The notes under the pieces: model-generated | The model's input: only the letters and a program-made list of their open reading frames with translations | The model's database searches: none | Told to the model about the DNA's origin: nothing | Program-made: the position numbers and the translations under genes | Shown here: piece after piece, positions 1-64,000 of the stretch | How positions within the stretch are numbered: position 1 is the stretch's first letter | How the letters are laid out: every line of letters begins with the position of its first letter | NCBI RefSeq assembly: GCF_030440425.1 | Contig: NZ_CP098023.1 | Span: forward strand, 4,370,602 to 4,434,601 | From: Microbulbifer sp. MI-G | GTDB taxonomy: Bacteria; Pseudomonadota; Gammaproteobacteria; Pseudomonadales; Cellvibrionaceae | Direction of reading: 5' to 3' | DNA length: 64,000 bases

Positions 1-28
1 GCTGCGTACCCGCGGCGAGAAAGTGTAA
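1..28 (+). CDS. rpmB: 50S ribosomal protein L28, C-terminal end (partial)
   Basis: Only the last eight codons and the TAA stop are inside the window. They read LRTRGEKV, the usual end of bacterial L28, a structural protein of the large ribosomal subunit. The gene lies 36 bp before rpmG, matching the rpmB-rpmG operon common in gammaproteobacteria. The call rests on this short tail plus context. Confidence 0.8.
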
Positions 29-64
29 CGGCTGTAGCCCAACAAACCGATTGGAGAGAGAGCA

Positions 65-220
65 ATGCGCGAGAAGATCCGCCTGAATTCCAGCGCCGGT
101 ACCGGCCACTTTTATACGACTACCAAGAACAAACGCAACATGCCTGAGAAAATGGAGATCAAAAAGTACGATCCCGTTGTACGCAAGCATGTTATGTACA
201 AGGAAGGCAAAATCAAGTGA
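65..220 (+). CDS. rpmG: 50S ribosomal protein L33
   Basis: This 51-residue basic protein contains [16 protein letters not shown] and ends in YKEGKIK, diagnostic of L33. It is the zinc-free type: no CXXC pairs are present. The ATG follows a GGAGAGAGAG ribosome-binding stretch. It is cotranscribed with rpmB and followed by an intrinsic terminator. The length is slightly shorter than the 55-residue Escherichia coli protein because the first residues are missing. Confidence 0.95.
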
Positions 221-240
221 CTGCCACTTGCTTAGCCTGT

Positions 241-270
241 AAAAAGCCCGGCGAGCCACCGGGTTTTTTT
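241..270 (+). terminator. Intrinsic terminator of rpmB-rpmG
   Basis: A CCCGG/CCGGG stem (247-251 with 259-263), flanked by an A run and followed by seven T residues, lies 20 bp after the rpmG stop. It would end the ribosomal protein operon before mutM. Confidence 0.85.
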
Positions 271-319
271 GTATCTGCGGATTCGATGCGGCGGCCCTGA
301 GGGTCCGCAAAATCAGACA

Positions 320-1135
320 ATGCCAGAACTGCCGGAAGTAGAAACCACGCGTTTGGGTCTGCAGTCCCACCTGGAGGGCCGCCGGATACGCTCTGCCAAG
401 GTGCGCCAGCCCCACCTGCGCTGGCCGGTGGAGCCAGATTTAGTACGCCATATCCGCGGTGCCCGGATACATCGCCTGACACGTCGCGCCAAGTATCTCC
501 TGGTGTACACCGATACGGGCTGTGCCATCTGGCACCTGGGGATGTCCGGCAGCCTGCGTATGGTGGAGGCCGGCACTGAGCCTGAAAAACACGACCATAT
601 CGACTGGGGGCTCGACAGTGGCTGGTTACTGCGCTACCGGGACCCGCGCCGCTTTGGTGCGCTGCTGTGGACTTCCGGCGACCCCCTCACCCACAAACTG
701 CTCAGAAACCTGGGTCCGGAGCCCCTCTCTGGCAAATTTAACGAGGACTATCTGTTCTCGGTCTCCCGCAAGCGCCGGCAGCCGGTGAAAACACTCATTA
801 TGGATGGGCATATTGTTGTGGGTGTCGGCAATATCTACGCCAGTGAATCCCTGTTTCTTGCCGGTATCCGCCCGGACCGGGAGGCGGGTTCTATCTCCAA
901 GGCCCGCTATGGGCGCCTCGTGGAGGCGATCAAGCAGGTGTTGCAGCGGGCAATCACCCGGGGAGGAACTACCCTGAGGGACTTCATCGGGGGGGATGGA
1001 AAACCGGGTTACTTCGCCCAGGAACTCAATGTCTATGGCCGTGCGGGGGCGCCCTGCCCAACCTGCACCCGCCCCCTGAGCGACAGGGTTTTGGGGCAGC
1101 GCAACACTTTTTTCTGCACCCGTTGCCAGCGCTGA
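320..1135 (+). CDS. mutM: Formamidopyrimidine-DNA glycosylase (Fpg)
   Basis: This base-excision repair enzyme removes 8-oxoguanine and formamidopyrimidines and nicks the abasic site. The start is fixed by the obligatory [11 protein letters not shown] terminus, because Pro2 is the catalytic nucleophile and Glu3 assists; an upstream in-frame extension is therefore excluded. The 271-residue length is normal. The C terminus carries the CX2C...CX2C zinc finger (CPTC and CTRC) that binds DNA. It lies alone after the rpmG terminator. Confidence 0.96.
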
Positions 1136-1216
1136 CTGGCCAGCCCCTGCGCAGACAGCCGGGATCGGCAATACTACTATCAACAGGAGTGCCGGCTGCG
1201 GAGATAGCCCGTGGTA

Positions 1217-1369
1217 ATGATGTTGCCTTTCCTCACGGTTCTGATAGCCATCTGGTTTCTATGGAAAGGCCGCCGGTGTGCGGTGATCGGCTGGTGGCTG
1301 GCGACCTTGCTGATTTATATCGCCTGGTGTGCTTATCACATGACCGAGGTATTGGGCCTCTCCTTCTAG
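1217..1369 (+). CDS. Small membrane protein, DUF5993 family
   Basis: This 50-residue ORF starts with MMLPFLTVLIA and has two predicted membrane segments separated by a short KGRR loop, ending in LGLSF. The layout matches the small DUF5993 proteins that I recall next to one class of dsbB genes. It ends 13 bp before dsbB, whose ribosome-binding site overlaps its stop, so the two are surely cotranscribed. A role as accessory subunit of the disulfide-forming DsbB is inference. It is easily missed because of its size. Confidence 0.75.
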   Translation: MMLPFLTVLIAIWFLWKGRRCAVIGWWLATLLIYIAWCAYHMTEVLGLSF

Positions 1370-1382
1370 GAGCGGTGGTGGT

Positions 1383-1934
1383 ATGGCGTGTACAGTGCGA
1401 AGACTCGATACCCTGACCCTGCTGGCCGTCACCATCGCGTTGTGGTTTGCCATTGCCGTGGAGGTATTCCTGCACCAACTGCCCTGCCCCCTGTGCCTGC
1501 TGCAGCGTGTCGCATTTACTATGGTGGGTATCGGCCTGTTATTAAACTTGCGCTTCGGTGTGTGCCCCATGCACTACGGAGTGGTCATACTATCGAGCCT
1601 CGCCGGACTGGCTGTGGCTGCGCGTCAAGTACTGCTGCATATCCTGCCGGGTAATCCTGGCTTTGGCAGTCCTTTTCTCGGCCTGCACTTGTATACCTGG
1701 GCTGCTATTGCTTTCTTTGCCCTGTTGGCCTACAGCGGGACTGCTCTGATGCTGGCCTTTGCCCGGCAAAACGGTACCCCGCGCCGGTTCAGTTTCCCAG
1801 AGAAATGTGTCGCGACGGCGTTTTTCGCCATTGCTCTGATCAACCTGATCAGTACTGTTCTTGAGTGTGGCCCGGGCCCCTGCACCAGTCACTCCTTTGG
1901 TTATCACTGGTTCAGGCCCTGGCTCGGTGAATGA
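1383..1934 (+). CDS. dsbB: Disulfide bond formation protein B (DsbB family)
   Basis: This inner-membrane quinone reductase reoxidises periplasmic thiol oxidases. The 183-residue protein has four hydrophobic segments. The first periplasmic loop contains the redox motif CPLC followed by LLQR, and the second cysteine pair is in the segment ECGPGPC near the C terminus. It also has HYGVV and GLHLYTW segments typical of the DsbB class paired with DUF5993. The ATG has an AGGAG site 9 bp upstream. No dsbA is adjacent. Confidence 0.9.
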   Translation: MACTVRRLDTLTLLAVTIALWFAIAVEVFLHQLPCPLCLLQRVAFTMVGIGLLLNLRFGVCPMHYGVVILSSLAGLAVAARQVLLHILPGNPGFGSPFLGLHLYTWAAIAFFALLAYSGTALMLAFARQNGTPRRFSFPEKCVATAFFAIALINLISTVLECGPGPCTSHSFGYHWFRPWLGE

Positions 1935-2164
1935 GCCCGGTAATCTAATCGGCTGTCGGGTTAACCGCCAGGTGCTTTCCCTTCCTATAATTTTTCTGTT
2001 GATGGTTGAAGTGTAAGTGGTGGGAAAATTGCTGTTTAACTATCAATGAGTGAGTTGATTTTTTATATCGAAAAAATCTGTACAGAATGTATTGCTGTGC
2101 TATCGATAGAAATCTCAAGTTCATACCGGTAAAGATTCTTCTCACCTGGGAAAGGGGAGATAAC

Positions 2165-3823
2165 ATGATACGTCTGGCCTGGGTTTTAGCGGGTTTTCTT
2201 TTGCTCTCCTGTGAGCGGGCAGACTCAGTGGGGGTATCAATATCTGCCCCAGCCGACCTGGTGATCAAAAATGCGCATATTTACACTGTGGACAGGGAGC
2301 GTTCCATCGCTTCGGCGATGGCTGTCCGGGGTGGACGCATTATCTACATTGGCAGTGGCCGGAAAGTAGAAAACCATATCGGACCACAAACGAAAATCGA
2401 AGACCTGCATGGAGGGTTTATTTTACCGGGATTCATACAGGGTATAACTATTCGGGGAGCAATCTCCGGTATCAATCTTTTCTCTGGAAACTCTATAGAG
2501 GATTATCGTCGTTCCGTGGAAAGATTCATCGCGGAAAATCCGAATCAACAGGTGATTGTTGGCATGGGTTGGCGTCCGCAGGTTTTTTCCTCACGCAGGC
2601 CCCATAAAGAGATGCTGGACCAGATCAACGACCTGATTCCGATCATCCTGTTTTCTGCCGATAGTGCCAGCATTTGGACAAATTCTGAGGGGCTGGCGGC
2701 TGCAGGTATCGATAACGATACAGAGAATCCCGAAGGTGGTTTGATTGTGAAGGATGAAGATGGCATGGCTGTCGGCTTACTGCAAGGGCGTGGTGCAACT
2801 GCACTTTTGCAGAAGTTGATACCGGAAGGCCACACCACAGACTATCGAGAAGCTATTTTGCGGGTCCAGAAACTGGTGCCAAGTCAGGGAGTGACAACGG
2901 TTTATGAAGTCGGGATACCCCCAAGGAGCGATAGGGAACAATTAGCGGATATGGACACCTTATCCGGGCTCAGTCCTTTGGATCTGCGACTAAGGACCGC
3001 ATTTACCGTTTCTTCGGAAATTACCGAGGCACAGCTAAAGGAGTTGCAAGGGCTTGCAAAACACTATGCCAGTGAAGATTTCCAGATAGGCTCGGTGCGT
3101 GTTTCTGCACTGGAGCATCAGACAACTTCCACCGGCATGCACGCGGCTGTAAAGCCGGTAGAGATTGATAACATGACCCGATTGCTTCAGCGGGCAAACA
3201 GGCAAAGTTTCCCGGTACAACTGTATGCGGGAGATCGGGCCAGCACCGAGCGGGCCCTGTCGGTCCTGCTGCAGTTAGGGGCGATCGCGGAGTACCGAAA
3301 TCAGCGCAACAGCATTCTGGGTGCCTCAATCACCAGTGTCGGGGAATTACAGCGGTTTGCACAGGACAACATTGTGGCGGTATTGCACCCTGGGCAGATT
3401 CCGTCAAAGCCTGTTCGCCCCGACAGGTCCGGGGCCGGGCGTTTTTTCCCCGAGGGGGTGACCCTGGTATCCGGCTATGCCTGGTTACCGGGCGGGCCGG
3501 ACACGCCACTGGCCGGTATACAATCCGGCGTTCGGCGCAGAATTCCACTAGCAGCGATGATAGAAACCTTTACCATTAACGGCGCCTTTGCCAACGGCTT
3601 AGAAGCAGAAACCGGCAGCCTGGAGAAGGGCAAATGGGCGGACTTTATTGTGTTGGACCGCAATCTCTTCCGTATTCCTGTGCAGGAAATCCACAGGGCC
3701 CGTGTCCTGCGCACCTATTACAAGGGAAAGCTGGTCCACGACAGTGGCAGCGCCCACCACCCGCTTTTCCCGGCAGATAAAAATTGCCAGGAGGGCTCTC
3801 AAAGGACAACCAGAGGGTGTTAG
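2165..3823 (+). CDS. Amidohydrolase-like lipoprotein (YtcJ-type) lacking metal ligands
   Basis: The protein has the fold signature of the YtcJ/amidohydrolase family: DLVIKNAHIYTVD at the N terminus, GGFILPGF after the first strands, and a C-terminal GSLEKGKWADFIVLD segment. The start chosen is the ATG after GGGGAG; it gives a lipoprotein signal with lipobox LLLSC. The family's metal sites look lost: the expected HXH after PGF is QGITIRG, the HAIGDRA motif is YAGDRA, and the RHRIEH-like site is RNSILGA. It may therefore be a non-catalytic paralogue. It converges on ggt, with a 4-bp overlap of stop codons. Confidence 0.82.
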   Translation: MIRLAWVLAGFLLLSCERADSVGVSISAPADLVIKNAHIYTVDRERSIASAMAVRGGRIIYIGSGRKVENHIGPQTKIEDLHGGFILPGFIQGITIRGAISGINLFSGNSIEDYRRSVERFIAENPNQQVIVGMGWRPQVFSSRRPHKEMLDQINDLIPIILFSADSASIWTNSEGLAAAGIDNDTENPEGGLIVKDEDGMAVGLLQGRGATALLQKLIPEGHTTDYREAILRVQKLVPSQGVTTVYEVGIPPRSDREQLADMDTLSGLSPLDLRLRTAFTVSSEITEAQLKELQGLAKHYASEDFQIGSVRVSALEHQTTSTGMHAAVKPVEIDNMTRLLQRANRQSFPVQLYAGDRASTERALSVLLQLGAIAEYRNQRNSILGASITSVGELQRFAQDNIVAVLHPGQIPSKPVRPDRSGAGRFFPEGVTLVSGYAWLPGGPDTPLAGIQSGVRRRIPLAAMIETFTINGAFANGLEAETGSLEKGKWADFIVLDRNLFRIPVQEIHRARVLRTYYKGKLVHDSGSAHHPLFPADKNCQEGSQRTTRGC

Positions 3824-5571
3824 TGCCCTTGGGCGCTGCCCTCCCGGCGGGGGTCAGCACCGCCATAGAGCTTGTTGTCTTTTAGCGCGATCGCGTGAAG
3901 GCCGCTGTTGAGGTTGCGCTCCACAACCCGGTGTCCACGCGCCTGCAGTTTCTCGACGGTATCCTCGCTGAAGAACCCCGGCTCCAGTTCCACACGCCGG
4001 CCGATAGCCGCGATGTTACCGGCGGCAATAGCGTCAGCGATGGGCATGTTCAGTCCCAGGTGATAGAGAATAGTGCGCGCAGTGTAGTCGATAATGCGGG
4101 AACCACCGGGCGAACCCACTAACAGGCGCATGCTGCCATCGGGGTTGAATACGATCGTAGGGGACATGGAAGAACGCGGCCGCTTGCGCGCCTGGATGCG
4201 GTTGGCCACCGACAGCCCGTCTGTATTTTTTGGGGTGAAGGAGAAGTCGGTCAACTGGTTATTCAGCAGGAACCCCTTCACAAACAGACGCGATCCAAAC
4301 CCGGTTTCGATACTGGTGGTCATACTGACCCCGTCGCCGTAACGGTCGACAATAACCAGATGGCTGGTATTGGGCAGTTCCGGCGATTGCGACCTACCGC
4401 GCTTTGAGGGTTGGCCGGTGGGATTGCCGGGCTTGGCCACGGTGGCACTGTCCGGATCGATCAGCGCTGCGCGCCTTTTCAGGTAGTGGGTGGAGACCAA
4501 CAGTGTACTGGGTACACTGACAAAATCGGGATCGGCGGCATAGGTGTTGCGGTCGGCAAATGCCAGCTCCGATGCCTCGACAAACAGGTGGGTAAGCTGA
4601 TCGCCGCCGGCTTCCAGGTCTTGCAGTGGAAACGCCTGCAATACACCCAGGATACCGCCCATGGTGGCGCCGCCCGAGGAGGGTGCATCGGCACTGCAGA
4701 CGCGGTACTGGAGAAATGGGAAGCACAGTGGCTGTCGTTCTTTTGCATGATATTTTGCCATATCCTCCAGGCTGAGCAGGCCCGGATTGATGGGGTCGTC
4801 CTGTACCGCCTGTACAATTGCCTCGGCGATCTCGCCCCGGTAAAAGGCATCGGCACCGCCCTTGGCGATGGTCCGCAGTGTTTGCGCGTACTCCGGATTT
4901 TTCAGCCGGTACCCTACCGGCAGTGGCTCGCCGTCACTATTGAAGAAGTAGTGGGTGATGGCGGGCCTGGCGGCCACCCTGGGTAATTTCAATAATAATT
5001 GGTGCAATCGCGGGGAAACCTCAAATCCGGATTCGGCCAACTGGATCGCCGGCTGGAACAGGGACGCCCAGGGCAATTTGCCGTCGTGCCGATGTGCCAG
5101 AGCCAGCATGCTGATCACGCCGGGCACACCCACGGAATAACCGCCGATCACTGCCTGCATAAAAGAGCGCGGTTTGCCATCGTGCATGAAATAGTGTTCG
5201 TTGACTGCTGCCGGTGCTGTCTCCCGCCCGTCGTAGTAGCGGAGTTTTTTCTGTTCGGCGTTGTAGCTGAGCATAAAGGCGCCGCCGCCGATGCCCGATG
5301 ACTGCGGTTCCACCAGTCCCAATACCATCTGTGCGGCGATGGCTGCATCTACGGCGGTACCACCGCGCGCAAGGATCTGTTCAGCGGCGCGACTGGCGTA
5401 GGGGTTGGCGGTAACGGCCATATAGGTTCCGGCAGTAGCGGATTTGATGGCGCTGCGACCGGTATCAATTTCCGGTTGCGGCTCGTCGGCAATGGCCGAA
5501 TTCAGAACAACGGCGAAGGCGAAGAGAAGGTGGCGCACGAGACACTCCGCGGACTGTGGAAAAACCCGCAT
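3820..5571 (-). CDS. ggt: Gamma-glutamyltransferase
   Basis: This periplasmic N-terminal nucleophile hydrolase cleaves or transfers the gamma-glutamyl group of glutathione. The 583-residue precursor has an N-terminal signal peptide (hydrophobic stretch about 12-28). Processing would expose Thr402 in the sequence NTSHLVIVD, giving the large and small subunits. SSGIGGGAFM and GSPGGSRI motifs are present. It starts 30 bp after coaD on the same strand, so rsmD-coaD-ggt may be one transcript. Confidence 0.94.
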   Translation of the reverse strand: MRVFPQSAECLVRHLLFAFAVVLNSAIADEPQPEIDTGRSAIKSATAGTYMAVTANPYASRAAEQILARGGTAVDAAIAAQMVLGLVEPQSSGIGGGAFMLSYNAEQKKLRYYDGRETAPAAVNEHYFMHDGKPRSFMQAVIGGYSVGVPGVISMLALAHRHDGKLPWASLFQPAIQLAESGFEVSPRLHQLLLKLPRVAARPAITHYFFNSDGEPLPVGYRLKNPEYAQTLRTIAKGGADAFYRGEIAEAIVQAVQDDPINPGLLSLEDMAKYHAKERQPLCFPFLQYRVCSADAPSSGGATMGGILGVLQAFPLQDLEAGGDQLTHLFVEASELAFADRNTYAADPDFVSVPSTLLVSTHYLKRRAALIDPDSATVAKPGNPTGQPSKRGRSQSPELPNTSHLVIVDRYGDGVSMTTSIETGFGSRLFVKGFLLNNQLTDFSFTPKNTDGLSVANRIQARKRPRSSMSPTIVFNPDGSMRLLVGSPGGSRIIDYTARTILYHLGLNMPIADAIAAGNIAAIGRRVELEPGFFSEDTVEKLQARGHRVVERNLNSGLHAIALKDNKLYGGADPRREGSAQGH

Positions 5572-5601
5572 GAGTGTATCAGAAATTCCCCTGAGTCCGG
5601 G

Positions 5602-6138
<537 letters not shown>

Positions 6139-6176
6139 TCAAAAAGGAATACGCCTGGCGGGTGCGCCCCGCCCCT

Positions 6177-6776
6177 CTAGGGACCGGCAGAACAGGATGG
6201 CGCGCAGTGATATAGGCGCATACACACTTGCCCGGTGGCTTTCTCCCTGCCCAGTTGCCAGTGTGGTGGAATCGGGAGCGCGGTATTGCGTGGTGTCTCC
6301 ACATAGACCAGCGCTTCTTGCGCGAGGTGGTTTTCCAGCGCATTGAAACTCTCCTGCCAGAGATTCCCGGCAAATGGTGGGTCGACAAAGACGATATCGT
6401 ACTTTTTACTGGTGCCTGCCAGGAAATCGTGCGCACTGCAGTTATACACCTGGGCACCGAAAGCCCCTACTAATTGCAGTTGTTCTTTCAGGGTGCGCAC
6501 TGCTTGTGTGTTCAACTCGACAAAGTCCACCGAGGTGGCGCCGCGGGACAGTGCCTCCAGCCCCAGGGCACCCGAGCCCGCGAACAGGTCCAGGCAGTGC
6601 GTGCCGGGCAGGTAACATTGCAACCAATTAAACAGGGTTTCGCGCAGCCGGTCGCCGGTGGGCCTCAGCCCCGCCACCGCAGCGAACTGCAACTTGCGCC
6701 CGCGCCACCGTCCACCGATGATGCGCAGCTGCGAGCGGGGTGGCGGGGCTGAACGGTGCGATGAATTTCTGGCCAA
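6177..6776 (-). CDS. rsmD: 16S rRNA (guanine(966)-N(2))-methyltransferase
   Basis: This S-adenosylmethionine-dependent enzyme methylates G966 of 16S rRNA. The protein has RIIGGRWRGRKL near the N terminus, the SAM-binding LDLFAGSGALGLEALSRGA motif and the catalytic VDPPF motif. No ATG fits; the best start is a TTG with an AGAG stretch just upstream, giving 199 residues, the family length. The reading frame stays open far upstream across ftsY, but that part is not homologous. It is divergent from ftsY with about 73 bp between them. Confidence 0.92.
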   Translation of the reverse strand: MARNSSHRSAPPPRSQLRIIGGRWRGRKLQFAAVAGLRPTGDRLRETLFNWLQCYLPGTHCLDLFAGSGALGLEALSRGATSVDFVELNTQAVRTLKEQLQLVGAFGAQVYNCSAHDFLAGTSKKYDIVFVDPPFAGNLWQESFNALENHLAQEALVYVETPRNTALPIPPHWQLGREKATGQVCMRLYHCAPSCSAGP

Positions 6777-6849
6777 GGTCACTCTCTGCTGGGGGCTTAG
6801 CGATGCTAAGATTAGCGTCTTTCTGCAAGCGGTACATCCGGGTATAAGA

Positions 6850-8136
6850 ATGATCTTTGATTTCCTGCGCAAAAAGAAAAAGGGCACACCCGAACAAGGC
6901 GAGCCCCGGGAGGGACATGCAGAGGCCATCGCTGTGCCCGAAGAGACATTGCCCGAGAAGCAACCGTCGGCAATAAAAGCCTCCCCTGCGTCCGGGAAAG
7001 CGCGCACCACAACCGGGCAGGAGGCCTGCGAGGAGGAGCGGAACAGGGCAACGGAGGAACCGGTTCCGGCGGAACCCCCGCCGTCTGTTGCCGTGGAGCC
7101 GGAAAGCGCCGCTTCCGCAGCCGCCACAGATACCTGCCCGTCTCCCGCACCGGAGCCCCGATCCAGTCCCACAGCCTCCCTGCAGGAAAAACCGGCTCCA
7201 ATAGAAAAAGAGGGATTTTTTGCGCGTATTCGCCGGGGCCTCAGCCGCACCAGCAGCCAGTTTGCCGAAGGTATGGGCAACCTGTTTCTCGGCGCCAAGG
7301 AAATCGATGAAGATCTGCTGGAGGAGCTGGAAACCCAATTGCTGATGGCAGATGTGGGCGTCGAGGCCACCAGTGAGATTGTCGCGCGTCTTACCGAGCG
7401 GGTCTCCCGCCGCGAACTGGCCAATGGCGATGCACTCTACAAAGCACTGCAGCAGGAACTGTCCGAATTACTCGACAGCGTTGAAGCCCCCCTTGTGATA
7501 GATACCGGCAAAAAGCCCTATGTGATTCTGGTGGTCGGCGTCAACGGTGTTGGCAAAACCACCACGATAGGCAAGCTGGCACATCGCTTTCTCAACGAGG
7601 GCAGATCCGTCATGCTCGCCGCCGGCGACACCTTTCGCGCCGCTGCGGTGGAGCAGCTGCAAGCCTGGGGGCAGCGCCACCATGTGCCAGTGATTGCCCA
7701 GCACACCGGTGCAGACAGCGCCTCTGTTATATTCGATGCTGTGCAATCGGCTCAGGCCCGCGGTGTCGATGTGGTGATTGCAGATACCGCGGGGCGTCTG
7801 CACACTAAATCCAATCTTATGGAGGAACTGGCCAAGGTGCGTCGGGTGATGGGCAAGCTGGACCCCAGTGCTCCCCACGAGGTCCTGCTGGTGCTGGATG
7901 CCGGCACCGGCCAGAACGCCATCAACCAGGCCACCCAGTTCCGCCAGGCAGCGGGCGTTACCGGCCTGGTACTGACAAAACTGGACGGCACCGCCAAGGG
8001 CGGGGTGATCTTTGCCCTGGCGCGGCACTTCGGCATTCCCGTGCGCTTTATTGGGGTGGGCGAGCAGGCGGAAGACCTGCAGCCCTTCCGTGCCCGTGAA
8101 TTTGTCTCGGCACTTTTTAGTGGCGATGCGGCTTGA
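6850..8136 (+). CDS. ftsY: Signal recognition particle receptor FtsY
   Basis: This GTPase docks SRP-ribosome complexes at the membrane. The start MIFDFLRKKKKG gives 428 residues. The N-terminal ~130 residues form a Glu/Pro/Ala-rich acidic region, followed by the NG domain with G1 GVNGVGKTTT (about 230), DTAGR (about 310) and TKLDGTAKGG (about 375). It heads the ftsY-ftsE-ftsX-rpoH cluster typical of gammaproteobacteria. Confidence 0.97.
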   Translation: MIFDFLRKKKKGTPEQGEPREGHAEAIAVPEETLPEKQPSAIKASPASGKARTTTGQEACEEERNRATEEPVPAEPPPSVAVEPESAASAAATDTCPSPAPEPRSSPTASLQEKPAPIEKEGFFARIRRGLSRTSSQFAEGMGNLFLGAKEIDEDLLEELETQLLMADVGVEATSEIVARLTERVSRRELANGDALYKALQQELSELLDSVEAPLVIDTGKKPYVILVVGVNGVGKTTTIGKLAHRFLNEGRSVMLAAGDTFRAAAVEQLQAWGQRHHVPVIAQHTGADSASVIFDAVQSAQARGVDVVIADTAGRLHTKSNLMEELAKVRRVMGKLDPSAPHEVLLVLDAGTGQNAINQATQFRQAAGVTGLVLTKLDGTAKGGVIFALARHFGIPVRFIGVGEQAEDLQPFRAREFVSALFSGDAA

Positions 8137-8166
8137 TTACCCGCCCCTGCAGGGAGTAGCAAAACC

Positions 8167-8853
8167 GTGATCACCTTTGACCATGTGAACAAGCGCTATG
8201 CATCGGGGCAGGATGCCCTGGCGCGGGTGAGCCTGGAAATCCCCCGCGGCGATATGGTATTTCTCACCGGGCATTCCGGTGCCGGTAAAAGTACCCTGCT
8301 CAGACTGCTCACCGCCATTGAGCGCCCCACCAAGGGTACAATTCTGGTGGCCGGGCAAAACCTCAACCGCCTGCGCAATCACCAAATCCCCTATTATCGA
8401 CGAAATCTGGGGATTGTGTTCCAGAACCACCAATTGCTGTCCGATCGCAGCGTCTTCGACAATATCGCCCTGCCCCTGGCCGTCACCGGTTGTAACAGGC
8501 GCGAGGTGGGCCGCCGGGTGCGCGCCGCACTGGATAAAGTGGGGCTGCTGCACAAGGAAAAGCAGAACCCCATGGTACTCTCCGGGGGAGAGCAGCAGCG
8601 CGTGGGTATTGCCCGTGCTGTGGTAAATAAGCCGGCAATCCTGGTGGCGGACGAGCCCACCGGTAATCTGGACTCACAGCTCTCGCGGGAAATCATGCAG
8701 TTGTTTGCTGATTTCAATGCTGTGGGCGTCACTGTGCTGGTGGCCAGCCATGATCTGGAACTGGTCGCACAGATGTGCCAGCGGGTGCTGACTCTGCAGG
8801 AGGGCCAGTTGATTTACGACGGGGTTCCAAACCGTGAAGTACTCCCAACCTAG
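8167..8853 (+). CDS. ftsE: Cell division ATP-binding protein FtsE
   Basis: This ABC-type ATPase acts with FtsX at the septum to control peptidoglycan hydrolases. The 228-residue protein has Walker A GHSGAGKST, signature LSGGEQQRV and Walker B ILVADEPTGNLD. The start is GTG (MITFDHVNKRY). The end overlaps ftsX by 20 bp, indicating translational coupling. Confidence 0.97.
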   Translation: MITFDHVNKRYASGQDALARVSLEIPRGDMVFLTGHSGAGKSTLLRLLTAIERPTKGTILVAGQNLNRLRNHQIPYYRRNLGIVFQNHQLLSDRSVFDNIALPLAVTGCNRREVGRRVRAALDKVGLLHKEKQNPMVLSGGEQQRVGIARAVVNKPAILVADEPTGNLDSQLSREIMQLFADFNAVGVTVLVASHDLELVAQMCQRVLTLQEGQLIYDGVPNREVLPT

Positions 8854-9859
8854 GGCGGCGCAGATACAGCGCCGCAACAAAGCCGCCACTGAAAAGCGCA
8901 CACGCGGCTCTGGAGCCGTGGTTGCGCGCACCGGATTTGGCGACCTGTGGCGCAGCTGGCTCTGCCACCACCGCGAGATGGCGGTGGAATCCCTGCGCCG
9001 CTTCTTTGCCACACCCATGGCCAGCACTTTGACAGCTCTGGTGATTGCTATCGCCCTGGCACTGCCCGCTGCCTTGCAGCTGGGCTTGCTGAACTTTCAG
9101 CGTGCAGTGGCCGGCTGGGATGGACAGCCGCAAATCTCGGTGTTTCTGCACAAAGGGGCAAAAGAGGAGGCAGTGCGGTCTTATGCCGAAAAACTGCGCG
9201 AAAGCCCGGCCGTTGCCGAGGTAACTTATATCTCCCCGGAGGCGGCTTTAGCCGAGTTCGAGCGGGGCTCGGGGTTTGGTGAGGTGCTGGCAGGTCTCGA
9301 CGCCAACCCGCTGCCGGCGGTGCTGCTGCTGCGTCCGCGAGATATACAGAATAGCGATAAGCTGCGGGCGCTGGTGGAAACCCTGAGCGCGCAGGCACTG
9401 ACCGATTCCGTGGTGCTGGACCTGGCCTGGGTGCAACGCCTCACCCAACTGACCCAACTGGGGCAGCGTCTCTCTGCGGGGCTCGCAGTACTGTTGTCAC
9501 TGGGGGTGATGCTGATCGTGATCAATACCATTCGCCTGCATATCGAGAACCGCCGCGAGGAGATACGGGTGGTGAAGCTGGTGGGCGGTACCAACGCCTT
9601 CGTGCGTCGCCCTTTCCTTTACAGCGGTCTCTGCTATGGTCTGGCCGGTGGCCTGCTGGCCTGGCTGTTGCTCCTCACCGGCGTGCTGCTGCTGTCGGGG
9701 CCGGTTGCCGGGCTGGCCTCCAGTTACGACAGCATCTACACCCTGGCCGGCCCCGGTCTCAGTTACCTCCTGGGGCTGACTGCCGGTGCCGCCCTGTTGG
9801 GATTGCTGGGTGCCTGGCTGGCAGCCAGCCGGCATATCCGAGCGATAGAACCGTGCTGA
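8834..9859 (+). CDS. ftsX: Cell division protein FtsX
   Basis: This membrane partner of FtsE passes a signal through the inner membrane to periplasmic amidase activators. The 341 residues contain one membrane segment near 65-85, a periplasmic loop with the FtsX extracellular domain, and three more membrane segments in the C-terminal FtsX/MacB-like domain. It begins inside ftsE. The first ~40 basic residues are cytoplasmic. Confidence 0.95.
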   Translation: MKYSQPRAAQIQRRNKAATEKRTRGSGAVVARTGFGDLWRSWLCHHREMAVESLRRFFATPMASTLTALVIAIALALPAALQLGLLNFQRAVAGWDGQPQISVFLHKGAKEEAVRSYAEKLRESPAVAEVTYISPEAALAEFERGSGFGEVLAGLDANPLPAVLLLRPRDIQNSDKLRALVETLSAQALTDSVVLDLAWVQRLTQLTQLGQRLSAGLAVLLSLGVMLIVINTIRLHIENRREEIRVVKLVGGTNAFVRRPFLYSGLCYGLAGGLLAWLLLLTGVLLLSGPVAGLASSYDSIYTLAGPGLSYLLGLTAGAALLGLLGAWLAASRHIRAIEPC

Positions 9860-10082
9860 CTTTTTGGTCAGATCAAGAAGCGTAAAGCCGCTCCGGCGCA
9901 GGGAACCTGTGGCGCCAGCCGCTTCTCTAATGATCCACAATACATCCGCATACGACGTGTGGCGGCGGGCTTTCTCATCCACCGGTGCAAATGCTACACT
10001 GGGCCCTGCTTGCCAGCGGATACCGTATCCGGCGGCAGCGGCCGGTAGGACCGGCCGACGAATAATGAGAGGAGAAATCTGA

Positions 10083-10937
10083 ATGGCAACCAGCCTACAG
10101 CCAGTGCATACGCTGTCTCCGGGCGCCAACCTGGGGGCTTATATCCAGACGGTCAGTGGCTTTGACGTCCTGTCCGCAGAAGAGGAAAAGCGCCTGGCAG
10201 AAGACCTTTACTATCGGGAAAATCTCGATGCAGCGCGCCAGCTGGTGATGTCACACCTGCGTTTTGTCGTGCATATCGCCAAATCCTATTCCGGCTATGG
10301 CCTCAACCAGGCCGACCTGGTGCAGGAGGGCAATGTCGGACTGATGAAGGCCGTGAAGCGCTTTAACCCGGAAAAAGGGGTGCGCCTGGTGTCCTTTGCA
10401 GTCCACTGGATCAAGGCCGAAATCCATGAATTTATCCTGCGCAACTGGCGCATCGTAAAGATCGCTACCACCAAAGCGCAGCGCAAATTATTCTTCAACC
10501 TGCGCGGTCAGAAGAAGCGACTGGCCTGGCTCAGCAATGACGAAGCCAAAGCCGTGGCCAAGGACTTGAATGTGGACGTTGCCCAGGTGCATGAAATGGA
10601 AGGGCGCCTGGCCGCACACGATGCCGCCTTTGACGCCGGTGTCGATGACGACGATGACACTGCCTGGCAGGCGCCGGCGCACTATCTGGAGGACCGCAGT
10701 TTCGATCCGGCGGCCCAACTGGAGCGCGACAACTGGCAGGCCACCAACCTCACCAGCCTGAACAGTGCCATGGCGCGGCTGGATGAGCGCAGCCGCGATA
10801 TTCTCCAGGCGCGCTGGCTGAGCGAGGAAAAGTCCACTCTGCACGATTTGGCAGAGAAGTACGGTGTTTCCGCCGAGCGTATCCGCCAACTGGAAAAGAA
10901 CGCTATGAAAAAAGTGCGCACAGCAATGGAGGCCTGA
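10083..10937 (+). CDS. rpoH: RNA polymerase sigma-32 factor (heat shock)
   Basis: This sigma factor directs heat-shock transcription. The 284-residue protein has region 2 ([35 protein letters not shown]), the RpoH box QRKLFFNLR that distinguishes sigma-32, and a C-terminal region 4 helix-turn-helix ([22 protein letters not shown]). It lies 223 bp after ftsX, long enough for its own promoters, and is followed by a strong terminator. Confidence 0.97.
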
Positions 10938-10961
10938 CCCCACGCATTGACTGTTGGATGG

Positions 10962-10988
10962 AAAACCGCGCTGTAGCGCGGTTTTTTT
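10962..10988 (+). terminator. Intrinsic terminator of rpoH
   Basis: A perfect 10-bp stem AAAACCGCGC/GCGCGGTTTT with a TGTA loop, followed by more T residues, lies 24 bp after the rpoH stop. Confidence 0.93.
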
Positions 10989-11048
10989 GTTCGCGCAATT
11001 ATCCCTCTCCCCAGCCTTTGGGGGAGGGCAATCGTGAGGAGACAGGTG

Positions 11049-11426
11049 ATGGCCAAACTGTACCTTTTGCTCGCTGCCCTGTTTGGTGCCAGTGGCGTTG
11101 CACTTGGCGCATTTGCGGCGCACGGGCTGCGCGACAAGGTAGCGGAAAGCCTACTGGAGGCCTTTAAGACCGGGGTGCAGTACCAGATGGTCCACACCCT
11201 GGCCCTGTTCGGCGTTGCACTGCTGATACAGAGCCGGGGCGAGCGCTTGTCGCTGTCACTGAGTGGCGCGCTTTTTGTCGCTGGCATGGTGTTTTTTTCC
11301 GGCAGTCTGTATGCGCTCACCCTTGGCGGACCGCGCTGGCTGGGGCCGGTAACCCCGCTTGGGGGCGTGCTGATGATTGCCGGCTGGATAGCACTTTTTG
11401 TCGCTGCCGTTAACTTTTCCAGATAG
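11049..11426 (+). CDS. DUF423 family inner-membrane protein (YgdD-like)
   Basis: This 125-residue protein has four hydrophobic segments and the family signature GASGVALGAFAAHGLRD near the N terminus, with FKTGVQYQMVHTLAL and GPVTPLGGVLMIAGW later. The ATG after AGGAGA is preferred to one five codons upstream. The function of this widespread family is unknown. It lies between the rpoH terminator and trmB. Confidence 0.88.
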   Translation: MAKLYLLLAALFGASGVALGAFAAHGLRDKVAESLLEAFKTGVQYQMVHTLALFGVALLIQSRGERLSLSLSGALFVAGMVFFSGSLYALTLGGPRWLGPVTPLGGVLMIAGWIALFVAAVNFSR

Positions 11427-11508
11427 TTCCCGGCGGCTGCCCGCACTGTAAGCTGCCGATGGCCCGCCCCGGTCAGTGAATATCGTTTTGCATCAGAGGT
11501 TGTGAATC

Positions 11509-12267
11509 ATGCAAGAGGCATTCGCGGAAGTGTTTCCTTACCGCACTGAGTACAAAAAAAAGTCCATTCGCAGCTATGTGATGCGTGCAGGGCGTATTAC
11601 AGAGGGGCAGCGCCGGGCTTTTGATACTTACTGGAGTCAGTATGGGCTGTCCCTGTTCGATGGACCACTCAATGTCCGTGCGGTTTTTGGCCGCGAGGCC
11701 CCGCTGGTTCTGGAGATCGGCTTTGGTATGGGAGATTCCCTGCTGGCGATGGCGCAGGCGGAGCCGGAAAAGGATTTTATCGGCATTGAAGTACACCCGC
11801 CCGGCGTTGGAAGGTTGATCAACAACGCCGGCAAGACCGGGGTAAAGAATCTGCGCGTGTATATGGCCGATGCCCTGGACGTTTTAAACGATTGTATCCG
11901 CAATGGCAGCCTGGACCGGTTCCAATTGTATTTTCCCGACCCCTGGCACAAGAAAAAGCACCACAAGCGCCGTATTGTGCAGCCCGAATTTGTGCAGCTG
12001 ATCTGCAGCAAACTCAAGACCGGTGGCCAACTGCATATGGCCACAGACTGGCAGAGTTACGCCGAGCATATGCAGGCGGTACTGCAGGCGGCGCACCCGT
12101 TAACAAACACCGCCGCCGGTGGGGGCCCTGTGGAGCGCCCTGCGTGGCGCCCGCAAACCAAGTTTGAGCGCCGCGGCCAGCGCCTTGGGCACGGGGTCTG
12201 GGACCTGCTCTACCGGCGCCTGCCCGATGCCACTCCTGCCCAGAGAAAGCCCTCCGAGCATGACTGA
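11509..12267 (+). CDS. trmB: tRNA (guanine-N(7)-)-methyltransferase
   Basis: This enzyme makes m7G46 in tRNA using S-adenosylmethionine. The 252-residue protein has [23 protein letters not shown] and the catalytic [14 protein letters not shown] segment. The C-terminal ~20 residues are longer than usual. It marks the end of the conserved left block; the following DNA is AT-richer. Confidence 0.95.
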
Positions 12268-12288
12268 GTCACTTTTTTATTTTATCAA

Positions 12289-12515
12289 TCAAGGAACAAC
12301 TGCCGAATAAAAAATGTATGCAACTGATGGATCTGGCTGATTTAAAGCCGGCCAAGCAATTGATGCGCCTTTGGAACAAGATAAAAGTACATTAGCGGAA
12401 CCAAAATTGCGGTCATAATCAGTGATTTTACCCCAATCGATAATTGTAAATTCAATACCTGTATAGCCAACGATAATGGTGTCATCTTTTAATACGCGAG
12501 CTACTGTCGCTGGTT
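12289..12515 (-). pseudogene. Unidentified gene remnant without start codon
   Basis: The gap after trmB (12268-12590) holds an open minus-strand frame of about 75 codons, bounded upstream by tandem stops and ending at a TGA near 12289. It reads like real protein (for example DDTIIVGYTGIEF and DYDRNFGSANVLL) but has no credible start codon. I do not recognise the family. It may be the C-terminal scrap of a displaced gene. Confidence 0.35.
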
Positions 12516-12590
12516 GTTATTAGTATAAATCCCGCAATGCCAATTCCACTGGAAACTTATAATAGCTTAAATTAGAATTTTCTTCTATTA

Positions 12591-12998
12591 CTAATCAGTT
12601 TCATCGCTACGATATTTCTGAAGTGCGATCAGAAGCCAGTCAGACGAAAGCTGCTTATTTTTTTGACTATCGCAGTATGTATAATAGGGCCTCCCAGATA
12701 AAGCGCTTTTTGATGCAGCCAGCTCAATAAATTGTTCTGCACTATTTATGTCATCTCTGAAGTAATTGTATTTCCTCTGTATATGTTTCACAGCCTCATC
12801 TGCTGTATGTGGCTTGCCATTTCGAATAAATGTACAATTCGAATTTAAAACGAAACCTATTAAGTATTCTATTTCTTTTTTTGCCGTCTCAGTAGACAAA
12901 CAAACAGGTACCATTGAGAGAAAACCCAATAAGACAAGAAATTTCTTATGGTTGATCCGCGATTTTGAGCCCCTGTTAACAAACCAATCCAACTTCAT
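12591..12998 (-). CDS. DUF5329 family secreted protein
   Basis: The 135-residue product has an N-terminal hydrophobic segment and then a region fitting the DUF5329 pattern: EIEYLIGFVLNSNCTFIRNG, AVKHIQRKYNYF, AEQFIELAASKSALSG and a C-terminal DWLLIALQKYR. The start used follows GGGAG by eight bases; an upstream in-frame start is less likely. Members have no known biochemical role. It stands alone, about 145 bp from the following SDR gene's stop. Confidence 0.72.
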   Translation of the reverse strand: MKLDWFVNRGSKSRINHKKFLVLLGFLSMVPVCLSTETAKKEIEYLIGFVLNSNCTFIRNGKPHTADEAVKHIQRKYNYFRDDINSAEQFIELAASKSALSGRPYYTYCDSQKNKQLSSDWLLIALQKYRSDETD

Positions 12999-13144
12999 TA
13001 CACCACTCCCAGCAAACACAGTCTATTAAAACCCCTGTTCAAGAAAGGTGCACTAGATAGCGGATGTCTATTGGATTAATGCTTTCAGCAAGGATGCAAT
13101 CAACCAACAAACTATCCTTTAATACAAGCTATTTTTCCGGTGGA

Positions 13145-14107
13145 TCAAGTTGTTGGCAATCCGACCATTTTGCCACTTTCCTGCCAAAGCTTGTCCCGGG
13201 CTTTATCATCGCTTGCCAGTTCAGAGGGATCGGGATAAGTGAGATCACCACGTACCAGTGATGCGTAGACCTGCCCTTCTGGTGGTGTCACATATCCCAG
13301 TGTCAGATCAGCAAGTGCTTCCCCCGCGCGCTCCGGTGAGCCCGGATACATCATCGGAATAAAATTGCTTCCCAGACGGAGAAATGCATGCAGGAGAGCG
13401 CTGTTCATCAGGAGGCGTTGCCATTTTGCGGAATGGCGTGATAATGAAGTTCCAACGGTTAAGCCCGGATTGTAAGCAATAATCTGGCATTCTTTTTCTT
13501 TGACAAGATCCTGGATAACCAGTGAACGTGCTGTCAACAGATTACAGAGCTTTGACGCGGCGTAGGCTCTCATCCCGGAGCCATCCGCCCTGGAGCTTGA
13601 CCACAAGCCAATATCCAGGGGTTTTGGTGCCTGGGCGTGAACATCGCTGGTTGTGATAATTAACCTTCCCCGGTGCGACATTTTTGGCAAGAGCAGTCGG
13701 GCCAACAAATAGTGCGCCAAATGATTAACGGCAAAGGTTACTTCAAATCCATCCTTGGTTGCCTGCGTCGTGTTGCTGAAGGCCGTACCCGCATTCAGTA
13801 CAAGCGCATCGATGGATTCACTTTCGAGGGTTTCCCGAACCATGCCAGCAAATGCCCACACACTTTCCAGAGAAGAAAGATCGAGTGGCAGCGATTCACC
13901 GAATTCAGGCGAAGCCCCTCTGGTGCCCACAATTATCCGGCAGTTTGACGAGGCGATCCTCCTCAAAGCATTGGCGCCAATTCCGGCTGTTGCTCCGGTC
14001 ATCACCACTACACGCAGGCGACCTTTATTTTCGCTATCTTTCTGTGACATATCTCTGTCTCCCAGGTTAGTTGCAGGTATGCCGTGTTTGCTGCTGTTGA
14101 TGCTCAT
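13145..14107 (-). CDS. Short-chain dehydrogenase/reductase
   Basis: This NAD(P)-dependent oxidoreductase has the Rossmann motif TGATAGIGA, NAG (LVLNAGTAF) and the catalytic YAASK motif, and resembles the retinol dehydrogenase/protochlorophyllide reductase branch. Two starts with GGGAG-like sites exist (14107 and 14050); the longer is given. It is the last gene of a minus-strand operon with a metallo-beta-lactamase-fold lipoprotein, a second SDR, an MFS exporter and a membrane hydrolase. The substrate is unknown. Confidence 0.86.
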   Translation of the reverse strand: MSINSSKHGIPATNLGDRDMSQKDSENKGRLRVVVMTGATAGIGANALRRIASSNCRIIVGTRGASPEFGESLPLDLSSLESVWAFAGMVRETLESESIDALVLNAGTAFSNTTQATKDGFEVTFAVNHLAHYLLARLLLPKMSHRGRLIITTSDVHAQAPKPLDIGLWSSSRADGSGMRAYAASKLCNLLTARSLVIQDLVKEKECQIIAYNPGLTVGTSLSRHSAKWQRLLMNSALLHAFLRLGSNFIPMMYPGSPERAGEALADLTLGYVTPPEGQVYASLVRGDLTYPDPSELASDDKARDKLWQESGKMVGLPTT

Positions 14108-14123
14108 GTCCGGCTCTCTCCTG

Positions 14124-15179
14124 TTATTCCAGCCCTGTCTTCCTGACAAATGACTCAGACGTTAATTCAAAAGGCTGCCCAACCTCTAGAGTAATAAATT
14201 CTGATGGTTTGATATTCGCTTTCTTTTTGGCCTCTTCGAGAAACTTGATCGGCTCGTTGATAGCTTCGGCGGTGAGCTGGAATGTTCCGTAGTGCATGCC
14301 AATAGATATGCCGGCCTGGAGATCAAGATGAGCTTGCACAGCATCAGAAGGATCCATATGGACCTCCTGGAAGAATTCCCTGGGGGCATAGGCACCAATC
14401 GGTAAAAAAGCAATATCGACGGGGCCAAAGCGTTCAAATGTGCGTTTATAGTGATCGGCGTAACCACTGTCGCCACCAAAATAAATTTTTTGCCCATCGA
14501 TTTCCAGCAGGAATCCGCCCCACAATGTTGAATTTCGATCTGTTAACCAACGGCCGGAGAAGTGTTGTACATCGAGAAACCAGAGCTGGAAATTGTCTGC
14601 AACTCTGGATGATTCCCACCAGTCAAGCTCAATGATTTGCTCTGATCCTGACAGCCGTGCACCCACCCCAAGCCCCATGTATAATTTGGGATTATCTCGC
14701 TCAGCCAGCGCTTGAATGGAATTGAGATCCAAATGATCATAATGATCATGGCTGATGACGATAACATCGATTGGTGGCAAGTTTTCGATCGCTATACCCG
14801 GGCGATGGACGCGTTTCGGACCTACGAATGAGAATGGACTCGTACGTTCTGAAAACACCGGGTCTGTAAGAATATTAAACTCCCCAGTTTGAATTAAAAA
14901 CGTCGCATGGTTGATAAAGGTGATGCGGGTATTGGAATCAGAAACCCTCTTGATTGGTGACGTGTCAGTATGGATATCAATCCACTCCGGCCAAACTGCA
15001 GGTTCCACATCAGACTCAAGTGCGGCCTTGAACATTTCCCAGAATGAAAGAAAGTTGACGGGATTCGTGTTCTTAAAAACCTCATTTTCGAAGTTGGGGG
15101 AGATATGCCTTTTGTCCATATAAGAACTGGCACAAGCTGCGAGAATGACGACAATAAAAATGGCAGTTAAATATTTCAA
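14124..15179 (-). CDS. Metallo-beta-lactamase-fold hydrolase, lipoprotein
   Basis: The protein belongs to the UlaG/NAPE-PLD-like branch of the metallo-beta-lactamase superfamily. It has the metal-binding motif SHDHYDHLD, a GGDSGY aspartate and a later GMHYGTF histidine. No ATG start fits; a TTG start preceded by AGGTG gives MKYLTAIFIVVILAAC, a textbook lipoprotein signal, so export to the periplasm or outer membrane is likely. NAPE-PLD-like members cleave phosphodiesters; the substrate here is unknown. It is the fourth gene of the operon. Confidence 0.86.
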   Translation of the reverse strand: MKYLTAIFIVVILAACASSYMDKRHISPNFENEVFKNTNPVNFLSFWEMFKAALESDVEPAVWPEWIDIHTDTSPIKRVSDSNTRITFINHATFLIQTGEFNILTDPVFSERTSPFSFVGPKRVHRPGIAIENLPPIDVIVISHDHYDHLDLNSIQALAERDNPKLYMGLGVGARLSGSEQIIELDWWESSRVADNFQLWFLDVQHFSGRWLTDRNSTLWGGFLLEIDGQKIYFGGDSGYADHYKRTFERFGPVDIAFLPIGAYAPREFFQEVHMDPSDAVQAHLDLQAGISIGMHYGTFQLTAEAINEPIKFLEEAKKKANIKPSEFITLEVGQPFELTSESFVRKTGLE

Positions 15180-15218
15180 ATCATTAGCACCTAACAAGTA
15201 TCGGAAGTTAAAACAGGA

Positions 15219-16112
15219 TCATTTTGCCAAAAATGGCTTAATCAGCATCTCTAATTGTCGCCATAGCGTTTCAGCTTTTTGTGTATCAAGTGCTGCATCC
15301 TCTTCAGGCAGAGACATGATCCCACAGGTATTATGCCAATAAGTGCCGTTTGGAATATCCTGACTTGCGGCAATCAATGCCGCCTGCGCCCCCTGTTTTT
15401 CTGAAATAAGAATTTTACTGGCCAACCAATGTCTGAACCCCTTGGGAATGCCACCGCCAAAGCCGCTTAAAATTACGCCCGGATGCACTGCAAAGGCTTG
15501 CAGGCTGGGATAGCGCCTTACCAACTCCAGTACCTGCCAGAGATTACCCAATTTGCTGCCCCCGTAAACATGATCCATTCTGTATTGGGAGGGATTCACT
15601 TCACATTTTTTACTCACAAAATAAGCCTCGCCGGTTGTCATCACGATGCGGGGTTTTTCTGTGAACAGATTGCGTTCTTGCAACATCCGGTATAGCAAAT
15701 GATGGCCTAGTACGTTCACTGCAAAGGTCATCTCAATTTCATCGCTGGCCTGTTTCCGTTCGCGCATCGCCACACCGGAATTACAAATCAGGATATCAAT
15801 CTTCTGATTGCCCAACTGATCCACCGCGTTTGTAACCGAAGTCAGATTGGATAGGTCACAGTTAATGGAATCCACTTCAGGCAGAGTGCCTTTACCTCGA
15901 GACACACCCCGTGACAATGACACAACCTTTGCACCGCGCGCTAGCATCCCACGCGAGACAAACTCACCTACCCCTGCAGTACCCCCGGTGATCAAAACTG
16001 TCTTACCCTCCAGGAGAGGAAGATCGGGACATATCCTCGTTCGGGATCTCTGCCGAAACATGCAGGTGAACAGGCGTTTCGCCTTACGCTTCGATGCCGG
16101 ATAAGGAATCAT
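15219..16112 (-). CDS. Short-chain dehydrogenase/reductase (DHRS12-like)
   Basis: This second SDR of the operon has the cofactor motif TGGTAGVGE, the NSG variant of NAG (LICNSGVAM) and the active site YGGSK. It resembles the DHRS/retinol dehydrogenase group. The start is uncertain: an ATG at 16112 is given, while GTG codons at 16124 and 16133 would overlap the upstream MFS gene. Two SDRs in one operon suggest sequential redox steps on a lipid or hydrophobic substrate, which is inference. Confidence 0.85.
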   Translation of the reverse strand: MIPYPASKRKAKRLFTCMFRQRSRTRICPDLPLLEGKTVLITGGTAGVGEFVSRGMLARGAKVVSLSRGVSRGKGTLPEVDSINCDLSNLTSVTNAVDQLGNQKIDILICNSGVAMRERKQASDEIEMTFAVNVLGHHLLYRMLQERNLFTEKPRIVMTTGEAYFVSKKCEVNPSQYRMDHVYGGSKLGNLWQVLELVRRYPSLQAFAVHPGVILSGFGGGIPKGFRHWLASKILISEKQGAQAALIAASQDIPNGTYWHNTCGIMSLPEEDAALDTQKAETLWRQLEMLIKPFLAK

Positions 16113-16125
16113 ATTAATTGGCACA

Positions 16126-17364
16126 TCAACCACCTGTGTTTATCATTTGTGGCGAAGGGCTTTCACCAATATTTACCTGAGATCTGCTACCCCACATCAC
16201 GGCAATCACAGATAGCAGACCTGCAATCAACGCGCCCAACATCAGAGACTGCACGCTTGTGGTATAGATTCCACTGATCAACCAACCAAAAGCTAAAGCA
16301 ATACAGCCGGAGAGAAAACTAATAGTTGAGTTTGCCAACCCTGCAACATGGCCCAGAGGCTGTAAGGCAATGGTGTTCATATTTCCTATTAATAGACCAA
16401 AGCAGAAAAAGATAGATGATACCGCTGCCAGGAAACCATAGAGCGGCAACGCTGCGAACAAGCCAAGGATGTATATCGAACCGCTGATTGCTATCACACC
16501 GAGCAGTGCAAACCTGCAGATATCCTCCAAGCCGAAGTGTTTAACCAATTTAGCATTCAGGATACTGGCAATACCAATCGAGATAGCCGCCAGTGCAAAG
16601 AAAAATGCAAACAGGTTGTCAACGCCGAAAATACCGCGATAAATTTGTTCAGCAGACATGATATACCCCATGAAAACTCCCTGAATCAGTCCCAGTGCGA
16701 TCAGGTAGCTGCCAGTTATGCGGTTGGACAGGGTGGCACTGAGCCCTTCGAGAATCGCTGCAATACCTCCCGACCGCCGTTTGTCATGGGGCAGGGTTTC
16801 CGGCTGACGCACCCAGCTCCAAACAGCCGTAATGCAGCTGAGGGTGAACAATAGCCAGAATATGGCTCGCCAGCCTGCCAGGGACAAAATGCCCTGGCCA
16901 AGCATTGGCGCTATACAGGGCACCAGTATGAAAATCGACATGGCCCAGGACATGATCCTCGCCATCAAGGCTCCCTCGAAACGATCACGCACGATGGCAA
17001 GAGGGACAATCCTCAATGCTGCAGCGCCTGCGCCCTGCAGAAAGCGGCCGGCAATAAAAAGCATCGAGTTTTCAGCCAGGGCAGACACCAGACTCCCCAG
17101 CATAAATACTACCACTCCGACCAGCAGCGTTGGTCTGCGCCCGATACAGTCAGAAACCGGGCCATAAATCAGCTGTCCGATTGTCATCCCAAGAAACAGG
17201 ACACCAACAATCAGCTGTGCTGCATTGCCTTCCGGCATGCCTAAGCTTGCAGCCATTTGTGGCATAGCAGGCAGAACCGCATCGATAGAAAGGGCACCCA
17301 GTGCGCTCATAATCGCGATCAGAGATACAAATTCGATCTCATTCTGCCTTCTCATAGTGGACAT
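16126..17364 (-). CDS. MFS multidrug exporter, Bcr/CflA family
   Basis: This membrane exporter has twelve predicted helices. It shows the Bcr/CflA features: conserved LPAMPQMA in helix 1, the GPVSDCIGRRP loop motif between helices 2 and 3, and GRFLQGAGAAA in helix 4. The ATG following GGGAG is chosen, five bases after the upstream gene's stop. Presence in a MarR-linked operon supports a drug or toxic-compound efflux role. Confidence 0.9.
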   Translation of the reverse strand: MSTMRRQNEIEFVSLIAIMSALGALSIDAVLPAMPQMAASLGMPEGNAAQLIVGVLFLGMTIGQLIYGPVSDCIGRRPTLLVGVVVFMLGSLVSALAENSMLFIAGRFLQGAGAAALRIVPLAIVRDRFEGALMARIMSWAMSIFILVPCIAPMLGQGILSLAGWRAIFWLLFTLSCITAVWSWVRQPETLPHDKRRSGGIAAILEGLSATLSNRITGSYLIALGLIQGVFMGYIMSAEQIYRGIFGVDNLFAFFFALAAISIGIASILNAKLVKHFGLEDICRFALLGVIAISGSIYILGLFAALPLYGFLAAVSSIFFCFGLLIGNMNTIALQPLGHVAGLANSTISFLSGCIALAFGWLISGIYTTSVQSLMLGALIAGLLSVIAVMWGSRSQVNIGESPSPQMINTGG

Positions 17365-17368
17365 AGTA

Positions 17369-18433
17369 TTACTCCCAAATCTTCGTCCAAATCGAATTGA
17401 TCTCATCCGAAAATTCAAGCTTTTCTACATCCCCGCTATACATTTGAGCTGCACTGACATTAAGTTTCTCATCAAATTCAAACAATCCGCCAAAAAATGA
17501 TGCAGCAGGGTCAAAGGCAAAACCGAAACGCATATCTGTTAATAGCACTTGCGGGCTTCCATCTTTCTCTGCTTCTCTCACCTGGGCCCTTAACATATCT
17601 GTTGAGAACCACTTAAGAATTTTTCCCTGCTCACTGCTTAAAGCCTTATCAACCAACTCACCGGATTCACTTTCATAGTAATGCAGCTTAACGGAATTCC
17701 GTGCCACTGAGCTGAAAAAGCCCACTGCATAACGGCCATTACTGTCTTTGGCAACCACGCGCCATAGCAAAATATTAAACATCGTTGGTGATGCACGCAC
17801 ATCAATTGGCGTAAAAGCTTCGCCTGATAATTGCTCGATTACATGTTTCCTTGCGTCCCAGGAATTGTGTATTCCCAGGCACAAATACAAGCTGGAAAAA
17901 ACCAGGGCACCGGCTGCCCATACGCGATATTTCTTTTGCTGTTGAGATTTGACCAAGCCATAAATTATTGCCGCAACCATGGGCAAAGTGTATACAGGGT
18001 CAACAATGGCCACTCCATCCAGTGTAAAACGCTCATTACTTAGCGGTGTTAGAATTTGCGTGCCATAGGTTGTAAACAGGTCGAGCAATGGATGGGTGAT
18101 TAGCGCCCAAAAACACAGGTGATACCATGTCCAGAACTGCCCAACAGAAGCGCTTGCCGGATTCAAAGAAGCCCTGCCCTGCCGCCACGTGGCCCATTTC
18201 ATAGCCAGCCATGCGATGGGGAGTGCGAACAAAGGTAGCAACAAAACTGAATGACTCAATCCACGATGGGTTGCCATATAGGCGAAGTCGTCGCTACCAA
18301 TGCTGAATAGAAAGTCCATATCCGGCAACAATCCACAGACTGCGCCCACAATAATCGCCTTGCGGCCCAGCTTGTTGCTGAACGCTGCCTGCCCTATACA
18401 GGCACCAAGAGCTACTTGAGTGAGAGTGTCCAT
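17369..18433 (-). CDS. Membrane-bound metal-dependent hydrolase (YdjM/DUF457-like)
   Basis: This is the first gene of the operon. The N-terminal half has MDTLTQVALGACIGQA, DMDF, THRGLSHSVLL and HPLLD motifs spread over membrane segments, as in the YdjM/YbcI family; the C-terminal ~150 residues are soluble. Members are called metal-dependent hydrolases from conserved His/Asp residues, but reactions are unproven. Its upstream region carries the palindromic operator. Confidence 0.83.
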   Translation of the reverse strand: MDTLTQVALGACIGQAAFSNKLGRKAIIVGAVCGLLPDMDFLFSIGSDDFAYMATHRGLSHSVLLLPLFALPIAWLAMKWATWRQGRASLNPASASVGQFWTWYHLCFWALITHPLLDLFTTYGTQILTPLSNERFTLDGVAIVDPVYTLPMVAAIIYGLVKSQQQKKYRVWAAGALVFSSLYLCLGIHNSWDARKHVIEQLSGEAFTPIDVRASPTMFNILLWRVVAKDSNGRYAVGFFSSVARNSVKLHYYESESGELVDKALSSEQGKILKWFSTDMLRAQVREAEKDGSPQVLLTDMRFGFAFDPAASFFGGLFEFDEKLNVSAAQMYSGDVEKLEFSDEINSIWTKIWE

Positions 18434-18606
18434 GACTCAGCAGTCTCCCCTATAAAGCCCTGTAACGCCTGCCTTGCTGTGCCCATTTACTTGGAAATAC
18501 ACAGTTAAATCCCCACACAAAGCCGTTTGTGTCGGGGTTGCGGCTGCTGGATCTATAGCCATAAGCGCTCCTGAAGCCCAAACCTGTTGAAACACCATAT
18601 ATTAAT

Positions 18607-18636
18607 CCAGAATACTAATCTAGAATAATATTCTGG
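18607..18636. promoter_or_regulatory. Inverted-repeat operator between the operon and marR
   Basis: The 335-bp divergent intergenic region contains CCAGAATA (18607-18614) and TATTCTGG (18629-18636), an 8-bp perfect inverted repeat. A nested palindrome AGAATA-A-TATTCT lies at 18622-18634, so there are three AGAATA half-sites. The position between a MarR gene and an oppositely transcribed operon is where a MarR dimer would bind. The rest of the gap shows only AT-rich DNA. Confidence 0.65.
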
Positions 18637-18768
18637 TCAAGTGCATTCTCTGGAATCCACAGGAAAATGTATTTACATTTCAAAAATAAGTGCTAGTTTA
18701 TGAAGTTGGCCGGTTGCACTGATTCCACTTGAAAGGTCACAGCTCTGCTATCTGTTCAATGAGTATGT

Positions 18769-19233
18769 ATGAAGAACATAAAACCCCCATCATCTGATAA
18801 ACTCACACAAATTGAGGCAGCTCATCAAATTTTGTTGCAAGGTATTCAGCTTCGACAAAAACTCAATACGGCTTTACTGGAAAAGTGCGATATCACTCTT
18901 TCTGAGAAAGAGCTTTTGGCTAAAGTTTACATGTCAGGCGAACAGATACGCATGAGTGATGTTTCCAAAACACTCATGTTTACCGAGGGTGGCGCTACCA
19001 AGATAATAAAGAGACTCGCTGATCGTGGATTTGTGACACGGCAGCAATCTGAACATGATGGACGCGTATTTCTTATCGATATTACCAATTCTGGTGCTGA
19101 AAAGCTGGCTGATGCCCTGCAGACCATGGAATCAGTAGCCTACCCATTGATGAAAGAGACATTGACCACCAAGGAATGTGAAACCCTTACAAAGCTACTC
19201 AAGAAGCTCAACGCAAACGCTTTGGGTGCTTGA
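18769..19233 (+). CDS. MarR family transcriptional regulator
   Basis: The 154-residue protein has the winged helix-turn-helix of MarR: MSDVSKTLMFTEGGATKIIKRLADRGFV as recognition helix, then the wing with SEHDGRVFLIDIT. MarR dimers usually repress adjacent genes and are released by phenolic or other ligands. It is divergent from the five-gene efflux/redox operon and is likely its regulator through the palindrome in between. Confidence 0.9.
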   Translation: MKNIKPPSSDKLTQIEAAHQILLQGIQLRQKLNTALLEKCDITLSEKELLAKVYMSGEQIRMSDVSKTLMFTEGGATKIIKRLADRGFVTRQQSEHDGRVFLIDITNSGAEKLADALQTMESVAYPLMKETLTTKECETLTKLLKKLNANALGA

Positions 19234-19299
19234 CAGCCCAACTTTATAGCACACACCATACCCTATGGCCTGTCTACTTATACAGAGCGTAGAGGCAAT

Positions 19300-19932
19300 A
19301 TGAATTTCATCCACATTGAGAGTCGACAGATTCCAGTAAAAATTGCCAGCTTTATTATTTTTATTCGATCAGAGCGTGTAAATATTCAAACGGGAGATTG
19401 GTGTGACAACCCGATGGTGAGTGTTAGATACGACTTCGAAATCATAGTAGACAACAATTCTGGAGATGATGGCGCACTTGCACCAGCCTGTAGTATATCA
19501 TTCTTATATGAAGAATATAAAGATTGCGATGTAACACATCTACCACTTGAAAAAAATACAGCGCATTATCCATTTGAGATCCAAAATAATATTGCTGATT
19601 CATGGGAAGCTGTTTTAGGAAATGATTCCTGGGAATTGGAAAATAACCGAATGACAGTGAGAAGCTTCGAGGGGAACTGTGCTCAAGTTCTCTGGGAAGC
19701 CGAATATGGTGATGTGGATAATCGACGTATTTTTCTCTTTGAGGGCTCGGTTACCTTTGATGGAATACTCGTTTGGGCAAATACTGAGACGGATATCGAA
19801 GCAGCAATTTCTCAAACCTGGAACCCAGAACTTCTGCGCAATCGACTATTTCAGGTCAGCAAGAAGGTTGACCTTGAACAATCTCCCGCGCATTGGGAGG
19901 TACAGTACCAACTTCGAAAAGTTATACCTTGA
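19300..19932 (+). CDS. Hypothetical protein
   Basis: This 210-residue acidic, cytoplasmic-looking protein has no signal peptide or membrane segment. I do not recognise the family. Segments such as VRYDFEIIVDNNSGDDG and WEAEYGDVDNRRIFLFEGSV look like beta-rich domain sequence. A GAGG site precedes the ATG. Base composition is lower in GC than the core genes, and it is next to an IS110 remnant, so it may be acquired. Confidence 0.55.
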   Translation: MNFIHIESRQIPVKIASFIIFIRSERVNIQTGDWCDNPMVSVRYDFEIIVDNNSGDDGALAPACSISFLYEEYKDCDVTHLPLEKNTAHYPFEIQNNIADSWEAVLGNDSWELENNRMTVRSFEGNCAQVLWEAEYGDVDNRRIFLFEGSVTFDGILVWANTETDIEAAISQTWNPELLRNRLFQVSKKVDLEQSPAHWEVQYQLRKVIP

Positions 19933-20029
19933 TTTTTAGCCCTGGTGTTTCAAACTCTGTGTTAACCAAATAGTCCCACTGGTTGACCTATCTCTCGACT
20001 TTATTCCGCTTGCTGTAGATCTCTCAGTC

Positions 20030-20368
20030 ATGTTCTCTGATACCCAATCGGCGCTGAATCGTGCCAAATTCCTTCCCAAGTCTTTTCAGGTGGACTATCG
20101 CCAGCCTATTAAATTTCTGGATAGGACAATTGAACCTATGGATCAGAAGCTTGGTAAGATAATCGTGAGTGAGCAGCTGAAAACAGTTCCTGGCGTTAGT
20201 AAATTACTGACCACTACATTGATTGCAGAGCTTCCCGAACTTGGAAATCTCAACCCTAAGGAGATAGCTGTCTTGGTGGGGATCACACCCTTTAACCGTG
20301 GCAATGAAGAAGATGATTTTAGTGCTGAATACGATGGTAAGAGGAGGTGCTTTCAGGGAAGGGCATGA
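20030..20368 (+). pseudogene. IS110-family transposase remnant (Transposase_20 part)
   Basis: The frame contains LKTVPGVSKLLTTTLIAELPELGNL and VLVGITPFNRGN, the C-terminal Transposase_20 domain of IS110 transposases. The N-terminal DEDD nuclease domain is absent and the C terminus is broken after the GKRRCFQGRA-like segment, so the element is dead. No ends can be defined. Confidence 0.8.
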
Positions 20369-20402
20369 TGTCAAACTGGCTGCTTGAGATCACAGTCGCT
20401 TG

Positions 20403-20717
20403 TTATATGCTGCCATAGCTGAGCTCCACCCCCAGCTTTTCATTAGCAATTCGCCATTTCAATATTTTTGAGGTGACCCAGGTGTCCTCACTTGAACTTA
20501 ATTTACTTGGCGCTTCGCTTGTATCTACAGACCAATAAAAATTACCCGATTCAACTCCAAGGCACGCCTCATCGTTTATCTGATCGTAATTTTCAAGACT
20601 TGGGACAATATTTATGCGAGTAACCTTTTCAAACAACAACTCAATACACGAGGGATCTTCAAATTGTCTCTGAATAACGAACACTATAGAAGTATCTAGC
20701 TCACCACTACATGTCAT
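20403..20717 (-). CDS. Hypothetical protein
   Basis: This 104-residue acidic protein has no signal peptide. It includes IELLFEKVTRINIVPS and WVTSKILKWRIANEKLG. I cannot assign a family. It is between the IS110 remnant and glmS, on the glmS strand, with low GC. It could be an acquired small protein such as an immunity factor, but nothing proves this. Confidence 0.45.
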   Translation of the reverse strand: MTCSGELDTSIVFVIQRQFEDPSCIELLFEKVTRINIVPSLENYDQINDEACLGVESGNFYWSVDTSEAPSKLSSSEDTWVTSKILKWRIANEKLGVELSYGSI

Positions 20718-20845
20718 TGAGTGGTTTTCACGTACTCTGTGTTTGGTTCACATGTGAGCTTCTTTTTAACACTAATCCAGGCCATGAAAGACACTCCCCA
20801 AGTCACATAATGCCGTGCACACTGGTCGGAAATATGAACGCGGGA

Positions 20846-20873
20846 TTACCAGCCCGCTGGGCCAGGCTGGTAA
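20846..20873. terminator. Hairpin downstream of glmS
   Basis: A perfect 9-bp inverted repeat TTACCAGCC/GGCTGGTAA with a 10-base loop lies 17 bp beyond the glmS stop. There is no T run, so it may act as an RNA-stabilising 3' hairpin rather than a classical terminator. Confidence 0.5.
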
Positions 20874-20889
20874 ACAGGCAGTGCCTGCT

Positions 20890-22719
20890 TCATTCCACCG
20901 TAACCGATTTGGCCAGATTCCTCGGCTGGTCCACATCGGTCCCTTTCAGTAACGCCACATGATAGCTGAGCAATTGCAAGGGCACCGTGTAAAGAATGGG
21001 TGCCAGGCTCTCGGGGGCATCCGGCACCTCGATCAGGGTAAGCCCCTCCTCACTGGCAAATCCGGCCTTGGGGCTGGCGAAGACAAACAGCTGCCCACCC
21101 CGGGCGCGCACTTCCTGCAGATTGGACTTGAGCTTTTCCAACAACTCATTATTCGGTGCCACAACAATTACCGGCATATCCGCATCCACCAGGGCCAGGG
21201 GACCGTGCTTGAGTTCACCGGCCGGGTAGGCCTCGGCGTGGATATAGGAAATCTCCTTGAGCTTCAATGCCCCCTCCAGCGCGATGGGGAACTCTACCCC
21301 GCGCCCGAGGAAGAGCGCGTGGTTTTTCTCTGCAAAAGCCTCACTGGTATGCCGCACAATTTTGTCCAGGGCAGTGAATGCTGCCATCAGCTGCGGCAGC
21401 TGGTGCAAGGCGCGCACCAGTTCGGCCTCGCGCTCGCTGGAGAGCCCATTGGCCCTGGCCAGCGCGATACAGAACAGCTGCAGGGCCACCAGTTGGGTAG
21501 TGAAGGCCTTGGTGGAAGCCACTCCAATTTCCGGGCCGGCCTCAGTCATCAGGGATAATTCTGATTCACGCACCAGGGAACTATTGGGTACATTGCAAAT
21601 GGTCATGGAAGCCAGATAGCCCAGTGCCCTGGCCTGGCGCAGGGCCGCCAGGGTGTCCGCTGTTTCCCCCGACTGGGAAATGGTGACAAACAGGGTTCCG
21701 GGGCGCACCACGGTTTTGCGATAGCGCAGTTCGCTGGCCACTTCCACCGCACAGGGCACCCCGGCCCAATCCTCCAGCCAGTAGCGGGCCACCATACCCG
21801 CATGGTAGCTGGTACCACAGGCGACAATCTGCACCTGCTCCACTTGCGGCAGAATCTCCCGGGCGCGGGTTCCCAGCGCCTGGGACAACACCGAGTGTTC
21901 GCCAATACGCCCTGCCAGGGTCGCTGCCACCACTTGCGGCTGCTCGAAAATTTCCTTCTGCATATAGTGGCGGTAACGGCCCTTGTCGGCTACGTCATGG
22001 CCACCATCCAGTTTATGTACCGGGCGGCTGACCACGTCGCCCCGCTTGTCGCGCACAGAGATACCGCTGCGACGCACCTCCGCGACATCGCCCTCTTCGA
22101 GAAAGAGAAAGCGATCAGTTACCTGGCGCAGGGCCATGGGGTCTGAGGCAATAAAGTTTTCCTCTATGCCGGCACCCAAAACCAGGGGGCTGCCGTAGCG
22201 GGCGCAGGCCAGGACATCCGGCTCCTCACTGCTGATAACGGCAAGGGCATAAGCGCCCTCCAGCAGCTGCGTGGCCTTGCCTACGGCATCCACCAGGCTG
22301 AGTCCCTCTTTGCTCAGTGAGTGAATCAGGTGCGCCACTACTTCCGTGTCGGTATCTGAGGCAAATTGATATCCCTTCCCCTGGAGCTCGCAACGCAATG
22401 CCTGATGGTTTTCAATAATACCGTTGTGCACCAGGGCGATAGGCCCGGACATATGCGGATGGGCATTTTCATTGGAGGGAACCCCGTGGGTGGCCCAGCG
22501 GGTGTGCGCAATGCCCTGGTGGCCCTCGGCAGGCCTCTCCTGCAGTTTGGCCTCCAGATCGGCAACCTTGCCCAGGCTCTTGCGCAACTGCAGCCGACCA
22601 TCCCCATTGCGCAGGCAAACGCCCGCCGAGTCGTAGCCCCGGTATTCCAGTCTCCTCAATCCCTCCAGCAGAATTTCAGTGACATTGCGTTGTGCAAGGG
22701 CGCCAACAATTCCACACAT
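20890..22719 (-). CDS. glmS: Glutamine--fructose-6-phosphate aminotransferase (isomerizing)
   Basis: GlmS makes glucosamine-6-phosphate for cell-wall and lipopolysaccharide synthesis. The 609-residue protein starts MCGIVGA, so Cys2 is the glutaminase nucleophile; the N-terminal Ntn domain is followed by two SIS domains and ends in [11 protein letters not shown], the coding part of the attTn7 target. No Tn7 element follows. It lies 53 bp after a DeoR-type regulator on the same strand. Confidence 0.97.
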
Positions 22720-22772
22720 GTTGATCTCCTCAATAAGTCATTTCTCATGTTCAGTTCTTTGGCAAATCCTGG

Positions 22773-23543
22773 CTAGGTTGCGCCGCTCGTCTCTGCCCGA
22801 AGGACCTGCACCCCCAGCAGCTCGAGTTGTTGCTGGGCACTGTCATCCAAGCCCGCATCGGTGACCAGGGTATCCACCCGTTCCCAGGGCAGTTCCAAAT
22901 TTGGAATGCGCCTGCCCACCTTGCTGGATTCCGCCAATACCACCACTTCCCGGGCAACGTCGGCCATCACCCGCGACAGTCCTATCTGCTCATTGAATGT
23001 GCAGGTACCACGCTCCAGATCAATTCCATCTGCACCAATAAAGGCGCGGTCAAAGTCGTAATCCCGCAGCACCTGTTCCGCCACCCTGCCCTGGAACGCC
23101 TCGAAGTGGGGGTCCCAGGTGCCCCCGGTCATCAGCAGGGTGGGTTCGTTTTCCAGTTCACGCAACGCATTGGCCACATGCAGGGAGTTGGTCATCACCA
23201 CCAGACCGCGCTTGCATTCCAGCTCGGGAATCATTGCCGCGGTGGTGCGGCCGTAATCGATCACTATGCGGTGGTGGTCGGGAATGAGTGCTGCTGCTGC
23301 GCGGCCAATGGCGCGTTTCACCTCAGAGGGGCTCTCCTCCACCACCAGTTCCCGAGGCAGCGGGATTGCACCGCCACGGCGGCGCAGGAGCAATCCGTGG
23401 TTCTCCATCGCGGTCAGATCCTTTCGGATCGTAACTTCAGAGGTTTCGAAACGCCGCGCCAACAGCTCAACACTGGCCTCCCCCAGCTCGTTGAGAAGGC
23501 TCAAAATGCCGTGGCGACGCTGCTGTGTGTTACGTTTGGACAT
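22773..23543 (-). CDS. DeoR/GlpR family transcriptional regulator
   Basis: The 256-residue protein has the N-terminal DeoR helix-turn-helix (RRHGILSLLNELGEASVELLARRFETSEVTIRKDL) and a sugar-phosphate-binding DeoRC domain (VIDYGRTTAAMIP, MTNSLHVANAL, GADGIDLERG). Linkage to glmS suggests that it senses an amino-sugar phosphate and controls glmS. A strong palindrome just upstream of its start points to autoregulation. Confidence 0.92.
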   Translation of the reverse strand: MSKRNTQQRRHGILSLLNELGEASVELLARRFETSEVTIRKDLTAMENHGLLLRRRGGAIPLPRELVVEESPSEVKRAIGRAAAALIPDHHRIVIDYGRTTAAMIPELECKRGLVVMTNSLHVANALRELENEPTLLMTGGTWDPHFEAFQGRVAEQVLRDYDFDRAFIGADGIDLERGTCTFNEQIGLSRVMADVAREVVVLAESSKVGRRIPNLELPWERVDTLVTDAGLDDSAQQQLELLGVQVLRAETSGAT

Positions 23544-23550
23544 GGAGAGA

Positions 23551-23571
23551 TAAGTTTCGTTTCGAAACTTA
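23551..23571. promoter_or_regulatory. Putative DeoR-type operator
   Basis: A perfect 9-bp inverted repeat TAAGTTTCG-TTT-CGAAACTTA is centred 18 bp upstream of the regulator ATG. DeoR/GlpR-family operators commonly contain TTTCG/CGAAA half-sites. A further GTTTCGAAAC palindrome occurs inside the gene at 23443-23452. Confidence 0.75.
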
Positions 23572-23662
23572 AAGATAGCAAAACGAAAGATATGTTCCCA
23601 CCTTTTTTTCCAAGGCCCGGTTCAAAGTGGGGACAAGCGGATAAGGCCGCTGATCCCGTAAT

Positions 23663-24859
23663 TCAGCTGGAGAGTGCCTGCAACATGGCCTGGAGAAAAC
23701 GCGCCAGCTCCCCCCCGGTCACGGCGCGGTGATCGGCACTGACAGAAAGTGGAAGCAGTGGGCGCATGGCGGGCCAGCGGTCTACCACCACCACACCCTG
23801 GCACACCCGCCCGGCCCCGACAATTGCGACGGTCGGGGGCAACACCAGCGGGGTCGCGTAGCGCCCGGCGATAGCGCCGAAGTTGGACAACAGTATGGAG
23901 CCTCCCTGTAAATCGCTCTGCGCGATACCGGTTTCCCTGGCCTGCTGCTTGAAGTCTGCCACCTCTTGCAACAGTGCTTCATCGGAGCGCGCGGCGACAT
24001 CCCTGAGCACAGGGACAAACAGTCCTCTTGGTGAATCCACCGCCAAGCCGATATTGATAGTCGCCTGGGGAATCAGCTGATCGTCCCGGTAAAGGGCATT
24101 GAGGTTCGGCTCGGCGATACAGGCCGCCTGCAGGGCGCGAATCAGGCGCAACAGGGCAGGGGCGCTCCCCCACCAATTGGAGATATCCGCGTCGTCGCAG
24201 AGGGTTATCTGCGCCACCTGATCCCGTGCGCGACTCATGGACAATCCCATGGCGCGCCGCGCCGGGGACATGGCCGCCGCCGCCTCGCTGGCAGCGACGG
24301 GTTTCACGGCGGTTTCTGCCGGTGTCTGGGGCCGGGAACCAGCCGCAGTCCACACCTGTGCCGCAGTCACCCTGGCACCATCTTTGGAAAGCCGCTGTAA
24401 ATCCACCCCCAAACGCCGGGCCAGGGCACGTACCGAGGGCGTGGCAAACCGCCGGGGACCCTGCTCTTGCTGCGGCTCGGCCTCGAGCACCGCCTCACCC
24501 TGTTCCAGGCTGCCAACCACCGTTCCACTGTCTTCCTGGGCATGCTCCTCCGCGGTGGCTTGCACAGGCTCCGGCACCGCTTCATTGGCGCCGGGACCCG
24601 GCTGCGCTTCCACTTCCCCTTCACCGGTGCCGGTAAAGCCCACCAGTGGATCGCCGACATTGACGGTTTCATCCACTTCAGCAAACAGTTTTTCCACCCT
24701 GCCGCCCCAGGGCGCGGGCACTTCTACCAGTGCCTTGGCGGTCTCTACCGTCACCAGACTCTCGTGTGCGGCAACACTGCTTCCCTCGCTTACGTGCCAT
24801 TCCCGCACCACGGCATCGGGCAGCCCTTCGCCCAAATCGGGCAGGGTGAATATCTTCAT
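23663..24859 (-). CDS. 2-oxoacid dehydrogenase E2 (dihydrolipoyl acyltransferase)
   Basis: E2 transfers the acyl group from lipoamide to CoA. The 398 residues hold one lipoyl domain with Lys42 in VETAKALVEV, an Ala/Pro/Glu-rich linker, a peripheral subunit-binding domain (ATPSVRALARRLGVDL) and a catalytic domain ending SADHRAVTGGELARF. In that motif His377 is present but the usual Asp of HXXXDG is Thr381. It overlaps the E1 beta gene by 4 bp. Confidence 0.9.
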   Translation of the reverse strand: MKIFTLPDLGEGLPDAVVREWHVSEGSSVAAHESLVTVETAKALVEVPAPWGGRVEKLFAEVDETVNVGDPLVGFTGTGEGEVEAQPGPGANEAVPEPVQATAEEHAQEDSGTVVGSLEQGEAVLEAEPQQEQGPRRFATPSVRALARRLGVDLQRLSKDGARVTAAQVWTAAGSRPQTPAETAVKPVAASEAAAAMSPARRAMGLSMSRARDQVAQITLCDDADISNWWGSAPALLRLIRALQAACIAEPNLNALYRDDQLIPQATINIGLAVDSPRGLFVPVLRDVAARSDEALLQEVADFKQQARETGIAQSDLQGGSILLSNFGAIAGRYATPLVLPPTVAIVGAGRVCQGVVVVDRWPAMRPLLPLSVSADHRAVTGGELARFLQAMLQALSS

Positions 24860-25851
24860 AATCCCCTTCCTTTGGCGTAATCCCGCACTTCCTTCACAGC
24901 CGCAACAATACGCGCCACGCCCGGCAGGTACTCAGCCTCCAACTGGTAGTAGGGCATCACTGTGTCGTAGCCGGTGACCCGCTGTACCGGTGCCTCCAGC
25001 AGATCGAAGGCATATTCGTTGATCTGCGCAACCACTTCGGCACCCAGGCCGCAAAAGCGCGCCGCTTCGTGTATCACAACGCAGCAGTGTGTCTTTTCCA
25101 GAGAATCGATAATGGTGTGTATATCCAGGGGCTTGAGGGTAGCCGGGTCTATTACTTCAGCCTGTATGCCATCCGCTGCCAACAGCTCCGCCGCCTCCAG
25201 GGTTTCCTTGAGGGCGGCACCCCAGGCAATCAGGGTGATATCGCTGCCCTCGCGCAGCACAAAAGCGCAATCCAGCGGCAGTGCCTGGCCGGAATCCGGC
25301 ACTTCCTGGCGCACCGCCCGGTAAATGCGTTTGGGCTCCAGAAAAATCACCGGGTCCGGGTCCCGGATCGCCGCCAGCAACAGCCCATAGGCGCGGGCAG
25401 GGGAGGAGGGCACCACCAGGCGCAGGCCGGGAATATGGGCAAACAGGGCTTCGGTACTCTCCGAATGGTGCTCCGGTGCGTGAATACCGCCACCGTAGGG
25501 CGCCCGGTAAACAATAGGGCAGGACAGCCGCCCGCGGGTGCGGTTGCGAAAGCGGCCCGCATGGCTGAGGATATGGTCCAGTGCAGGGTAGATAAACCCC
25601 ATAAACTGGAACTCCGCCACCGGGCGCAGCCCCTGCACAGCCATGCCCACGGCAATCCCGGCAATCATGGTCTCCGCCAGCGGTGTGTCCAACACGCGGG
25701 CGCTGCCAAACCGCTCCTGCAACCCCTCAGTAGCGCGAAACACACCACCGTTAATCCCGACATCCTCCCCGTAGACAATCACTCTTGGATCGGCCTGCAT
25801 CTCGTGGGCAAGGGCCTGGGTCACCGCCTGTACCAGGGTAATCTCCGCCAT
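24856..25851 (-). CDS. 2-oxoacid dehydrogenase E1 component, beta subunit
   Basis: The 331-residue protein has the transketolase-type pyrimidine-binding domain (VIVYGEDVGINGGVFRAT, DTPLAE, GIAVGMAVQGLRPVAEFQF) and C-terminal domain of E1 beta subunits (VLREGSDITLIAWG). With the alpha subunit it decarboxylates a 2-oxoacid using thiamine diphosphate. It starts 2 bp after the alpha gene, indicating coupling. Whether the substrate is pyruvate or branched-chain oxoacids cannot be told from sequence alone. Confidence 0.92.
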   Translation of the reverse strand: MAEITLVQAVTQALAHEMQADPRVIVYGEDVGINGGVFRATEGLQERFGSARVLDTPLAETMIAGIAVGMAVQGLRPVAEFQFMGFIYPALDHILSHAGRFRNRTRGRLSCPIVYRAPYGGGIHAPEHHSESTEALFAHIPGLRLVVPSSPARAYGLLLAAIRDPDPVIFLEPKRIYRAVRQEVPDSGQALPLDCAFVLREGSDITLIAWGAALKETLEAAELLAADGIQAEVIDPATLKPLDIHTIIDSLEKTHCCVVIHEAARFCGLGAEVVAQINEYAFDLLEAPVQRVTGYDTVMPYYQLEAEYLPGVARIVAAVKEVRDYAKGRGL

Positions 25852-25853
25852 GA

Positions 25854-26945
25854 TCAGTCGCCTCCCTGCAATTGCTGGTACTGCTCCAGAAAGGCCTCGG
25901 GCAAGGTCGCGTAAAGATGGTCGAACATGGCCGTTGCGGCATCTCGTGGGGTTTCCCGGTAGTTGCGCACCCCTTGTTCCAGTATCTGGGTCAGTTCCCG
26001 CTGCAGTTCCTCCTCCTGGTTATCCCCCCAGAGGCCCGCACCGTCCAAATAGGTGCGCAGGCGTACCAGCGGCTCCCGCGACCAGGCCGCGCGCAAAGTC
26101 TCCTCAGACTGGTAACGGCTGGCATCATCGGCGGTCGTGTGATCGCACAGCCGGTAGCTGACCGCCTCAATCAACGAGGGGCCGCCACCATTGCGTGCCA
26201 GCACGACGGCATCTGATACGGCCTGGCGCACTGCAATCACATCGTTGCCATCCACCTGCAGCCCGGGGATACCGGCCGCAATAGCCTTTTGTGCGAGTGT
26301 TTTACAGGCGGTCTGCTCGGAGCGGGGCAGGGATATGGCCCACTGGTTGTTGTTGATCACAACTACCAGCGGCAGCTTCCAGTCGCCGGCCAGGTTGATT
26401 GCCTCGTAAAAGTCCCCCCGGGAGGTAGCGCCGTCACCACCACTGGCGACGGCTACGCGTGCGGGTTCGTTCAGGTGTGCATTTTTATACTTAAGGGCAA
26501 AAGCAACGCCGGCACCATGCAGGATCTGTGTGGCGATGGGGACACTCAGGGGGAGGTCCTCGCGGGCATGGCGAAAATTCTGACCGCGTTCATCCCCGCC
26601 CCATATGGCATAAATTTCTTCAATAGCGACACCGCGCTCAAGGAGGGCGCCCGTTTCCCGGTAATTGGGACAATAGACATCCTCCTCCCCCATGGCGGCG
26701 CCCACACCAACGCCTATCGCTTCCTGTCCGAGGCTCGAAGGGTAGGTACCGAGCTGCCCGGTGCGCTGCATTTTCACCGCGCGGCCATCCACCATGCGGG
26801 CCAGGCTCATCTGCCGGTAGTGGGCAATCAGGGAATCCGGTGTGGCAAAGTCCGGCAGTGTCTGGGTTGTCTGCCCTCGCTCATCCAGATACTGCAGCGA
26901 GGCGATATCGAAACTGGCAAGTGGCTGCATTCTGGGCTTGTGCAT
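25854..26945 (-). CDS. pdhA: 2-oxoacid (pyruvate) dehydrogenase E1 component, alpha subunit
   Basis: The 363-residue protein has the E1 alpha signatures: YPSSLGQEAIGVGVGAAM, CPNYRETGALL, and the thiamine-diphosphate motif GGDGATSRGDFYEAIN ending in INNNQWAIS. It resembles the PdhA group seen in gram-positive-type heterotetrameric E1. It is the first gene of an E1alpha-E1beta-E2 operon that lacks an E3 gene, so dihydrolipoamide dehydrogenase must come from elsewhere. Confidence 0.9.
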   Translation of the reverse strand: MHKPRMQPLASFDIASLQYLDERGQTTQTLPDFATPDSLIAHYRQMSLARMVDGRAVKMQRTGQLGTYPSSLGQEAIGVGVGAAMGEEDVYCPNYRETGALLERGVAIEEIYAIWGGDERGQNFRHAREDLPLSVPIATQILHGAGVAFALKYKNAHLNEPARVAVASGGDGATSRGDFYEAINLAGDWKLPLVVVINNNQWAISLPRSEQTACKTLAQKAIAAGIPGLQVDGNDVIAVRQAVSDAVVLARNGGGPSLIEAVSYRLCDHTTADDASRYQSEETLRAAWSREPLVRLRTYLDGAGLWGDNQEEELQRELTQILEQGVRNYRETPRDAATAMFDHLYATLPEAFLEQYQQLQGGD

Positions 26946-27071
26946 CGGGCTATTCCTTTTTGTTCCCGAAGCGCAAGTTTAACGGACACGAGGACGAACT
27001 GAACCGGTGCGAAGTGAGAATACCCGCCGGAATTTAAAACGCCACCGGACTATTTCTGATAATGCAGTCAC

Positions 27072-27230
27072 TGCCAGTGCGGTGTTGGAGCCAATAAAGC
27101 GCCATCGTCAGTTTCACTGAAGGACCTGTCTGCAATATCGCAGTTGCACATGACGGTGTCGGCGCCAACATTCGCCGTCCCCACGGTTCTATCGTCCATA
27201 TAGGAGAGGTGATTGACTTTGCTGCCAGCC
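27072..27230 (-). pseudogene. Degraded glmU fragment (relic 1)
   Basis: The DNA is clearly homologous to the intact glmU of this window (about 38386-38551): it contains identical blocks CAGTGCGGTGTTGGAGCC and ATAGGAGAGGTGATTGAC. On the minus strand it translates to AGSKVNHLSYMDDRTVGTANVGA, matching GlmU AGSKVNHLSYVGDAAVGEAVNVGA in the left-handed beta-helix. A small deletion breaks the frame at the end. It is fused to a short hydrophobic N-terminal reading frame starting near 27340 that does not come from GlmU. Confidence 0.8.
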
Positions 27231-27374
27231 CTTGGGAACCGACCATATCTGGCTCGAGACCATCTCTTAAGAAGTAACCAAACGCCATGCCAGCCAAAAA
27301 AACCAGAGCAGAGAGCAAGCAGGTAACTTTTCTTGCACATTGTATTGCGATTGTCTCTTTCAGCCTTTAAAGCT

Positions 27375-27429
27375 GTGTAACGCCGCAAGCAGCAGCGCTG
27401 TCAGTATTCAATGCTTTTGCCTGTTAAAG
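27375..27429 (-). repeat. attC-like site K (end of array)
   Basis: Read on the minus strand it starts CTTTAAC and ends GTTACAC, with internal pairing arms (GCAAAAGCATTG against GCTGCTTGC). It is 55 bp and follows the NTF2-like gene by 35 bp, the position of an integron recombination site. Confidence 0.5.
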
Positions 27430-27464
27430 GGCAAGCTCATTCTAGCTTTCCAACAATAGTAGTT

Positions 27465-27872
27465 TTAAAGTTTATGACTCCTCCAAATTTCTTTCCCTTC
27501 TGGCGTTTTTCCGGGTGAAGTTTTATATCTAATTAATTTCCACTTAGTTTCTTTTTTCTCTACAATAAATTGAACTGATTGCCATTGGTATTCTCCTGTA
27601 AAAGTCACTTCATAGCGCGACTTATTTTTTTTAATGGCATGGATAGAAACAGCGGAGTTTAGGTTGTTGTACCGAGAGGGTTGGCCAAAGTTTAGCCCTG
27701 ACAGGGTTCGGTTATTATCTCCATGAGCATATTGTTCAAATAAAGCATTAAAGTCTGATTCAAAGCCATTTTCTCTATAAGAAGTATCTTCAAAGCCCCT
27801 GGCTTCTAATTCATCTGCCTGTCTGGCAAACTCTTTACATAAAGCAATAATTTCTTGTTCTTCCAAATTCAT
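27465..27872 (-). CDS. Hypothetical cassette protein, NTF2-like
   Basis: The 135-residue protein has an N-terminal helix (EEQEIIALCKEFARQADEL) and a C-terminal strand-rich part (SRYEVTFTGEYQWQSVQFIVEKKETKWKLI) like NTF2-fold immunity or SnoaL-like proteins; this is a resemblance only. The ATG with AGAGGTAG upstream is chosen over starts at 27893 and 27902. It is the last complete gene of the cassette array. Confidence 0.6.
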   Translation of the reverse strand: MNLEEQEIIALCKEFARQADELEARGFEDTSYRENGFESDFNALFEQYAHGDNNRTLSGLNFGQPSRYNNLNSAVSIHAIKKNKSRYEVTFTGEYQWQSVQFIVEKKETKWKLIRYKTSPGKTPEGKEIWRSHKL

Positions 27873-27955
27873 AAGTTCTACCTCTTGTATCATAAAAGCC
27901 ACTCAAACAATGAAAAATAGGTAAGCGACCGTATTAAGTGGTTTTTCACCAAATG

Positions 27956-28028
27956 TCCTCAGCACAGCCAAGCAACTTTTTGCGAGTTCAGCGCACAAAG
28001 TGCGCGGTTTTTCGCGCAATTGTTATAT
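27956..28028 (-). repeat. attC-like site J
   Basis: On the minus strand it begins ATATAAC just after the stop of the small secreted gene, contains a GCGCG.../...GTGCGC hairpin, and ends in GCTGAGGA, a degenerate form of the GTTAGGA core seen at site A. Length is about 73 bp. Confidence 0.45.
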
Positions 28029-28029
28029 G

Positions 28030-28260
28030 TCACAGGCACTTCTTGATTTCAACATCCCTCGCATATGATTCCCATGCGGCCCTACACTCTGGAAGCACTT
28101 GATAATAATGATATGTTGAAACTGAAGCTGTGCAGGCCTGATATGGGGCGCAAGCAGCTTTCACAAACCCGGTTTTCTCTTTTTGATACTGCTCGGTTAA
28201 TTCATATGTAAGCGAGAAATCAGACAACAAAACCATCAGTGCAACCAACAAATATTTCAT
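28030..28260 (-). CDS. Small secreted hypothetical protein
   Basis: The 76-residue protein has an N-terminal signal sequence (MKYLLVALMVLLSDFSLT) and four cysteines in the mature part (AACAPYQACTAS, PECRAAW, KKCL), which could form two disulfides in the periplasm. No family recognised. There is no clear ribosome-binding site. The flanking attC-like sites mark it as one gene cassette. Confidence 0.5.
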   Translation of the reverse strand: MKYLLVALMVLLSDFSLTYELTEQYQKEKTGFVKAACAPYQACTASVSTYHYYQVLPECRAAWESYARDVEIKKCL

Positions 28261-28266
28261 AAAAAC

Positions 28267-28357
28267 ATATAACACCGTAATAATCGGTAACCACCGCTAT
28301 GCATCGCCTGACCGGTGGGGGCTCAGGCTCAGACTTTGATTCATCGCCTTGTTTTGG
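28267..28357 (-). repeat. attC-like site I
   Basis: On the minus strand it runs from CCAAAAC, which overlaps the end of the ClbS-like gene, to GTTATAT immediately before the next cassette gene. Internal arms CCACCGG / CGGTGG can pair. Length 91 bp. Confidence 0.5.
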
Positions 28358-28877
28358 GAATTTTGCTCAGTACCTTTGCTTTTTTGAACCTTCGTACTTT
28401 CGTACGGATATTTTTCATTGGGGATGAAGTATTAAACTGAATCATTCTTCCCAACGTGTAGCTTTTATACCAACTTTGGGCATAAAGTTCATTATTACTC
28501 AGAGAATCGATAAGCTGCAAAATTTGATCGATGGTTAATTGAAACTCTGATAGTAGCTGTTCATAACCCCAGTTTTGATACTGAACGTGGAAATGTTCGG
28601 CTAACTGGCCCAGCTCATTCCAGTTATACCCTGTTTCAGGGAAATCGACTTCAAGTTTGTTTGATTTAAACTTGTACCATTTTAGAACAAGTTTCCCCCA
28701 ACCAATCAAGTATGCAAGTGTATCGCAAACACTGATTTCGGTGCCTTTAATGTTTCCTTCAACGCCAATTTCCCGTGAATATTCTTTTGGAATATCTAAA
28801 TAATCCGCAAGAAGTTTGTCAAAAGCAGTTTGGATCGCTTGAACTAACTCTTCTTTATTCTTGGGTATTGATGACAT
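28341..28877 (-). CDS. ClbS/DfsB family protein (DUF1706 four-helix bundle)
   Basis: The 178-residue product follows the DUF1706 pattern: PKNKEELVQAIQTAFDKLL, KGTEISVCDTLAYLIGWGKLVLKWY, GYNWNELGQLAEHF and GRMIQFNTSSP with a basic C terminus. The family includes ClbS, which protects colibactin producers by hydrolysing its cyclopropane warhead, and DfsB; most members are uncharacterised. The ATG before SSIPKNKEEL is used, excluding a longer frame that reads into attC-like DNA. As an integron cassette it may confer protection against an electrophilic natural product (inference). Confidence 0.82.
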   Translation of the reverse strand: MSSIPKNKEELVQAIQTAFDKLLADYLDIPKEYSREIGVEGNIKGTEISVCDTLAYLIGWGKLVLKWYKFKSNKLEVDFPETGYNWNELGQLAEHFHVQYQNWGYEQLLSEFQLTIDQILQLIDSLSNNELYAQSWYKSYTLGRMIQFNTSSPMKNIRTKVRRFKKAKVLSKIPKTRR

Positions 28878-28890
28878 AGCTGATTGTTCC

Positions 28891-28979
28891 CATAATACCT
28901 GCAGTACAGGCCCCGCTGTGGCAAAGCTACGCTTTGATCGGTCCAGCACGGAGAATGATTGTGCCTGCGCGAGTTAAAA
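28891..28979 (-). repeat. attC-like site L
   Basis: On the minus strand it starts TTTTAAC and ends in a degenerate GGTATTATG core just before the ClbS-like gene. GCGCAGGCAC near one end pairs with GGGGCCTGTACTGC near the other. Length about 89 bp. Confidence 0.45.
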
Positions 28980-29158
28980 TTTTTACCCTTCTCAATCAAA
29001 TCACTTGTAAAGTAGCAATAAGTTTCATCGAGGCTGTTAAGATAGAAAAGCACTTTCTATCATACATCTCATAAACTGTACAAATAATTCCCGGGTCGGG
29101 TGGCCAGTCTATTGCCTTATCAATGAATCCGTCTTCAAGTGGAACTTGAGCCAGTTTT
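28980..29158 (-). pseudogene. Frameshifted cassette gene remnant
   Basis: One minus-strand frame reads VPLEDGFIDKAIDWPPDPG then IICTVYEMYDRKCF, and a second frame continues it as FYLNSLDETYCYFTSDLIEKGKNF, switching at a short T run (TGCTTTTCTATC). The joined sequence looks like one small protein of unknown family broken by a frameshift. No good start codon remains. Confidence 0.4.
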
Positions 29159-29218
29159 ACTTACCAGGTGGGCTCAGAATTGTCTTCTTTACATGTATCG
29201 GTTTGTATGATTGGGATA

Positions 29219-29318
29219 ATGAACTCCAACTCTTCCGCGTCCGGTACGTGGGTGAACTTGGTGTCGGCAGGCGGCCCTTACCGCTTTCACCGGTGCACCA
29301 CTGCGGTATTGGAATCGA
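29219..29318 (-). pseudogene. Degraded glmU fragment (relic 2)
   Basis: This stretch aligns with the 3' part of the resident glmU (about 38305-38413): CGTGGGTGA, TTCACCGGTGCACCA-CTGCGGTATTGGA and TCTTCCGCG correspond to CGTGGGTGA, TTTACCGGTGCCACCAGTGCGGTGTTGGA and TCGTCCGCG. Minus-strand translation gives DSNTAVV and PDAEELEF, matching GSNTALV and GADELAVA of GlmU, with internal stops. Similarity is weaker than for relic 1. Confidence 0.6.
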
Positions 29319-29383
29319 TAGTCGTGCGAAGCATGGAGCGACCGGCTGAGGCCCGTAAAGACGGAACGTATAGTATCAACTTG

Positions 29384-29621
29384 TTATGTACAAACAACCT
29401 CATTATCGTTTTCGTCGTTGCGTGAAAGCATGCCTGCCCATCTCCTAAGTCCATGCTCCACGATAAAAACCAGAAAAACGATCGTTACAGCCAATAGGCA
29501 CTTGGGCAGAGAGAAGGCTATAACAATTCCTCCCGCTAAAAGAGCAGGTAAAATTATGAAAAAAAGTCAATATGACGCTGTAACGTACGTTCCATTCATA
29601 GGTTAAGTTTTTAAACCCCAT
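29384..29621 (-). pseudogene. Small membrane protein gene with frameshift in a T7 run
   Basis: Frame one begins MGFKNLTYEWNVRYSVILTFF; after a run of seven T residues the next frame continues FIILPALLAGGIVIAFSLPK and CLLAVTIVFLVFIVEHGLRRW, ending with NDENDNEVVCT. Removing one T joins them into a ~78-residue protein with two membrane helices. The stop codon lies in an ACATAAC core (29383-29389) that is the start of another attC-like site whose other half is not clear. A sequencing error is possible. Confidence 0.5.
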
Positions 29622-29651
29622 TCCACATAACTTGTCATGTTTGCTATGGGC

Positions 29652-29751
29652 ACATAACACTGCCAGCAACAATTGGAGTGTATTGGCGGCTTTTTTGTAT
29701 TTTCAAAAAAGGGCCAGGTTTACCAGGACTGAATACTATGACTTGTTAAGA
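29652..29751 (-). repeat. attC-like site G
   Basis: On the minus strand it begins TCTTAAC, which contains the stop of the upstream cassette gene, and ends GTTATGT. A long hairpin with complementary CTTTTTTG / CAAAAAAG arms lies in the centre. Length 100 bp. Confidence 0.6.
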
Positions 29752-30156
29752 CTGCTCACTGGTGACCAGCTCTAGTAGCTTTGCATTGTACGCTTGAGCA
29801 TAATACTTATTGTACTCATGACTGCCCATATCAAGTGCAAAGTTCTCAATATGTATCCCCGCGCCACAGATGAGAAAATTTCTTGGTGCAAACTCCTTTA
29901 GTTCCCCCTCCAGTGCTGATTTAGGAATACCTGGCACTGTGTACCCCTCGTCGGGAATAAAGACCTCCACAAACTTCTTGTGATCCTGGCGGTAGTCAGT
30001 GAGCGCTTCCGAGAAACCGCGATTGGCTGACGTGACTGGGTCATTTGCTATCGCAATTAGCTCATTGCTCCGGGTAATTTCAACCCAAACCCAAGCGATT
30101 ACACCTGCCAAAAGAGCCACACCTAAGAAAAAGGTGTTTTTAACGGTTGTAACCAT
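29746..30156 (-). CDS. Hypothetical cassette protein, single membrane anchor
   Basis: The 136-residue protein has one N-terminal membrane helix (TFFLGVALLAGVIAWVWVEI) and a soluble C-terminal domain with FLICGAGIHIENFALDMG. I do not recognise a family. Its stop codon is the TAA of the following attC core, typical of compact cassettes. Confidence 0.55.
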   Translation of the reverse strand: MVTTVKNTFFLGVALLAGVIAWVWVEITRSNELIAIANDPVTSANRGFSEALTDYRQDHKKFVEVFIPDEGYTVPGIPKSALEGELKEFAPRNFLICGAGIHIENFALDMGSHEYNKYYAQAYNAKLLELVTSEQS

Positions 30157-30162
30157 ATTGAC

Positions 30163-30243
30163 CCTTAACCCTTACCGCACAGGCGAGCAACTCTGTTGCA
30201 AGCCAAGCCACGAAGTGGCTGATTGTATCTGAGCTTGCTAAAT
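30163..30243 (-). repeat. attC-like site F
   Basis: On the minus strand: ATTTAGC core (containing the upstream gene's TAG), CAAGC arm, a GCCACTTCGTGGC hairpin, then GTTGCTCGCCTGTGCGG and a GTTAAGG core. The last part is nearly the same as in site A (GTTGCTCGCCTTTGCTGCGG), showing that the sites are related repeats. Length 81 bp. Confidence 0.6.
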
Positions 30244-30705
30244 GTATGGACCATTGTCGATGACCCATGACCTTAGCTCCATGGCACTGCGAACGTTTGC
30301 AGGGAACTTCCATCTATTTAAAGCAAGCTCAGGCAGGTTTTTCTGAGGGTAAGCTACGTGATCCGTTCCGATTCTCAGGACAGTATTGGAGATAGCTAGA
30401 ATCCTGTATAAGAATTCAGCAACATTCTGCGTGAACTCTCCATGTTCTATCGCGAATGCTGAGTTTCTATTTTGGGGATTGAGCCCAAAGTCCTGGATAT
30501 TGATGAAACTCCCATCCTTCGTTGGAACGTATCGATACCCGTCCTGTCCTACATGTGTACCACCCAGGAATACTAAATAAGCCCTAAGGTCTTCGGCTTC
30601 CTTCTCAGTCAGTGGAAAGTCAACATGTGAGTAAACGACCTCGCCAGTGAACGGATGAGTTCCTTTTCTCGTTCTTGTCGTGAGATTTAGCGTATGTATT
30701 TCCAT
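30238..30705 (-). CDS. Hypothetical cassette protein
   Basis: This 155-residue soluble protein contains HPFTGEVVYSHVDFPLTEKEAEDL and RYVPTKDGSFINIQDFG. No signal peptide and no recognised family. It is followed directly by attC-like site F, which includes its stop codon. Confidence 0.55.
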   Translation of the reverse strand: MEIHTLNLTTRTRKGTHPFTGEVVYSHVDFPLTEKEAEDLRAYLVFLGGTHVGQDGYRYVPTKDGSFINIQDFGLNPQNRNSAFAIEHGEFTQNVAEFLYRILAISNTVLRIGTDHVAYPQKNLPELALNRWKFPANVRSAMELRSWVIDNGPYI

Positions 30706-30863
30706 GCAGATAAGTACATTTAAATACCGGTCACTATGGCCACCATTATCCTGATTACTGACCCGGAATCAATTCTGCGCAACTTACCCACAATCTGCAT
30801 TAGAAACAGTTAGTTATATAGATATGGCACAATCGTACAAAATATGATCACCCTCTCCGGCGT

Positions 30864-30889
30864 AAAAAACCCGGCTCAGTGCCCGGTTT
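30864..30889 (-). terminator. Intrinsic terminator, minus direction
   Basis: On the minus strand AACCGGGC-actga-GCCGGGTTTTTT forms a stem followed by a T run, about 50 bp after the small membrane ORF. A terminator inside a cassette array is uncommon and fits DNA of ordinary chromosomal origin in this 30.7-31.1 kb stretch. Confidence 0.75.
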
Positions 30890-30937
30890 GGGTGGCTGGA
30901 TAAAAGCAGCTAGCGCCGCCCTGCGAAGGGCCCCAGC

Positions 30938-31102
30938 TTATTGCTTGCGCTTATTATTTCCCTGAATGCTGGTAAACAACCCATTATACCTTTTAACCTG
31001 TTTTGGCAGAGTGAGTAATGTATGTAATGCTGACAAAGTAAATACTCCAAACACTATACACCAGCCCAAACCACGACTGATTATATTGCCAAGATAGGCC
31101 AC
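30938..31102 (-). CDS. Small membrane protein (54 residues)
   Basis: The frame from a GTG codon reads AYLGNIISRGLGWCIVFGVF then TLSALHTLLTLPKQVKRYNG and ends GNNKRKQ: one or two membrane helices with a basic tail. It has no strong ribosome-binding site. A terminator follows. The stretch AAGCGCAAGCAATAA at its end resembles the first arm of attC site A. It may be the 3' end of a truncated longer gene. Confidence 0.4.
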   Translation of the reverse strand: MAYLGNIISRGLGWCIVFGVFTLSALHTLLTLPKQVKRYNGLFTSIQGNNKRKQ

Positions 31103-31170
31103 ACCAACTCAGATTCGTCTGCATGAATCAAAGTTTCGTCTAATTTGAGTATCAGTAACTTTCTTTTCAT
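31081..31170 (-). pseudogene. Truncated HAD/NIF-like phosphatase start
   Basis: Immediately after attC-like site E an ATG opens KRKLLILKLDETLIHADES and stops after 29 codons. It matches the first strand of NIF/FCP1-like HAD phosphatases (ILDLDETLIHA), but the nucleophile Asp is Lys and the rest of the gene is missing, replaced by the small membrane ORF. Confidence 0.5.
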
Positions 31171-31183
31171 GTCTGCTCAAAAA

Positions 31184-31251
31184 ATGTAACGTCCCAACCA
31201 GCGAAAATAGGAGCGTAGCGAGTATTTTTCCGTTGTGTTGGTTTGTTAGGG
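31184..31251 (-). repeat. attC-like site E
   Basis: On the minus strand: CCCTAACAAACCAACACAAC ... GGTTGGGACGTTACAT. Outer cores CTAAC/GTTAC and inner boxes ACCAAC/GGTTGG pair, with GAAAAATACTCGC / GCTCCTATTTTCGC filling the stem. At 68 bp it is one of the clearest attC structures here. It follows the protease gene. Confidence 0.7.
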
Positions 31252-31261
31252 CAACTTACTG

Positions 31262-32107
31262 TCACTGTACTTCTATAGAAGCACATAGTTCATCCATGTT
31301 TTTAGATTTCATATTGTCCTGGAGAAAAGGATTCTGAGTGGTAATATTTTCTCTCGCCAAATCGTCTTTAGCCGAGATCACTTGTTGTATCCAATCTCTA
31401 TAAGATGAAACCCTGGTGTATAGTTCAGTGACTCCATATTCGCCAACATCATAAAACCATGAATCGGTACGTGAACTGACACCGAGTAATACATATTTAT
31501 CTCCCTCCCTAATATAGGCCGGCCCACCACTGTCACCATTTCCAGAAACCCCTTCCAGCACTTCTCCTTTTGAGCCTTTTTCAAAATTAAAAACGATATC
31601 GGTATCAGTTACTCTAATTATTTTGTTTTGGGCTTTTCTCAATCTACCGTTATTTTCCTTGTAGCTGATTGTCTGTCCATTTTGACCAGTTCCTGTCCCA
31701 CCTACACCTATGAACCAAGCTACTTTTCCCTTTTCAAAATTATCATCATATAATTCAGCCGGCTTAATATGTGTGACAGGTGAGCTAAGCTTGATTAAGG
31801 CTATGTCGTTCTCTCTTCCCAACTCATATTTAGGGTGAGCATATCGATTTGAAATAGATACTATTTCATTTCCGACATTAATTTTCTGTCCAGGATTCAT
31901 GCAAAACACAGCATGAGCTGCAGTAACAACCCATTCAGGATCAATAAGGGTTCCGTGAACGCCAATGCTGTACAAGGTTGCTAACGGAGGGAAGTCAGAA
32001 GGGACTGCGTAATAACTTTCGTCAGAAACATCATGCCGAATGACAATTGCATCAGCTGCAGATGTAATAAGACTCACTGTTAAAATCAAGAATTGAGAAA
32101 TTTTCAA
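31262..32107 (-). CDS. Secreted trypsin-like serine protease (S1 family)
   Basis: The catalytic triad is intact: His65 in VVTAAHAVF, Asp101 in ENDIALIKL and Ser183 in GNGDSGGP. The start is a TTG with AAGGAG upstream, giving a signal peptide (KISQFLILTVSLITSAADA) and 281 residues; a longer frame reads through attC-like DNA. The C-terminal ~40 residues are extra to the protease domain. A chymotrypsin-type protease as a gene cassette is notable. Confidence 0.85.
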   Translation of the reverse strand: MKISQFLILTVSLITSAADAIVIRHDVSDESYYAVPSDFPPLATLYSIGVHGTLIDPEWVVTAAHAVFCMNPGQKINVGNEIVSISNRYAHPKYELGRENDIALIKLSSPVTHIKPAELYDDNFEKGKVAWFIGVGGTGTGQNGQTISYKENNGRLRKAQNKIIRVTDTDIVFNFEKGSKGEVLEGVSGNGDSGGPAYIREGDKYVLLGVSSRTDSWFYDVGEYGVTELYTRVSSYRDWIQQVISAKDDLARENITTQNPFLQDNMKSKNMDELCASIEVQ

Positions 32108-32128
32108 ATGAAACTCCTTCTCTAGGTG

Positions 32129-32247
32129 CTCTAACTCCCACAACAGGGGGGCGGATAATGCCATGCATTTTTTGTACAAAATGGGAGCATATCGACCGCA
32201 CAAAACATGCACAGCGTTGACCGTCCCTTTGCTTGTGTTTGTTATGA
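32129..32247 (-). repeat. attC-like site D (VCR-like, 119 bp)
   Basis: On the minus strand it begins TCATAACAAACACAAGCAAA, then GGGACGGTCAACGC, and ends GTTGTGGGAGTTAGAG. The opening closely resembles Vibrio cholerae repeats (TAACAAACGCCTCAAGAGGGA, then CTGTCAACGC). The upstream gene's TAA lies in the core. Confidence 0.7.
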
Positions 32248-32670
32248 ACATACCTGCTCATCGGTAATCATATGCGACGCATACCCCGTACTCCTAATTG
32301 ATATACTTCCACGAAGAACGCAATCTGGGTAACCATAATCGAACCTTGCAGTAAAAATTACATCAGTGACGGTAAACCCTTCATCAATATGACTAGTTGA
32401 CAGTGAAAAACTGGAGGGATTAATGCCTTTGAAATTCTCTAAAACGCTGGATGGTATCTGAATTTTCTTACCATTAAGAACGAACACCATCTCTTTAATA
32501 TTGTCGTCTCTCTTCGAAAATTCAGACTTTAGGTGAAGATCAAGCTCTAGCATACCAAGATTCATCGGGAGTAATTTTTCATAACTCATTTTATCCCACC
32601 ACCAATACTCATCTTGCGACGCAAATACTGATATCGAGATAAACAGGAAAATTAAAGCGAGTGTTTTCAT
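32242..32670 (-). CDS. Secreted hypothetical cassette protein
   Basis: The ATG chosen gives a clear signal peptide (KTLALIFLFISISVFAS) and a 142-residue protein with two cysteines near the C terminus. A longer frame starting at 32784 translates the attC-like site and is rejected. Family unknown; the mature part is beta-rich (VTDVIFTARFDYGYPDCVLRG). Confidence 0.6.
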   Translation of the reverse strand: MKTLALIFLFISISVFASQDEYWWWDKMSYEKLLPMNLGMLELDLHLKSEFSKRDDNIKEMVFVLNGKKIQIPSSVLENFKGINPSSFSLSTSHIDEGFTVTDVIFTARFDYGYPDCVLRGSISIRSTGYASHMITDEQVCS

Positions 32671-32694
32671 TGGTGCTTTCAGCTCAAAACATCT

Positions 32695-32776
32695 CAATAA
32701 CCCGCAGCTGACACGTAGCGAATCGGAGTATAAGCTGTTGAGCGCCGAAGGCGCGAAGTTGATTGATTTGTTAGGC
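32695..32776 (-). repeat. attC-like site C
   Basis: On the minus strand: GCCTAACAAATCAATCAACT, a GCGCCTTCGGCGC hairpin, then CAGCTGCGGGTTATTG. The first core GCCTAAC fits the RYYYAAC consensus exactly and contains the stop of the upstream cassette gene. Length 82 bp. Confidence 0.65.
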
Positions 32777-33095
32777 TTCTTCATCGCAAGGAATTAAAAA
32801 TTTAGGACTTACACCAGGAAAATTCTCAGAGCCTCCTTCAAACCAATATGGCTTGTGGTGCACATAACTAAACAATGGCAACTCTACCTAAAAATCTTGC
32901 CCATTGATTGAGATTACTCCTCGAACAACCCAGAATCTTCCAACAGTACCCCAACCATGGTGTACAAGTTTTGTGAAGTAGAATTCTGTCTCCACTTCTA
33001 CTGGAAATAGCATCGTACGTTGTTTTCAAAAGCCAGCCGGTCAAACTTTAGTTTATCAAAGGTTCTCTTATTTTGAAGATAACTTGCCCAGTCAT
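32771..33095 (-). pseudogene. Cassette gene broken by frameshifts and a stop
   Basis: Starting at the ATG just after the attC core (33106-33112), the product can be followed through three frames: MTGQVIFKIREPLIN, KLKFDRLAFENNVRCYF, then PVEVETEFYFTKLVHHGWGT and VGRFWVVRGVISINGQDF, an in-frame TAG, and VELPLFSYVHHKPYWFEGG to IPCDEEA before the TAA in site C. It is a decayed protein of unknown family. The IS3 element inserted just upstream may have silenced it. Confidence 0.6.
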
Positions 33096-33105
33096 TAGGA
33101 AAGCC

Positions 33106-33129
33106 ACCTAACCCCTGTGCTTGGATGTT
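33106..33129 (-). repeat. attC-like site B, distal part split off by the IS
   Basis: On the minus strand AACATCCAAGCACAGGGGTTAGGT carries a GTTAGGT core that fits the GTTRRRY consensus exactly. It continues site B (34434-34485) on the far side of the IS3 element. Confidence 0.6.
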
Positions 33130-33156
33130 TGATCTGCTACCACTTTCGTGGACACT

Positions 33157-33963
33157 TTATGCCGCCATTTTTTCATACTCTAACGGCGATTGGTAGCCGA
33201 GACTGGAGTGAATCCGCTCTCGATTATAGAACTCGATATACTCGATGATATGGGCCACCGCGTCGATTTCATTTTCAAATAAACGCTGGTGAACGAGCTC
33301 TGTCTTCATACTATGGAAAAAAGATTCCACAATAGCATTATCCAGTGGATTCCCCTTTCGATTCATGCTTCTTCTCATACCCGCTGACTCAACAAGCTCT
33401 CGGTACTCATGTGCCGCGTACTCGATCCCCTGATCGGAATGGAATATACATCCTGCTTGTGGACGCTGACGCGCCAGAGCCATCTTAAGTGCGCTTTTCG
33501 TCAGCTCGCTATTCCGTTTTCGGCTGAATGACCAGCCGACGACTGATCTTGTGTATAGATCGATTACCACCGCGTGATATAGCCATCCAGCCACAGTCTT
33601 TATATAGGTAAAGTCACCAGCCCACTGAGTACCAACAGAAACAGCTGGATCCTCACCACCAAGCTGATTTCCCGTGGCAGAGTAAAATTTATGCTTACCA
33701 GGGTTCCAGGTATAAAGCCCTCTGCTAGAAGCCTTTATCCCAACCGTCTTCATAAGTCGGGATACACGCCTGACGCTACAGGATAAGCCGCTACGCTTTG
33801 GCTGCTGGTGCACTCGACGTGCTCCGTAAGCCTTTCTGAATCCTTGGTGTAGCTCCACAATAGCGTCCGTAAGGAGGCGATCGTGCTTACGCCGTTCACT
33901 CTCTTCACGATTGCGCCAAGCGTAGAAACCGCTCTTAGACACACTCAGCAGACTACACAACAT
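33157..33963 (-). CDS. IS3-family transposase OrfB (DDE integrase domain)
   Basis: The 268-residue ORF has HTH_21 (LLTDAIVELHQGFRKAYGAR) and rve integrase domains with DDE residues in WAGDFTYIKT, VVIDLYTRSVVGW and NAIVESFFHSMKTEL, ending in NRERIHSSLGYQSP. The frame is open upstream to about 34015 in the -1 frame relative to orfA, where GGAAAAAG before the orfA stop would allow programmed -1 frameshifting to make OrfAB. Confidence 0.93.
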   Translation of the reverse strand: MLCSLLSVSKSGFYAWRNREESERRKHDRLLTDAIVELHQGFRKAYGARRVHQQPKRSGLSCSVRRVSRLMKTVGIKASSRGLYTWNPGKHKFYSATGNQLGGEDPAVSVGTQWAGDFTYIKTVAGWLYHAVVIDLYTRSVVGWSFSRKRNSELTKSALKMALARQRPQAGCIFHSDQGIEYAAHEYRELVESAGMRRSMNRKGNPLDNAIVESFFHSMKTELVHQRLFENEIDAVAHIIEYIEFYNRERIHSSLGYQSPLEYEKMAA

Positions 33964-34010
33964 TCTAACGTCACGTCCCTTGTGGTTCTTCTCAACCAGC
34001 TCGAAGAGCT

Positions 34011-34379
34011 TTACTTTTTCCGTTGGAAGAACCGCTCGGCCTTTTTTAGCAAATCAATCTCATCGTTCCGATTGGCCAGCTCTCGTTCAAGCTTCTTGAT
34101 CTTCTTTTCCGCAACAGCGAGCTTGTCTTCGGCTTCGCGAACAGGATCTGTTCTACCAGGTCGGCGCTTAAGCGATAGTTTAGATGGCTTCATATATTTA
34201 TTTTCCTTCAGCTCTCCTCGGCGGTGCTCCATCTACCATCGATATAGCATCACAGAATGTATGCCGAGGGATTCTGCCACATCCTTTGACCTAACGTCAG
34301 GATGATTGGCCAACTTAACGGCTTGAAGCTTGTAAGCCAAAGTGTAACGGTCGTAGTTTCTCTTTTTTGTTTGCCCCAT
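34011..34379 (-). pseudogene. IS3-family OrfA with in-frame amber codon
   Basis: The frame begins MGQTKKRNYDRYTLAYKLQA with a transposase_8 helix-turn-helix (AVKLANHPDVRSKDVAESLG), reaches LYRW and then a TAG at codon 49, followed in the same frame by MEHRRGELKEN and a coiled-coil leucine-zipper-like stretch (AEKKIKKLERELANRNDEID). The nonsense codon probably inactivates transposition unless it is suppressed or translation restarts at the following ATG. Confidence 0.8.
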
Positions 34380-34433
34380 TCTGATCCTCCTTCATGAACA
34401 GTAAATACCGTCCACGAAAGTGGTTACAGATCA

Positions 34434-34485
34434 CCGAGCGAAGCGAAGGTCCAGCCGAAGGCGAACATGCTTAACCTTGTTAGGG
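34434..34485 (-). repeat. attC-like site B, proximal part
   Basis: On the minus strand CCCTAACAAGGTTAAGCATG, then TTCGCCTTCGGCTGG and CTTCGCTTCGCTCGG, directly follows the SMI1/KNR4 gene and is cut by the IS3 right end. ATGTT in this half can pair with AACAT in the distal half. Without the IS the site would be 76 bp. Confidence 0.65.
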
Positions 34486-34488
34486 CTT

Positions 34489-35214
34489 TCACCACTCAAC
34501 CTCTGTTAGTTTGGCCATAAAGTCATTAAAGGAATTTGCCACTGGAACAAATCTATTTCTCAACAGTTCGAATTCGCAATCTTCAGGCAAACTTTCTAAA
34601 CTGTTTATGACTTGATAGGGTTCAAATTCAGACAATTCATTTGTTTTCTTTATTTGGCTTCGATCAAAGCCATATTTTTCTAGGGTATTTAACAGTTTCT
34701 GTTCGTAGTAACAGTGACCAAACTTTTCCAGCATAAATTTACGACCGAATATCGAATACATATAGCCGTCATAATAGTAATAGACCTGACCAAAATCTCT
34801 TTGGTCTGTGGATATTGCAAAGAGACTACCAGATGATTCTTCCTCGTATGCGAAAGACATCATATTGTCAGGAAGAATATCAAAATTTTCTTTAGAGTTT
34901 TCATTAGAGGCAAACAGCTCTGGCCAGTTTGTATTTGAAGGTTCATTACCGTCAAAACGGTCATACCAAACGCCAAAAATGCCTGCCACATCTGCCTTTT
35001 CTATGAATGGCAAATCAATTTTAAGCTGTATTCCGATTTCCAATTCGTCATCATTAGGCGAAAATATACAGCCGTTTGTTTCTTGCAGAAAATCGCCATA
35101 TTCACTTGGAAATTTATTGTATCCAAATCTTTCTTTAAGGCGATTACTAACGTCCAAAATATCATCTGGAGTTAACGAAGGAAATTGAGGTATAACCTCT
35201 ATATTCTTGAACAT
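34489..35214 (-). CDS. SMI1/KNR4 (SUKH) family protein
   Basis: The 241-residue protein matches the SUKH fold outline: LTPDDILDVSNRLKERFGYNKFPSEYGDFLQETNG near the N terminus, then FIEKADVAGIFGVWYD and a later FGQVYYYYDGYMYSIFGRKF. SUKH proteins are frequent immunity proteins against contact-dependent or polymorphic toxins. No toxin gene is adjacent. Start MFKNIEVIP is used. Confidence 0.8.
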   Translation of the reverse strand: MFKNIEVIPQFPSLTPDDILDVSNRLKERFGYNKFPSEYGDFLQETNGCIFSPNDDELEIGIQLKIDLPFIEKADVAGIFGVWYDRFDGNEPSNTNWPELFASNENSKENFDILPDNMMSFAYEEESSGSLFAISTDQRDFGQVYYYYDGYMYSIFGRKFMLEKFGHCYYEQKLLNTLEKYGFDRSQIKKTNELSEFEPYQVINSLESLPEDCEFELLRNRFVPVANSFNDFMAKLTEVEW

Positions 35215-35234
35215 GTTTAGATTTCTTTAAAGTG

Positions 35235-35297
35235 TCCTAACGCCCGCAGCAAAGGCGAGCAACTTGTTGCAAGTACTGTTGCTTGCGCTTGTTAGCC
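35235..35297 (-). repeat. attC-like site A
   Basis: On the minus strand: GGCTAACAAGCGCAAGCAAC ... AAGTTGCTCGCC ... GCTGCGGGCGTTAGGA. Outer CTAAC/GTTAG and inner GCAAGCAAC/GTTGCTCGC arms pair. The TAA of the upstream gene is in the core. Length 63 bp; a clear attC. Confidence 0.75.
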
Positions 35298-36134
35298 TGA
35301 GATACCTGCTTCACTAAGGCCATCAGTTAGTGAACCAGAAATTACAATCGAATGCCCCAAGAACATGTCACCATCATCATGACAAAACTCGAATTTTCCA
35401 TCAGGATAAACAGTAATAAATAGCAACTCCATCGAATTAATAAAATCTGACGCAGTAAATTCCTTTTGCCCTTCAAGCCAATTCTCATTCATTACTTCAA
35501 GGAGTTCAGAAACTGCATAGTCCGCAATTTTCTTAGACCAATCACCAGATTGGCTATACAGAGCCTCTATAGTTTTTAGACTACTACTGATAGAACCATC
35601 TTCTTCATCTACAGAGACCGAAAGTTCTACTGGCTCTCCCTGCCAATTTATTCTGCCTTCAAAACAATCTAACGACCTATCAAGCACTAAGACACCAAAC
35701 TCCGGGTGGGTAACTTCTACTGGCTCTTTATATTTTTCTAGTGCTGCTTTAAGTTCAATGTCATCCGGGGTATCTAAAATGGATAATAGTTGTGCTCTAG
35801 CATCACCGAACGGACTCTCTTTTGAGAGCTTAACTTTAAATTGCACCAAGGATTCTCGCTCAACGTGATCTTGAATAAGTTTTAACTCGTTGTAAGTAAG
35901 TTCATTCGAAAAAATGAGAGGTGAATTGTTTATTTTTTTTCCAAGCTCTTTCCAGGCTATTAGAGATAGTTTCAATGACCAGTATTCATCTCCCGGAACT
36001 TTGCCTGCTCCTCGCTTATTACCTACTGCACCACGAGCTCCAACAACACCTGTTATTATTGTTTCTGGCAGCTCAGCGAATTCTCTATGAAGTTTTTCCT
36101 TTTTAATAGAGGTATCTTCAAACATATCTTCCAT
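35292..36134 (-). CDS. Hypothetical cassette protein (280 residues)
   Basis: This acidic soluble protein includes a Gly-rich N-terminal stretch (GVVGARGAVGNKRGAGKVPGD) and a domain with EFGVLVLDRSLDCFEGRINW and VELSVSVDEEDGS, a pattern seen in DUF2262-type proteins; I hold that resemblance loosely. The ATG lies 5 bp after the stop of the preceding broken gene, so the two formed one cassette transcript. It ends in attC site A. Confidence 0.6.
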   Translation of the reverse strand: MEDMFEDTSIKKEKLHREFAELPETIITGVVGARGAVGNKRGAGKVPGDEYWSLKLSLIAWKELGKKINNSPLIFSNELTYNELKLIQDHVERESLVQFKVKLSKESPFGDARAQLLSILDTPDDIELKAALEKYKEPVEVTHPEFGVLVLDRSLDCFEGRINWQGEPVELSVSVDEEDGSISSSLKTIEALYSQSGDWSKKIADYAVSELLEVMNENWLEGQKEFTASDFINSMELLFITVYPDGKFEFCHDDGDMFLGHSIVISGSLTDGLSEAGISG

Positions 36135-36139
36135 CTACC

Positions 36140-36475
36140 TCATTCCCCAATAAGGCTAACCTTTATATACCGATCGCCATAACCAGTACTTCCTTGATCA
36201 GTATTTCTGGATTCTTTTTGTGCCAAAATTTCAAAACCCCAATTGTAATCAATTAGATAAAATAATTTCGCACTATCAAACCACCTGAAATCATAATCAC
36301 TGCAACCATTATCCCAAAAATCACCAATAAATGTAACCCTCCGGATTTCTTCAATTTTCAGGAGAAGTTACCACTCTCTCAAAAATACCGCTCGGGTTGA
36401 TCAAATTGTCCTTTCGCACTCGGTTAAAGCATCGGTAGAGTCAAAGCTATTAATTACAGGTTTCTCTCAATGGAT
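36140..36475 (-). pseudogene. Frameshifted gene at the head of the array
   Basis: Minus-strand frames give EKPVINSFDSTDALTECERT, then NPSGIFERVVTSPE, then KIEEIRRVTFIGDFWDNGC, DYDFRWFDSAKLFYLIDYNW and a final GYGDRYIKVSLIGE. The second switch is repaired by adding one A in the run of CCTGAAAATTG. The protein family is unknown. It precedes the 280-residue gene by a few bases. Confidence 0.5.
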
Positions 36476-37020
36476 GCTAATCCCAATCCTGTTCCTCTGT
36501 ATTCTTTTCACTTTATGGATCTTTTGCAGACCTGAAAACTTTCCGTGTCACTAAAGTACGGATTGGACAGAACACAAGGCTCCAGCCTGGTGTCCTTATC
36601 CACTGTAACAAATTTCGCTGTGCGCGATTTATCGGATAAACATATCGCCAACCCCCGCGCTAATAATAAGTTAAGTGGGTGAATGGCCCCTCTCAGATCC
36701 TCTACAAACCCGCGGCTCAGTGCAAAGCCAGTGTCACGTTTTTTGTGTTCCAGTGCTGGAAGCCATAGCCCGCAGCAAGAGAAATAACCTTCACAGTGAA
36801 GCAAGCGGATTCGCTGCGGGCCTGGTGCCAGGCTGCCAGTCAATGCCGGTAAACGCCAGAGGGAGAGCGCTGGCATTACCGGTATATTTCACACATCGGA
36901 ATTTTGGAAAACAAATCACTGAAAGACGGTATGGGGTATGCGTATTGGGCATTCTCAAGCAATACGCAGCGGCGGCTACACAGTATTGTTGACAGGCTCC
37001 CCCACTGGGCGGCCGGTTTC
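36476..37020. other. Noncoding gap at the upstream edge of the cassette array
   Basis: Neither strand has a convincing gene. Frames at 36508-36876 (minus) and 36675-36992 (plus) overlap and look like translated noncoding DNA. I searched by eye for an integron integrase (tyrosine recombinase motifs such as HDLRHSFATHLL) and saw none. Confidence 0.5.
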
Positions 37021-37209
37021 TCAACGGCTTCCATTGTTTAGTTCCTCTTCCTTTTGGATACGCAGATACACTTCTTCACGGTGCACGGGCAGGGATTTGG
37101 GGGCCGCAATACCCACCCTGACCTGATTGCCTGAAATACCCAATACGGTGACGGAAACATTTTTTCCAATTCTGAGGTTCTCGCCTGGCCGGCGTTTTAC
37201 AACCAACAT
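37021..37209 (-). CDS. csrA: Carbon storage regulator CsrA/RsmA
   Basis: This 62-residue RNA-binding protein blocks or stabilises mRNAs at GGA sites. It begins [15 protein letters not shown] and contains [19 protein letters not shown], the conserved RNA-contact strand and VHREE motif. The start follows GGAAGG; a longer frame with 26 extra codons is rejected. The [10 protein letters not shown] opening differs from the usual MLILTRRVGE, so it may be a CsrA paralogue. Confidence 0.93.
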
Positions 37210-37776
37210 AAGCCTTTCCTTCCGGATCGCAAATCCTGGAGTGATTTTTTGTGATGGGAATAGCTGGAAAATAACGACGGGAGGCAAGGCAGGGTGGGGC
37301 GCGGGAACGGTAGGCGGTAAAGCAAAACAGGCGCGTGCAACGCTTCCAGAGCCTGGGCAACCACCCCAGGCGTCTGGTAATGTCCCACTTTATTGAAGAC
37401 GAGCGGGCTTCTAGCGTATTATCCATAGAGCCATTTTGATATCACGTTATCAATTTGGTTAGCTGGCCCTTTGGTGTTAGTGCACCTTGGGTCAGCGCCT
37501 TTTACTTACGCTTAGGTCACGTACCGTTCTCCTGTGGAAGGGAAGGGGTTTGGGAAAATGCCTGGGTATTTCGATGCTATTGGGCCATTGGCGCAGAGCG
37601 GCTGGCCCAATTACAACCCATCACGCAGATAAATATTTATCGATTTTACGCCGCTCTTGCAGGAAAGAAAACGAAATACCATCCAATAAGATAATTTTGG
37701 TGCCACTATTTCTATTGATATGCGCACGAAAAAACGCAATGGACCCACCCGTTGACTGGGTCCGCTTTATTGCCAT
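37210..37776. other. Gap upstream of csrA
   Basis: The stretch holds the csrA leader and promoter region on the minus strand and otherwise only overlapping short frames without family resemblance. An extended hairpin GCAATGGACCCA/TGGGTCC-GCTTT-ATTGC lies at 37736-37772 and could be a weak minus-strand terminator, with a T6 run six bases beyond the stem. Confidence 0.4.
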
Positions 37777-37992
37777 TCACCAGAGAAGATCCCGGTGTGA
37801 ATTTACATCGACAATCGCCCCAGCCCGACCAAACTCGGCTCGTTCAAGCAGTCGCACCGGGGCAAACAAGACCCCAATCATGCTCAATGCCAGCATGCTG
37901 CCCGCAGACTTTGGCTTTGCGTTTGAACGCACGCTGGCCGATATCACGCAGATTACCTGCAAACCGATTATCGATACGGTGAATACCGACAT
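37777..37992 (-). CDS. Possible small membrane protein
   Basis: A minus-strand frame of 71 codons (MSVFTVSIIGLQVICVISAS ... MLALSMIGVLFAPVRLLERAEFG) could form two membrane helices and ends just before a terminator-like hairpin. There is no recognised family and a long plus-strand frame overlaps, so it is doubtful. Confidence 0.3.
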   Translation of the reverse strand: MSVFTVSIIGLQVICVISASVRSNAKPKSAGSMLALSMIGVLFAPVRLLERAEFGRAGAIVDVNSHRDLLW

Positions 37993-38239
37993 AGCCTGGC
38001 GTGTCTGCCGGGGCTCACTCTGCGAAAATCCGTCAGGGTCTGCGCCCACTGACCTCGTTTATCCTGGCAACGAAGCAATACCGAAACGGGCCAGTGGCTC
38101 ACTCTGGAGTTTTGTAAGGTAGGGCGCCCCTTTGGATTGCAGAGGCGCATGTGTTGCGGCAAGAGGCGGGGGGAATGCGCACACCGTGGGCCTGCCCGCT
38201 GGCATTCACCCCATCACCGGGGCGGGCTGAGGCAGATGA

Positions 38240-39607
38240 TCACTGGCGTTTTTTTTTGGCCGGGTGCTGCCAGCCGGTGATATTGCGCTGTCTGCCCCGC
38301 GCCACGGCCAGCTCGTCCGCGCCCACTGCGTGGGTGATTGTGGAGCCGGCACCCACGGTGGCGCCCCTGCCCACTTTTACCGGTGCCACCAGTGCGGTGT
38401 TGGAGCCGATAAAAGCGCCGTCCTCAATTTCGGTGAGGGATTTGTTCACACCATCGTAGTTGCAGGTGATGGTGCCGGCACCGACATTCACCGCTTCCCC
38501 CACGGCGGCATCGCCCACATAGGAGAGGTGATTGACCTTGCTGCCAGCACCGATGGTTGCTTTCTTGATCTCGACAAAGTTGCCCACCCTGGCGCCTGTG
38601 GCCAGCCGGGTTCCGGGGCGCAGGCGGGCAAAGGGGCCGATGCTGCAGGCTTCGCCAACCTCGGCCTGCTCAATCACGGAATTGGCCTCCACACGGGTGC
38701 CATCCGCCAGGCGGCAGTTCCTCAACAGGCAGTTGGGACCGATCTGTACGCCCTTGCCCAGGGAGACGGTGCCCTCAAAAATACAGTTGATGTCGATGGC
38801 TACATCGGTGTCGCATTCCAGGCTGCCGCGGATATCAATCCGCGCCGGGTCCAACAGGGTGACCCCCGCATCCATGAGTGCCACAGCGCGGGTGTGTTGC
38901 AGGGCGCGCTCCATCTGCGCCTGCTGTGCGCGACTGTTCACCCCCGCCACTTCCAAGGCATCGCTGGCGCGCACCCCGGTGACGGCGATCTCCTCACTCA
39001 CCGCGCGGGCGATCACATCCGTGAGGTAGTATTCACCCTGGGCATTGTCGCAGGACAATTCAGGCAACCAGCGCGCCAGCAGTTCCGCCGGCGCCGCCAG
39101 TATGCCGGTATTCACCTCGCGGATGCCGAGGGTGGCCGCATCGGCATCCTTCTCTTCAACAATCGCCTGTACGCGGCCCGCATCATCGCGCACTATGCGT
39201 CCGTAGCCGGCGGGGTTGGCCATCTCTACCGAGAGCAGCGCCGGGCCTTTATCCGCCGCTGACAACAGCGACTGCAGGGTGCCCGCCTTGACCAGCGGCA
39301 CATCGCCGTAGAGTACCAGCACCGAGGCCCCTTGGCGGAAATGGGGAATTGCCTGTGCCACAGCATGGCCGGTACCCAGTTGCTCCGCCTGCTGCACAAA
39401 CTGCACGCCGCTGTCGGCAAAGCGGGCCTGCACCTGCTCGGCACCGTGCCCCACAACCACGGTGATACGCACTTCTTCAAGCTGTCTGGCCGTTTCAATC
39501 ACGCGTCCCAGCATGGGGATTCCACCGATCGGGTGCAGTACCTTGGGCAACCCGGAACGCATGCGCGAGCCCTTGCCCGCTGCCAAAACCACAACATCAA
39601 TAGTCAT
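38240..39607 (-). CDS. glmU: Bifunctional UDP-N-acetylglucosamine pyrophosphorylase / glucosamine-1-phosphate N-acetyltransferase
   Basis: GlmU makes UDP-GlcNAc, the shared precursor of peptidoglycan and lipopolysaccharide. The N-terminal uridyltransferase domain has LAAGKGSRMRSGLPKVLHP; the C-terminal left-handed beta-helix has hexapeptide repeats (VNVGAGTITCNYDG) and GSNTALVAPVKVG. The start at MTIDVVVLA gives the normal 455 residues. Two degraded copies of its 3' part occur near 27.1 and 29.3 kb. Confidence 0.97.
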   Translation of the reverse strand: MTIDVVVLAAGKGSRMRSGLPKVLHPIGGIPMLGRVIETARQLEEVRITVVVGHGAEQVQARFADSGVQFVQQAEQLGTGHAVAQAIPHFRQGASVLVLYGDVPLVKAGTLQSLLSAADKGPALLSVEMANPAGYGRIVRDDAGRVQAIVEEKDADAATLGIREVNTGILAAPAELLARWLPELSCDNAQGEYYLTDVIARAVSEEIAVTGVRASDALEVAGVNSRAQQAQMERALQHTRAVALMDAGVTLLDPARIDIRGSLECDTDVAIDINCIFEGTVSLGKGVQIGPNCLLRNCRLADGTRVEANSVIEQAEVGEACSIGPFARLRPGTRLATGARVGNFVEIKKATIGAGSKVNHLSYVGDAAVGEAVNVGAGTITCNYDGVNKSLTEIEDGAFIGSNTALVAPVKVGRGATVGAGSTITHAVGADELAVARGRQRNITGWQHPAKKKRQ

Positions 39608-39837
39608 CTTGAATCCAAATCCCGCTAGATCAGTCAACCGGGGCGCATTGTGGCCAGTCTGCCCCGCGAACTCAAGAGCGCCTCACTCCAGCGCAGCAGG
39701 TTGGCGCTCAACGCATTTGGATTGCCACGCGCCCCCTGGACCGGTAGCTTACCCTCTGTAAAATCAACAAGTTGCCTACTCAATACGCACACACAGAGCC
39801 GTCGTGCCAATAACAACATGGCGGGGGGAAAGTTATC

Positions 39838-42800
39838 ATGATCACATTCAAGCACACCAAGCCGCGCTGGCGTTTGTTGGCGCCGGTTGCACTGGCGCTC
39901 ACCCTGCCCGCGGCGGCGGTCGCTGAAGCCGCAAAACAGTCACAAGAGCCGGCTGCAGAGGCACAGGAAGCTCAGCAGGAACCCTCCTGGGATATCAACA
40001 AACCGGCTTACGAATTCAAGCCAATCCAGCTGGATACCCGCGAGACCACCTGGAGCAACCTGGATATCAGCCCGGATGGCGACACCCTCCTGTTCGATAT
40101 GCTGGGCGATATCTACACCGTGCCGGTGAGCGGCGGCGAGGCGGTGGCCCTGACCAATGAGATCGCCTGGAATATGCAGCCGCGCTTCAGCCCGGATGGC
40201 AAAACCATTGTATTTATCAGCGACCGCGATGGTGCCGACAATATCTGGCTGATGGACCGCAATGGTGAAAATCTGCGCCAGCTCACTACGGAAAAAGAGA
40301 ACCTGCTGCACTCGCCCAACTGGAGCCCCGACGGCCAGTATCTGGTGGCGCGCAAGGGCTTTATGTCCGGGCGCAGCATCCCCGCCGGGGAAATCTGGAT
40401 GTACCATTATGGCGGTGGCGAGGGTCGCCAGTTGAAGGCGCGTATCGGCGGCGAGATTGCACAGAAAAATATTGCCGACCCGGCCTTCTCCCCGGATGGC
40501 CGCTACGTGTATTACGCCATCGATACCACCCCCGGTACCGTGTGGGAGTACAATAAAAACTCCACCCGGGAGATTTTTGCCATCAACCGCTACGACCTGC
40601 AGGATGGGGAAGAGGAGACCTTTATCTCCGGCCCCGGTGGCGCCGTAGCGCCGGTTCCCTCCCCGGACGGCAGCAAGCTGGCCTTTATCCGCCGCCAGGA
40701 CAACCAGACTTCCCTGTTCCTGAAAGACCTGGACACCGGCCTGGAAACCCCGGTGTATGCGGGCCTGGAGCGGGACCTGCAGGAAATCTTCGGCCCCCAC
40801 GGCAACTATGTGCAATACGACTGGATGCCCGATGGCGAGTCACTGATTGTGTGGAGCGGCGGTAAGTTCCTGCGTATCTCGGTTCACGGCGACAGCGTTG
40901 CACCAATTGAAACCCACGTAAAAGTCGAAAAGCAGGTGGCCGATGCAGTGCGCTTCCCGGTGGAAGTGGCCCCGGAAACCTTCGATGTGAAAATGATTCG
41001 CTGGGCGCAGAAATCCCCCAACGGCAAGCAGGTGGCTTTCCAGGCCTTGGGCAGGATTTATATCCAGGATATCGACAGCGGTGAGCGCCGCCGCCTCACC
41101 CGCCAGAATGACCACTTCGAGTTTTACCCCAGCTGGTCCCGGGATGGCCGCGAGATCACCTATGTCACCTGGGATGACGAAAAGCTCGGCCATGTGCGCG
41201 TGGTTTCCGCGCGCAATGGCCGCGGCAGGAACATCACCCGCCAGCCGGGCCTGTATGTGGAACCGACTTTCTCCCCCAGCGGTGACACCGTGGCTTACCG
41301 CCGCTTTACCGGCGGTTACCTGCTCAGCCCCGAGTACGCCCTGGAGCCGGGTATCTACCTGGCCGATGCCGGTGGCGACTGGCAACGGCGGGTGGTGAAG
41401 TCCGGTTATGAGCCCCACTTCGGTGCCAGCGATGAGCGTATTTATTTCTCTGAATATGTTGGCGCCAACGGCGGCAAGCGCGTGCTGAAAAGCACCAATC
41501 TGGAAGGCAAGGACGAGCGCGAGCATCTGCACGGCGCCGAGATCACCTCCTTCCGCTTGTCTCCCGACGGGCAATGGGTTGCCTTTACCCAGGACTTCAA
41601 AGCCTTTGTCGCGCCCTTTATGCACACCGGCAAATCCGAGGTGATCGGCCCCGATAGCAAAGCGGTCAAAGTCACCCGGGTCTCCAAGCGCGCCGGTGAA
41701 AACCTGCACTGGTCCGCCGATAGCGGCACACTCGGTTGGTCCCATGGCCCCAAACTGTTCGAGCGCGCATTAAAAGACGCCTTCCTCTTTGTTGCCGGTG
41801 CCCCCGATGCGTTGCCGGAGCCGGTTTCGGAGGGTATCGACCTGGGCTTTGAGCAGCCCTTCGACAACCGCGCGGGTCTGGTCGCCCTGACCGGCGGTAC
41901 CGTGGTCACCATGCGCGATGCGGAGAACACCCGCGAAATTATCGAGAATGGGGTTGTGCTGTTGCGCGGTAACCGCATTGTGGCGGTGGGCCCCGCTGCC
42001 GAGGTGGCCATCCCTGAGCAAGCCAAGCGTATCGATGTCACCGGCAAAACCGTGCTGCCGGGCCTGATCGACGCCCATGCCCACGGCGCCCAGGGTCGCG
42101 AGGAGATTATTCCGCAGCAGAACTGGAACCTTTTCTCCAGCCTGGCATTCGGGGTAACCACCATTCACGACCCCTCCAACGACAGCAGCGAGATCTTCTC
42201 CGCCGCGGAAATGCAGAAGGCCGGCCTGATTACCGGGCCGCGCATCTTCTCCACCGGTACCATTCTCTATGGCGCCAAGGGTCCCGGCTACAAAGCCAAG
42301 ATCCACTCACTGGAAGATGCCCGCTTCCATGTCAACCGTCTCAAGGAGATGGGTGCCATCTCGGTGAAGAGCTACAACCAGCCCCGCCGTGACCAGCGCC
42401 AGCAGGTCCTGCAGGCAGCCCGCGAGGCCGGTATCATGGTGGTGCCGGAGGGCGGCGGTAAGTACCAGCACAATATGAATATGATTGTGGACGGGCACAC
42501 CGGTATCGAGCACTCCCTGCCCATCGCCAATGTCTACGGCGATGTGGAGCAGCTGTGGGGCCAGACCCGGGTGGGTTACACACCGACCTTTGTGGTGGCC
42601 TACGGCGGCCTCTGGGGCGAGGAGTACTGGTATGACCGCACTGAGGTGTGGAAAAACCAGCGCCTGACCCGCTTTACCCCGGACTTTATCGTCAATCCGC
42701 GCTCCATCCGCCGCCCCACGGCGCCGGATGCCCACTACAACCACTTTAACGTGGCCCGCCAGGCCAAGCAGCTGCGCGACGAGGGTGTCACGGTGCACAT

Positions 42801-43191
42801 CGGTGCCCACGGCCAGCGCGAGGGCCTGGGCGCGCACTGGGAATTGTGGATGATGGAACAGGGTGGCTTCACCCCCTGGGAGGCCTTCCGCGCCGGTACC
42901 ATTGACGGTGCCCGCTACCTGGGTATGGACGGGGATATCGGCAGCATCGAGGCGGGCAAACTGGCGGACCTGATCGTGGTGGATGGCAACCCACTGGACA
43001 ACCTACGCCTGTCTGAAAATATCGCCTACACGGTGATCAACGGCCGGGTGTTCGAAGCGGAGACCATGAATGAGCTGGGCAGGGGAGAGCGCCTGGCGTT
43101 CTTCCACGAGCGCCTGCCTATCAGCGCCATGCCGGCACCCACCGCCGAAGCCATCCAGGCGAAGAGGGAGCGGCATCACTGGGTGCACTGA
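39838..43191 (+). CDS. Secreted PD40 beta-propeller / amidohydrolase protein
   Basis: The 1117-residue protein has a signal peptide, then many TolB-like PD40 repeats (FSPDGKTIVFISDRDGADNIW, FSPDGRYVYYAID, LSPDGQWVAFTQD) over about residues 60-650, and a C-terminal amidohydrolase domain with the metal motif LIDAHAHG (His747, His749), later histidines in HIGAHGQ, and a closing GSIEAGKLADLIVVDGNP. Such fusions are common in marine and soil Proteobacteria and are thought to be periplasmic peptidase-like or imidazolonepropionase-like hydrolases; the substrate is unknown. A GGGGGGAAAG site precedes the ATG. Confidence 0.92.
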   Translation: MITFKHTKPRWRLLAPVALALTLPAAAVAEAAKQSQEPAAEAQEAQQEPSWDINKPAYEFKPIQLDTRETTWSNLDISPDGDTLLFDMLGDIYTVPVSGGEAVALTNEIAWNMQPRFSPDGKTIVFISDRDGADNIWLMDRNGENLRQLTTEKENLLHSPNWSPDGQYLVARKGFMSGRSIPAGEIWMYHYGGGEGRQLKARIGGEIAQKNIADPAFSPDGRYVYYAIDTTPGTVWEYNKNSTREIFAINRYDLQDGEEETFISGPGGAVAPVPSPDGSKLAFIRRQDNQTSLFLKDLDTGLETPVYAGLERDLQEIFGPHGNYVQYDWMPDGESLIVWSGGKFLRISVHGDSVAPIETHVKVEKQVADAVRFPVEVAPETFDVKMIRWAQKSPNGKQVAFQALGRIYIQDIDSGERRRLTRQNDHFEFYPSWSRDGREITYVTWDDEKLGHVRVVSARNGRGRNITRQPGLYVEPTFSPSGDTVAYRRFTGGYLLSPEYALEPGIYLADAGGDWQRRVVKSGYEPHFGASDERIYFSEYVGANGGKRVLKSTNLEGKDEREHLHGAEITSFRLSPDGQWVAFTQDFKAFVAPFMHTGKSEVIGPDSKAVKVTRVSKRAGENLHWSADSGTLGWSHGPKLFERALKDAFLFVAGAPDALPEPVSEGIDLGFEQPFDNRAGLVALTGGTVVTMRDAENTREIIENGVVLLRGNRIVAVGPAAEVAIPEQAKRIDVTGKTVLPGLIDAHAHGAQGREEIIPQQNWNLFSSLAFGVTTIHDPSNDSSEIFSAAEMQKAGLITGPRIFSTGTILYGAKGPGYKAKIHSLEDARFHVNRLKEMGAISVKSYNQPRRDQRQQVLQAAREAGIMVVPEGGGKYQHNMNMIVDGHTGIEHSLPIANVYGDVEQLWGQTRVGYTPTFVVAYGGLWGEEYWYDRTEVWKNQRLTRFTPDFIVNPRSIRRPTAPDAHYNHFNVARQAKQLRDEGVTVHIGAHGQREGLGAHWELWMMEQGGFTPWEAFRAGTIDGARYLGMDGDIGSIEAGKLADLIVVDGNPLDNLRLSENIAYTVINGRVFEAETMNELGRGERLAFFHERLPISAMPAPTAEAIQAKRERHHWVH

Positions 43192-43212
43192 TTGCGCAAC
43201 CTCCCAGGGCAC

Positions 43213-43247
43213 AAAAAAGGCCGGCAATGAAAATTGCCGGCCTTTTT
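43213..43247. terminator. Bidirectional intrinsic terminator
   Basis: A 10-bp GC-rich stem GGCCGGCAAT/ATTGCCGGCC flanked by an A6 run on one side and T5 on the other lies between the convergent amidohydrolase and glutathione S-transferase genes. It can stop transcription from both. Confidence 0.93.
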
Positions 43248-43267
43248 ATTGAACCAAGCCAGTACCA

Positions 43268-43900
43268 TCAGGTTTCACTGGCCTTCTCAACCAGGGCATC
43301 ATCCAGTTCTGCGGCCCGTTTCAACGCGGGGCGCTGCTGTAACCGCGCAAAGTAGTCCACAAACGCTTCCCGCTTTTCCAGCGTACCGAACTGCATACCC
43401 CAACCAATATGGGAGCCCACATAAACATCGGCTGCGGTAAAGCGCTCACCAGCGATAAACGGGTTGGCTTTTACCGCCATAGCCAGGGTGCTCAGGGTGT
43501 ATTCATAGTTACCATACCCCAGCATCCTCTCCTTCTCCGCATCTGGCTCTTCTGCAAACACCCGTTTGTTGGTCAGCGCAGATTCCAGCGGCCCCGCAGC
43601 AAAAAAGAGCCAGCGGTAGTAGTTTGCCTTTTCTTTCATTGTCTGTGGCAGAAGTCCCGCTGCGGGGAACACCTCTGCCAGGTAGGCGCAAATAGCCGCC
43701 CCCTCGGTAACCACATTGCCGTTGTGCACGATCACCGGTACCTTGCCCATCGGGTTGATGGCCAGGTACTCCACAGATTTCATCCCGGCACCATAGTCCA
43801 GCACCACAGTCTTATAGGCAACGCCCACCTCTTCCAGCATCCAGCGCACGATGCGCCCGCGGGACTGGGGGTTGGTATAGAAAATCAGATCTTCACGCAT
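43268..43900 (-). CDS. Glutathione S-transferase
   Basis: The 210-residue protein has the N-terminal thioredoxin-like domain with YTNPQSRGRIVRWMLEE (the SRG region holding the catalytic residue), cis-Pro motif NPMGKVPVIV and VVTEGAAICAYLAE for glutathione binding, and an all-helical C-terminal domain with ERFTAADVYVGSHI. It conjugates glutathione to electrophiles in the cytoplasm. Confidence 0.93.
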   Translation of the reverse strand: MREDLIFYTNPQSRGRIVRWMLEEVGVAYKTVVLDYGAGMKSVEYLAINPMGKVPVIVHNGNVVTEGAAICAYLAEVFPAAGLLPQTMKEKANYYRWLFFAAGPLESALTNKRVFAEEPDAEKERMLGYGNYEYTLSTLAMAVKANPFIAGERFTAADVYVGSHIGWGMQFGTLEKREAFVDYFARLQQRPALKRAAELDDALVEKASET

Positions 43901-44388
43901 TGCATTTTCCTAAAGTTCAACAATAAAGGGGAGTTTATACATCGATAAAAAATCGATGCGAGGGATTTCGACGACAAAGAATCAACAAATTTTAGTATGG
44001 AAAAGCGGGTTCATATCCTATTGCCCCGACAGATTCAGCAACAGATAAAAAAGCAGCCCAAGTCACCTTACCCTATCGGGCTGGGATACAAGCGAGCAGC
44101 CTTCCAGTGTTACATTGCCAAGGCAAGGACAAAGCGTTGCCTGTTGAATGCCTTGTATATTACCCGCTTCCGTTGACGTATGATTTAACTTCCTGGTTAT
44201 TAATCAAAGAACTGTATGTCACCGACAGTATCGAATATCACCATTGAGGTGTGGGAAAAGCATCGACGATGGCGCTTGCCCGGGAGGTACAGTAAACCGG
44301 AAGGAACAGTGCGTAGCCAGAAATTGACCTGACAGACAGCTACTGACGAACCGATACGTCGGATCAGGTCTGAATTGCTACCTCTGAT
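43901..44388. other. Gap with a minus-strand terminator-like hairpin
   Basis: No convincing gene. At 44047-44083 the minus strand has CAGCCC...GGGCTG followed by a T6 run, a possible terminator for the Cys-repeat gene upstream. An ATCGAT-rich inverted repeat (CATCGATAAAAAATCGATG) lies in the GST promoter region at about 43940-43958. Confidence 0.4.
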
Positions 44389-45153
44389 TTAGCTACCAAA
44401 CTTAAGCTGAAAGCATTTAAGTTGATCACGCGTTGACATAAACTGGTTTTTGCAGCGTCCAAGCAATTGCTCCGGACTATGATCAAAAGCCTTGGCGCTT
44501 TCAATACATTGCTTACGTGTGCTGGTGCTCATAAAAGCACTTTGACAAGCTTTGACGATAGCAAAGGGCTCATAGGTAAAGGGCTTTAACTGCTCCAGAC
44601 AAGCGAAGCGACCCTGGGTAGATAAAGTGAACTCACTACAGGTTTTCAATGCGCCTTTTTCTGAGTGAGGGTAGTTGTTTATCAACTGCACACATCTTTC
44701 GCGACTACTTCTGGAATTAAAATGCTCAGCGCAGATTTCGATACGCGCTGAGTAGGCCAGGGCAAGTTCTTGCTGGCTCGGCACAGTGTCCTCTGGCTCA
44801 GTAACTTGATATTCATCTTCTTGTGCATACAGATTGCGCGCCAGTACAATCTTATCTTGGCTGTGAGTGCGATTGGAGAAAAGCTTGATGTGTTTTACGC
44901 CCTCCACCTCAGTTTCAAAACGGAATCGGCCATTTTTCTTTTTCTGCATCCTGTGTACTTCACCCTCAATTTCTACACGAGAGCAGGACTGCATATCGTC
45001 CACAGCAAAGAAGGTGCCGTTTGGCGTGGTATAGGCATAAGCAATGCCTTTGCAGTCTTGCAGGTATTTAGAGGGCCACTTGGAGCTGAGCTTGGCGGCC
45101 TGTGCACCACAGGCTATGGCACATAGAAGAATCAATAAAAAAGCCTTGTTCAA
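44389..45153 (-). CDS. Secreted protein with four 31-residue C-x12-C repeats
   Basis: The 254-residue precursor has a signal peptide (NKAFLLILLCAIACGAQA). The C-terminal half holds four tandem units with cysteines at 141/154, 172/185, 203/216 and 234/247: exact 31-residue period and 12 residues between each pair, with conserved F and S-T-R residues (CAEHFNSRSSRERC, CQSAFMSTSTRKQC, CKNQFMSTRDQLKC). This looks like a helical-hairpin repeat held by disulfides in the periplasm. The first ~100 residues contain another two cysteines. I do not know a named family. Confidence 0.7.
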   Translation of the reverse strand: MNKAFLLILLCAIACGAQAAKLSSKWPSKYLQDCKGIAYAYTTPNGTFFAVDDMQSCSRVEIEGEVHRMQKKKNGRFRFETEVEGVKHIKLFSNRTHSQDKIVLARNLYAQEDEYQVTEPEDTVPSQQELALAYSARIEICAEHFNSRSSRERCVQLINNYPHSEKGALKTCSEFTLSTQGRFACLEQLKPFTYEPFAIVKACQSAFMSTSTRKQCIESAKAFDHSPEQLLGRCKNQFMSTRDQLKCFQLKFGS

Positions 45154-45693
45154 TTTGAACCCCTGAAGATATTTCTTTAATACATTGAGTATTATCCTGC
45201 TCGACTAATAATGAACCCGAGCTGAACCCAATCACAAAACGGCCAGCAAGCACAACCGCACTTATAACAGGATGTACACATAACACCTATCCTGAGCATG
45301 ACCAAAACCCTTAAAGCAGCGCAGGATAGTCTAGCTTGATCAAGACATTAATAGAAAAACACGGTAAAAAAGCGTGCGGGTGCTGGAATGACCGTCCTCA
45401 AGCTGTACAGCATAGAAAGATAATCGAGTTCGGTTGTGCCCTTGCCTCAAGGCCCTGTGGCAGCATCAGAGAGGCAATAGGCAACGCACAGGGCCTGGTG
45501 CCGCACTCGTATCTATTGGGCTGAAGTTTGAGGGCCACCAGCATCGCAGCGGGAACGACGCAAAAACATCGCCCGCCTGCTGCCTTGTCTGGGCCTTTTC
45601 GAAATCTGAGCCTCCCCCTCTGTGGGGTTGCTACCTTTCGCCTCTGTGATCGCCTTGAAATTGCGGTAAGAAAGGCGTAAACGGCTTTCTTAA
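45154..45693. other. Intergenic region, no gene recognised
   Basis: The region separates two minus-strand genes for exported proteins. Short plus-strand frames around 45336-45649 overlap each other and lack family features. It probably contains the promoter of the Cys-repeat gene; I see nothing else definite. Confidence 0.4.
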
Positions 45694-46293
45694 TTAAAAG
45701 CTGCTTGAAATTAGCAGTCCAGTGGCATTCTCTATATCACCAGTGAGATATTGCTGGAAATACAGCCCGAGAGAAAAACTTTCAAAGTCTTTCTGCGCTG
45801 AGACCTTGGCGTATATGCCACCGTCAATCTCAATATCTTCATCGTAACAATTACTGCAATTATCTATGCCCCGCTCAGAGGCAAAAAGGTGGGTGTAGCC
45901 TGCCTGAGTGATGACGCTCATTCCCTGCTCTACAAACTGCCACTGATAGCCGGTAGCAACAAAAGCGGTAACCGCACTGGCACTAGAGTCATTTACAGAA
46001 ATGTCACCGTCATTAAAAAGGCCAGTCCCTTCAACAACTTGTGAAAACTCCTGCTCATCGTCGTACCCCAAATAGCCCAATCCAAAACTGCTTATCCAGT
46101 TATTTTGTATGTAGTTGGCAGACACATCGATAGACCAGGCACTATCCCCAACACCTTCCAAGGCAGCTTGCTTACTGTCTAAGTTAACTTGAGATAGATT
46201 GGCAGAGAAAGACCACTGACTTTGTACATCTTGCTGCTCGGCAATCGCAAAAGAGGACCCGAACACTAGGGCCAAACCAAGAATTGTTTTCAT
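45694..46293 (-). CDS. Small outer-membrane-type beta-barrel protein
   Basis: The 199-residue precursor starts with a signal peptide (MKTILGLALVFGSSFAIAEQ). The mature part has alternating amphipathic strands ending in aromatic residues (WSFSANLSQVNL, WSIDVSANYIQ, FGLGYLGY, FVATGYQWQFV, SLGLYFQQYL) and a C-terminal Phe, typical of an eight-stranded outer-membrane barrel. A CSNC pair sits in one loop. ATG codons at 46293 and 46299 are possible starts. Confidence 0.65.
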   Translation of the reverse strand: MKTILGLALVFGSSFAIAEQQDVQSQWSFSANLSQVNLDSKQAALEGVGDSAWSIDVSANYIQNNWISSFGLGYLGYDDEQEFSQVVEGTGLFNDGDISVNDSSASAVTAFVATGYQWQFVEQGMSVITQAGYTHLFASERGIDNCSNCYDEDIEIDGGIYAKVSAQKDFESFSLGLYFQQYLTGDIENATGLLISSSF

Positions 46294-46803
46294 ATTCATC
46301 TCGCAAAAAAAGCGCGATTTTACAAGTTGGCAATAATTAATCAAGTACAGGGAAGTTCGCCTGGAATTTGAAATTAAACAAAAATAGCCGGTATTTGTAA
46401 GATTTAACTCTCTATACGGGCCGATTTCCTGGCTTATCCGAACTCATCAACCACTATCTGGGTGGGTGTCTGCTTGGTAGGGTTTCTTGGCGGGCTAAAG
46501 GGCTCTGAAATTGTTATACATCACCGCTATGACCAGACACTGTCACCACCAAATGATTATTCATTAAGTGTTCCGGTGCTACAAAGCCTGATATTTTCCC
46601 TAGCCAGGTATTTAGATCATAGAGCAAACCACAAACCGCTCCCTGAGTTTTCTTTTTTATTCTGCACTCTTTGGTCAATACTGTTACAACGGACTTATCG
46701 TATTCCTGTTCAAGCCCGGTTCCCGGGTGTGGTAGGAAGAGTGCGTGAAATAACCCTGCGCTAAAGGCTCTGAAGTGGTTGGACAATAGCCACTGATACT
46801 TAC
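46294..46803. other. Intergenic region between the ATP synthase operon and the barrel gene
   Basis: A plus-strand frame at 46462-46764 and an opposite frame overlap and neither shows a domain or good start. I see the likely promoter zone of the barrel gene and no other feature. Confidence 0.4.
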
Positions 46804-46830
46804 AAAAAAAGCAGCCGAAGCCGCTTTTTT
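46804..46830 (-). terminator. Intrinsic terminator of the ATP synthase operon
   Basis: On the minus strand AAAAAAGCGGC-TTCG-GCTGC is followed by seven T residues, about 40 bp after the atpC stop. The UUCG tetraloop makes it stable. Confidence 0.9.
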
Positions 46831-46870
46831 AGTCACCTGAAAACAGGTGTTCGGAAAGGTAAGGCAGCGA

Positions 46871-47290
46871 CTACTTGCCGGCCGCCTTACGAATCGCCTG
46901 CAGGGTGCGCAGGCGCGCTTCGGCTTCGGCCAGCTGGGCCGAGATGCGCGCGTAGTCGACCTCGGAGGGCGCTTTGTGCAGGGCGTGTTCCGCTTCCTCG
47001 CGGGCCTTCTGCGCGGCCTCTTCATCGATTTCCCGTTCGGCCACGTCCGCGAGGATGGTCACCATATTCGGCTGCACCTCGGCGTAGCCACCGCTGACGA
47101 ACAATACCTCTTCTTCACCATCGGCTTTGATGATGCGTACCGGTCCGGGCTTCAGGGCAGTGAGCAACTGCGCGTGACCATAGGAGAGCCCCAGCTCCCC
47201 TTCGATGCCACTCACAATCACCATCCGCACCAGTCCGGAGAAGAGAGACTGCTCGGCGCTGACAATGTCACAGTGTACTGTCATGGCCAT
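46871..47290 (-). CDS. atpC: ATP synthase F1 epsilon subunit
   Basis: The 139-residue central-stalk subunit begins [19 protein letters not shown], has the beta-sandwich motif [19 protein letters not shown] and a C-terminal helical hairpin rich in Ala/Glu that inhibits ATP hydrolysis. It is the last gene of the operon, 18 bp after atpD. Confidence 0.97.
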
Positions 47291-47308
47291 AGTATATGCC
47301 TATCTCGA

Positions 47309-48760
<1,452 letters not shown>

Positions 48761-48771
48761 TCAGCGGGGGC

Positions 48772-49632
48772 TTAAACCGCTGCGGCGCCGCCGACAATTT
48801 CCGACAGCTCCTGGGTAATGGCCGCCTGGCGCGCCTTGTTGTAGACAAGCTGCAACTGGTCGATCAGTTCGCCGGCATTGTCGGTGGCGCTCTTCATGGC
48901 GATCATGCGCGCGGCCTGTTCACAGGCTTTGTTCTCTACGACCGCCTGGTACACCTGGGACTCGATATAGCGGGCCAGCAAGCCGTCCAGCAATTCCACC
49001 GGGTCCGGCTCGTAGAGGTAGTCCCACGCGTGCATGAGCTGTTCGTCCTCGTCTTTTGGCAGCGGCAGCAGTTGCTCGACCCGCGGCTTTTGCGACATGG
49101 TGTTGACAAACTCATTGGAGACCAAAAACAGGCGATCAATATCACCTTCCGCATAACGGTCCAGCATGACCTTGACCGAGCCGATCAGCTTGCTGGCCTG
49201 GGGCGCATCGCCCAGGTCGCGTACCGCGGCGACAACCTTGCTGCCGATGGCATTGAAGAAACCGGCCGCTTTGTTGCCCACAGCACAGACTTCGACATCG
49301 ACCCCTTTCTCGGACCAAGCCTGCATCTCGCGAATGGCTGCCTTGAACATATTGATGTTCAGGCCACCACAGAGTCCGCGGTCTGTGGATACCAGCACAA
49401 AACCAACCCGCCTGACCTCGCGCTCCTGCAGGTAAATATGTCGGTACTCCGCCGAGGCGTTGGCGACGTGACCGATCACTGCGCGTATACGCCGGGCATA
49501 GGGGCGACCCAGTGCCATGCGATCCTGAGCCCTGCGCATCTTGCTGGCCGCCACCATTTCCATTGCGGCAGTGATTTTCTGCGTGCTCTTGATACTGGCA
49601 ATTTTTGTGCGTACTTCTTTTCCGCCTGCCAT
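48772..49632 (-). CDS. atpG: ATP synthase F1 gamma subunit
   Basis: The rotor shaft subunit has the N-terminal coiled-coil helix ([30 protein letters not shown]), the [10 protein letters not shown] motif and the C-terminal helix ([38 protein letters not shown]). The length of 286 residues is normal. Confidence 0.98.
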
Positions 49633-49713
49633 AGTGATTTACCTTGTTCGCTGGAACTGTCAATGTGGAGAAAGGCCGCTGTGGCCCTTCGCCCGCGCTT
49701 TCCAGGGCGTGCT

Positions 49714-51258
49714 TTACCAGCTGCTGGTGGCGACAAATTTCTCGATGGCCGCCTTGAAAGCGGTATCGATTTCGTCGTTGTAGTTGCCGGTACTATTCAC
49801 CTTCTCCATCAGTTCCGCGTGTTCACTGTTCATATAAGCGAGCAGGGCGGCCTCAAAATCGAGCACCTTGTCCACTTCCACTTCTTTCAGGTAACCCTTG
49901 TCGGCGGCGTAAACAGAAACCGCCATTTCCGCAATAGACAGCGGGGAATACTGTTTCTGCTTCATCAGCTCGGTGACGCGTTCGCCGTGATCCAGCTGGG
50001 CCTTGGTGGCCTCGTCCAGGTCGGAGGCAAACTGGGAGAAAGCCGCCAGTTCGCGGTACTGGGCCAGGGCGGTACGGATACCCCCGGACAGCTTCTTGAT
50101 TACCTTGGTCTGTGCGGCACCACCCACACGGGATACGGAGATACCCGGGTTGATCGCAGGACGAATACCGGCGTTGAACAGATCAGTTTCAAGGAAGATC
50201 TGGCCATCGGTAATGGAAATCACATTGGTGGGTACAAACGCGGACACGTCACCGGCCTGGGTCTCGATGATCGGCAGGGCGGTCAGTGAGCCGGTCTTGC
50301 CTTTCACTTCGCCGTTGGTGAACTTCTCCACGTACTCGGCGTTGACCCGCGCGGCGCGCTCCAGCAGGCGGGAGTGCAGGTAGAAAACGTCACCGGGGTA
50401 GGCTTCGCGGCCGGGCGGGCGCTTCAGCAGCAGGGAGATCTGGCGGTAGGCCCAGGCCTGCTTGGTGAGGTCGTCATAGACGATCAGGGCATCCTCTCCG
50501 CGATCGCGGAAGTATTCCCCCATGGTACAACCCACGTAGGGGGCCAGGAACTGCATCGCGGCCGGGTCAGCGGCGCCGGCGGCCACCACGATGGTGTGCT
50601 CCATAGCCCCGTGTTCTTCGAGCTTGCGCACCACATTGGCAATGGAGGACTGCTTCTGGCCCACGGCAACATAGATACACTTAACGCCGGTGCCTCTCTG
50701 GTTGATGATGGCGTCGATAGCCACCGCAGTCTTACCGATCTGGCGGTCGCCGATAATCAGTTCGCGCTGGCCGCGGCCGATCGGGATCATGGTATCCACC
50801 GCTTTCAGGCCGGTCTGCACCGGTTGGTCCACCGATTGACGGGCAATTACACCGGGCGCCACCTTCTCCACCGCATCGGTGAGCTTGTTGTTCAGCGGGC
50901 CCTTGCCGTCGATGGGGTTGCCCAGCGCATCTACAACGCGTCCGAGCAGCTCCGGGCCGACCGGGGTTTCCAGGATGCGGCCGGTGCAACGGCACTTCTG
51001 GCCTTCCGCCAAAGTCTTGTAATCACCCAGGATGACCGCACCCACGGAGTCGCGCTCCAGGTTCAGCGCCATACCGTATACGCCGCCCTCGAACTCGATC
51101 ATTTCCCCGTACATCACATCGGCCAGGCCGTGGATGCGGATAATGCCGTCGGAAACGGAAACAATGGTGCCCTCGTTCTGGGCTTCAGTGCGCACATCGA
51201 GTTTTTCGATGCGGCTTTTGATGATTTCACTGATCTCAGAGGGATTCAGTTGCTGCAT
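49714..51258 (-). CDS. atpA: ATP synthase F1 alpha subunit
   Basis: This non-catalytic nucleotide-binding subunit of 514 residues has the P-loop [32 protein letters not shown] and the crown domain at the N terminus ([18 protein letters not shown]). It sits between atpH and atpG as usual. Confidence 0.98.
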
Positions 51259-51307
51259 GCTCTGTTCCTCAAGTCCCCCGGCGACAGCGGCCAGCGGGGA
51301 AAGTAAT

Positions 51308-51844
51308 TTAGGAGTTCATCGCCTCGGCGAGCTTGGCCAGACGGCCGCGTACGGTGCCGTCGATGACTGTGTCACCGGCGCGGATGATCGCGCCGCCCAG
51401 CAGGTTCTCGTCCACCGAACAGTGCAGATGTATCTCGCGTTCAAACTTCCGGCTGAGTTTCTCGCTCAGCACCTGCGCCTGCGCGTCGTTCAGGGGCGTT
51501 GCTGAGACAACTTCCACCTCGAGAGTGGCTTCGGCCTGCGCTTTCAGCGCTTCGAACAGCTGGAAAATTTCCGGCAGCAGTTGCAGACGGTGGTTCTCCG
51601 CCAGCAACCGGATGAAGTTGCTTCCGTGGGCACCGAGTGCATCTGAACAGATCGACAGGAAAGTCTCTGCCCGCTCTTCGCTGGTGAGCTGGGGATTGTC
51701 CAGCAGCTCACGCACTTTTTCGCTCTGACTGACCAGCGCCGCGGTTTCCAGTGCAGCGCTCCAACCGCTGAGGTCGGAGGCCTGCTGCGCATAGCTGAAT
51801 GCCGCTTTGGCGTAGGGCCGGGCCAGGGTGCTGAGTTCCGCCAT
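51308..51844 (-). CDS. atpH: ATP synthase F1 delta subunit
   Basis: The 178-residue peripheral-stalk subunit begins [19 protein letters not shown] and ends with the conserved [29 protein letters not shown] segment. It links the b subunits to the alpha subunits. Confidence 0.97.
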
Positions 51845-51856
51845 GGGGTTCCTCGC

Positions 51857-52327
51857 TTACAGCTCAGCTGCCAGTTTGTCGATCAGGTCGTTTTGCGCCC
51901 TGGCATCGATATTGACCGCGAGAATCTTCTCCGCCCCCAGGACAGACAAGGCTGCCACGCGGCTGCGCAGTTGTTCTTTGGCGCGGTTCACTTCCTGCTC
52001 AATCTCCGCCTTGGCCGCCACCTTCAGGCGGTCACCCTCGGCCAGGGCGGCCTGCTTGGCCTCGTCGATAATCTGGCTGGCGCGCCTGTTGGCACCCTCA
52101 ATAATCTCGCCGGCCTGATCCTTGGCTTCCTTCAGCTGCTCAGCCGCCTTGCGCTTGGCCAGTTTCAGGTCTTTCTGCGCGTGCTCGGCATCTGCGAGCC
52201 CATGGGCAATCTTCTGCTCGCGCTCTTTCATCACGCCCAAAAGCGGCGGCCAGACAAACTTCCAGCAGAACCAGATGAAAAACAGGAATGTGATCGACTG
52301 GCCGATTAGAGTTGCTGTGATATTCAC
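51857..52327 (-). CDS. atpF: ATP synthase F0 b subunit
   Basis: The stator protein has one N-terminal membrane helix ([28 protein letters not shown]) and a long charged coiled coil. A GTG start preceded by AGAGGTG gives 156 residues, equal to the E. coli protein; the longer open frame upstream is unrelated. Confidence 0.96.
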
Positions 52328-52379
52328 ACCGACACCTCTTGCTCTTTGAAAGGGGTTAAGGGCAAATGGAACGGTGTAA

Positions 52380-52685
<306 letters not shown>

Positions 52686-52690
52686 TCAAT

Positions 52691-53623
<933 letters not shown>

Positions 53624-53662
53624 TCAACAATCGTAAAAGTAACAATTCTTTTTCTGTTCCGG

Positions 53663-54025
53663 CTAGCGCGTCATGCGCGCCGCCAACCACCACTGCACGA
53701 TCACACAGAGGCCGTAGCTGATAAACAGTGCCGCCGCATTCAACGGCTTGACGGTGGCAAACACCGCTGCAAACCCCGCCAGGGTCAATACAAATTTGCC
53801 GGCTTGCCCGCGGTAGAAGTTCCCTACCACCCGCTGGGCCGCACGCGCGCCCCTGTCGCGAAAGGCATACCAGCCAAAATAGGCGCCGGGCAGCGCGCAC
53901 AGGACACCGCCGATCAACACGGAGAGCGCTGTCACGGGTTTACCACTCAAGTGCAATACCCCACCGGCCAGCGATACCAGCAGGAGCTGCACCGCGGCGA
54001 TTCGCAATACCGGGGGTTTCGTCAT
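53663..54025 (-). CDS. atpI: ATP synthase I protein
   Basis: This 120-residue four-helix membrane protein helps c-ring assembly. It has VLIGGVLCALPGAYFGWYAFRDRGARAAQRVVGNFYRGQAGKF, typical of AtpI. The ATG before TKPPVLRIAAVQ is chosen over an upstream frame. It opens the operon. Confidence 0.9.
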   Translation of the reverse strand: MTKPPVLRIAAVQLLLVSLAGGVLHLSGKPVTALSVLIGGVLCALPGAYFGWYAFRDRGARAAQRVVGNFYRGQAGKFVLTLAGFAAVFATVKPLNAAALFISYGLCVIVQWWLAARMTR

Positions 54026-54227
54026 AGACGGGATGAGCCGACTGTTTCTGCGCTGTCCGCCCAAAATTTGGGCGAGCGAATTATAGGAGCAACCGCCGCC
54101 GCGATTCAACCGGCAAATGTCGCCAACTTATTTGATTTTCTGGCGATTTTGCATGGAATTACACATAGAAGTGAGTAATTACATACAAATGGTCTGTACG
54201 CCAGGTCGGCGCACATTTTCCCGGGCT

Positions 54228-55124
54228 TCAATCCTCGGCGTAGCCCAGGTGGGCGAGGATTCCATCCAGTTCCTCCAGGGTGGTGTATCTGAGCACGAGC
54301 CGGCCGCTGCCTTTGTCGTTGTGATTGATCGAGACCGGCACACCCACTTTCTCCGCCAGACGTTCGCTCAGACGGCGGATATTCGCATCGGGCGGGCTTT
54401 TTTCCGGCGCCGGGGTCTGTGGCTGCTGCAGGCGGCGCACCAGTGCTTCGGTCTGGCGCACCGTGAGGCTGCGCTCCACCACCTGGCGCGCGGCACAGCG
54501 CTGGGTGGCGCCAGAGAGGCCCAGCAGGGCTTTGGCATGGCCCAGTTCCAGATCGCCGCGCTCGAGAAAGGTGCGCACCTCCTCGCTGAGGCTCAGCAGG
54601 CGCAACAGGTTGGTCACCGCCGAGCGCGACTTGCCCACCGCATCGGCCACCTGCTGCTGGGTCAGCTTGAACTCGTCCTGCAGGCGCTTTAGTGCCGCCG
54701 CCTCTTCCACCGGGTTCAGATCCTCGCGCTGAATGTTTTCAATCAGCGCCATGGCGATGGCGGCCTCATCCGAGACATCGCGCAGCAGCGCGGGCACTTT
54801 TTCCAGGCCGGCGAGCTGGGCGGCGCGCCAGCGGCGTTCGCCGGCGATAATTTCATAGCGCTGCGCGCCGGTCGCACGCACCACGATGGGCTGCATAATG
54901 CCCTGGGCGCGGATCGAATCGGCCAGCTCCTGCAGGGATTCCTGCGGGAAATCCCGGCGCGGCTGGTAGCGTCCGCGCTGCAGGAACTCGATGGGCAGCT
55001 CTTTCAGTTCCCCGTCTGCTACCTCACTGGTGCCATCGCCATTGGCCACGGCGATCGCATCACCGGCCCGGTTACTGATCAGGTGCGATAGACCCCGGCC
55101 CAGACCCTTGCGTTTGGCGGACAT
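54228..55124 (-). CDS. parB: Chromosome partitioning protein ParB
   Basis: The 298-residue CTPase/DNA-binding protein begins MSAKRKGLGRGLSHLI, has the GERRWRAAQLAGLEKVPALL nucleotide-binding motif, the helix-turn-helix (LTQQQVADAVGKSRSAVTNLLRLL) and a C-terminal dimer domain. It binds parS sites; none with the canonical TGTTTCACGTGAAACA sequence was seen here. Confidence 0.97.
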   Translation of the reverse strand: MSAKRKGLGRGLSHLISNRAGDAIAVANGDGTSEVADGELKELPIEFLQRGRYQPRRDFPQESLQELADSIRAQGIMQPIVVRATGAQRYEIIAGERRWRAAQLAGLEKVPALLRDVSDEAAIAMALIENIQREDLNPVEEAAALKRLQDEFKLTQQQVADAVGKSRSAVTNLLRLLSLSEEVRTFLERGDLELGHAKALLGLSGATQRCAARQVVERSLTVRQTEALVRRLQQPQTPAPEKSPPDANIRRLSERLAEKVGVPVSINHNDKGSGRLVLRYTTLEELDGILAHLGYAED

Positions 55125-55136
55125 AGTTATTACCCC

Positions 55137-55940
55137 TTATACCACTTCCGCCATTGGGCGGCCTTTGTTGGGTGAGTGATCGCTCTGGCGGCGAGTGATT
55201 TCGCAGGCCAGGGCCAGGTAGGCGATAGCGCCCTTGGAATGACGGTCATGCTCCAGGGCGGGCTTGCCGAAACTGGGGGCCTCCGCGAGACGCACATTGC
55301 GCGGGATGCAGGTGCGATACAAACGCTCGCCAAAATATTCCTGCAACTGCATGGAGACCTCAGTGGTGAGACTGCTGCGCGGATCGTACATGGTGCGCAG
55401 TATGCCCTCGATCTTGAGATCCGGATTGGCCGCCTGCTGGATCTGCGTGATGGTATCGATCAGTGCCGACAACCCCTCCAGTGCATAGTACTCACACTGC
55501 ATGGGAATCAACACGCCCTGGGCGGCGCAGAGGGCATTCACGGTGAGCATATTCAGCGAGGGTGGACAGTCGATAATCACATGGTCATAACGATCGGCCA
55601 CACCGCACAGTGTCTGGCGCAGCCGGGATTCCCGCCCCTCCAGGCTGAGCAGTTCCACCTCGGCGGCAGAGAGGTCCCCATTACCGGGGATCAGATCAAA
55701 ACCACTCGCGGTAGGCACAATGGCCCGCTCTGCCGGCAGCCCTTGCACGAGCACGTCGTAGCCCGATACCTCCAGATCATTTTTGTCCACACCGCTGCCC
55801 ATGGTGGCATTGCCCTGGGGGTCCAGGTCTATCAGCAGTACCTGCCGTTTGTTGGCAACCAAAGATGCGGCCAGGTTGACGCAGGTCGTGGTCTTGCCGA
55901 CCCCACCTTTCTGGTTGGCTACCGCAAATATCTTGCTCAA
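55137..55940 (-). CDS. parA: Chromosome partitioning ATPase ParA (Soj)
   Basis: The 267-residue deviant Walker-type ATPase starts MSKIFAVANQKGGVGKTTTCVNLA and has LLIDLDPQGNAT and VIIDCPPSLNMLTVNAL. It moves origin regions together with ParB, which starts 12 bp later. Confidence 0.97.
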   Translation of the reverse strand: MSKIFAVANQKGGVGKTTTCVNLAASLVANKRQVLLIDLDPQGNATMGSGVDKNDLEVSGYDVLVQGLPAERAIVPTASGFDLIPGNGDLSAAEVELLSLEGRESRLRQTLCGVADRYDHVIIDCPPSLNMLTVNALCAAQGVLIPMQCEYYALEGLSALIDTITQIQQAANPDLKIEGILRTMYDPRSSLTTEVSMQLQEYFGERLYRTCIPRNVRLAEAPSFGKPALEHDRHSKGAIAYLALACEITRRQSDHSPNKGRPMAEVV

Positions 55941-56052
55941 GGTTCCCGTCCTTTGTTGTTTCCGCGGACGCCGGTCACCAGTGACGTCAACGGCTGTTGG
56001 ATTCCCCCCGCAGGGCGTGTTCAGACCGGAGAGGGCCCCTGTGGGTGTTTGC

Positions 56053-56682
56053 TTACCCTGTGCGGCTCAGCAGGATCAAGTGGCGCTCTGCAGTACACCC
56101 GGGCACTGACAAGCGGTGCACCTGTTCGACCATAATGCCTTTTGGGAGCGCACTCAACTCATCCTCGGGCAGCCTGCCCTTCATGGCGTAAAAGCGCCCC
56201 CCTAAGGCCAGTAGATGGGCGCTGCAATCCACCATATCGGCCATAGAGGCAAAAGCCCTGGACACCACCCCGGCGAAGGGCTGCGCCACACTCAACTTCT
56301 CGGCCCGCTCGTTGACCACCTGCACATTGTGCAGCGACAGACTGTTCGCCACCTGAAACAGGAAGCGGGCCTTCTTGCCATTGCTGTCGAGCAGCGTGAT
56401 CGGCCGAGTGGGATACACAATGGCGAGTGGAACGCCGGGCAGACCACCACCGCTGCCCACATCGATCAGGGAGCCTGTGCCACAGAGGTTCACGATGCTG
56501 AGGCTGTCGATAATATGGCGCTCAAGCATCTGCGCCGGATCGCGAATCGCCGACAGATTGTAGGCGCTGTTCCAGCGCGCAAAGAGCGCGAGATACCGAA
56601 GCAGTTGGTTCTGCTGGTGCTCGCTCAGTGTCACTGACATCTGCACCGCAGCCTGCAGCAGGCGCGGGCGAAATTGTTCCAT
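56053..56682 (-). CDS. rsmG: 16S rRNA (guanine(527)-N(7))-methyltransferase
   Basis: The 209-residue SAM-dependent enzyme has LIDVGSGGGLPGVPLAI, LLDSNGKKARFL and the RAFASMADMV segment. It stands between mnmG and parA, the conserved gidA-gidB-parA order. Confidence 0.97.
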   Translation of the reverse strand: MEQFRPRLLQAAVQMSVTLSEHQQNQLLRYLALFARWNSAYNLSAIRDPAQMLERHIIDSLSIVNLCGTGSLIDVGSGGGLPGVPLAIVYPTRPITLLDSNGKKARFLFQVANSLSLHNVQVVNERAEKLSVAQPFAGVVSRAFASMADMVDCSAHLLALGGRFYAMKGRLPEDELSALPKGIMVEQVHRLSVPGCTAERHLILLSRTG

Positions 56683-56758
56683 TTGCCGATAAATAGGTAT
56701 ACCCCCGGTTATCCTGCGATTTTTCCCCAGCAGGGCCCGTGCCCCTGTGGATCAGCGC

Positions 56759-58648
56759 TCAGCCTGGCCTGTTGCGGGTGAGCAGTCCGCGTTTTTTCAG
56801 CTGGATCAGCAGCAGTGAGATGGACGCGGGGGTTACCCCCGGAATCCGGGAGGCCCGTGCCAGCGTATCCGGCCGGGTTTCGCCCAGCTTTTGCCTGACC
56901 TCAATGGAGAGGCCGGAAATAGCGCTGTAGTCAAAATCCTGCGGAATGGGTGTGTCTTCATAGGCCTGCAGTCGCTCAATTTCCTCGCGCTGGCGATCGA
57001 TATAGCCGGCGTACTTAGCCGAAATTTCCACCTGCTCGGCAACCTGCTGATCTGCCACCGGCGCACCTTTCAGGTGGGCCACATCCGTGTAGCCCAGTTC
57101 CGGGCGGCGCATCAGCTCCATCAAGCTGTACTCCCGCGCCAGGGGCCGGGGCAACTTGGATTCCACCGCTGCAGCCTGTGGGGTCTTTGGGTGCACCCAG
57201 GTGTCTTGCAGGCGCTGGGTCTCGCGGGCGATGGCCTCCCGCTTCTCGCAAAACGCACGCCAGCGCACGTCCCCTACCAGGCCCAGCGCGCGGCCTTTCT
57301 CGGTCAGGCGCAGGTCGGCATTGTCCTCTCGCAGTAGCAGGCGGTATTCAGCGCGACTGGTAAACATGCGGTAGGGCTCCCTGGTGCCGCTGGTGATCAG
57401 GTCGTCTACCAGTACCCCCAGGTAGGCCTCGTCCCGGCGCGGTGACCAGGCTTCGCGCTCAAGGGCCTGCAGGGCGGCATTGGCACCGGCCAACAGCCCC
57501 TGGGCGGCGGCCTCTTCGTAACCGGTGGTACCGTTGATCTGGCCGGCGAGGTAGAGCCCCCCGAGCCGCTTGCTCTGCAGGGATGGCAGCAGGTCGCGGG
57601 GATCGAAAAAATCGTATTCGATGGCATAACCCGGACGGGTGATATGCGCAGTCTCAAACCCTTTAATGGAGTGCACCAGTTCGACTTGCACATCGAAGGG
57701 CAGACTGGTGGAAATACCGTTGGGGTACAGTTCGTTGGTGGTCAGCCCCTCCGGCTCGATAAACACCTGGTGGCTGTCCTTGTCGGCAAAGCGATGCACC
57801 TTGTCCTCAATGGACGGGCAGTAGCGCGGCCCCACACCCTCGATTGCCCCAGAGTACATGGGCGAGCGGTGCAAACCGCTCCGGATAATTGCATGGGTAC
57901 GGGCATTGGTGTGGGTGATCCAGCAGCAGACCTGACGCGGGTGCGCCTCGCGGCTGCCCAGGTAGGACATCACCGGAGTGGGGCTGTCTCCCCACTGTTC
58001 CTGCAGCGCACGGAAATTCACAGAGCGCGCATCGATACGGGGCGGAGTGCCGGTTTTCAGGCGGTCGACGCGAAAGGGCAGCTCGCGCAACCGCGCCGCC
58101 AAAGCCAGAGAAGGCGGATCACCGGCGCGACCACCGCGATGGTTGTCCTGACCGATATGGATACGCCCACCCAGGAAGGTGCCGGCTGTCAGCACCACAG
58201 CACTTGCGCGCAAGCGTATGCCGGCATTGGTGACAACGCCCACCACCCGCTCCCCTTCGACAATCAGGTCATCGGCAGCCTGCTGGAAAATCTCCAGGTG
58301 CTCCTGGCGCTCCAGGATCGATCGAATCGCGGCTCGGTACAGGGCCCGGTCCGCCTGTGCACGGGTGGCGCGCACAGCGGGGCCCTTGCGCGCATTGAGG
58401 ACCCGAAACTGAATCCCCCCCAAGTCAGTGGCCCGGGCCATGGCGCCGTCGAGGGCATCCACCTCTTTGACCAGGTGGCTCTTGCCGATGCCGCCAATAG
58501 CGGGGTTGCAGGACATTTGCCCTAGGGTTTCGATATTGTGGGTCAAAAGCAGCGTGGAGGCCCCCATGCGCGCGGCTGCGAGGGAGGCCTCTGTGCCGGC
58601 GTGACCTCCGCCGATCACGATCACGTCATAGGTCTTGGGGAAATCCAT
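56759..58648 (-). CDS. mnmG: tRNA uridine-5-carboxymethylaminomethyl modification enzyme MnmG
   Basis: This FAD enzyme works with MnmE on wobble uridine of certain tRNAs. The N terminus has the FAD motif [21 protein letters not shown]; the family motifs [22 protein letters not shown] and [22 protein letters not shown] follow. The length of 629 residues is normal. Confidence 0.98.
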
Positions 58649-59610
58649 ACTGGCTCTTGCTGCTCATGGTTACAAACTGGGGCGCACATTTTATAGACAG
58701 TTCGCGCCCCCAGCAATTCGCGTCCGGCAGATTGCCGCCAATGTCATTCCCTCTTTCAGGGGATCGCTATTCGGTGGGGCTGGACCAGCAGCTGAATTCC
58801 ACAGTGATTGTCGTGCGTAGTCTGTGTGGCTACAGATCCGGGTTGTAGTGTCCCCCGGTTCGGTTGCTGAGCAGCCCCCTCCCCATGATTCGGGAGTGTG
58901 CCAATGCAGTTTCAAAAGCATTTTGCAGGGTATACCGGATTTCAGATAAATAAGAATGGATATCCCTTATAAAGAGAGTATTTAGATATTGTTGTTTTTA
59001 TTGGGGCCGCCAGAATCCGGTATAACTCCAGAAAAAACTGATAAATCAATAGTATAAGAGGCGCAAAACCAGGGGAATAACCCCTTGGTAGACGGGGGGA
59101 TAACCGGGGTAGGGCGCTGTGGAAATCCGGGATAACTTCTGACTGCCCGAACCTCAGACAAAATTATCCTCAAATGATTACCACAGTTTCTGGGTGATTA
59201 TCCCCGATATTGTCCACAGTGATCGTTTCCCAACCATAGCTTGTGGGTATTTCTGAGCATAACTTGGCAATAACCCGTGGGTATGTTTCAGCAGTGGATA
59301 ACTCTGTGTATAGCACTGCGAAATTCTTGTGATTTTTCCGTGCAACACACACTGGCCACTTGTCCCTGCATGTTCCCCATGGCAATAAACAGATTTGTAC
59401 AGGGAAAATCTTTCGAGGTGCTGTAAATTGAGTGTGAAGCGGGGATGAAAGGTCATTCACAAAGGCAGAAATCGGCAATGGCGTTGCCCAAATGGGGGTA
59501 GGTCTGGGAAAAATCTGTGTATAACCGGTGTAAAAAGTGTGTTGAAGGGGCAATAACCCGGAGCGGGGTAATGCTGGCGATGTGATGAAATTAAACAGCT
59601 GTGTGTGCTG
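58649..59610. other. Long noncoding region with DnaA-box-like sequences
   Basis: This 962-bp region between mnmG and mnmE has no convincing gene; the frame at 59170-59553 lacks family features. It holds TTATACACA (minus at 59516-59524), TTGTCCACA (59210-59218), TTATCCACT (minus at 59293-59301) and CTATACACA (minus at 59305-59313), plus many GATAAC/ATAACC repeats (59004-59560). In E. coli oriC lies next to mnmG, so this is a candidate replication-initiator binding region. Confidence 0.5.
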
Positions 59611-60987
59611 TTATTTTCCGATACAGAAGTTGGCAAAAATCTTGCCCAGCAGGGCATCTGCACTGACAGCGCCGGTGATTTCACCAAGTGCCTGCTGGGC
59701 CTGGCGCAGGTCTTCGGCGAGCAGTTCGCCGGCACCGCTACTGTGCAGCTGCAAAGCGCCCTGTTGGATAAAATCCTGCGCGCGAGACAGAGCTTCCAGG
59801 TGGCGTCTGCGCGCGCTGAAGCAGCCCTCAGCCGCGCCGCTAAAGCCGATACTCTGTTTTAAGTGTTCCTTGAGCGCATCCAGTCCCGCGCCGGTTTTGG
59901 CGCTGACCGCCAATACCGGTATGCCCTCGGTGCGGGACTGTAATCCGGCGGTGTATTCGGTGAGGTCAATTTTATTCATTACCAGCGTGAGTCGGTCGGG
60001 TTCCGGAAGTTGGCTGGTAAATGCCGGCCAGGCATCGAGGGGATTCAGGGAGTGGAGCTGTGCTGCATCCATGACCAGTAAAATCCGGTCGGCCTGGTGG
60101 ATCTCTTTCCAGGCGCGCTCTATGCCGATCTGCTCCACCTTGTCCGGGGCGTCGCGCATCCCGGCGGTATCGGCAAATTGCACAGGCATTCCCTCAATGT
60201 GAATTTGTTCGCGCAGAATATCCCGGGTGGTGCCGGCGATATCGGTGACGATGGAGACATCGCGTCCGGCCAGGGCATTGAGCAGGCTGGATTTACCGGC
60301 ATTGGGAGGCCCGGCAATGGCAACGCGCATGCCCTCTCGCATGATGGCGCCCTGGCGCGCCTGGGCTGTCACAGCAGTGAGTTGTGACAGCAGTGTCTCG
60401 ATATCCGCTGCCACCTTGCCGTCCGCGAGAAAGTCGATTTCCTCCTCCGGGAAGTCGATGGCCGCTTCCACATAGATGCGCAGTTGGGTGAGGCTTTCCA
60501 CCAGGTCTGCGACCTTTGAGGAAAAGGCTCCCTGCAGGGATTGCAGGGCGTTGCGTGCGGCCTGGGCACTGCCCGCTTCGATCAGGTCGGCGATGGCCTC
60601 CGCCTGGGTCAGGTCGATTTTGTCATTGATGAAGGCGCGCTCGGAAAATTCACCGGGACGTGCCTGGCGCGCCCCGAGTGCGATGGTGGCCTGCAGGAGC
60701 TGGTCGAGGATAACCGGGCCGCCGTGGCCCTGCAGTTCCACCACATCCTCCCCCGTAAAGGAGTTGGGGCCGGGGAAGTACAGGGCGATGCCCTGGTCGA
60801 TCAATTGTTCCCCGTGGGAAAAGGTGCGGTAGTGGGCCTGGCGTGGCTTGAGCGGGCGATCACCACAGATTTGCATGGCAATGCCCCGGGCGCTGCTGCC
60901 CGATAGGCGGATCACGCCGATGCCACCGCGCCCGGGCGCGGTGGCAACTGCGGCGATGGTGTCTCGGTTGGGGTTTTGCTGCATCAT
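59611..60987 (-). CDS. mnmE: tRNA uridine-5-carboxymethylaminomethyl modification GTPase MnmE
   Basis: The 458-residue protein has an N-terminal tetrahydrofolate-binding domain, a helical domain, the inserted GTPase domain ([39 protein letters not shown]) and the C-terminal FCIGK motif with its catalytic Cys. It partners MnmG. Confidence 0.98.
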
Positions 60988-61063
60988 CGGCTGAGTTTAC
61001 CTGACGGCAGGGACACTGGGCCGCATCCGTGGCCCTCAGTGGGTAAGTGTGCACTCACACACA

Positions 61064-62731
61064 TTAAATCTTACCGGCATCCACCTGCTTGTTGATGTAC
61101 CAGGTCTGCGCGATGGTGATCAGGTTATTGGCGATCCAGTAGAGTACCAGTCCCGCTGGAAACCACAGGAAGAAAATGGTCATCATCACCGGCATCAGTT
61201 GCATAATGCGCGCCTGGGTGGGGTCGGCGGGGGCCGGGTTCAGTTTCTGCATAAACCACATGGAGGCGCCCATCAGGACCGGCAGGATAAAGTAGGGATC
61301 TTTTGCCGACAGGTCGTGAATCCAGAAAATCCAGGGGGCATGGCGCAGCTCCACGGTTTCAGTCAGCATCCAGTAGAGGGCGATAAAAACCGGCATTTGC
61401 AGCAGGATCGGCAGACAACCACCCATGGGGTTGATCTTTTCGCGGCGGTAGAGCTTCATGGTCTCCTCCGCCAGCTTCTGTCGGTTGTCCTTGTATTGCT
61501 CCTGCAGCTTTTTCATCTGTGGAGCGAATTTGCGCATGCGCGCCATGGACTTGGTGCCCGCCGCAGACAGGGGCAGCAACAGGGTTTTGATGAAGACGGT
61601 GAGCAGGATGATCGCCCAGCCCCAGTTGCTGACAATATGCGCTTGGATAAAATGCAGTACCCGGAACAGCGGTTTGGCAATCCACCAGAGCCAGCCGTAG
61701 TCCACGGTCAGATCCAGGTAGGGGGAGATCTTCTCCAGACGGTACACGTCCTTGGGGCCCGCATAGAAAGAGGCGCTCAGTTCCCCCTGTGTGGCAGCGG
61801 GAATCTGTACCTGTGGCGCAGTAAAGCCCATGCGGAACAGCCCATCGGACAGTTCCTTCAGCTCGAAAGTGTTGCGCGCATCCTGGGGCGGAATCCAGGC
61901 GCTGAGGAAGTAGTGCTGTACCATGGCCACCCAGCCGCCCTCAATGGTTTCGCGGGTGGGTTTTTCTGCGATTTCTTCAAAATCCTGTTTGAAGTAGTTT
62001 TCCTCCGGGGTGCGCAGGGCCGCACCGAGGAAGGGAGACATGCCGAAGCCCATGTCCGTGGGAGGCTCACTGCTATCGCGTTTGATCTGGCCGAACATAG
62101 CGGCTGACCAGGGCTTATCGCTGGTGTTATCCACCAGGTAGGCGACCTGGATCAGGTAGTCGCCGCGCTTGAAAGTAAAGCGCTTGGTGATATTGGCCCC
62201 TTCCTGTTGCAGGGTCAGGTCGACAATCAGGGCCTCTTGCCCCTCAGCCAGGGCGTAATTGTTTTTGGCCATCTTGAATAATGGCCGACCAGCTGCGCTG
62301 TCGGTACCGTTCTGACCGATAAGGCCACTCTGCGCGATATAGGTATGATAACGGGTCTGGTTGAGCAGAATCAGCGGCTGGTCGGGAGTACCCTGCTTCT
62401 GCTCGAACTTGCGCAGGGCCACTTTAACGATATCGCCACCGCGGGGATTGATGAGCAGGTCGAAAACGTCGGTGGTAACCTGAATCAGCTCCCGCTCAGT
62501 GCCATCTACGCCGGTTGTGGCCGGAGCCTGGGACTGCAGCTGGGGCACATCGCTATCTTCACTGTCGTTGTTATCCCCCGCAACCTGGCTGTCGGCCGGC
62601 CCCGGACTGTGCACGATGGTCTCGCGGTCAACCTCCGGGGTATGCTGTTCTTTGAACGCATTCCACTGGAAAGCCAGGGCCAGGAGAACTGCAGCAATTC
62701 CCCCCATCAGCGTATAGCGTTGCCAATCCAT
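61064..62731 (-). CDS. yidC: Membrane protein insertase YidC
   Basis: The 555-residue protein has an N-terminal membrane anchor, a large periplasmic domain (about 60-330) and the conserved insertase core with WWIAKPLFRVLHFI, MKKLQEQYKDNRQKLAEETM and GGCLPILLQMPVFIALYWML. It inserts proteins such as the ATP synthase c subunit encoded in this window. Confidence 0.98.
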   Translation of the reverse strand: MDWQRYTLMGGIAAVLLALAFQWNAFKEQHTPEVDRETIVHSPGPADSQVAGDNNDSEDSDVPQLQSQAPATTGVDGTERELIQVTTDVFDLLINPRGGDIVKVALRKFEQKQGTPDQPLILLNQTRYHTYIAQSGLIGQNGTDSAAGRPLFKMAKNNYALAEGQEALIVDLTLQQEGANITKRFTFKRGDYLIQVAYLVDNTSDKPWSAAMFGQIKRDSSEPPTDMGFGMSPFLGAALRTPEENYFKQDFEEIAEKPTRETIEGGWVAMVQHYFLSAWIPPQDARNTFELKELSDGLFRMGFTAPQVQIPAATQGELSASFYAGPKDVYRLEKISPYLDLTVDYGWLWWIAKPLFRVLHFIQAHIVSNWGWAIILLTVFIKTLLLPLSAAGTKSMARMRKFAPQMKKLQEQYKDNRQKLAEETMKLYRREKINPMGGCLPILLQMPVFIALYWMLTETVELRHAPWIFWIHDLSAKDPYFILPVLMGASMWFMQKLNPAPADPTQARIMQLMPVMMTIFFLWFPAGLVLYWIANNLITIAQTWYINKQVDAGKI

Positions 62732-62739
62732 CTTGTTAC

Positions 62740-62970
62740 CTAAACAGAGTTATTGTGTCTGGGGGGGACCGGGTCCAATCCCCCAGGGTGCCAGGGGTGG
62801 CATTTTATAAGGCGTCGCACGGTTAAATAACCCCCTATTATGGCTCCATGCGTCGCAATGGCCTCTTCGGAGTACCGGGAGCAGGTGGGGTAAAAGCGGC
62901 ACTGGTTACCGACCCAGGGGCTGGCCAGGTAGCGGTAGGCATGTATCAGCTTGATGAGCACCCATTTCAT
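62740..62970 (-). CDS. yidD: Membrane protein insertion efficiency factor YidD
   Basis: The 76-residue protein starts MKWVLIKLIHAYRYLASP and has the invariant CRFYPTCSRYSEEAI and HPWHPGGLDPVP motifs. It overlaps the end of rnpA by 4 bp (ATGA), which decides the start against an upstream in-frame one. Confidence 0.96.
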   Translation of the reverse strand: MKWVLIKLIHAYRYLASPWVGNQCRFYPTCSRYSEEAIATHGAIIGGYLTVRRLIKCHPWHPGGLDPVPPRHNNSV

Positions 62971-63353
62971 GGCGTTTGCTGTGCCTGGTGCGCGCGCTTG
63001 GCCAATTTGCACCAGAGCTTGTTGAGCAGCTTCGCCAGGGCGGCCTTGTCCAGGTTCGCGACCCCGGGGCGGGCCAATACTACAGTATCGAGCGCCGGCA
63101 GCTGGTGTTGCTGCAAGCGGAAAGTCTCCCGGCTAATACGCTTGATCTGATTGCGGTCAGTGGCCTTGCGGACATGTTTCTTCGAGATCACCAGGCCGAG
63201 ACGCGGGTGTTCCAGTGCATTGGGACGGGCGAGAATTAACAGGTGCGGATGCGCTGAGCGCACGAGGGTTTCGTTGAATACCTGGCGGTACTGCGCCGCG
63301 TTGAGCAGGCGCAGCGCCTTGGCAAATCCGAAGTCGCTGCGCGCCTGCTGCAT
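62967..63353 (-). CDS. rnpA: Ribonuclease P protein component
   Basis: The 128-residue basic protein carries the RNR motif in RKATDRNQIKRISRETFR and begins its core with RLLNAAQYRQVF. It binds the RNase P RNA to process tRNA 5' ends. The C terminus overlaps yidD. Confidence 0.96.
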   Translation of the reverse strand: MQQARSDFGFAKALRLLNAAQYRQVFNETLVRSAHPHLLILARPNALEHPRLGLVISKKHVRKATDRNQIKRISRETFRLQQHQLPALDTVVLARPGVANLDKAALAKLLNKLWCKLAKRAHQAQQTP

Positions 63354-63385
63354 GGGGGGGATCTCTGGGCTAAAGAGAAACGGTC

Positions 63386-63520
63386 TTATGCAGACAGGAC
63401 TTTGCGGCCTTTGGCGCGGCGGCGGGCGAGAATTTTGCGGCCATTTTTGGTTGCCATGCGCGCGCGGAAACCGTGCGTACGTTTGCGCTTCACGTTGCTG
63501 GGTTGAAATGTGCGTTTCAT
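63386..63520 (-). CDS. rpmH: 50S ribosomal protein L34
   Basis: The 44-residue protein [20 protein letters not shown] ... [12 protein letters not shown] is a standard L34. The longer frame upstream is rejected because all L34 proteins begin here. rnpA follows 32 bp later, the usual pair. Confidence 0.98.
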
Positions 63521-64000
63521 AGTCTTACTACCTGAGACTTTGTGTTCGAAATTTCTCGGGAACTTCCCGGGATCTGGCCCAGTACCCGTTACAGAAGAGC
63601 CGGCGCTACGCGCTGCGAAGGTCGCGGATTGTATAGAAAGCCAGCACCGAAAGCAACGCACTGGCCGCGGATTAATTGCCGGTTTTTTATCACTCACCGC
63701 AACAAGTCATTGAGGCAGTTGGAGTATCTCATGATGCCCACTGATTGACCCCAAGATATACACAGGTTCTTGTGGATAAGTTTGTTTATGGTTGCCAATT
63801 GGCTGCTTATTTGTTGTGCAACTGGTTGATTATACGGACTTTTTCTCTGCGGGTTTTTTTACTCTGACGGTCTTTCTTGTGGATAACCCGGCGATGAAAA
63901 GTTATACTGCGTCGATCTTGTTTGACGGCATCGGGCGCCTTTTGCCCTGGCTTTGCCGTTATCCCTTGGTCTTACCGTATTGGGGTTTTTGGGGGTTTTC
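63521..64000. other. Region upstream of rpmH with perfect DnaA boxes (candidate oriC)
   Basis: No gene is visible. Two perfect DnaA boxes TTATCCACA occur on the minus strand (63771-63779 and 63878-63886), with ATATACACA at 63756-63764 and AT-rich tracts between. dnaA would be expected just beyond the window end, as in the rpmH-oriC-dnaA order of Pseudomonas. The rpmH promoter must also be here. Confidence 0.65.

Follow-up and report, generated by a model that had tools for sequence, protein, structure and literature searches.

How clusters of gene cassettes that lack an integrase arise is an unsettled question, and it is raised directly by one such cluster in Microbulbifer sp. MI-G. In a 64,000-nucleotide stretch of this genome (the window), a sequence-only reading had described some twelve attC-like repeats, with no visible integrase, lying between the E1alpha operon and csrA/glmU. 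The evidence presented here makes it very probable that this cluster is an integron array of cassettes that has an attI of its own and no working integrase, belonging to a set of dispersed, attI-headed satellites on which IntI would act in trans (Table 1).

The cassette array and its attC sites

The window was searched with a covariance model trained exclusively on arrays that accompany an integrase in other Microbulbifer genomes and containing no window sequence, with filters off and a limit of E 10. Four of the proposed sites were recovered clearly, all on the minus strand (E 2.9e-9 to 1.6e-5). The pair of positions 33106/34434 turned out to be a single attC (attC-2) split by an IS3-family element with 24-bp terminal inverted repeats (33130-33153 and 34410-34433); in the sister genome the same site is unsplit (L143:11310-11376, 32.5 bits, E 7.3e-6). 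Four sites with E below 2e-5 and one interrupted by an IS thus surpass the two or more attC on one strand, with R and L boxes, a paired stem and a bulged base, that define a cassette array or CALIN.

The estimate of about twelve sites holds only in part, with five well supported and up to three weak. Taken together the weak matches are clustered, four of the seven in the window (28267, 29652, 27375 and the stump of the split attC-2 at 34469) lying within the array and on its strand (binomial p 7.5e-4), and sites near 27956, 28891, 29383 and 30163 remain unconfirmed, with no covariance match up to E 10. Among 22 Microbulbifer E1alpha loci (461 kb, default filters) the model returned a single match (E 0.77), and in four of these (82 kb) with filters off it returned three, the highest at 10.2 bits (E 2.7), so that scores near 10 bits are singly meaningless. 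Rfam models at gathering thresholds gave zero matches in the window, and a scan for R boxes with pairing arms was abandoned in favor of covariance models after yielding 166 chance matches on one strand. A reading of the inverted repeats as chance or unrelated hairpins could draw on 7 of the 12 listed sites being absent or singly at chance level, yet it must contend with the four strong sites and the split fifth, control loci at chance level, the attI heads and the array of the sister; we give it practically no weight, and for attC-1 to attC-5 it is already refuted.

The cassette genes are, as first reported, minus-strand ORFs of low GC (0.40-0.45 versus about 0.60). Termination of upstream genes inside the first core, said to be frequent, is directly seen only for the cassette 1 gene at 35292, whose stop codon lies inside the attC R'' box. 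The product of the protease cassette gene is 77% identical in amino acids to that of a cassette in the sister and matches the PADLOC LmuA model (E 1.3e-12); an identity as LmuA was rejected, the match being confined to the protease domain.

Table 1. Features of the array and its borders in the window, with the support for each.
Feature	Position	Strand	Support
Decayed duplicate of glmU 3' part, adjoining E1alpha	27074..27229	-	79% over 160 bp; also in sister L035
Last attC-like site	27375..27429	-	8.5 bits, E 6.2, singly not significant
Last cassette gene	27465..27902	-	ORF; no family found (Pfam)
Small cassette ORF	28030..28275	-	no family found (Pfam)
Degenerate attC-like site	28267..28357	-	10.8 bits, E 1.5, singly not significant
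Cassette gene, DUF1706	28341..28877	-	Pfam E 7.2e-54; start picked by eye
Second decayed glmU 3' fragment, within array	29226..29320	-	72% over 104 bp
Degenerate attC-like site	29652..29751	-	9.5 bits, E 3.4, singly not significant
Cassette gene	29746..30156	-	ORF; no family found (Pfam)
Gene behind second head	30238..30705	-	ORF; no family found (Pfam)
Second attI head, internal	30716..30767	-	R2 model 43.6 bits, E 1.7e-12; cut-site triplet GTA
Putative promoter-like TTGTAC-16-TATAAC, directed into cassettes	30813..30840	-	compared with the consensus by eye only
Terminator-like hairpin and T-run, ahead of second head	30864..30888	-	sequence
attC-5	31184..31251	-	30.9 bits, E 4.6e-6
Cassette gene, trypsin-like protease	31262..32107	-	Pfam PF00089 E 5.3e-19; start picked by eye
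attC-4, best in window	32129..32247	-	42.7 bits, E 2.9e-9
Cassette gene	32242..32670	-	ORF, start picked by eye; no Pfam match
attC-3	32684..32776	-	28.9 bits, E 1.6e-5
attC-2, second half with R' box	33106..33129	-	sequence
IS3-family element in attC-2	33130..34433	-	NCBIfam NF033516 E 4.4e-81
attC-2, first half, IS-split	34434..34485	-	partial match, E 0.83
Cassette 2 gene, SMI1/KNR4 (SUKH) family	34489..35214	-	Pfam E 2.4e-5, at family cut-off 25.4 bits
attC-1	35235..35297	-	35.8 bits, E 2.1e-7
Cassette 1 gene, DUF2262/DUF7021	35292..36134	-	Pfam E 4.8e-35
attI site heading array	36157..36190	-	R2 model 27.4 bits, E 1.9e-7
Control region between attI and intI	36191..36469		homologous to the G030 counterpart
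Truncated, divergent intI 5' stub	36470..36574	+	35 codons, one in-frame stop
Decayed fragment of E1alpha 5' part, behind intact glmU	38025..38114	-	71% over 96 bp, E 6.7e-10

The attI heads, the intI stub and the insertion site

The cluster is integrase-less, as had been claimed, but not headless: it has its own attI, a remnant of intI and a second, internal attI head. The earlier reading had missed this start of the array, the stub and the dispersal of such heads. An attI model (R2) was derived from 16 heads of this genome, itself IntI-less, with the window copies excluded; it recovers both heads of the window. Cassette 1 joins the first of them at G|TT, and the head region can be aligned without interruption over 383 bp (57% identity, E 8.8e-14) to the stretch between attI and intI in an IntI-positive genome. 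Taken alone, the intI stub reaches E 0.34 in tblastn (43% over 35 aa), and its ungapped score of 61 compares with a next best of 14 among 1753 ATG windows. Also, its ATG lies 313 bp from the attI junction, the distance being 316 bp in the intact relative G030. As in a complete integron, then, attI stands at the start of the array with the intI spacing of a relative; in place of an intact intI there is only the 35-codon stub with its stop. The conserved leader that precedes the first cassette was rejected as a gene, several of its copies holding stops and the leader aligning with the attI-intI spacer.

Absence of the integrase extends from the locus to the genome (99.99% complete), where TIGR02249 scores 74 bits at best, its cut-off being 265; as a CALIN requires, no intact integrase accompanies the array, either nearby or elsewhere. 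The sthA site, where intI is located in relatives G030 and G045, holds no integron in this genome (best IntI match E 0.26), and homology to G030 stops there at the thioesterase gene. Insertion of the cluster between the E1alpha operon and csrA/glmU is borne out by 23 of 26 Microbulbifer loci, in which glmU directly adjoins E1alpha; two of the other three are without glmU in the piece examined and one has a relic only. None of the 26 E1alpha loci matches any cassette protein at E below 1e-6. Flanking direct repeats were considered as a general sign of satellite formation and discarded, since they are present at the window locus and at 0 of 14 other loci tested, as was the csrA repeat as carrier of arrays, its other copies not coinciding with attI heads. 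Self-comparison of this genome revealed repeats in several clusters.

Several attC sites with cassettes and no nearby intI liken the array to the CALINs of IntegronFinder, from which it differs by its own attI head, second internal head and intI stub. It resembles a sedentary chromosomal integron in its attI, the divergent position of intI, its same-strand cassettes and the promoter-like site before the second head; here, however, intI is a stub, and heads are many per genome rather than one beside intI.

Dispersed attI heads in Microbulbifer

Integrase-less, attI-headed arrays like this one are scattered over Microbulbifer genomes, and in the literature searched no earlier report of dispersed attI heads was found. 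In six relatives R2 also marks a site next to intI, on the strand of the array; in five of them (G009, G030, G031, G044, G045) the IntI match is 303-306 bp away, and in G029 an intI fragment lies at 412 bp. Copies of R2 number 36 in this genome, 48 in the IntI-less G039 and 3-9 in each of nine IntI-positive genomes; IntI matches are one to three per IntI-positive relative. A same-strand attC occurs within 1.5 kb downstream of 25 of 49 R2 sites, as against 0 of 49 for the opposite strand. No attC is listed at the locus for 13 of the 36 R2 sites of this genome, nor for 1 of 6 in G045, in a list that excludes the weak window matches and three matches under 16 bits.

The attI model of the other IntI lineage (R3) behaves likewise, with 234 matches in 46 of 48 genomes and at least two in 42 of the 48. 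The same 48 genomes hold 76 IntI matches, so that at least two thirds of the R3 sites cannot each have an adjoining intI. Among the R3 orphan heads listed in five IntI-positive genomes, 20 of 20 lead attC arrays, all 100 attC of these loci being downstream of the head and on its strand; no IntI was found in the 20 loci (7 kb each) at E 0.01. Two of the 20 orphans align to none of five intI-linked heads tried.

Were cassettes put by IntI at random genomic attG sites, with no special heads, the sites would have just a short core in common. In contrast, homology between the heads and attI regions linked to intI spans about 100-390 bp, and attI models find the heads, which are thus not targets devoid of attI homology. 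Insertion at attG has been published (Loot et al. 2024, Nat Microbiol; cited in PMC11023631), yet as an explanation of these arrays it is disfavoured and, in our judgement, highly improbable.

Other systems show partial likeness. Saccharophagus degradans 2-40 is described as having a main integron and five dispersed satellite sites with the same 140-bp repeat, a similar dispersal, with the repeat lying there between transcription units; the terms attI and attC are absent from the main text of that paper (PMC2386152). In Xanthomonas, a genus-wide integron, intI loss and CALINs at secondary loci away from ilvD are described; unlike for the Microbulbifer arrays, no attI heads figure in the account given of those secondary CALINs (PMC12444791). 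Truncated-attI (delta-attI) gene cassettes of class 1 and 2 integrons also place additional attI copies at a distance from intI, but as presented in PMC12901181 they are mostly short attI pieces in place of attC within mobile integrons, not dispersed array heads. A recognisable head makes clusters of the present kind separable from headless clusters and from attG insertions.

Cassette turnover at the heads and proposed action in trans

Satellites of this kind, typical of Microbulbifer, carry a module of ~250 bp or more, comprising attI and the attI-intI spacer and sometimes the first intI codons, followed by cassettes with attC on the same strand. In IntI-positive relatives a few integrases may act in trans on all heads, giving few enzymes and many insertion sites; this lineage presumably lost intI, leaving an array that would now be mostly fossil and still carries genes.

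Cassette turnover is bounded at the attI cut. In 44 of 61 orthologous between-species R2 pairs (non-independent, and including the intI-linked locus) homology of the flanks breaks off no more than 12 bp from the cut on both sides. Another 16 pairs lose homology 51-757 bp before the cut is reached, in both genomes alike, with looser settings extending at least one of them (G030/G045) to +10, and in one pair it runs through to +1096. By our own grouping, breakpoints fall within a few bases of G|TT at 10 of about 11 loci, which suggests action of IntI in trans. Homologous recombination between repeated heads or attC, or deletions, could also make cassettes differ between species, as heads and attC families do occur as repeats in the genomes. 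Moreover, the window array belongs to an IntI-less lineage and yet differs from that of the sister after cassette 2, which differential deletion could explain. Recombination, however, would scatter breakpoints over the 250-bp head instead of placing them at G|TT, and we regard this account as rather unlikely. The comparison with the sister strain, proposed earlier as a check on cassette gain and loss, did reveal different cassettes beyond cassette 2; in a lineage itself without IntI, this difference calls for deletions, or for an integrase that was formerly present or only visited.

A more serious contender, though still a doubtful one, holds that each satellite is a duplicated complete integron that lost its own intI, with the heads as relics and nothing acting in trans. 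Remnants of intI fit such an origin (about 35 codons in the window, about 70 bp in a satellite of G030, G030_a), as do 2 of 18 aligned R3 orphan heads that extend to -323 and -347, beyond the usual end near -250. Against it, unrelated cassettes starting at the attI cut occupy orthologous orphan heads of two species in which intI is absent from the head, implying that insertion continued after intI was gone there; the alternative would be independent losses of intI, locus by locus, in both species. Observations against our own reading include, besides the pairs whose homology does not end at the cut, the R2 sites with no listed attC and the R3 orphans that do not align, the case of G035 and G029. 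G035 keeps R2 heads with no intI found beside them and in G029 the intI is a fragment, yet the two differ in the cassettes at two shared heads despite flanks 94-95% identical, so that these heads must be served by a different IntI, unless intI was lost very recently. Nor is genome-wide decay of attC after intI loss supported, the medians of scores of 20 bits or more being 38.2 in this genome and 41.2 in the fetched loci of G030 and G045 (p 0.30).

These patterns suggest that a single enzyme could supply numerous separate sites of gene capture, an idea that becomes directly testable. On balance we lean towards a many-headed integron in Microbulbifer, in which a few IntI act in trans on as many as a dozen or more dispersed heads, each having an attI and a control module of its own, so that cassettes are gathered, and probably expressed, simultaneously at many places in the chromosome. 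Were this so, unrecognised attI heads may underlie many clusters currently filed as CALINs. Also, the first, expressed cassette position would not be unique, and many newly caught cassettes could be expressible in parallel within one genome. The promoter-like element directed into the cassettes is found again in related copies, and a similar terminator-like element lies upstream of several other copies.

attC sites of the array and the search for an integrase

The locus in the window is a real cassette array devoid of an integrase. To avoid circularity, the attC covariance model (R1) was derived from arrays adjoining integron integrases in other Microbulbifer genomes, where a motif scan of 20 stretches found 222 sites in the expected orientation, against 64 in the opposite one and 37 per shuffled set. 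From 33 divergent candidates, four were removed by eye, leaving a model of 29 sites. Its stems covary (paired cells 92.9% versus 67.6% in shuffles; score 0.535 versus 0.113), a figure that flatters the model since training sites were chosen partly by arm pairing.

With filters off, R1 identified four minus-strand attC sites in the window (E 2.9e-9 to 1.6e-5), the next-best match of any kind (E 0.063) lying outside the array. An IS3-family element interrupts a fifth site, which the sister genome retains unsplit, and weak R1 matches are over-represented in the array (4 of 7, p 7.5e-4). Control searches at 22 E1alpha loci in related genomes, covering 461 kb (default filters), gave a single match, at E 0.77, and four of those loci (82 kb, filters off) gave three, the best at E 2.7. 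The covariance search bears out in part the attC character of the array proposed by the sequence-only reading; of the twelve sites listed there, the four R1 sites and the split one stand, three are at chance level when taken singly and four were not found.

The same reading saw no integrase, and this extends to the whole source genome, G000 (4.48 Mb in two contigs, 99.99% complete; window at C1:4370602-4434601), which has no TIGR02249 match above cut-off. By E1alpha, the closest named records to G000 belong to Microbulbifer. IntI occurs above cut-off in 42 of 48 Microbulbifer genomes; among the 48, G000, G025, G034 and G039 have no IntI at E 1e-30.

Judged by sequence family, the cargo of the array comprises DUF2262/DUF7021, SMI1/KNR4 and DUF1706 proteins, a trypsin-like protease and small unknown proteins. 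A second low-GC stretch (0.44-0.49, positions 12000-20900) lies directly behind a 609-aa ORF (20890-22719) resembling glmS by eye, a site known as the Tn7 target.

The attI head, the intI stub and the sister genome

The sequence immediately 5' of the first cassette is repeated 5' of other attC clusters in G000. A sequence-only model of this attI head (R2), built from 16 G000 copies with both window copies left out, recovered the latter two (see table). The window head aligns with the attI-intI region of genome G030 over 383 bp (57% identity, E 8.8e-14), reaching the first intI codons. The stub found there has an ungapped score of 61, the next best among 1753 ATG windows being 14, and its ATG is 313 bp away from the attI junction, compared with 316 bp in G030 and 298 bp for the corresponding stub of the sister genome. 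The array therefore once possessed the beginning of an integrase gene, or was copied together with it.

Integron features of the window array
Feature	Position	Strand	Evidence
attI head	36157-36190	minus	R2, E 1.9e-7
Second attI head	30716-30767	minus	R2, E 1.7e-12
intI stub, 35 codons	36470-36574	plus	resembles IntI N-terminus; tblastn E only 0.34

G048, the sister genome (record of locus L035, 'Uncultured Microbulbifer sp. isolate 3-40-3Z'), is probably identical with G039, to judge by their agreeing contig coordinates, and has no IntI above cut-off. The comparison of cassette gain and loss suggested from the sequence alone shows 91.6% homology that spans glmU, csrA and the head as well as cassette 1, attC-1 and cassette 2 and stops at attC-2 (sites numbered from the head); beyond it the cassettes differ, save for a protease cassette (76% DNA and 77% protein identity). 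The insertion is common to both genomes, decayed copies of the glmU-E1alpha junction occur at both of its ends and the glmU relic is present in L035 too, indicating that it predates the split of G000 and its sister. It was probably accompanied by a local duplication; no such flanking copies were found at 14 other loci. Within the sister's array lies a group II intron (Rfam group-II-D1D4 families, L143:12890-13242).

The csrA-like gene of the window is part of a repeat of about 700 bp (37016-37741), with seven copies of 76-85% identity and one weaker partial copy (64%) elsewhere in G000 and several in the sister; the copies elsewhere are not sited at attI heads.

Heads of two IntI lineages across Microbulbifer

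R2 matches at E <=0.01 occur in 12 of the 48 genomes, with 36 in G000, 48 in G039 and one weak match only in G015. Comparison of coordinates places one match on the array strand in each of G009, G030, G031, G044 and G045, separated by 303-306 bp from where the IntI match starts; in G029 the distance between one match and an intI fragment is 412 bp. Although its training set consisted of orphan copies only, that is, heads with no intI beside them, R2 therefore picks out the attI belonging to one IntI lineage. Across 48 loci of mixed kinds it matched only weakly, at three integrase loci (best E 0.039), and it found nothing in the 22 E1alpha loci.

Same-strand attC sites occur within 1.5 kb downstream of 25 of 49 R2 sites (6/6 in G030, 4/6 in G045, 14/36 in G000 and 1/1 in the sister) and opposite-strand sites downstream of none. 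Against a coupling of heads and arrays, no attC is listed at the loci of 13 of the 36 G000 sites. On the second contig of G000 (43.5 kb), locus L165 (G000:C2:6000-25000) has three heads and no attC detected in its 19 kb. Several heads come after the end of a repeated gene (L128:4472, L130:17051, L131:8360, L132:10026) that by eye resembles an M15 peptidase, which may hint at how heads come to be copied.

The attI of the other IntI lineage was modelled from 19 intI-linked sites (R3), giving 234 matches in 46 of 48 genomes, at least two in 42 of them and a maximum of 15 per genome, compared with 76 IntI matches and a maximum of three in the same genomes. A single weak R3 match occurs in each of G000 and G039. 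The analysis took in every one of the 20 sites listed away from intI for G036, G037, G007, G033 and G017, where six further matches are unlisted. All 20 lead arrays, with 100 of 100 attC sites downstream and on the same strand, and tblastn at E 0.01 found no IntI at these loci (7 kb each). For eighteen, an alignment was obtained to one of five heads linked to intI; it reaches 235-275 bp upstream of the cut (the cassette junction) in 14, more than 300 bp in two and less far in two.

Cassette turnover at orphan heads

Turnover was assessed in 61 between-species pairs of R2 heads having at least 800 bp of common upstream flank. In 44 pairs both genomes lose homology no more than 12 bp from the attI cut; in 16 it ends 51-757 bp before the cut, of which at least one extends to +10 under looser settings, and in one it runs on to +1096. 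By our grouping the pairs represent about eleven loci, of which ten, the intI-linked locus included, have at least one pair ending at the cut. Such breakpoints in orthologous heads imply that cassettes have been replaced at heads lacking a neighbouring intI, and most simply IntI would serve these orphan heads in trans. This reading is complicated by G029 and G035: their cassettes differ, yet only a fragment of the R2-linked intI is present in the former and none was found in the latter.

What is established is the array with its heads; it is probably more aptly regarded as a fossil satellite belonging to a many-headed integron, for which service in trans is inferred. No report of dispersed attI heads was found in the open-licence literature searched, which is weak evidence of absence; among the closest prior art are passages on Saccharophagus satellites (PMC2386152), Xanthomonas CALINs (PMC12444791), IntegronFinder 2.0 (PMC9024848) and delta-attI cassettes (PMC12901181).

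Genome G025, 99% complete and with no IntI match at E 1e-30, contains 31 attC matches (best 65.8 bits) and five R3 heads; its loss of intI is perhaps more recent.
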